This document shows, piece after piece, positions 1 to 22,603 of a stretch of 22,603 nucleotides of DNA. The translations under genes were made by a program, and so were the position numbers. Each line of letters opens with the position of its first letter. Position 1 is the stretch's first letter. The notes under the pieces are model-generated. The model saw only the letters and a program-made list of their open reading frames with translations. It was not told where the DNA came from and did not search any database. This DNA comes from Actinomycetales bacterium (GTDB lineage: Bacteria; Actinomycetota; Actinomycetes; Actinomycetales; Actinomycetaceae): NCBI GenBank assembly GCA_022838965.1, contig JALHDK010000009.1:1-22603 (forward strand). The letters are read 5' to 3'.

Positions 1-1119
1 CAGGGGCAGCAGCTCCCGCAGCGCCGGTTCGTCCACCTGCACCACCCGGATGCCCGCCGGCCGGAGCTCCTCCATGCGGTCGGCGACCTCCCGCGCCACG
101 GCGTCGTCGGCGGGATTGGCGTACGCGACGGTGAGGGCGATCTCGCCGGGCACCCCGTTCGGGAACTCGGTGACGGAGACGGCCTTCACCCCCGGCACGG
201 ACAGGACGCCGTAGCGGAGCGCGTCGACCGTGCCGCGCGCCGCGACCGCGAGCGCCCCACGGGCGCGGTTCCGGAGGTCCTCGTCCGACTCGGGGGCGGC
301 CGCGGGCACCGCCGGCGCGTCGTTGCCGACGCGTCCCACGCCGGCGAGCAGCACCTCGATGCGGTCGATGGCGCCGGCGGGGACAGCGGCAGTCCGGGCC
401 GACACCGCCGCCGCCAGGACCTGCCGGGACGGCTCCCCCGGTTCGAGCACGAGCGGCGCCGCGGTGGCGTACCGGTTGCCCCCGGCGTCCGAGACCACCG
501 TGCCGACGGGCACGGTGACGCGGCCGGTGCTGCCCGCCGCACGCTCGAACCGGACCTGCACGGTGGCGACCCCCGCGGGACGCCGGGCGACACCCACGAG
601 CGCGACCACGCGATCGAGGCTGGTGCCCTCCGCGGTGTCCAGGAAGGCGGAGTCATACACGTGTCCGAGCTGCTGCTCGACGACGGCGAGCTCCCGGCCG
701 ACGGATTCCAGCAGCGTGCGGACCACGGACCCCACGTTCACGTCGGTGACCGGCACGGGCCGCGTCCGGGTGGGGTAGTAGTTCACGGTGACCGTCGATC
801 CCACCGGAGGCCGCCGTCCGGTGGGGCGGAACCGGATCGCGTCGAGCTCGTCCCCCGCCGCACCGGAGGCGACGAGTTCGTAGTCGGCGTCCGTGAACCG
901 GTAGGGGACCTCGACGACCTCCTGGCCGTCCGCCGTCGACCGCGTGACGGCGACCACGCCCTCGAGGTGGGAGACCCGGCGGATCGGCCGGTCGCGGAGG
1001 AGCCGGAGCTCGACGACGTCGCCGGCCGGTACCACGACGGTCTCGCCGACCGTGCCGCCGGTCAGGGTGGTGAGAAGGTCCCGGACGATCTCGGGGTAGG
1101 TGCGCGGGGTGAACGTCAC
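1..1119 (-). CDS. Baseplate J-like protein (contractile tail), 3' end outside window
   Basis: This is a wedge protein of the contractile-tail baseplate, in the Baseplate_J / gp47-like family, acting next to the gp25 protein encoded just upstream. My translation of the minus strand from GTG at 1119 stays open for 373 codons to the window edge, so the C-terminus is missing. The family core is recognisable: the segment NVGSVVRTLLESVGRELAVV, then 'DSAFLDTAEGTSLDRVVALVG', a beta-rich 'G.VTVPVGTVV' stretch, 'AVPAGAIDRI', and the J-type signature 'ESDEDLRNRARGALA' followed by 'GTVDALRYGVLSVPGVKAVSV'. The GTG overlaps the TGA of the gp25 gene (GTGA at 1116-1119), which implies translational coupling. 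Product identity is confident; total length is unknown. Confidence 0.9.
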   Translation of the reverse strand, partial: MTFTPRTYPEIVRDLLTTLTGGTVGETVVVPAGDVVELRLLRDRPIRRVSHLEGVVAVTRSTADGQEVVEVPYRFTDADYELVASGAAGDELDAIRFRPTGRRPPVGSTVTVNYYPTRTRPVPVTDVNVGSVVRTLLESVGRELAVVEQQLGHVYDSAFLDTAEGTSLDRVVALVGVARRPAGVATVQVRFERAAGSTGRVTVPVGTVVSDAGGNRYATAAPLVLEPGEPSRQVLAAAVSARTAAVPAGAIDRIEVLLAGVGRVGNDAPAVPAAAPESDEDLRNRARGALAVAARGTVDALRYGVLSVPGVKAVSVTEFPNGVPGEIALTVAYANPADDAVAREVADRMEELRPAGIRVVQVDEPALRELLPL

Positions 1120-1571
1120 AGCTGCGCCTCCAGGCTCACGGTGAGGGGTCCCGAGCCGTCGACGGGGGCGACGGTCACGGCGAAGCGGAGCTCGGACGGG
1201 CCCTCGGAGAGGGGATCGAAGGCGAAGGCCACCGCCCTGGGCTCCACCCGGGGCTCCTGCGCGATCGCCTCCAGCACGAACGCCTTGCACAGCGCCCGGC
1301 TGGTCTCGTCCCGGTGCCGGCCGATCAGTTCGTGGAGGCGGGAGCCGTAGGTGGCGTGTCCGAGGTCCGCGAGCGACCCCCGCGGGGTGAGGAGCCGCAG
1401 GATGAGGGCCTGGGCCAGGTTCTCGCTGCCCTCGACGAGGGCGAGTCCGTCGCGGGCGCGTTCCGCGGTGCCAGCGCCGAGCCGCAGGTCGAGGGGCGAG
1501 GAGTCCGTGGCCGCCATCCCGGGGGGACCGGGGACCACGCGGAGGTCGGTGCCGAGCGGGTGCACGTTCAT
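1116..1571 (-). CDS. Baseplate wedge protein, gp25/GpW family
   Basis: A 151-aa protein of the GPW_gp25 family. In contractile tails and injection systems it forms the inner wedge that nucleates sheath assembly around the hub. The family core is in the middle: 'VEGSENLAQALILRLLTPRG' followed by 'SLADLGHATYGSRLHELIG', the usual arrangement of a glutamine-containing helix, the LLTPRG turn and a YGS motif. The length is typical of the family. The ATG at 1571 overlaps the TGA of the PAAR gene (1568-1571), and the stop overlaps the J gene start, so it sits inside a tightly coupled baseplate module. Confidence 0.93.
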   Translation of the reverse strand: MNVHPLGTDLRVVPGPPGMAATDSSPLDLRLGAGTAERARDGLALVEGSENLAQALILRLLTPRGSLADLGHATYGSRLHELIGRHRDETSRALCKAFVLEAIAQEPRVEPRAVAFAFDPLSEGPSELRFAVTVAPVDGSGPLTVSLEAQL

Positions 1572-1969
1572 CCAATCATCACCGTCCCCGCCGGCCCGAC
1601 GATGGCGGACACGGGTGCGTCCGCCGGGTCGTTGCAGGTGCGGACGGGATCGCCCACCCGGGCCGCGGCCTTGCCGCCCAGGCGCACCGTGGCGGACCCG
1701 GTGGCGACGGCGCCCTGGTTGGCGGGCGGCGTCTGGAAGCTCGCTCCCGGCGGGGTGGGCAGGTGGGGCGGGTTGGCGATCGCGACGCTGTCCACGGTGG
1801 CGGCGGGCCGGCCCCCCACCCGCACGGTCAGCGCGAGCCCGCTCTGGATGGCCCCGGCGAAGGGGTGCGGCAGCGGCGTGGGAACGGGCCCGCCCGGCGT
1901 GGGGACCAGGACGATGTGCGTGTCCACGCCGATCACCTGCGAGCCCTGTGTCGCGGCCGGAGCGCCCAT
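1568..1969 (-). CDS. PAAR-like spike tip protein
   Basis: A 133-aa PAAR/DUF4150-like protein expected to cap the central spike of the injection device, with metal-coordinating His/Cys residues sharpening the tip. Features seen are 'GVDTHIVLVPTPGGPVPTPL' followed by PHPF near residues 14-37, 'GGRPAAT', 'PPHLPTPPGASF', the repeat-like 'GGKAAARVGD' and a late Cys in 'RTCNDPAD'. The repeated glycine-rich beta-hairpin pattern and the conserved HPF and GD positions support the call. It starts one base after the spike gene stops, and a GGAGG (plus-strand 1979-1983) lies 9 nt before its ATG inside the upstream gene. No C-terminal toxin extension is present, so this tip is structural rather than an evolved effector. 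Confidence 0.85.
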   Translation of the reverse strand: MGAPAATQGSQVIGVDTHIVLVPTPGGPVPTPLPHPFAGAIQSGLALTVRVGGRPAATVDSVAIANPPHLPTPPGASFQTPPANQGAVATGSATVRLGGKAAARVGDPVRTCNDPADAPVSAIVGPAGTVMIG

Positions 1970-1970
1970 G

Positions 1971-2630
1971 TCAGTTCACCTCCACGACGCCACCCGAGAT
2001 GGTGACCTTGCCCTGGCCCTCGACCACCAGGTTCGCGCCAGCCTTCAGGGTGAGATTCCGTGACGCCTCGAGCGTGAGGTCACCGTTGCCGGAGAGGGTG
2101 ACCGTGGCCTGGCCGCTGCCGAGGGTGATGCCGGCGGGCGAGTTCCCGTCGACCGTGAGGGTGGCGTCGCCGATGGTGACCGTGGCCTTCTTCCCGGTGA
2201 TCTCCACGACGGTGTCGCCCACCGTGAGGGTGACCTCGGGGGTGGCCGGGTCCGCCAGCCCGGTGATGGCCGGGGAGGAGTCACCCGGGGGGAGCGCGAG
2301 GACGAGCTGGCCCGCGCTGTGGGCGGGCGGGGCGAGGGCGCGGTGGTGCAGGCGTCCGACGACGACGCCGGCGTGGGGGTCGCCGTCGGCGAAGACCACG
2401 AGCACCAGGTCGTCGACAGCCGGGGTGGCAACGACCCCGAGCGCCCCGACGGCGATGGGGATGCGGGGAACCACGACGCCGGAATCCCGCAGGGTCACGG
2501 TGACGGCGTGGTCGTCCCCCGCGAGGACGGAGGTGTGGACCTCGGTGACGACGGCGAGCGCGGCCCAGGTGCGGGCGGCCTCCTCGTGCCGCGCGATGCG
2601 GGCGATGGCGTCGTACAGCAGCTCGGTCAT
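1971..2630 (-). CDS. Baseplate spike protein, gpV / gp5-OB-fold type
   Basis: A 219-aa spike protein that trimerises under the hub and carries the PAAR tip. Residues about 1-110 have the OB-fold pattern of the gp5/VgrG N-terminus: 'ALAVVTEVHTSVLAGDDHAV', then 'VPRIPIAVGALG', 'AVDDLVLVVFADGDPHAGVV' and 'VGRLHH'. The C-terminal half is a run of short beta-helix-like repeats (VTLTVGDTVVEITG, ATVTIGDATLTVDG, ATVTLSGNGDLTLEA, NLTLKAGANLVVEG, KVTISGGVVEVN), as expected of a needle. The ATG at 2630 overlaps the stop of the hub gene (2627-2630). An upstream in-frame extension exists, but this start fits the coupling and the family N-terminus. Confidence 0.88.
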   Translation of the reverse strand: MTELLYDAIARIARHEEAARTWAALAVVTEVHTSVLAGDDHAVTVTLRDSGVVVPRIPIAVGALGVVATPAVDDLVLVVFADGDPHAGVVVGRLHHRALAPPAHSAGQLVLALPPGDSSPAITGLADPATPEVTLTVGDTVVEITGKKATVTIGDATLTVDGNSPAGITLGSGQATVTLSGNGDLTLEASRNLTLKAGANLVVEGQGKVTISGGVVEVN

Positions 2631-3583
2631 GCGAGCCCCCCGATCGCGCCGGCGAGCGCACCGAGCGCGCCGCCGGGTCCGGTCGCGCCGGCGGAGAGGC
2701 CGAGCAGCGTGGTGGTGGCATGCCGGCCGCCCACGGCGTGCAGGACGTGGGTGAGCAGCCACGGGCCGGCCTGCTCGTCGTGCGTGGTGTGCTGGAGCAG
2801 CACGACGTCGCCGGGCCGGCGTGCCGGCTGCGGCCAGCAGGTCGCGGTCAGGTCCCGGGTGGCTGCGTCGCGGCGCTTCACGGCGCCGTCAGTGGCGATG
2901 CGGACGTCCGCGAGCGTCCGCAGGACATGCTCGGGCTGCCAGCGGTGGGTGGCATCGGGGTCGCCGCCGGTGGTCAGGGCCTCCGTGGCGGCCAGCCACG
3001 CGTCCGGGGCGAGCGCGGTGCCCGAGCCACCCGCCCCCACGGGCACCTCCACGGCAGCGGGCGCGATATTCCGCACGGTGCACGAGAGGAACTCGCGATC
3101 CAGCCGCATCGCGACATCGGGGATACCCAGGGGCCACGTCGCCACCACGAGCCGGCCACCGGCATCCACGTGGGCGAGGCCGCCGCCGAGACGGGCGAGA
3201 ATGGCCACCTGCTCCGCCGCCGTGCGCCGTCCGGGCACCCAGTCGGCCACCTGTCCGGGGACGGCCACCAGCCCGGTGTCCACCCCGGCGGTGTCCGCGA
3301 TCTCGCGGATCACCTGGACGAAGGTCACCGTGACGACGGTGGCGAAGGGGCGGCGTTCCACGCGCGCGACGGTTCCCGTGATGATCGTGGCGGGGCCGTC
3401 GCCGCCCTCGAGGGCCACCTCCGCCGTGGTGCCGGGGCTGGCGTCCACGCGGACCGTGGCGGCCACGGCCACCTCAACGCGGTTCACTCCGGGAAGGAGC
3501 GTGAGATGGGCGCGCACGGAGCGGATCTGCTCGGCATAGCGGAGCTGTCCGAGTGTGGCGGTGGCGGCGAGGCGCAGGCTCAT
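2627..3583 (-). CDS. Baseplate hub protein, gp27/phage late control gpD-like
   Basis: A 318-aa hub protein that joins tube to spike, in the phage late-control D / T4 gp27 / XkdQ group. The sequence shows beta-strand-rich segments: an early domain with 'LTLLPGVNRVEVAVA' and 'VTGTVARVERR'-like pattern (ITGTVARVERRPFATVVTVT), a middle 'REIADTAGVDTGLVAVPG' segment resembling the gpD motif for rapid-recruitment domains, and a C-terminal 'RRPGDVVLLQHT..PWLLTHVLH' barrel segment. Hub and spike are separate polypeptides, as in phage-type baseplates, not fused as in VgrG or Afp8. ATGA overlaps link it to both neighbours (3580-3583 and 2627-2630). The assignment rests on pattern plus position, so the family is fairly sure but the exact subgroup is not. 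Confidence 0.8.
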   Translation of the reverse strand: MSLRLAATATLGQLRYAEQIRSVRAHLTLLPGVNRVEVAVAATVRVDASPGTTAEVALEGGDGPATIITGTVARVERRPFATVVTVTFVQVIREIADTAGVDTGLVAVPGQVADWVPGRRTAAEQVAILARLGGGLAHVDAGGRLVVATWPLGIPDVAMRLDREFLSCTVRNIAPAAVEVPVGAGGSGTALAPDAWLAATEALTTGGDPDATHRWQPEHVLRTLADVRIATDGAVKRRDAATRDLTATCWPQPARRPGDVVLLQHTTHDEQAGPWLLTHVLHAVGGRHATTTLLGLSAGATGPGGALGALAGAIGGLA

Positions 3584-4248
3584 GATCCGAACAGCTCCCC
3601 CAGTGCCCGCACCCCGGACTGCAGTGAGTCGGCGACCCCGGTGACCGTGGTGCGGACCCGATCGGCGGGCTCCAGCACGCCTTGGAGGTCGAAGTCCGCG
3701 AGCCCCGCGAGCGCCTCAAGGGCCGCGACGGCGTCGAGGGCGGCATCCACCGCCCCGGCGATCTCGCCGGCCAGGTCCGCCACGTCACCGAGGATGTCGG
3801 TGTCGAAGCCGAGGTCGCCGAGGCCGAAGTCATCGAGCCCGCCGAAGGCCGACAGCTGTGCGGGCGGGGGCAGGGGTGGACTCTCCACCACCTCGATCCA
3901 GTAGTCGACGATGCCCGGCCGACCCGCCTGCTCACTGGCCTCGAACCGGGTGACCACCACCTGCTGCAGGTCGAGGGCGGTGACGATGTCCGCAGTGAAG
4001 GTGGTCTCCTCCCCGGAGGTCGCGAGGGCCTGCAGGGCGGCGAGGTCATCGAGGGCGCTCTCGCCGGTCAGCACTCCCGAGATGGCGATCCGGTGACTGG
4101 CGCGCCCGCTGCGCTGCTGGGCGTGACCCTCCAGGCCGAGGACGGGAACGTCGCGGAAGCCGGCGGAGATCCGCTGGGTGAGTTGCTGCACCGCGACGAG
4201 GGCGGTGTCGCCGAGCAGGGGCATGGGCCGGGCGCCGGTCTGGGTCAT
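3580..4248 (-). CDS. Baseplate protein with DNA-circulation-N-like domain
   Basis: A 222-aa protein in the slot of XkdP-like baseplate components. The N-terminal ~130 residues match the pattern of DNA_circ_N domains found in contractile-tail baseplates: 'VLGLEGHAQQRSGRASHRIA', 'ISGVLTGESALDDLAALQAL', 'GEETTFTADIVTALDLQQVV', and a closing 'YWIEVVESPPLPPPA'. The last ~80 residues are Ala/Gly/Asp-rich with alternating hydrophobics, probably helical or flexible. No C-terminal LysM domain is visible, although related proteins at this position often have one. Start ATG at 4248 overlaps the stop of the 455-aa protein (4245-4248). The name 'DNA circulation' is historical; here a structural baseplate role is inferred from position. 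Confidence 0.75.
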   Translation of the reverse strand: MTQTGARPMPLLGDTALVAVQQLTQRISAGFRDVPVLGLEGHAQQRSGRASHRIAISGVLTGESALDDLAALQALATSGEETTFTADIVTALDLQQVVVTRFEASEQAGRPGIVDYWIEVVESPPLPPPAQLSAFGGLDDFGLGDLGFDTDILGDVADLAGEIAGAVDAALDAVAALEALAGLADFDLQGVLEPADRVRTTVTGVADSLQSGVRALGELFGS

Positions 4249-5612
4249 CGGGCCACCCCGTGGAGGTCCGCGAGCGCCTGGAGATCCAGCGCGAGGCGCA
4301 GGGCGATCGCATCGACGGTCTCGGGGTCGGCAGGGGCGCTGTCGGCGGGACGCTCGACCTCGTCGAGGGTCCCGGTGCCCCGCCCTTCTGCGTCCCGCGC
4401 CTCCGGATCCCACGCCCGCGGACCCCATGTCGCCGGACCCCACCCCTGCGGACCCCATGTCGCCGGACCCCACCCCTGCGGACCCCATGTCGCGGGACCC
4501 CACCCCTGCGGGCCCCACGCCGCCGCCCCCCACGGCAGCGGCGGTCGGCTCCCCGCGGTACCGGGACCCGGGGGGCCCGGCGGCCCGTCGGACAGGGTGC
4601 CAAGGCCAGCGCTCCGCCCGGACCACGTCGGCAGGGCGGGAGGGGGCATTCCCCACGGCTCTCGTCCACCGGCACTCCCCCGGCCGCGGGGCTCGAGGAG
4701 CGGACCCGAAACGCCGTCGGGGGCACCCGCCGTGGGCTGGGCCGCGCCAGCGGGGAGTGCGGGCCCGGCGGCAGGATGGCCAGCGGTGCTGATGGCAGGA
4801 TGCCCAGCGGGCCCGGCGGCAGGATGGCCGGCGGTGCCGGCGCCCGGTGCGCCGGCCTGCCGGGGGTCACCCGCCGGGGCTCCCGCGGGCAACCCCCCTG
4901 TCGCGCGGGGGCCCACTGGCTCCACCGGCAGCGGGGCGCCCCACCGATCACGGGAGGGGACGGCACCGGGCCCCCCGGAACCGGGGCCGGTTGCGGCGAA
5001 CCCCGGTGCCGGGTCGGCGGCGACATCGGGCGCGTCCGCGAGCCGCCGCGCGAGTCGGCGGGCGAGCACGTCCCGCACGCGCCGGACCTCGGCGGTCTCG
5101 TCGGTGATCGGCTCGGCCACAGGCCCGTCCGGCTCGTTCCCCACGATGACGAAGGTGGTCCAGCCGGTGCCGGCCGAGGGTTCCGCGGGGAGCGCGCCCA
5201 CGAGGGAGTCGGCGGCCAGTACCGTCATCGCCAGGGCATCGGGGAGAGGGACGCCGAGCTGCCGGGACAGCGCCGCGCTGGCGCCCCGCAGCGGCCCCTC
5301 GCCCGCGGCGCCCGCGAGGTAGAGGGCGACCGCCTCGACGGCCGCCTGCCCGGCCGCCTCGTCACCGCCGGGCAGGCGGGCCGCGCTGGCGTCCCCGTCG
5401 ACGCCGGCCATGCGGCGCGCGAACGCCGCGGCGGCCTCGGGCCCCGAGCCGCCCCCATAGGCGGCGATCAGGTCACACTCCCCCAGCGTGAGGGGTCGCA
5501 GTTCGCGGCCGTACACGGTCAGGTGGCCTTGCGGTCCGACGAGGCAGGGGTGAACAGTCGCTCCGAGGCGGACGAGGCCGGCGTCCGGCACCAGTTCGAC
5601 AAGGCTGCCCAC
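4245..5612 (-). CDS. Unknown Pro/Gly/Trp-rich protein in tail-chaperone/tape-measure slot
   Basis: A 455-aa protein I do not recognise. It starts at GTG 5612, 16 nt after the tube gene stop, with only a weak purine-rich RBS. Residues about 1-190 look folded: 'LVELVPDAGLVRLGATVHPC', 'RELRPLTLGECDLIAAYGGG', several Ala-rich helices, and a 'TGWTTFVIVGNEPDGPVAEP' strand region followed by an Arg-rich helix. Residues about 200-420 are low complexity (Gly, Pro, Ala, Trp) with two repeat arrays, one of AGHPA-like units and one of ten-residue GPQGWGPATW units. The last ~35 residues form a Leu/Ala helix ('ALRLALDLQALADLHG'). Position between tube and baseplate suggests a tail-assembly chaperone, the usual occupant; the long disordered linker is unusual. 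Function is unproven. Confidence 0.7.
   Translation of the reverse strand: MGSLVELVPDAGLVRLGATVHPCLVGPQGHLTVYGRELRPLTLGECDLIAAYGGGSGPEAAAAFARRMAGVDGDASAARLPGGDEAAGQAAVEAVALYLAGAAGEGPLRGASAALSRQLGVPLPDALAMTVLAADSLVGALPAEPSAGTGWTTFVIVGNEPDGPVAEPITDETAEVRRVRDVLARRLARRLADAPDVAADPAPGFAATGPGSGGPGAVPSRDRWGAPLPVEPVGPRATGGLPAGAPAGDPRQAGAPGAGTAGHPAAGPAGHPAISTAGHPAAGPALPAGAAQPTAGAPDGVSGPLLEPRGRGSAGGREPWGMPPPALPTWSGRSAGLGTLSDGPPGPPGPGTAGSRPPLPWGAAAWGPQGWGPATWGPQGWGPATWGPQGWGPATWGPRAWDPEARDAEGRGTGTLDEVERPADSAPADPETVDAIALRLALDLQALADLHGVAR
4391..4540 (-). repeat. 30-bp in-frame tandem repeat (10-aa units)
   Basis: Three near-identical 30-bp units occupy 4421-4450, 4451-4480 and 4481-4510; the third differs by one C-to-G change near 4494. 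Degenerate copies flank them at 4391-4420 and 4511-4540. On the coding (minus) strand each unit encodes GPQGWGPATW, around residues 368-398 of the 455-aa protein. The unit length is a multiple of three, so gain or loss of a copy keeps the reading frame. Confidence 0.9.
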
Positions 5613-5628
5613 GGCGCGGACCCGTGAC

Positions 5629-6009
5629 CTACTCGGCCTCGCGGACGCGCGTCGCGGTGAAGACGTAGACCGCCTCGCCGTGGCCGCCTGCGCCCATCGA
5701 GAAGGACTTCTCGGTCAGCAGGCACTCGTCGAAGCTCACGGTCAGCTGCGTGTCGCCGTGGCGCAACTGGGCGGAGACCTGGAAGAAGTCATCGCCACCG
5801 AGCCTGTCGAGGGCACGGGAGGCGGAGGCCACCCGGAGCCGTCCCTCCACGCTGTGGTGCCCGGAGACGACGCCGATGCGTTCAGCGCCGCCGATGGCGT
5901 ACAGGTCGGTGCGGACGGTGGCGCGGCGATACTCGACCGCGCGCACGCCCTCCACCGGCTCCCCGTTTACCAGGACCGCACTCTCGTTGGCCACGAACAC
6001 CGTGGGCAT
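5629..6009 (-). CDS. Tail tube protein
   Basis: A 126-aa tube protein whose hexameric rings would form the inner needle inside the sheath. It has the small beta-barrel pattern of XkdM/gp19-like tubes: 'VLVNGEPVEGVRAVEYRRAT', 'IGVVSGHHSVEGRLRVASAS', a helix 'RALDRLGGDDFFQVSAQLRH', then 'VSFDECLLTEKSFSMGAGGH' and a final strand 'AVYVFTATRV'. The 'ECLLTEKSFSM..YVFTAT' ending is typical of tube proteins. I choose ATG at 6009 because an AGGGGG lies six bases upstream; a TTG at 6015 would have no ribosome site. It lies 13 nt after the sheath stop, as expected for a sheath-tube pair. Stop is TAG, followed 16 nt later by the next start. Confidence 0.82.
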   Translation of the reverse strand: MPTVFVANESAVLVNGEPVEGVRAVEYRRATVRTDLYAIGGAERIGVVSGHHSVEGRLRVASASRALDRLGGDDFFQVSAQLRHGDTQLTVSFDECLLTEKSFSMGAGGHGEAVYVFTATRVREAE

Positions 6010-6022
6010 GCTCAACCCCCTG

Positions 6023-7717
6023 TCAGTTCTTCACGCGAATCGTCGCGTAGATGTAGTCGATCGACCGGACCGGACGGACGGCGATGTCGATGCGGACGAT
6101 GCCCTGGGCGAAGTCCAGCTGCGTGGAGTAGACGTCCACGAGGAACGCCGGATCCGTGCCGTCGGTGGAGGGCACCAGCTGGCCGGCGCGTTCCATCCGC
6201 GTGAAGGTGGCGATGATCTGCTCACGCAGGGCGGCGCGCGCATCCGCCGTGTTCAGGATGCCGATGAAGTTCTCGCTGATGGCCTTCACCTCGCGGATGG
6301 CGGCGTCGGCGACCCGAGTCACCGAGATCTGGTCTCCCGAGGTGTCGAGGCCGCGCAGCAGGATCACGCCTCTCCCGGTGCGCTGCTGCACCACGGCCAC
6401 GTTGTGGGTGGGACCGAGCAGCCGGTTCAGCTCGCTCTCCCGATAGCTCGCCGGGGGGACGCCGAAGAGGGGGACCGGCTTGAACGTCGGGGAGATCTCC
6501 GGGCTCAGCCGGGCGATGGCCCCCACCACGGCGCCGGTCGCACCCGCAGGGCTGACCAGCACGAACCGGCGGCCGCGAACGGCGGCGGAGTGGTCGCGGA
6601 CCGCGTCGAGGTCGTTCTGCTCGCTGGCCGTCACCGACCCGAAGGCGATGCGGGGCGCCCCGGCGTCGGACTGGGCGACCGCATGCGCGGCGAGCGCCTG
6701 GTGGATGGCCCGGACGTCGGCGTCCGACGTCGTCGGCTCCACGGCTGCCAGCACCAGGTTGATCCGGGGATCCTCTCCCAGCAGATCGAGCGCCGCCTGC
6801 CAGGTGGCCACGTTCGGGGAGGTGCCCTCGGTGAAGGGAACCGGGCCGACGGTGGCGGCGGGGAGGCACTCGGCGGCGGGCAGCGAATGGGCCTGGCGCA
6901 GGTGGACGACGGCGCTGTCGCGCAGCAGCACGCTCGCGAGATTCGCCCGCGAGTCCGGATTCATGGTGAGGTCGGTGAAGTCCTCCAGCAGTGCACCGTT
7001 GCGGAAGACCCGCACCCGGATCTTGTTCCTCGAGGGGACGTCGATCCGGACGCCCAGGCCCGCCGGTTCGACACCGCGCCGCGGGAGCAGCGTGAACAGG
7101 GTCTCGACGCCCCCCTGGATCGGGACGGGTGCCCCCGCGCCCTGGGCGTCCGACAGGTCGTAGGTGTTCGGTGCCGGCGCGGCGTCGCCGAAGGACGGAT
7201 CCAGGGCGACCACGTGGGCGGACCGGGTGTTGATCACCTCGTAGAGATCCATCGCCGACCCGGGATCGACCACGAGGTCGGCGAACTCCTCCACCAGCCG
7301 ACCGGCCCGGAGGATCCGCACCGTGGCGCGCACCGGCGCTCCGTCGGACGCGTTGACGGTGCGGACATCGACGGCGAGCTGGTTGCCCCAGGCGCCGTTG
7401 GAGCGGGTCTGCAGCCGGACTGCCGGGTTGGAGAGCTGGTTGGTCAGGGTCGCCCGCGCCGGGCCCCCTCCCGCCACGGGCGCCACGACAACCTCGGCCG
7501 CGCCATTGCCGAGCGCATGCATGATCTCGGGTGCGGACACGGCCGTGCCGGGGCCGAGGACGTCCGCGACCTCGGCGGCCTTGGTCACCCCCACGAGGCG
7601 GGCTGGTGGGTGGTCCACGATCGCGGCGACCCCGACGACGCCGGAGGCCGCCGGGGCGGGCGGCAGGACGTCGAAACGGGCCTCGACACTGACCCCGGGG
7701 ACGACGAGTGTCGCCAT
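6023..7717 (-). CDS. Contractile tail sheath protein
   Basis: A 564-aa sheath protein whose contraction would drive the tube through the target envelope. The C-terminal domain is diagnostic: 'VTRVADAAIREVKAISENFI', 'GILNTADARAALREQI', and the closing 'FAQGIVRIDIAVRPVRSIDY' with IYATIRV. The N-terminus 'VPGVSVEARFDV' is the usual sheath opening (P-G-V-x-V), and 'RSNGAWGNQLAVDV' matches the sheath GaWGN motif. Residues about 130-171 and 232-273 are two copies of a similar beta-alpha unit (see findings). ATG at 7717 is chosen because AGGAG precedes it by 6 nt and because sheaths begin this way; the frame is open further upstream but without an equally good start. It is the first gene of the operon. 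Confidence 0.95.
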   Translation of the reverse strand: MATLVVPGVSVEARFDVLPPAPAASGVVGVAAIVDHPPARLVGVTKAAEVADVLGPGTAVSAPEIMHALGNGAAEVVVAPVAGGGPARATLTNQLSNPAVRLQTRSNGAWGNQLAVDVRTVNASDGAPVRATVRILRAGRLVEEFADLVVDPGSAMDLYEVINTRSAHVVALDPSFGDAAPAPNTYDLSDAQGAGAPVPIQGGVETLFTLLPRRGVEPAGLGVRIDVPSRNKIRVRVFRNGALLEDFTDLTMNPDSRANLASVLLRDSAVVHLRQAHSLPAAECLPAATVGPVPFTEGTSPNVATWQAALDLLGEDPRINLVLAAVEPTTSDADVRAIHQALAAHAVAQSDAGAPRIAFGSVTASEQNDLDAVRDHSAAVRGRRFVLVSPAGATGAVVGAIARLSPEISPTFKPVPLFGVPPASYRESELNRLLGPTHNVAVVQQRTGRGVILLRGLDTSGDQISVTRVADAAIREVKAISENFIGILNTADARAALREQIIATFTRMERAGQLVPSTDGTDPAFLVDVYSTQLDFAQGIVRIDIAVRPVRSIDYIYATIRVKN

Positions 7718-7720
7718 GGG

Positions 7721-7727
7721 ATTCTCC
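7721..7727 (-). promoter_or_regulatory. Strong ribosome binding site of the sheath gene
   Basis: On the minus strand the sequence GAGGAGAATCCC immediately precedes ATG 7717. This puts a near-perfect Shine-Dalgarno at a six-base distance and settles the sheath start against the longer open frame. Confidence 0.8.
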
Positions 7728-7742
7728 TCTGTCGTCGGGAAT

Positions 7743-7760
7743 GGCCACCGGGCGGTGGCC
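7743..7760 (-). promoter_or_regulatory. Hairpin in the sheath 5' leader
   Basis: A perfect 7-bp inverted repeat (GGCCACC / GGTGGCC, 4-base loop) lies about 25 nt upstream of the sheath ATG. A second stem (CCCGAC 7789-7794 / GTCGGG 7802-7807) lies further upstream in the same leader. They could affect translation or message stability. No regulator is identifiable. Confidence 0.45.
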
Positions 7761-7856
7761 TTCAGGGACACCAACTGGAGCGAGGATCCCCGACGGCATG
7801 GGTCGGGCGGCGAGAACCCCCTGCGTGACGGCATCTTCTGAATGTCGTTGGCGCAC

Positions 7857-7885
7857 ACGCTAGGGGCGCCGACCCGGACGGTCAA
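7857..7885 (-). promoter_or_regulatory. Sigma-70-type promoter of the contractile tail operon
   Basis: Reading the minus strand, TTGACC (-35, 7880-7885) is followed by a 17-bp spacer and TAGCGT (-10, 7857-7862). This predicts a start near 7850 and a leader of about 130 nt before the sheath ATG. Both hexamers are close to the housekeeping consensus with ideal spacing, which is notable in such GC-rich DNA. Confidence 0.7.
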
Positions 7886-8002
7886 GGGTGCGCGCCGAAG
7901 TCGGCCAGAAACCCCGGGTGCGATCCCGCCCGTTCGTCTGCGGGTGTCGACGCAGGTCAGCGACGCGGCCGCCGGGCCCTCGTCGCCGGCCCCCGGGAGG
8001 GC

Positions 8003-8008
8003 TATCGT
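8003..8008 (+). promoter_or_regulatory. -10 element, probably leaderless methyltransferase promoter
   Basis: TATCGT fits the actinobacterial TANNNT -10 and ends six bases before the GTG start at 8015, the spacing expected if transcription begins at the start codon. A GGGAGG at 7995-8000 is too far away to be a good ribosome site. No clear -35 is visible. Confidence 0.5.
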
Positions 8009-8014
8009 GAGTCC

Positions 8015-8626
8015 GTGAGTGGATTCGACGAGAAGGCCGCCACGTGGGACGACGACGAGAAGCGTGCCCGGGCCGCCGCCGTCGCCGCGGCGATCGCCGA
8101 GCGGGTGCCGCTCGCGGACGTGCGGGACATGCTGGAGTTCGGCTGTGGCACCGGCCTGCTCAGCCTCGCCCTCGACCCGGCGCCGCCCCGCGCGCTCCTC
8201 ACGGACACCTCGGCAGGAATGCTCGAGGTGGTGCGGGGAAAGCTGGCCGCGTCCGGCCGCGCGGACTGGCAGGCCCTTGACATCGATCTCACCGTCACGG
8301 ATCTCCCCGACCGGCGGTTCGACCTTGTCGTCTCGCTGCTCGCACTCCACCACGTCGCGGACGTGCCGGGGCTGATCGCCCGGTTCCACCGGGTGCTGCG
8401 CCCCGGCGGCTGGGTGGCCCTCAGTGATCTCGACAGCGACGACGGTCTCTTCCACGACGCCCACACCCACCGCCACCACGACGGCTTCGATCGGGCGGCC
8501 CTCGCGGAATCGCTGGCGGCGGCGGGTTTCCGGGACATCGCGTTCTCCACCCCCCACCACCAGCGCAAGGTGGTCGACGGCGTGGAGCGCACCTTCCCGC
8601 TGTTCCTCGCGGTGGCTCGGGCCTGA
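8015..8626 (+). CDS. Class I SAM-dependent methyltransferase
   Basis: A 203-aa cytoplasmic methyltransferase of the UbiE/Methyltransf_11 type. Motif I is 'MLEFGCGTGLLSLAL' (E.G.G.G, SAM binding). It is followed by 'LTDTSAGMLEVV' (acidic loop and GML helix), 'WQALDIDL' (motif II region), 'RFDLVVSLLALHHVADV' (post-II) and 'FHRVLRPGGWVALSDLD' (motif III). The His-rich segment 'DAHTHRHHDGFD' near residue 150 leads into a C-terminal helix typical of this group. The substrate cannot be told from sequence. It starts at GTG 8015 with a probable leaderless mRNA and is divergent from the tail operon; the downstream hydrolase begins 10 nt after its stop, so the two are probably co-transcribed. Confidence 0.88.
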   Translation: MSGFDEKAATWDDDEKRARAAAVAAAIAERVPLADVRDMLEFGCGTGLLSLALDPAPPRALLTDTSAGMLEVVRGKLAASGRADWQALDIDLTVTDLPDRRFDLVVSLLALHHVADVPGLIARFHRVLRPGGWVALSDLDSDDGLFHDAHTHRHHDGFDRAALAESLAAAGFRDIAFSTPHHQRKVVDGVERTFPLFLAVARA

Positions 8627-8636
8627 GGCCGGGGCG

Positions 8637-9458
8637 GTGCGCCGGATCGTCGGGGTGATCCTTGTTGTCGTGGCGGTGGCAGGAGTCGTGATGGGCGGTG
8701 CGTGGGCCCTGCAACGCAGACTGATCTACTTCCCGGACGCCCGCGCCCTCCCCCCGGCCGCAACGGTCCTCGACGGCGCCCGTGAGGTGACCCTCCACAC
8801 TGCGGACGGGCTGGGGCTGACGGCATGGTTCGTACCGCCGTCGGGCCCGGACACGGGCGTGGCGGTGCTGGTGGCCCACGGCAACGGCGGGAACATCGCG
8901 GACCGCGCGGACCTGGCGCGCGAACTCGTCCGCCGCGGTCTGGCCGTCCTGCTGCTCGAGTACCGGGGCTACGGCGGGAACCCGGGCTCGCCGTCGGAGG
9001 AGGGCCTGGCGCTGGACGCGGAGGCGGCAGTCGCGACGCTGCGGGATCTCGGATACCCGCCCGGGCGAACCGTCTTCTTCGGGGAGTCGCTGGGCACCGG
9101 GGTGGTGGCGCGCCTCGCCGCCACGCACCCGCCCGCGGGTGTGGTGCTGCGCTCGCCGTTCCCCGAGCTGGCCGACGTCGGCGCGCACCATTACCCGTGG
9201 CTGCCGGTGCGCGCGATCCTGACCGACCGGTTCCCGGTCTCGGAGCACCTCGGGCGGGTGACGGTGCCGGTGGTGGTGATCCGGGGTGACCGTGACTCGA
9301 TCGTGCCCACGGAGCTCAGCCACCGGGTGGCCGTCGCGGCGCCCACCCTCGTGGAGGAGGTGGTGCTGCCCGCCGACCACAATGACACCATCATGGTCGG
9401 TGGGCCTGTCGCGGACGTCGTGGCACGGCTGGTCACGGGCCACGAAGCGAAAGGATGA
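8637..9458 (+). CDS. Membrane-anchored alpha/beta hydrolase (Bem46/ABHD13-like)
   Basis: A 273-aa serine hydrolase with an N-terminal membrane anchor (residues about 4-24, 'IVGVILVVVAVAGVVMGGAW') followed by 'QRRLIYFP', the opening of Bem46/YqkD/ABHD13-like enzymes. The oxyanion region is 'VAHGNGGN' (79-86), the nucleophile elbow 'GESLGTG' puts Ser at 151, the acid is Asp220 in 'GDRDSIVP', and the base is His248 in 'PADHND'. The catalytic domain therefore probably faces outward. The start is GTG 8637, with GAGG overlapping the methyltransferase stop 8 nt upstream. Its stop overlaps the GNAT start (ATGA, 9455-9458). Substrate unknown; esterase or thioesterase activity is a family expectation only. 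Confidence 0.85.
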   Translation: MRRIVGVILVVVAVAGVVMGGAWALQRRLIYFPDARALPPAATVLDGAREVTLHTADGLGLTAWFVPPSGPDTGVAVLVAHGNGGNIADRADLARELVRRGLAVLLLEYRGYGGNPGSPSEEGLALDAEAAVATLRDLGYPPGRTVFFGESLGTGVVARLAATHPPAGVVLRSPFPELADVGAHHYPWLPVRAILTDRFPVSEHLGRVTVPVVVIRGDRDSIVPTELSHRVAVAAPTLVEEVVLPADHNDTIMVGGPVADVVARLVTGHEAKG

Positions 9459-10012
9459 CGGTGGACCTGAACGAGTGGGGCGGCGCGCCCATCCCGGACG
9501 ACATCTGGGAGGGCGTGGTCACGATCTACCGGGACTCGTTCCCGGCCGCGGAGCGCATGGACGAGGACGCCCTGCGGGGAAGCATTGAGGCCGGCCGGCG
9601 GCGCCTGTGGACGCTCGGCGGGGTGGAGGCGTTCGCGGTCGCGCTCGACCTGACGACGGCGCCCCCGTGGGTGTTCGGCGAATACCTCGCAGTCCGCGAG
9701 GGCGCCCGCTCCGGCGGCCTCGGGGGTGCGTTGCTCGGGGCCTTTCGTGCCCTCGGACGGCCCGTGGTGCTGGAGGTCGAGGACCCGGCGTGGGCCGGTG
9801 AGACGGCGATGCGACGCATCACGTTCTATGAACGCCACGGAGCGCGCCGGGTGCCGGGATCCGAGGGATTCCGGGCGCCGGACCTGGCGAGGCCGGGCGA
9901 GTCGATCCCGATGTGGTTGCTGCAGCTGCCGGGGGATGCCGGCGCGGAGCAGGGCGAGGCGCTCGGGCGGCTGCTTGTGGGGGCAATCCTGGCGGAGGGT
10001 TACGTGGTCTGA
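9455..10012 (+). CDS. GNAT-family N-acetyltransferase
   Basis: A 185-aa GNAT-like acetyltransferase. The acetyl-CoA pyrophosphate-binding loop is visible as 'LAVREGARSGGLGGALLGAF' around residues 78-97, a variant of R/Q-x-x-G-x-G/A. It is followed by 'PVVLEVEDP' (motif A to B strand) and 'MRRITFYERHGARRV' (motif B with the usual F/Y-ERxGF-like helix). The N-terminal part 'VTIYRDSFPAAERMDED' resembles GNATs that act on small molecules. It is coupled to the hydrolase by a four-base overlap and ends the operon. Substrate unknown. Confidence 0.8.
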   Translation: MTVDLNEWGGAPIPDDIWEGVVTIYRDSFPAAERMDEDALRGSIEAGRRRLWTLGGVEAFAVALDLTTAPPWVFGEYLAVREGARSGGLGGALLGAFRALGRPVVLEVEDPAWAGETAMRRITFYERHGARRVPGSEGFRAPDLARPGESIPMWLLQLPGDAGAEQGEALGRLLVGAILAEGYVV

Positions 10013-10016
10013 TCCT

Positions 10017-10037
10017 GCCCGCCGTGCGACGGGCGGG
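10017..10037 (+). terminator. Possible GC-rich hairpin after the GNAT gene
   Basis: Five bases past the stop, CCCGCC (10018-10023) can pair with GGCGGG (10032-10037); an alternative GCCCG/CGGGC pairing also exists. No T-tract follows, so it is only a weak candidate terminator. Confidence 0.3.
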
Positions 10038-10114
10038 GAGTCGGGAACCCCGGTGTGGAGACTGCGCTAGGGTGCTGAGTGCGGGTGAGGGGATGAGAGG
10101 AAGCGGGTGGAGGA

Positions 10115-11578
10115 ATGGGACGGACGGTCGCGCAGCTGGGTGCCCTTGCCGTCGCCGCTTCACTGGCCCTGAGTGCCTGCTCGGAGGCCACCAGCGAAGC
10201 CACGACTGCCGCGGCGACGTCGTCAGCGTGGGAGCAGATCAAGGAGGCGCACTTCGCGGGGCTCGAGCCCGTCAATGCCGTCGGGGACAGCACACAGATC
10301 CAGAGTTTCCCCTTGATGATCGCGAGGGACCAGCTGAGCGAACTCCGGGAGGATCCGGCTCGATTCGAACACCATGGGTATCTCTTCGAACTTGCCCTGG
10401 TGGACGACGTCGCCCCGGGTGATTACAGCGTGCTCGCGCTTCCCACCGCCAGCTAAGGCACACCGCCTGAGGAACTCGCCGCCAATCTGGTCACTCTCTG
10501 GGCCGATCCTGCGGTCCTCTCGCGTTTCCGGGAGAACGATGAGGTGGCCGTGGCGGGTGTCGTTGTCACGGGGAGGGAGTTGGGCATCGACGTGCCGTTC
10601 GCCCTGTATGCCCTCCACATGGTCCCCCTCGAGGAGTATCAGGCGATCTCGCTGACCGTGGGGGCGATCGAGCCCCTGCGCGTGCCTGCAAACACCGTGA
10701 CAGACACGATCGCCATCGGGACCCGGCCCGAGTCGGTGGCGGTGTACGCGGCGGCGGGTGCGCTGTTCGTGGCCAACTCCGGAGACGGCACGGTGTCGGT
10801 GATCGACGCAAGAAGTCACCGCTCAACGGCCACGATCCCCGTAGGAGCGGAGCCATGTGACCTTGCGCTCGACACGGGAACCGGGATCCTCTACGCCTCC
10901 AACAGGGGTTCCGGGAACGTATCCGTCATCGACACGCTCACGAACACGGTGTCCGCCTCGATCGCCGTGGGGCGCAGCCCCAGCGCGGTGATCGGAAACT
11001 CGTCCGTGGGGCTGTATGTCGCCAACCAGATGGACGGGACCGTGTCGGTCGCGGACACCGACACCAATGCTGTCCTGGGACCGGTCACCGTCGGTGCCGG
11101 GCCGCAGGCTCTCGCTCTCGACGGCGCACGCAGCACGGTGTACGTGGCGAGCGCCGTCGCCGGAACCGTTGCGATTCTGGACGCCACCACCGACACCGTG
11201 CGAGCGTCCATCCCTGTGGGCGGGAGCCCATCGGGCGTAGCGGTGGATCCCGCGTCCGCGACTGTCTACGTCACCAGGTCGGCCGATGCATCGGTTTCCG
11301 TGATCGACACCGTGTCCAGGCGGATCACGGCAACGGTGCGCGTGGGATCCAATCCAGCCGGCCTCGCGCTCGACAGCCGTTCGCAAGCCCTGTATGTCGC
11401 CAACTCCGGGGATGGGACAGTGTCGGTGATCGACACCACGTCCCTTCAGGTGGTGAACACCATTCCGGTGGGAGTGAATCCTTCCGCAATCGCGGTGGAC
11501 ACCAGATCCGGCGGAGTGTATGTCGCCAATTCGGGGGACGGAACGCTCTCGGTCCTGCGGGCACGGACAGAGCGCTGA
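10115..11578 (+). pseudogene. YVTN seven-bladed beta-propeller lipoprotein, split by an in-frame TAA
   Basis: One frame runs from ATG 10115 to TGA 11578 (488 codons counting both stops) but has a TAA at 10454-10456 after 113 residues. The N-terminus is a lipoprotein signal (lipobox LSAC, 'VAASLALSACSEATSEA'), and GGAGGA directly precedes the ATG. After a 150-200 residue unrecognised domain that spans the TAA come seven YVTN repeats of about 42 residues ('VANSGDGTVSVID' and similar; 'I.VG..P...A.D'), a complete propeller. Such lipoproteins usually bind partners or polymers at the cell surface. As written, only a 113-aa exported lipoprotein is made; a GTG at 10544 could restart the propeller, but without a signal peptide. 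A TAG-GGT-like -10 (10068-10073) may drive it. Nonsense mutation, sequencing error or recoding are all possible. Confidence 0.8.
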
Positions 11579-11590
11579 GCCGGCCCGCGG

Positions 11591-11635
11591 CGGTGAGTTT
11601 CCGAGGATTCACCGGCGATGAGCGTGGCGGCCGCC
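11591..11635 (+). other. Inverted repeats in the propeller-NRPS intergenic gap
   Basis: CGGTGA (11591-11596) can pair with TCACCG (11609-11614), and GGCGGCCGCC (11626-11635) is a perfect palindrome. They may end transcription from the propeller gene or serve as an operator upstream of the synthetase. The rest of 11579-11757 shows only the -10 element listed separately. Confidence 0.3.
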
Positions 11636-11715
11636 TGGCCGTGTTCGGCGCCGTCACGGTGTTTCTGAACGTCCATGTGGTGGCACAGGACGTCCAACGC
11701 TGCCGGTGGAGCATG

Positions 11716-11721
11716 CATAAT
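11716..11721 (+). promoter_or_regulatory. Near-consensus -10 of the Pls-like operon
   Basis: CATAAT stands out in GC-rich DNA and is one base from TATAAT; a TG directly precedes it. The -35 position (TCCAAC, 11693-11698, 17-bp spacing) is poor. Transcription would begin near 11728, about 57 nt before the chosen synthetase start. Confidence 0.5.
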
Positions 11722-11771
11722 GGGGACGGTTAGCACACGTCGGCGAATGCGCCCAGTGTGAGAGTCGAAGC

Positions 11772-11779
11772 GGGGGAGG
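11772..11779 (+). promoter_or_regulatory. Ribosome binding site deciding the synthetase start
   Basis: GGGGGAGG lies five bases before ATG 11785. It favours this codon over the upstream in-frame GTG at 11758, which has no comparable site. Confidence 0.75.
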
Positions 11780-11784
11780 CGCAG

Positions 11785-14700
11785 ATGGCACCACCACCTT
11801 CGCCCGGAACCGGACCCTCGGCGACGGTTACGCGTGGGGAGGCGCCACAGGCTTCCGAACACTGGGCCTACATCGCCGACATTCCTCGGCCAGGTGCCCT
11901 GCACCAGTTCGTTGAGGCCACCGCGGAACGCACTCCCCACGCGACTGCCCTCGAGTGTGCGGGCGAGCTCCTCACCTATCGCGAGTTCGACGAGGCGGGG
12001 AACCGCCTCGCACGGCACCTGTGGGGCCGCGGCATACGACCCGGGTCGGTGGTCGGCATTCTGGTCGATCGCTCGGTCGCGATGTATGTCGCGATCCTCG
12101 GGGCGTTGAAGGCCGGCGCATGCTACGTGCCGATCGATCCCAAGTCTCCCCACGACCGCGTCGCGTACATCGTGAAGGACGCCGGGGTGAGCGCGCTTCT
12201 CACCACCCGAGATCGCGCCACCTCCAGTGACGGTGTTGGTGTTGAACGGGTGTGGCTGGACTCCCTCCGCGCTCAGCTTGCCACGGGGGACGGCTCGCGG
12301 ATCGACCTCTCGATCAACGACGAGTCGGCCGCCTACATCATCTACACGTCCGGTTCGACGGGGCGGCCAAAGGGAGTGGCAGTCTCGCACCGCAGCATCT
12401 GCAACTTCGTGGTGGTGGCCTCCGAGGTCTACGGGGTCACCGCGCGGGATCGCGTCTACCAGGGGCTCTCCATCTCGTTCGACTTCTCCCTGGAAGAGTT
12501 GTGGACCACGTGGGCGAAGGGTGCCACCCTCGTCGCCGGCCCGACGGACGGCCGTCAGGTCGGTCCTGAGCTGGCGGACTTCCTGGAACAGCAGCGGATC
12601 ACGTTCCTCCATGCGGTTCCGACTGTTCTCTCCACCATGGATCGCACGCTCCCGCTGATCCGCACGCTCAACCTGGGCGGCGAGCCGTGCCCTCAGGAGC
12701 TCGTCGAGCGATGGGGTGCCCCTGACCGCCGGATCCTCAACACCTATGGGCCGACCGAGTGCACATCGAGTTGCACGTGGGCGGAGCTCCGCCCCGGTGT
12801 CCCCGTGACCATCGGCACCCCCTTGCCCACCTACACCTGCACGCTCCGTGATGAGGATTTCGCCATCGTGCCCGACGGCGAGGTCGGAGAGTTGTGCATC
12901 GGCGGCATCGGCGTGGCGTTGGGCTACATCGGCCTGCCGGCCCAGACCGCTGAGAAGTTCGTCATCGACGAGCGCGGGGAAAGGGTCTACCGCACCGGTG
13001 ACCTTGGCCGCTATGACGAGAACGGCAACATCGTCTACATGGGCCGAAAGGATGCCGAGGTCAAGGTCCGCGGCCACCGCGTCGATCTGGGCGAGATCGA
13101 GAGCACCCTTCTCCAGAGCTCGCTCGTCTCATCAGCGGTTGTCAGCAAGCTGGATGTCGAGGGCACCGGCGGTGAGCTCGTGGCCTACCTTCTCCTCGCA
13201 GGCTCGACCGTTGGCACCCGTGAGCTCGCAACCAGACTGCGCGACCACTGCCGCAGCCAGCTTCCCGCCTACATGGTCCCCGACTACGTCGAGTTCGTCG
13301 ACGAGATACCGCTCATGCCGTCGGGCAAGGCGGACCGCTCCGCCCTTCCCCCACCGGTTCATCCGCGGCTTGTCCATGGGTCCAATGGACGCCACAGCTC
13401 GCCGCGAACCGCGACGGAGAGGTGGATGACCGAAGCATGGGCCGAAGCGTTCCGCCTGCCAGCCGACCAGATCTCCACAAGGGCGGACTTCTTCACCGAT
13501 CTCGGTGGGCACTCACTTCTCGCTGCAACGTTGGTCTCCCGGTTGCGCTCATCGGGACGGCCCGGCACGCAAGATCTGTCCATTCCCGACCTCTATGCGA
13601 ACCCGACGGTGCAACGGTTGTCGGCCTTCCTCGATCGGGAAGTTGCCGCGGGCCCGGGGCTGAGAGCCGCGACCACGGCGGTGAGCAGGCAACGGTACAG
13701 CCGGCTGAGGATCGTTGCCTTCGGTGCGCTGCAGGTGCTGTACATCTACTTCGCGGTCCTGCTGGCTTTCGCGCCGACAGGCGTCGTGTACAGCATCCAC
13801 GCGGGCGTCCCGTCGTTCGACATGCTCCTCCAGATGGCCGCCACGCTGCCGGTGAGCTACCTGGTCGCGCGGTGGCTGCTCCCGGTGATCACCGCCAGGC
13901 TATCCGCGCCAGGCATCACCCCGGGGGAACACCCCCTGTATGGTCGCGTCCACCTCCGGGTGTGGCTGATTCAACGAGCTGTCGGCATGTCGCCCTTGGA
14001 GCATCTCTCCGGCTCACACCTCATGGCACCGTACCTGAGGCTGCTCGGCGCACGGATCGGTGAGGCATGCCACATTGGCACCGCCCACATTGCCCTGCCT
14101 CCGGTTGTCGAGGTGGGCGACGATGTCACGATCGGCTACGGCACCCACCTCCGCGGATTCGAGATCCAGAACGGGATGCTCCGGATCGGCCACATTCGAC
14201 TCCGTGACCGCGCCAACATCGGGGCCAACTGCGTGCTGACGGGTCCATGCTCCGTGGGCGACGAGGCCATCGTGCGAGCTCAATCCCTGCTCCTCCCCGC
14301 ATCCGACATCGGCGCCCGCGAGGTGTGGGCCGGCTCGCCCGCGAGCCTCACCCGCACCGCGAATGATCCCGCCATCGATGCGATGATCGAGTGCCACAGC
14401 GCTCCTCGCGAGTGGCCAAGGTTGCTGACCCGCCGGATGTCCCTGGGGGTGGTGTTCCTCGAGATTCTTCCGATGCTGGCGATGCTTCCCATCATCGGGA
14501 TTGTCTGGTGGACCTTGCTCACCTACGACGACCGATGGGCACTCGTCGCCACCGCGGTATCGGGCCCACTGTTCGTCCTCACCACCTGCGGACTGATCCT
14601 CTGGTTCCGCCGGTTCGCGCTCCTTGACACACCGGTGGGAATCCACCACCTCCGCTCTGAGCTGGGCGTCGAGAAGTGGTTCGGGGACAAGCTTCTCGAG

Positions 14701-15435
14701 GCCAGCCTCGAACTCACCAACTCGCTCTATGGCACGCTCTACACTCCCCACTGGCTGAGGCTGCTCGGCGCGAAGGTCGGCAAGGGGACGGAGATCGCGA
14801 CCATCGCGAACATTGATCCTGACCTTCTCACCCTCAAGGACGATTCCTTCGTCGCGGACATGGCGTCGATTGGGTCCGCGACCTATGCGAACGGACACGT
14901 GGCGTTCCGCCGCACCATCGTCAACAGTCGAGCTTTCGTGGGGAACGCCTCCTTCGTGCCCTCCGGATCGAATCTTGGCGAGAACTCCCTGATCGGCGTC
15001 CTCACGAAGCCACCTGTCGGGGGTGCTCCCCGCGGTACATCCTGGCTCGGCTCGCCTCCGATCTTCCTTCCGAACCGCGAGATGTACGACGAGTTCGGTG
15101 AAGCCTCGACGTTCAGGCCTCCGCGCCGGAAGGTGATCGCCAGGTACATCATCGAGTTCTTCCGGACGACGCTTCCGGCGTCCATCCTCGGACTCTCGGC
15201 CTTCTTCACCCTGTGGATGCTGGCATTCCTTGCGCGGACCTGGGACATGTGGTCGGTCGTCCTCATCACCGGCGTCGTGGCCCTCACCGGGAGCGTGCTC
15301 GTGACGCTCGCCGTCTCCCTGCTCGCACCCGCCCACGGCCCGAGGCGTCGTGGCCCTCACCGGGAGCGTGCTCGTGACGCTGCTGGTAGCAGCGATCAAG
15401 TGGCTGCTTGTCGGCCGCTACCGTCCGCGCGTTGA
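11785..15435 (+). CDS. Pls/PosA-type NRPS (epsilon-poly-lysine-synthetase-like), frameshifted 3' part
   Basis: This is the A-T-membrane part of a Pls/PosA-family synthetase. The adenylation domain (about 25-520) has 'YIIYTSGSTGRPKG' (~184-197), 'FDFSLEELW', 'NTYGPTE', 'YRTGDLGRY' and the catalytic Lys515 in 'PSGKADR'. The thiolation domain has 'DLGGHSLL' with the phosphopantetheine Ser577. There is no condensation or thioesterase domain; as in Pls, membrane pairs (about 640-710, 885-950, 1120-1175) alternate with left-handed-beta-helix domains ('LRLLGARIG', 'LRLLGAKVGKGTEI'). The family adenylates an amino acid and polymerises it at the membrane. The natural frame ends at about codon 1174, where a 73-bp insertion shifts it; the last ~40 residues ('GPRRRGPHRERARDA...') are out-of-frame sequence. 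The third helix domain is in the next frame. Confidence 0.88.
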   Translation: MAPPPSPGTGPSATVTRGEAPQASEHWAYIADIPRPGALHQFVEATAERTPHATALECAGELLTYREFDEAGNRLARHLWGRGIRPGSVVGILVDRSVAMYVAILGALKAGACYVPIDPKSPHDRVAYIVKDAGVSALLTTRDRATSSDGVGVERVWLDSLRAQLATGDGSRIDLSINDESAAYIIYTSGSTGRPKGVAVSHRSICNFVVVASEVYGVTARDRVYQGLSISFDFSLEELWTTWAKGATLVAGPTDGRQVGPELADFLEQQRITFLHAVPTVLSTMDRTLPLIRTLNLGGEPCPQELVERWGAPDRRILNTYGPTECTSSCTWAELRPGVPVTIGTPLPTYTCTLRDEDFAIVPDGEVGELCIGGIGVALGYIGLPAQTAEKFVIDERGERVYRTGDLGRYDENGNIVYMGRKDAEVKVRGHRVDLGEIESTLLQSSLVSSAVVSKLDVEGTGGELVAYLLLAGSTVGTRELATRLRDHCRSQLPAYMVPDYVEFVDEIPLMPSGKADRSALPPPVHPRLVHGSNGRHSSPRTATERWMTEAWAEAFRLPADQISTRADFFTDLGGHSLLAATLVSRLRSSGRPGTQDLSIPDLYANPTVQRLSAFLDREVAAGPGLRAATTAVSRQRYSRLRIVAFGALQVLYIYFAVLLAFAPTGVVYSIHAGVPSFDMLLQMAATLPVSYLVARWLLPVITARLSAPGITPGEHPLYGRVHLRVWLIQRAVGMSPLEHLSGSHLMAPYLRLLGARIGEACHIGTAHIALPPVVEVGDDVTIGYGTHLRGFEIQNGMLRIGHIRLRDRANIGANCVLTGPCSVGDEAIVRAQSLLLPASDIGAREVWAGSPASLTRTANDPAIDAMIECHSAPREWPRLLTRRMSLGVVFLEILPMLAMLPIIGIVWWTLLTYDDRWALVATAVSGPLFVLTTCGLILWFRRFALLDTPVGIHHLRSELGVEKWFGDKLLEASLELTNSLYGTLYTPHWLRLLGAKVGKGTEIATIANIDPDLLTLKDDSFVADMASIGSATYANGHVAFRRTIVNSRAFVGNASFVPSGSNLGENSLIGVLTKPPVGGAPRGTSWLGSPPIFLPNREMYDEFGEASTFRPPRRKVIARYIIEFFRTTLPASILGLSAFFTLWMLAFLARTWDMWSVVLITGVVALTGSVLVTLAVSLLAPAHGPRRRGPHRERARDAAGSSDQVAACRPLPSAR
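15271..15381 (+). repeat. 38-bp direct repeat flanking 35 bp: frameshifting insertion in the Pls-like gene
   Basis: Positions 15271-15308 and 15344-15381 are identical over 38 bp, offset by 73 bp, and separated by a unique 35-bp segment (15309-15343). Since 73 is not a multiple of three, the frame shifts by one. Deleting either 73-bp unit leaves 5385 nt from 11785 to 17242, exactly 1795 codons, and restores 'VALTGSVLVTLLVAAIKWLL', which matches the corresponding membrane segment of known Pls proteins as I remember them. Confidence 0.9.
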
Positions 15436-17242
15436 GCCGTTGTGGGGCAATTTCGTCCGGCGCACCGAGTTTGTCACGGGCATCTTCGAGACCACCGCTG
15501 TGCCGGCACTGCTCGCGCTCATCCAGGGCACTCCGCTCCTCGGCCCGGTGCTGCGCCTGTACGGTGCTCGCATCGGGAGGCGAAGCCTCCTCGACACCAC
15601 CTATGTGACCGAGTTCGATCTCATCCACGTCGGGGATGACGTTGCGGTGGGTCATGAAGTGTCCCTCCAGACCCACCTCTTCGAGGACCGGGTCATGAAG
15701 ATGGGTGTGGTTGCTCTGGAGGATGGGGCCAGCGTGGGGAGCCGCGCCGTCGTCCTGTACGGAGCGACGGTGGGCGAGGATGCGAGTGTCGATCCCTTCA
15801 CTCTCGTCATGAAGGGCGAGTCACTGCCGCCGAACACCCGGTGGGCCGGGATCCCAGCACGCCGCCGCCGCCACGAGCTCACTTCGGCGGTCGCGACAGG
15901 CACGCCGGAGTCCCCGCAGGAGGTGGTGGACGCCGTCGAGGAACCGCCCGCCCCCACCGCGGTCGCGGTTGCAGAGGACATCGTCGATGTCCCGCACGTC
16001 CTCGAGGAAGTTCCGGCGAGCGTCTCCGCATCCGCGGACCGGATCGTCGGGATCGATATCGCCCGGGGCATCGCGCTCATCGGGATGATGGTCGTCCACC
16101 TGCTTTCCGACGTCACCGACGACGGCAGCATGACGTGGTGGTTCACCCTGGCCTCCGGCAACTCGGCGGCGCTGTTCGCCACCCTCGCCGGAGTCGGCAT
16201 CGCGCTGTCAACCGGTCGCTCGCGTCCCCACTCGGGCAGGAAGTACGCCGCTGGCGTGGTGGCACTCGTGGTGCGAGCCGCCGTCATCGGGATCATCGGC
16301 CTCGCACTCGGCCTCGTCGTGCCGGCGAGCGTCGCCGCGATCATCCTGCCCTACTACGCCCTCCTCTTCCTCCTGGCGATCCCCTTCCTGCGAGTCCCGC
16401 CCGTGGCGCTCGGGACACTCAGCCTGATCATGGCCGTAGCGATACCCGTGTGGAGCCACTTCGCCCGCCAGTCACTTCCAGTCGCCCCGGAGGCCGTCAA
16501 CTTCACCTTCCTCGACGTCATCCAGGACCCTGCCGGGGTTGGCACCCAGCTTCTCCTCACGGGCGTGTACCCGGCGATCCCCTGGGTGGCCTACATCGCG
16601 CTGGGGATCGCTCTTGGCCGGGTTCGGCCGCGCCGCCTGATCGGGCTCATGTGGATGGTCGGCGGCGGTGTGCTTGCCCTGCTTGCCTCGATGGCTTCCT
16701 GGATCCTGTTGAGGCCCATGGGGGGGATCCAGGAGCTCGCCGAAGTGGCCCAGGACTATATGTCGTTGGACAAGTTCACCACGACGCTGGTATGGGGAGC
16801 AGGGGGGACGTTGCCCACTGACACCCCGTGGTGGCTGGCTGTGAGGGCGCCGCACACCACCACACCACTTGACCTGCTCTACACGATGGGTGTCGCGATG
16901 GCGGTGCTCGGGGCGTGCATCATCGTCAACGTCGTCGTCCCCGGCGTGTTTCGTCCCCTTTCGACGATGGGTTCGATGCCACTCACCATGTATTCTTTGC
17001 ATCTGCTCATGAGCACTGCCCTCGAGTGGCCCGACTGGGTGGCCTTCGAGTTCTGGTTGCAGGTGATGATCCTCATGGCCTTCGCCCTGCTGTGGAGCCG
17101 ACGGTACCGGCGCGGGCCTCTCGAGGAGGTGGTGAACGCTGTCGTCAAGGTGAGCCGGCGCCCCTTCGTGCAGAATGCGCGCCCCCGGCACCTGATGATT
17201 TCGGAGACACCGCGCCATGCGAACGGCGCGAGAGTGGGCTGA
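15350..17242 (+). CDS. Third Pls-type beta-helix domain fused to HGSNAT/DUF418-like membrane acyltransferase
   Basis: A 630-aa frame continuing the Pls-like synthetase. Residues about 1-35 complete a membrane helix pair ('LVAAIKWLLVGRYRPRVEPLW'-like, the start of Pls C3). Residues about 60-175 are the third left-handed-beta-helix domain ('LRLYGARIGRRS', 'SLQTHLFEDRVMKMG', 'LPPNTRWAGIPA'). After an acidic linker, residues about 229-600 form a polytopic domain opening with 'RIVGIDIARGIALIGMMVVH' and 'ALFATLAGVGIALSTGR', typical of HGSNAT/DUF1624 and DUF418/YeiB acyltransferases that move acyl groups across the membrane. About ten hydrophobic segments follow. GTG 15350 has GAGG four bases upstream, created by the duplication junction, so it might be translated separately. 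Otherwise it is the 3' part of a broken 1794-codon gene. Confidence 0.82.
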   Translation: MALTGSVLVTLLVAAIKWLLVGRYRPRVEPLWGNFVRRTEFVTGIFETTAVPALLALIQGTPLLGPVLRLYGARIGRRSLLDTTYVTEFDLIHVGDDVAVGHEVSLQTHLFEDRVMKMGVVALEDGASVGSRAVVLYGATVGEDASVDPFTLVMKGESLPPNTRWAGIPARRRRHELTSAVATGTPESPQEVVDAVEEPPAPTAVAVAEDIVDVPHVLEEVPASVSASADRIVGIDIARGIALIGMMVVHLLSDVTDDGSMTWWFTLASGNSAALFATLAGVGIALSTGRSRPHSGRKYAAGVVALVVRAAVIGIIGLALGLVVPASVAAIILPYYALLFLLAIPFLRVPPVALGTLSLIMAVAIPVWSHFARQSLPVAPEAVNFTFLDVIQDPAGVGTQLLLTGVYPAIPWVAYIALGIALGRVRPRRLIGLMWMVGGGVLALLASMASWILLRPMGGIQELAEVAQDYMSLDKFTTTLVWGAGGTLPTDTPWWLAVRAPHTTTPLDLLYTMGVAMAVLGACIIVNVVVPGVFRPLSTMGSMPLTMYSLHLLMSTALEWPDWVAFEFWLQVMILMAFALLWSRRYRRGPLEEVVNAVVKVSRRPFVQNARPRHLMISETPRHANGARVG

Positions 17243-17247
17243 CGTTC

Positions 17248-17901
17248 GTGGCACCGCTCGCCCTGGTCTACCGTGGCCGTGCGACCGTGCCCGGATGCCC
17301 CGAGGCGGTCGCCCGGCTCCTGCGCACCAGCGACGTGCCGCTCAGGGTCGCCTACGTCGGCGAGCATGAGGAGTATCCGCTCACACCAGAGGTGTTGGCC
17401 GGCACCACGGTCTACGCCCAGCCCGGAGGTGGCGAACTCGGCCCGGCGTGGCGACGAATGCGCGGGCACGCCGCTGCGATCCGCACCTTCGTCCGGTCGG
17501 GTGGACGGTTTGTCGGATTCTGTCTCGGCGGCTACCTCGCGGGCCACAGCCCCGGATTCGGATTGCTCGACGGCGACGCCCACCAGTATGTCCGTAGCGC
17601 GGGGGCGGAAACGGTGTCCGAACGCCCAGCCATTCTTGAGGTCACCTGGGCCCAACGCCCGCGGCGGATCTATTTCCAGGACGGCTGCGCATTCGCTGTG
17701 GGACCGCACACCGAGGTCATTGCCCGCTATCGCAACGGAGAGCCGGCGGCGGTTGTCAACCCCTTTGGCGCGGGTCGTGTGGCCGCCGTCGGACCTCACC
17801 CGGAGGCGACGGACGACTGGTTCCTTGACGAGGGGCTGGAGCCGGTTCGTCCACTCACGCACGACCTCGGTCTCGACCTGCTCCGGCGCCTGATGGCATG
17901 A
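17248..17901 (+). CDS. BPL_N / class I glutamine-amidotransferase-like protein
   Basis: A 217-aa protein like the N-terminal domain of yeast biotin-protein ligase (BPL_N), a stand-alone GATase-1-like fold in bacteria. 'PLALVYRGRATVPGCPEAV' opens it; the nucleophile elbow is 'GFCLGGYLAG' (Cys92). His184 and Glu186 in 'GPHPEATDDWF' complete a Cys-His-Glu triad, so a catalytic amidase or amidotransferase activity is plausible. 'YAQPGGGELGPAWRRM' matches the family's PGG motif. The substrate is not known for this family. The best start is GTG 17248, 5 nt after the preceding stop; no in-frame ATG is nearby. Its TGA overlaps the PPTase ATG, so it is part of the Pls-like operon and may act on the polymer or its carrier. 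Confidence 0.8.
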   Translation: MAPLALVYRGRATVPGCPEAVARLLRTSDVPLRVAYVGEHEEYPLTPEVLAGTTVYAQPGGGELGPAWRRMRGHAAAIRTFVRSGGRFVGFCLGGYLAGHSPGFGLLDGDAHQYVRSAGAETVSERPAILEVTWAQRPRRIYFQDGCAFAVGPHTEVIARYRNGEPAAVVNPFGAGRVAAVGPHPEATDDWFLDEGLEPVRPLTHDLGLDLLRRLMA

Positions 17902-18500
17902 TCGACGTCTGGCTCGCTCCCATCGCGCAGCACCTGGGTCCGCTGCTGGACGACCTCAGTGCAGCAGAGCTCGAGCGCGCGGCCCGCATCAACCACCCGC
18001 GCCGGCTCGCGTCCTTCGTGTCCGCCCACTCCCTGGTCCGCCGAGTCCTGGGCGAGAGACTCTCGCTGGCGGCTCGGGACGTGCCCATCGACCGCGCGTG
18101 CCGAACCTGCGGCGGCGACGACCACGGGAAACCGTTCATCGTGGGCGTGGAGCCAGCAACTGTCTTCAGCCTGAGCGTGGCGCCCACTCTCGTGGGCGTA
18201 GCCGTTGCCGCATCGGGAAGCCTCGGCCTCGATCTGGACGCGCGGACCGCGGGCCGGACCTGGGTTCGCCGGGAGGCGGTGCTCAAGGCGACTGGCCACG
18301 GTCTGACGATCGATCCGGCACGCGTGCTCGTCACGGACGAGGAGGCGAAGCCCGAGCTACTATACTGGCCACTGGGCCCGCTTCGGGACGTGCACTTGTA
18401 CGACCTCGAACCAACGACGGACGTGATCGGATGCGTCGCATGGCGCGGGGTGCGCGTCGCCGACGACGGCGTCGTCGTACACAGACTGGAGAACCGGTGA
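17898..18500 (+). CDS. Sfp-type 4'-phosphopantetheinyl transferase, shortened
   Basis: A 200-aa PPTase that would transfer the phosphopantetheine arm from CoA to Ser577 of the synthetase. Seen are 'RINHPRRLASFVSAHSLVRR' (the usual R..R..F..a+..lR), 'CGGDDHGKPFI' (HGKP loop for CoA), 'FSLSVAPTLVGVAVA' (SxS strand), 'GLDLDA' (metal-binding Asp112, Asp114) and 'WVRREAVLKATGHGL' (Glu126, Lys130). Only about 12 residues separate Asp114 from Glu126, whereas Sfp has roughly 40 there, so an internal segment is missing. The start overlaps the BPL_N stop (ATGA 17898-17901); the stop overlaps the next start (GTGA 18497-18500). The operon context makes the synthetase its likely partner. Confidence 0.85.
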   Translation: MIDVWLAPIAQHLGPLLDDLSAAELERAARINHPRRLASFVSAHSLVRRVLGERLSLAARDVPIDRACRTCGGDDHGKPFIVGVEPATVFSLSVAPTLVGVAVAASGSLGLDLDARTAGRTWVRREAVLKATGHGLTIDPARVLVTDEEAKPELLYWPLGPLRDVHLYDLEPTTDVIGCVAWRGVRVADDGVVVHRLENR

Positions 18501-19912
18501 GCCGAGCAAGGAGAGCCCTGGGACTGGCCGCGGTTGCGTCTCTCCTCCTGGCTTCGTGCTCGGTCGGGGTCGTTCCTCGTTCCGTTGGCATCGCGGAGCG
18601 TCCCATCCCACGTCCGGTCCTCGATCTTTCCTTTCAGGTGAGCGACGACCTCAGGACCGTCAGCGGTACTGAGCTGATCGAATTCACCCCCGACCTGCGG
18701 GTGTGTGAAGTGGTGCTCCGGGCGTGGCCCAACAAGCCCGCCACAGCCCGCCAGGGCAACGCCCTGATGCTCCAATCGGTGCGCATCAACGGAGTGGACG
18801 CCGCGTTTCTGGAGGAGGCGGCCGGGGCTCCCGAAGGCAGTCCTGGCACGCTGATCGAGGTTCCCCTTCCCCAGTGCGTGGAGGCTGGGGGGCGCATCGA
18901 GATCGGCGCCGATTTTGTGCTGAGACTCGGAGAAGGTACCGATGAACGCGTCGGCTACTCACTCCGGGACGGGCAGGCGTGGTTCGCGAGCGCCTTTCCG
19001 ATGCTCGCCTACCAGAACGGCGTCGGCTGGATCCGGGACGAGGCCGTGCCCGTCGTCGGCGAGATGGCCACAACGGAGACCTTCATCCTGCGCGATCTCG
19101 CGATCACCGCACCGTCGCGATTTGGGGTGGCTGCGGTGGGTGAAGTCGGACCCGCCGCGGTTAACGAGACTCAGGGCACGGTCACCCACCGCTTCTCGGC
19201 GCCAGCCCTCCGCGACGTCTCAGTCCTGGTGGGTGAGATCGAGATCGTCGAACGCGCCACGTCGGGCGTGCGCGTCCACGTCGCCCTCCCCCGCAGCGCG
19301 GCGGACCGGGCGACAGCGTGGCAGGACGCGGTGGAGGACGCCCTCCGAAGGCTCGTTGCGTACCTGGGCCCGCACCCCTACGACGACCTGTGGGTCGCCG
19401 TGATCCCGACCCAAACCGAGGGCCTCGAATCGACGGGTGCCATCCAGCTCGGCAACATCTCACCCCGCTCCGAGGACGACGAGTGGCTCTTCACTCACGA
19501 GATCGCCCATCAGTGGGTGTATGGACTCGTCGGCAACAACCAGGCCCGGCATCCCTGGATGGACGAGTCGGTCGTGAGCATGATCCAGGCCGTGGTGGAC
19601 AGCCCCGGCCTGTGCCCCGAGCCTGTCCACGACTATCCCGAAGAGGCGCGAGCGCGCATGGGCCTGCCCATGAAGGATTTTCTCCAGTTTGAACGTCCCG
19701 GCCGGGCCTATGTGGAGGCTGTCTATTCCGCCGGATCCGACATGCTGATCGAGGCGCGGGACAGCGCTGGCCACGCGGAGTTCGACGCTGCGTTGCGCTC
19801 CTACATCGCCGGCAACGCGCATCGGATCGCCTCTCCCGAGGACTTCGCACAGGCATTCGCCGGACTGCCAGCGGTATTGAGCGCGTTGCAGGAGGGCAAC
19901 GCCCTGCCGTGA
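18497..19912 (+). CDS. Lipoprotein M1-family zinc aminopeptidase
   Basis: A 471-aa exported metallopeptidase of the M1 gluzincin type. The signal peptide has lipobox LASC (Cys21), so it is anchored outside the membrane. An N-terminal beta domain starts 'PVLDLSFQVSDDLRTVSGTE' and runs to about residue 290. The zinc site is perfect: HEIAH (His334, Glu335, His338) followed after 18 residues by Glu357 ('PWMDES'). 'ESTGAIQLGN' occupies the GAMEN exopeptidase position, and 'VYSAGSDMLIEARD' may supply the catalytic Tyr. GTG 18497 overlaps the PPTase stop. Placed last in a Pls-like operon, it may degrade or trim the polymer outside, as the membrane zinc aminopeptidase does for epsilon-poly-lysine in Streptomyces (family knowledge, not seen here). 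Confidence 0.87.
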   Translation: MSRARRALGLAAVASLLLASCSVGVVPRSVGIAERPIPRPVLDLSFQVSDDLRTVSGTELIEFTPDLRVCEVVLRAWPNKPATARQGNALMLQSVRINGVDAAFLEEAAGAPEGSPGTLIEVPLPQCVEAGGRIEIGADFVLRLGEGTDERVGYSLRDGQAWFASAFPMLAYQNGVGWIRDEAVPVVGEMATTETFILRDLAITAPSRFGVAAVGEVGPAAVNETQGTVTHRFSAPALRDVSVLVGEIEIVERATSGVRVHVALPRSAADRATAWQDAVEDALRRLVAYLGPHPYDDLWVAVIPTQTEGLESTGAIQLGNISPRSEDDEWLFTHEIAHQWVYGLVGNNQARHPWMDESVVSMIQAVVDSPGLCPEPVHDYPEEARARMGLPMKDFLQFERPGRAYVEAVYSAGSDMLIEARDSAGHAEFDAALRSYIAGNAHRIASPEDFAQAFAGLPAVLSALQEGNALP

Positions 19913-19932
19913 TCGGTCTCGTGACCTGATCA
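19910..19932. terminator. Shared stem-loop between convergent genes
   Basis: TGATC-GGTC (19910-19918), loop TCGT, then GACC-T-GATCA (19923-19932) form a nine-pair stem with one bulged T. It overlaps the stop codons of both convergent genes. No T-tract is present, but position and symmetry suggest a bidirectional terminator or mRNA 3' stabiliser. Confidence 0.5.
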
Positions 19933-21126
19933 GCGAGTGAGCCGCTCAGCCTCGGAGATCCGGTAGGGGCCCGCGTACTCCACAATCCGCCACACCGAGT
20001 CGTTGGTGTCGACCGCGGCGGCCGAAGACCCGATGGTGGCGCCCTCACGGCCCGCTGTCACGGTCGTCGATTCGGGCGGCGTCATCCGATACACCACGTC
20101 GCGCGTGAAGACCAACTCGAACGGGATTCTCTGGTCGAGATACCGAAAACGTGCCTCGTGCGTGAACCGGACGAGCAGCGACGAATCGGACGACGTTCCC
20201 CACGCCTCGAACTCGGACAGGCCTGTGGCCCATGTGCTGTCCGCGACAGATCCCACCGTGAATCGCACACTCGTGACCTCCCGCGGCGGGAATGTCACTG
20301 TCGTGGCGGTTCCCTCATTCGAGAGCCGGCCCACAGCGACAGTCGATCCGTCCGAGAAGGTCAGCGTCCCGGCGAGGACGTGGTCGTCTAGGTTCGGTCG
20401 ATCATGCAGCACCACACGGTTCAATGTCACCTCGCTCTCCCACGTCAGCTGGATCCACGAGCCGTCATACTCGTAAGCCGTCGACCACTCCTTGGTGGCA
20501 TCGACCGGATAGCCGAGAACGGAGCCGTCGACGGCGGCCTCCGCGAACGAGCGCTCCTCCTCATCCACCGACGAAGCAGTCACGGTCGCCAGCGGGGCGA
20601 GATTGGAGTCGGATCTCCCGGACGAATCGTCGGAGGGGGCCTCAGGATCAGGGAACTGTCCCGCGAAGAGATCGACCGCGAGATCCGTGATGGCCTGCGA
20701 TCGGAGAGTCTTCCCGTCAGGTGGGGAGCTCAGCTTCGGATCCTGGAGGTCGTACATCCTCAGAGCTCGGATCTCCTCCCTCGCTGACTGATCACCGGCG
20801 AGCGCGGCCACCACCCGCGCATTCCACACTGCCAACGAGCTGGGCGTCAGGACGTTCGTGACTCCGGCGCTGAGTTCCTCGGCGGTGAAGTTCACCTTCT
20901 GAGGGTCGAGCAAACCGGGGGTGAAGCCGTACTCGAGGGCAAAGGACACCGCATCCGCAGCCGCCTGCCGTGCCCGCTCCGCACCGACCGACCGTGCAGC
21001 CGCGTCGGAGATCTCTGGCGCTTCCACATACAGCGGAGGGCGAGCCAGATCGGGGTCGGCCTGAAGGGCGCAACCGGAGAGAGTCACGCCGACGAGGACA
21101 ACGATCAGACAGCCCCTCACCCGCAT
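19930..21126 (-). CDS. Lipoprotein with F5/8-type-C-like (discoidin) domain
   Basis: A 398-aa lipoprotein. Lipobox LSGC (Cys19) follows a short hydrophobic signal ('CLIVVLVGVTLSGC'). Residues about 25-175 are charged, partly helical and not recognisable. Residues about 185-320 resemble F5/8-type-C or NPCBM carbohydrate-binding domains: 'NLAPLATVTASSVDEEERSF', 'AAVDGSVLGYPVDATKEWST', 'GSWIQLTWESEVTLNRVVLH', 'LTFSDGSTVAVG' and 'TSVRFTVGSVADSTWATGLS' with a final 'EFEAWG'. A conserved beta segment follows to the end. A role in binding surface glycans or polymer is inferred. Start ATG 21126 is preceded by GGGAGAGAGTGGGAGT, and a TAGGAT -10 lies at 21180-21185. It converges on the M1 lipoprotein gene. 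Confidence 0.8.
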   Translation of the reverse strand: MRVRGCLIVVLVGVTLSGCALQADPDLARPPLYVEAPEISDAAARSVGAERARQAAADAVSFALEYGFTPGLLDPQKVNFTAEELSAGVTNVLTPSSLAVWNARVVAALAGDQSAREEIRALRMYDLQDPKLSSPPDGKTLRSQAITDLAVDLFAGQFPDPEAPSDDSSGRSDSNLAPLATVTASSVDEEERSFAEAAVDGSVLGYPVDATKEWSTAYEYDGSWIQLTWESEVTLNRVVLHDRPNLDDHVLAGTLTFSDGSTVAVGRLSNEGTATTVTFPPREVTSVRFTVGSVADSTWATGLSEFEAWGTSSDSSLLVRFTHEARFRYLDQRIPFELVFTRDVVYRMTPPESTTVTAGREGATIGSSAAAVDTNDSVWRIVEYAGPYRISEAERLTR

Positions 21127-21179
21127 ACTCCCACTCTCTCCCGGCTCCCGTGAGCACTCGGTGCGGTGACGATGTGTTG

Positions 21180-21185
21180 ATCCTA
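21180..21185 (-). promoter_or_regulatory. -10 element of the F5/8-domain lipoprotein gene
   Basis: On the minus strand TAGGAT (TANNNT type) would start transcription near 21173, leaving about a 47-nt leader. The -35 region is not consensus. Confidence 0.45.
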
Positions 21186-21192
21186 CCTCAGC

Positions 21193-21229
21193 ATCCGGGA
21201 CCGACTTCGGGCACGGACAAGACCCGGAT
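21193..21229 (-). terminator. Possible stem-loop after the SLH gene
   Basis: ATCCGGG (21193-21199) and CCCGGAT (21223-21229) form a 7-bp stem around a loop containing a second small CCGA/TCGG stem. It lies 32 nt beyond the SLH gene stop. No T-tract is present, so this is weak evidence. Confidence 0.3.
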
Positions 21230-21260
21230 CCGGCTCGACATCCCTGAGAAGGCGCACAAG

Positions 21261-22603
21261 TCAGAGCCGATCGAGCCGGTACAGGAATGCCGCCATCGCG
21301 TCGCGCGTGACGGCGCTCCCCGGACGGAAGGTGCCGTCGGGCCATCCCTTGGTGATCCCCGTGGAGGCCATCCACGTCACCTCCTTGTAGAAGGAGGACG
21401 CGGGCGTCATGTCCGTGAACGGCGAGGCTGCCGGCGGTGTGAAGCGCGGTGATCCTGCGAACCGGTAGAGGAAGGCCGCCATCGCATCGCGGGTGATCGG
21501 CAGCTGGGGCCGGTAGGTCCTCGTCCCGTCCACTTCAACCCACCCGGTGCAGACACCCCTTGAATGCAGCCACGTGACCTCCTTGTAGAAGGCGGAGGTC
21601 GGCGCCATGTCCGCGAACGGTGACGTGGCGGGTGGAGTGAACGACGGTGAGCCCGCAGCCCGGTACAGGAACGCCGCCATGGAGTCGCGGTTCACGGGGT
21701 CGAGGGGACGGAAGGTGCCGTCCGGGTATCCCGTGGTGATTCCTCTGGCGGCCAGCCACTCCACCTCGGTGAAGAACGGCCACGTCTCCGGGACGTCCGA
21801 GAAGGTTGGGCCGGGGTGGTCGTGCAGAGCGAGCTGTTGGCCGACGACCGGCCCAAATCGCCCGGACAGGTCGTGGCCGACGCCGGCCGGAGTCTCGAGA
21901 GAGGTGGGGAATCCGGCTCGCGCGTAGTACTCCGAGCCGCGTTGCGCGTCCAGGAGCGCGTTGTAGCCGGAGGTGTCGGCCGCGCCGGTGTACCAGTGCA
22001 TCGGGAAGTCTTCCCGGAGATCTGCGGGGAAGGGCCGGGCGGTCACTCGCGGGGCACCCCCGCCACCAAACACCACCGCACCGCCTCCATTGGCGAGACT
22101 CGGGTACAAGGGAAAGAGGAACTGCGTGACGAACTGCGCGCCACCCGAGTAGCCCACGAGCCAGATGCGCTCAGTGTCGATGTTGTACCTCGACAAGGCT
22201 ACCGACGTGATGAGGTCTCGGGCATAGTCCGCATTGGCCACGCCTGACTCCCACCAGGTCACCGTGCCCTGGGTGTCGGGACTCTTCGCCGCCAGCAGGA
22301 TCATGTTGTGCGCCGCGGCCTGCGCCCTGATTCCGGTGGTTCCGCCCAGGGAATACGAGGAGTTGGGGTTGTTGAACTCGTAGGCTCCGTCGCCATGGAA
22401 GTGGATCATGAGCCCGATTGATCTGGTGGAGTCGAGGCCGGCCGCGTACAGGTGGTATTGACCGGTGAGACCGCCCGCTGCCGTGTAGGTACGGAACGTG
22501 GCGTCGGTGAATGCGCCACCCGATCCCCCTGTCGTGAGTGCGTGAGCGCTGCGGGGCAGCGCCACGAGGGCCATGATGACCACTACCGTGAATAGCGTGC
22601 TCA
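21261..22603 (-). CDS. Secreted alpha/beta hydrolase (esterase-like) with three SLH domains; start just outside window
   Basis: A secreted cell-wall-attached hydrolase. The frame is open to the edge; the last two bases read TG, so an ATG/GTG almost certainly starts at 22604, giving the ideal signal peptide STLFTVVVIMALVALPRSAHA with cleavage after AHA. A GTG at 22583 or ATG at 22574 would truncate the signal. The catalytic domain (about 30-265) has 'LMIHFHGDGAY' (oxyanion loop), 'LVGYSGGAQF' (nucleophile Ser) and 'GVGHDLSGRFG' (His), resembling PHB-depolymerase/feruloyl-esterase-like folds. Three SLH repeats follow ('FSDVP..FFTEVEWLAARGI', 'ADMAP..FYKEVTWLHSRGV', 'TDMTP..FYKEVTWMASTGI'), each ending in RDxMAAFLYR, and would bind wall polymers. 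Substrate unknown. Confidence 0.87.
   Translation of the reverse strand, partial: STLFTVVVIMALVALPRSAHALTTGGSGGAFTDATFRTYTAAGGLTGQYHLYAAGLDSTRSIGLMIHFHGDGAYEFNNPNSSYSLGGTTGIRAQAAAHNMILLAAKSPDTQGTVTWWESGVANADYARDLITSVALSRYNIDTERIWLVGYSGGAQFVTQFLFPLYPSLANGGGAVVFGGGGAPRVTARPFPADLREDFPMHWYTGAADTSGYNALLDAQRGSEYYARAGFPTSLETPAGVGHDLSGRFGPVVGQQLALHDHPGPTFSDVPETWPFFTEVEWLAARGITTGYPDGTFRPLDPVNRDSMAAFLYRAAGSPSFTPPATSPFADMAPTSAFYKEVTWLHSRGVCTGWVEVDGTRTYRPQLPITRDAMAAFLYRFAGSPRFTPPAASPFTDMTPASSFYKEVTWMASTGITKGWPDGTFRPGSAVTRDAMAAFLYRLDRL

Follow-up and report, generated by a model that had tools for sequence, protein, structure and literature searches.

What does an actinobacterial locus make that combines a poly-amino-acid synthetase with an acyltransferase, an amidotransferase-like protein, a phosphopantetheinyl transferase (PPTase)–like protein, and a peptidase, and what would each of these partners contribute? 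Poly-lysine-type polymers serve as food preservatives and antimicrobials, yet little is understood of how their chains are released or their length is controlled. For the PDAP synthetase, release is described as still to be determined (PMC4668381). The window, which is the whole 22,603-nt stretch of DNA analysed here, contains the following features.

11785..15435, + strand: Pls/PosA-type synthetase, part 1, with the A domain (residues 44-515), the T domain (547-616; Ser577), and the start of the TM/left-handed-beta-helix terminal region (657-1177)
12481..12771, + strand: A-domain pocket code region, D233, F234, E237 and onward to S329 (DFEHNGTSS plus K515)
15271-15308 and 15344-15381, + strand: exact 38-nt direct repeat at the synthetase frame break
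15350..17242, + strand: synthetase part 2, with the end of the Pls terminal domain (residues 4-170) and an HGSNAT-type membrane acyltransferase domain (from residue 231)
17248..17901, + strand: BPL_N protein, predicted class I glutaminase/amidotransferase fold, triad Cys92-His184-Glu186
17898..18500, + strand: 4′-phosphopantetheinyl-transferase-like protein (divergent)
18497..19912, + strand: M1 metallopeptidase with a lipoprotein-type signal, HEXXH at residues 334-338 and Glu357
19930..21132, − strand: F5/8 type C (DUF7402) lipoprotein, recurring in 9 of 80 loci
21261..22583, − strand: esterase-like domain with three SLH repeats, the esterase part recurring in 13 of 80 loci

Pfam and TIGR profile matches placed the five activities of the original prediction in one locus at 11785..19912, and the spacing it gave from the frame at 15350..17242 through BPL_N and the PPTase-like gene to the M1 gene (5, −4, and −4 nt) is correct. 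The five activities hold, but synthetase and acyltransferase are a single gene encoding one fused protein, as the near-identical homologue P0005, intact at 1794 aa, shows. P0005 agrees with the first open reading frame, whose start corresponds to its residue 1 and which the frame break ends, at 99.83% over residues 1-1178 (two mismatches), and with the second at 100% over residues 1165-1794. The TIGR02353 profile is accordingly divided over two frames (profile positions 14-538 in the first and 529-695 in the second), which score 316.4 and 198.7 bits, each alone below the curated cut-off of 423.1, compared with 525.4 bits for P0005. With its A, T, and TIGR02353 domains, the protein is classed from its sequence as a Pls/PosA-type cationic poly-amino-acid synthetase. 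The original prediction had named this type, and the cationic pocket code, whose positions 1 and 3 hold Asp (D233) and Glu (E237), as well as the T-domain Ser, bear it out. Pfam matches revealed a PP-binding domain containing Ser577 and no C or TE domain; the T-domain Ser is present in 49 of 50 aligned rows, the exception (L036) being a synthetase split over two open reading frames.

Loci in other genomes were surveyed by profile searches of all open reading frames. When BPL_N served as bait, 75 of 80 loci had a Pls gene no more than 4 kb away; of the five that did not, four are truncated by contig ends. The converse search, baited with Pls and confined to two selected actinobacterial families, found BPL_N with 31 of 34 DFE-type synthetases. 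The analysis covered 20 of the 53 matches of one search and, in another, the 14 of 17 over-cut-off matches that came with loci. The neighbourhood repeats across many named actinobacterial genera, and this recurrence argues for an arrangement beyond chance. The synthetase of the window belongs to a BPL_N-linked branch of the Pls/PosA family in which an HGSNAT acyltransferase, M1 peptidase, PPTase-like protein, esterase, and F5/8 lipoprotein recur. Co-occurrence in other genomes, on which the original prediction was staked, is thus found. BPL_N, which had been left as an unexplained partner, is the most constant partner of the DFE-type synthetase. The upstream beta-propeller lipoprotein, proposed as a product-binding partner, has a homologue in just 1 of 80 loci and was rejected as a member of the system. 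HGSNAT was not found in 29 and M1 not found in 45 of the 80 BPL_N-bait loci, some of which are cut short, so neither looks essential.

Collectively, these results are best explained by a locus whose proteins most likely assemble a chain of small diamino acids with positive charge, modify it, and trim it. The probability of this reading as a whole, a cationic short-diamino-acid homopolymer with acylation, M1 trimming, and BPL_N-dependent release or capping, is put at roughly two in three. The product would be an isopeptide-linked homopolymer of a short L-diamino acid, most likely 2,3-diaminopropionate (DAP) or 2,4-diaminobutyrate (DAB). The PPTase-like protein would load the T domain, the A domain would activate the diamino acid, and the membrane C-terminal domains would link the units and carry the chain to the outside. 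Using cytosolic acyl-CoA, the fused HGSNAT domain may acylate (probably acetylate) chain amines on the outer side, which would tune how charged the chain is and how toxic to the cell that makes it. Once exported, the chain would be trimmed or degraded by the lipoprotein M1 peptidase, as epsilon-poly-lysine is by PldII, and BPL_N, with its Cys-His-Glu triad and class I glutaminase fold, would work directly with the synthetase. It counts against this reading that one genome (L062) has a BPL_N gene without a Pls match and that two second-copy DFE synthetases are without BPL_N.

Because this type of synthetase has no thioesterase, BPL_N most likely acts in the release or capping of chains. Its triad is invariant, as is a Pro-Gly-Gly motif, and the solved folds nearest to its predicted structure are glutaminase subunits, those of Pdx2 and imidazole glycerol phosphate synthase. 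These same features would suit a true glutaminase that feeds ammonia into synthesis of the diamino-acid monomer instead of acting on the chain. In 20 hand-picked, non-random DFE-locus genomes, profile matches over the cut-off were found for SbnB in 2, for Dat in 4, and for EctB in 3, although many genomes have weaker matches that could do the same job. Most of these genomes thus offer no explanation for where DAP or DAB would come from, which counts against the preferred reading, and the need for another monomer route argues for a glutaminase. We regard the glutaminase role as a real possibility, held with less than even confidence. In a literature search covering mostly openly available papers, in their main text, neither BPL_N nor HGSNAT was connected with Pls-type synthetases in any paper found, and none printed the five DFE codes searched for, which were taken from the BPL_N-linked branch.

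A bolder form of the release-or-capping proposal is that the product of the DFE branch is a surface polymer of novel chemistry, a DAP or DAB isopeptide chain N-acylated extracellularly by the fused HGSNAT domain. BPL_N would set this chain free, either with a C-terminal amide or by cutting an isopeptide bond. In this specific form the proposal is doubtful; if true, BPL_N would be the missing chain-termination factor of the branch.

The nature of the monomer is suggested by the pocket code. The full code of the window, DFEHNGTSSK, fits a short diamino acid, and DAP or DAB is the most likely predicted substrate. Epsilon-poly-L-lysine synthetases carry Ala at code position 2, where the window has Phe. 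Since the DFE code is unlike the lysine-type code, DAESIGTVVK, the product is more likely to be poly-DAP or poly-DAB than poly-lysine; poly-lysine was ruled out as a candidate by the different code together with the different clade. Poly-ornithine is a closer competitor, as PosA (DMEHNGTVSK) and the window share eight of ten code residues, and ornithine would need no special supply pathway. However, the Phe that replaces Met218 of PosA should make the pocket shorter, and Phe is found at the same position both in the PDAP synthetase (PMC10522769) and in a Dat-linked, gamma-PLDAB-like synthetase of Streptomyces celluloflavus (DFECLSAVTK). Poly-ornithine is thus an unlikely product, and a short diamino-acid chain is preferred.

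The other activities of the run score as follows. First, the HGSNAT domain scores 50.4 bits against PF07786 (gathering score 22), and its His residues H25, H277, and H326 are at least 95% conserved in 52 rows. A strong match to the profile was present in 16 among the 120 homologues listed, including P0005; a membrane acyltransferase is often found in the BPL_N-linked branch and is sometimes fused to the synthetase. The domain suggests N-acylation of the polymer. The gamma-PLDAB-like cluster L122 likewise contains an HGSNAT/DUF418 gene, and to our knowledge the product of the gamma-PLDAB cluster has not been described as acylated, which counts against the acylation step. Second, a PPTase had been predicted in the run, and a divergent PPTase-like protein is there; it reaches 22.7 bits against ACPS PF01648 (cut-off 25) and 34.1 bits against the HetI model (cut-off 370; E 1.7e-8), so it may be called PPTase-like only and not an Sfp-type PPTase. 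Its residues C68, C71, H76, and D112 are at least 95% conserved in 20 rows. Third, the M1 protein scores 33.9 bits against PF01433 (cut-off 27.7) and has the zinc site HEXXH-X18-E, with H334, E335, H338, and E357 at least 95% conserved in 36 rows.

The two minus-strand genes may both belong to the locus, and the F5/8 lipoprotein is a possible product-binding protein. HGSNAT enzymes act on glycan amines. This activity, and the recurrence of lipoproteins and the SLH-anchored esterase beside the locus, would agree with a system that makes no free polymer and instead places short diamino-acid chains on a glycan or lipid of the cell surface, where the F5/8 and SLH proteins would be its partners. 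Such attachment is improbable, as no glycan- or lipid-attaching partner was noticed among the families searched, and cultures yield epsilon-poly-lysine and PDAP as free polymers (PMC8117764; PMC4668381).

The break in the synthetase gene coincides with the direct repeat, whose copies are offset by 73 nt (3 × 24 + 1) and so shift the frame. That the window copy is a decaying pseudogene, as this break and an in-frame stop in the adjoining propeller frame might suggest, is very improbable given the intact P0005, with just those two mismatches over 1178 aligned residues, and the remaining three open genes of the run; the split more probably reflects a strain variant or an assembly error.

The near-constant BPL_N and the frequent membrane acyltransferase open the questions of release and length to single-gene deletions. 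In addition, BPL_N together with the DFE code provides a simple mining marker for actinobacterial producers of polymers other than poly-lysine.

Compared to known systems, the locus exhibits both shared and distinct features. First, the epsilon-poly-L-lysine Pls of Streptomyces albulus (now S. noursei) has the same A-T-membrane terminal architecture. In the published operon, the M1 metallopeptidase PldII lies directly downstream of Pls (PMC4361855), as did an M1 gene in the lysine-type loci examined here. The M1 gene in the same run of the window, with its lipoprotein signal, upholds the predicted parallel to PldII. Lysine-type Pls differs in code and clade, and neither BPL_N nor HGSNAT was seen beside it (1.5-kb flanks; loci of ~12-15 kb). 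Second, PosA, the delta-poly-L-ornithine synthetase of Acinetobacter baumannii, has Met at code position 2; its code residues (D217, M218, E221, H260, N280, T304, and S313; PMC10522769) have the same spacing as those of the window. Third, the S. celluloflavus locus L122 is similar to the gamma-poly-L-diaminobutyrate synthetase cluster with dat and ask (PMC8117764), and is probably such a cluster: it forms a sister branch in the tree, has a DFE code, and adjoins a Dat gene over the cut-off with the HGSNAT/DUF418 gene nearby; no BPL_N was found within the 18 kb examined. Fourth, the PDAP synthetase of S. albulus PD-1 (now S. noursei PD-1; protein EXU85975.1) has a reported open reading frame of 4338 bp (PMC4668381), whereas the BPL_N-linked frame of S. 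noursei A-2-1 is no longer than 4269 bp between stops, so the lengths do not equate the two genes. The S. noursei locus L026 differs from the window in that no HGSNAT, M1, or PPTase-like gene was found there. The PDAP synthetase shares Phe at code position 2 with the window, and its host is the same species as that of L026, whose second synthetase is BPL_N-linked.

The original prediction placed five activities in one tightly coupled run, and profile searches supported this arrangement. The run encodes an NRPS-like synthetase, an HGSNAT-type membrane acyltransferase, the BPL_N protein, a PPTase-like protein, and an M1 peptidase, with a 5-nt gap ahead of the BPL_N gene and with the following two genes each overlapping the predecessor by 4 nt. 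The run and two further features of the window are as follows.

11785–19912, plus strand: the run of five activities
10115–11578, one frame: YVTN beta-propeller, parted from a lipoprotein signal by a single in-frame stop (10454–10456)
21261–22583: esterase-like domain and three SLH repeats in one protein

Within the run, the TIGR02353 (Pls/PosA) match is split across two frames, with profile positions 14–538 in ORF 1 and 529–695 in ORF 2, and where the frames part, a 38-nt sequence is repeated exactly at an offset of 73 nt. P0005, an intact homologue of 1794 aa from the public protein set, is continuous across the break point, matches ORF 1 over residues 1–1178 (99.83% identity) and ORF 2 over residues 1165–1794 (100% identity), and passes the TIGR02353 cut-off (525.4 versus 423.1 bits). 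Thus, the synthetase and the acyltransferase are a single fused protein, and the window's copy, broken where P0005 is not, is a variant or an assembly error. The HGSNAT profile was matched by 17 of the 120 homologues listed, 16 of them strongly; in Nigerium (locus L001), the two proteins are separate and their genes overlap by 4 nt. The propeller frame, which lies close to the synthetase break, also looks damaged. GC content drops from 74.3% (window 1–10012) to 66.6% (10115–22603), a step at about 10 kb that is either an island border or the mark of a chimeric contig; contractile-tail genes (sheath, PAAR, baseplate) lie on the minus strand in the window's left half.

A species-genome collection was scanned with an alignment of 22 BPL_N proteins, relatives were found in 136 stretches, and the best 80 were kept. 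Co-occurrence in other genomes, the absence of which had been named as a refutation of the proposed system, was evident among these best 80 of 136 loci: Pls lay near BPL_N in 75, accompanied by HGSNAT in 51 of the 80, M1 in 35, a PPTase-like gene in 20, an esterase in 13, and the F5/8 lipoprotein in 9. In all 75 loci with Pls, it lay at most 4 kb from BPL_N, and the two shared a strand in 74. Among the loci lacking Pls, L008 and L047 start at a contig end that falls within HGSNAT or shortly upstream of it, and L027 and L029 are contigs of 4 kb in which BPL_N sits close to the edge. The only BPL_N orphan of the 80 without a contig-end explanation is L062 (Actinocatenispora rupis), a true exception whose genome gave no Pls match at 1e-30. 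Of 71 ORFs aligned from the BPL_N loci (the window not counted), 70 had the DFE code, and the remaining one is a different NRPS in L021. At least two BPL_N copies occur in 24 of the 80 loci (e.g., L009 and L018), often on either side of HGSNAT, and the Cys-His-Glu triad is intact in every copy. In 15 of the 80 loci, mainly from Micromonosporaceae, a DDAH-like gene (PF19420; e.g., L005:9099–9908) immediately precedes BPL_N; its product perhaps modifies the monomer or the polymer.

With Pls as bait, a phylum-wide draw of 296 genomes gave TIGR02353 over the cut-off in 14, and loci were obtained for 14 of the 17 over-cut-off matches. In thirteen of these (L093–L105), the synthetase has the lysine-type code DAESIGTVVK and is followed directly by an M1 gene, and the 1.5-kb flanks examined contain neither BPL_N nor HGSNAT; the fourteenth is the center genome's own DFE locus. 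In the Geodermatophilus family (112 genomes), all 20 Pls matches, in 18 genomes, were DFE. The order PPTase-like (opposite strand), Pls, HGSNAT, BPL_N, esterase (opposite strand), M1 was shared by 18 of the 20 loci, and two second copies were Pls-HGSNAT only. Wherever BPL_N is present in this family (18 of 18 loci), a homologue of the esterase part of the window protein separates it from M1 and is encoded on the opposite strand. For the Micromonospora family, 150 genomes were drawn and 20 of 53 matches were fetched: 14 were DFE-type (13 with BPL_N and one truncated at a contig end), four were lysine-type with M1 as sole partner, and two (L210 and L211) had the code DGESVSVVNK, with BPL_N, HGSNAT, and M1 all absent from the stretch examined (only 5.4 kb in L210). 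BPL_N lay beside 31 of 34 DFE synthetases in the two families combined, which were picked as already known BPL_N holders, so that this is no frequency for all DFE synthetases.

The pocket code of the window synthetase, obtained by alignment and checked against PosA's printed spacing, is DFEHNGTSSK, compared with DMEHNGTVSK for PosA, whose residues D217, M218, E221, H260, N280, T304, and S313 are printed in PMC10522769; the Asp and Glu required by PosA are both present. Since the same paper gives code position 2 as Ala where lysine is the substrate and as Phe in the PDAP synthetase, the best guess from the code is that the substrate would be a shorter diamino acid. Monomer supply is a gap: among 20 genomes with DFE loci, the SbnB model scored over the cut-off in 2, Dat in 4, and EctB in 3, and these sparse counts speak against a simple DAP or DAB reading.

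HGSNAT enzymes acetylate amines across the membrane. Because HGSNAT is fused to a polyamine synthetase, the chain's free amine is its obvious target. Profile searches found no HGSNAT in 29 of the 80 BPL_N loci, which suggests that it is dispensable for the core reaction.

A midpoint-rooted tree built from 50 chosen synthetases separated lysine-type from DFE-type sequences and placed the S. celluloflavus synthetase L086 (DFECLSAVTK) next to the BPL_N branch as its sister (support 0.83). The locus of this synthetase, L122, holds a Dat match over the cut-off adjoining the synthetase, an HGSNAT/DUF418 gene, and an M1 gene on the opposite strand, with no BPL_N in the 18 kb examined; this content fits the gamma-PLDAB cluster named in PMC8117764. 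NCBI taxonomy places S. albulus and the PDAP producer strain PD-1 under S. noursei, whose analyzed genome has two TIGR02353 genes over the cut-off, a lysine-type followed by M1 and a DFE-type with BPL_N. Elimination leaves the DFE-type gene as a possible PDAP synthetase, but its longest frame is 4269 bp, against the 4338 bp reported in PMC4668381.

A literature search found no description in print of the conserved gene setting around the synthetase; at its core, the locus belongs to a known synthetase family. The code of L210 and L211 is close to DGESISVVNK, printed for the epsilon-poly-beta-lysine synthetase. The lysine-type pls-pldII operon, with a 4-nt overlap, is already published (PMC4361855), and PMC9223678 describes PldII as a metallo-aminopeptidase located outside the membrane. 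The window M1 protein has a complete zinc site and a lipoprotein-type signal, and in S. noursei the M1 gene that follows the lysine-type Pls passed Pfam M1. Since lysine-type loci score higher with a second M1 profile (about 320–375 bits) than with the window's M1 profile (about 130–185 bits), the window peptidase is a cousin of PldII and not a close relative.
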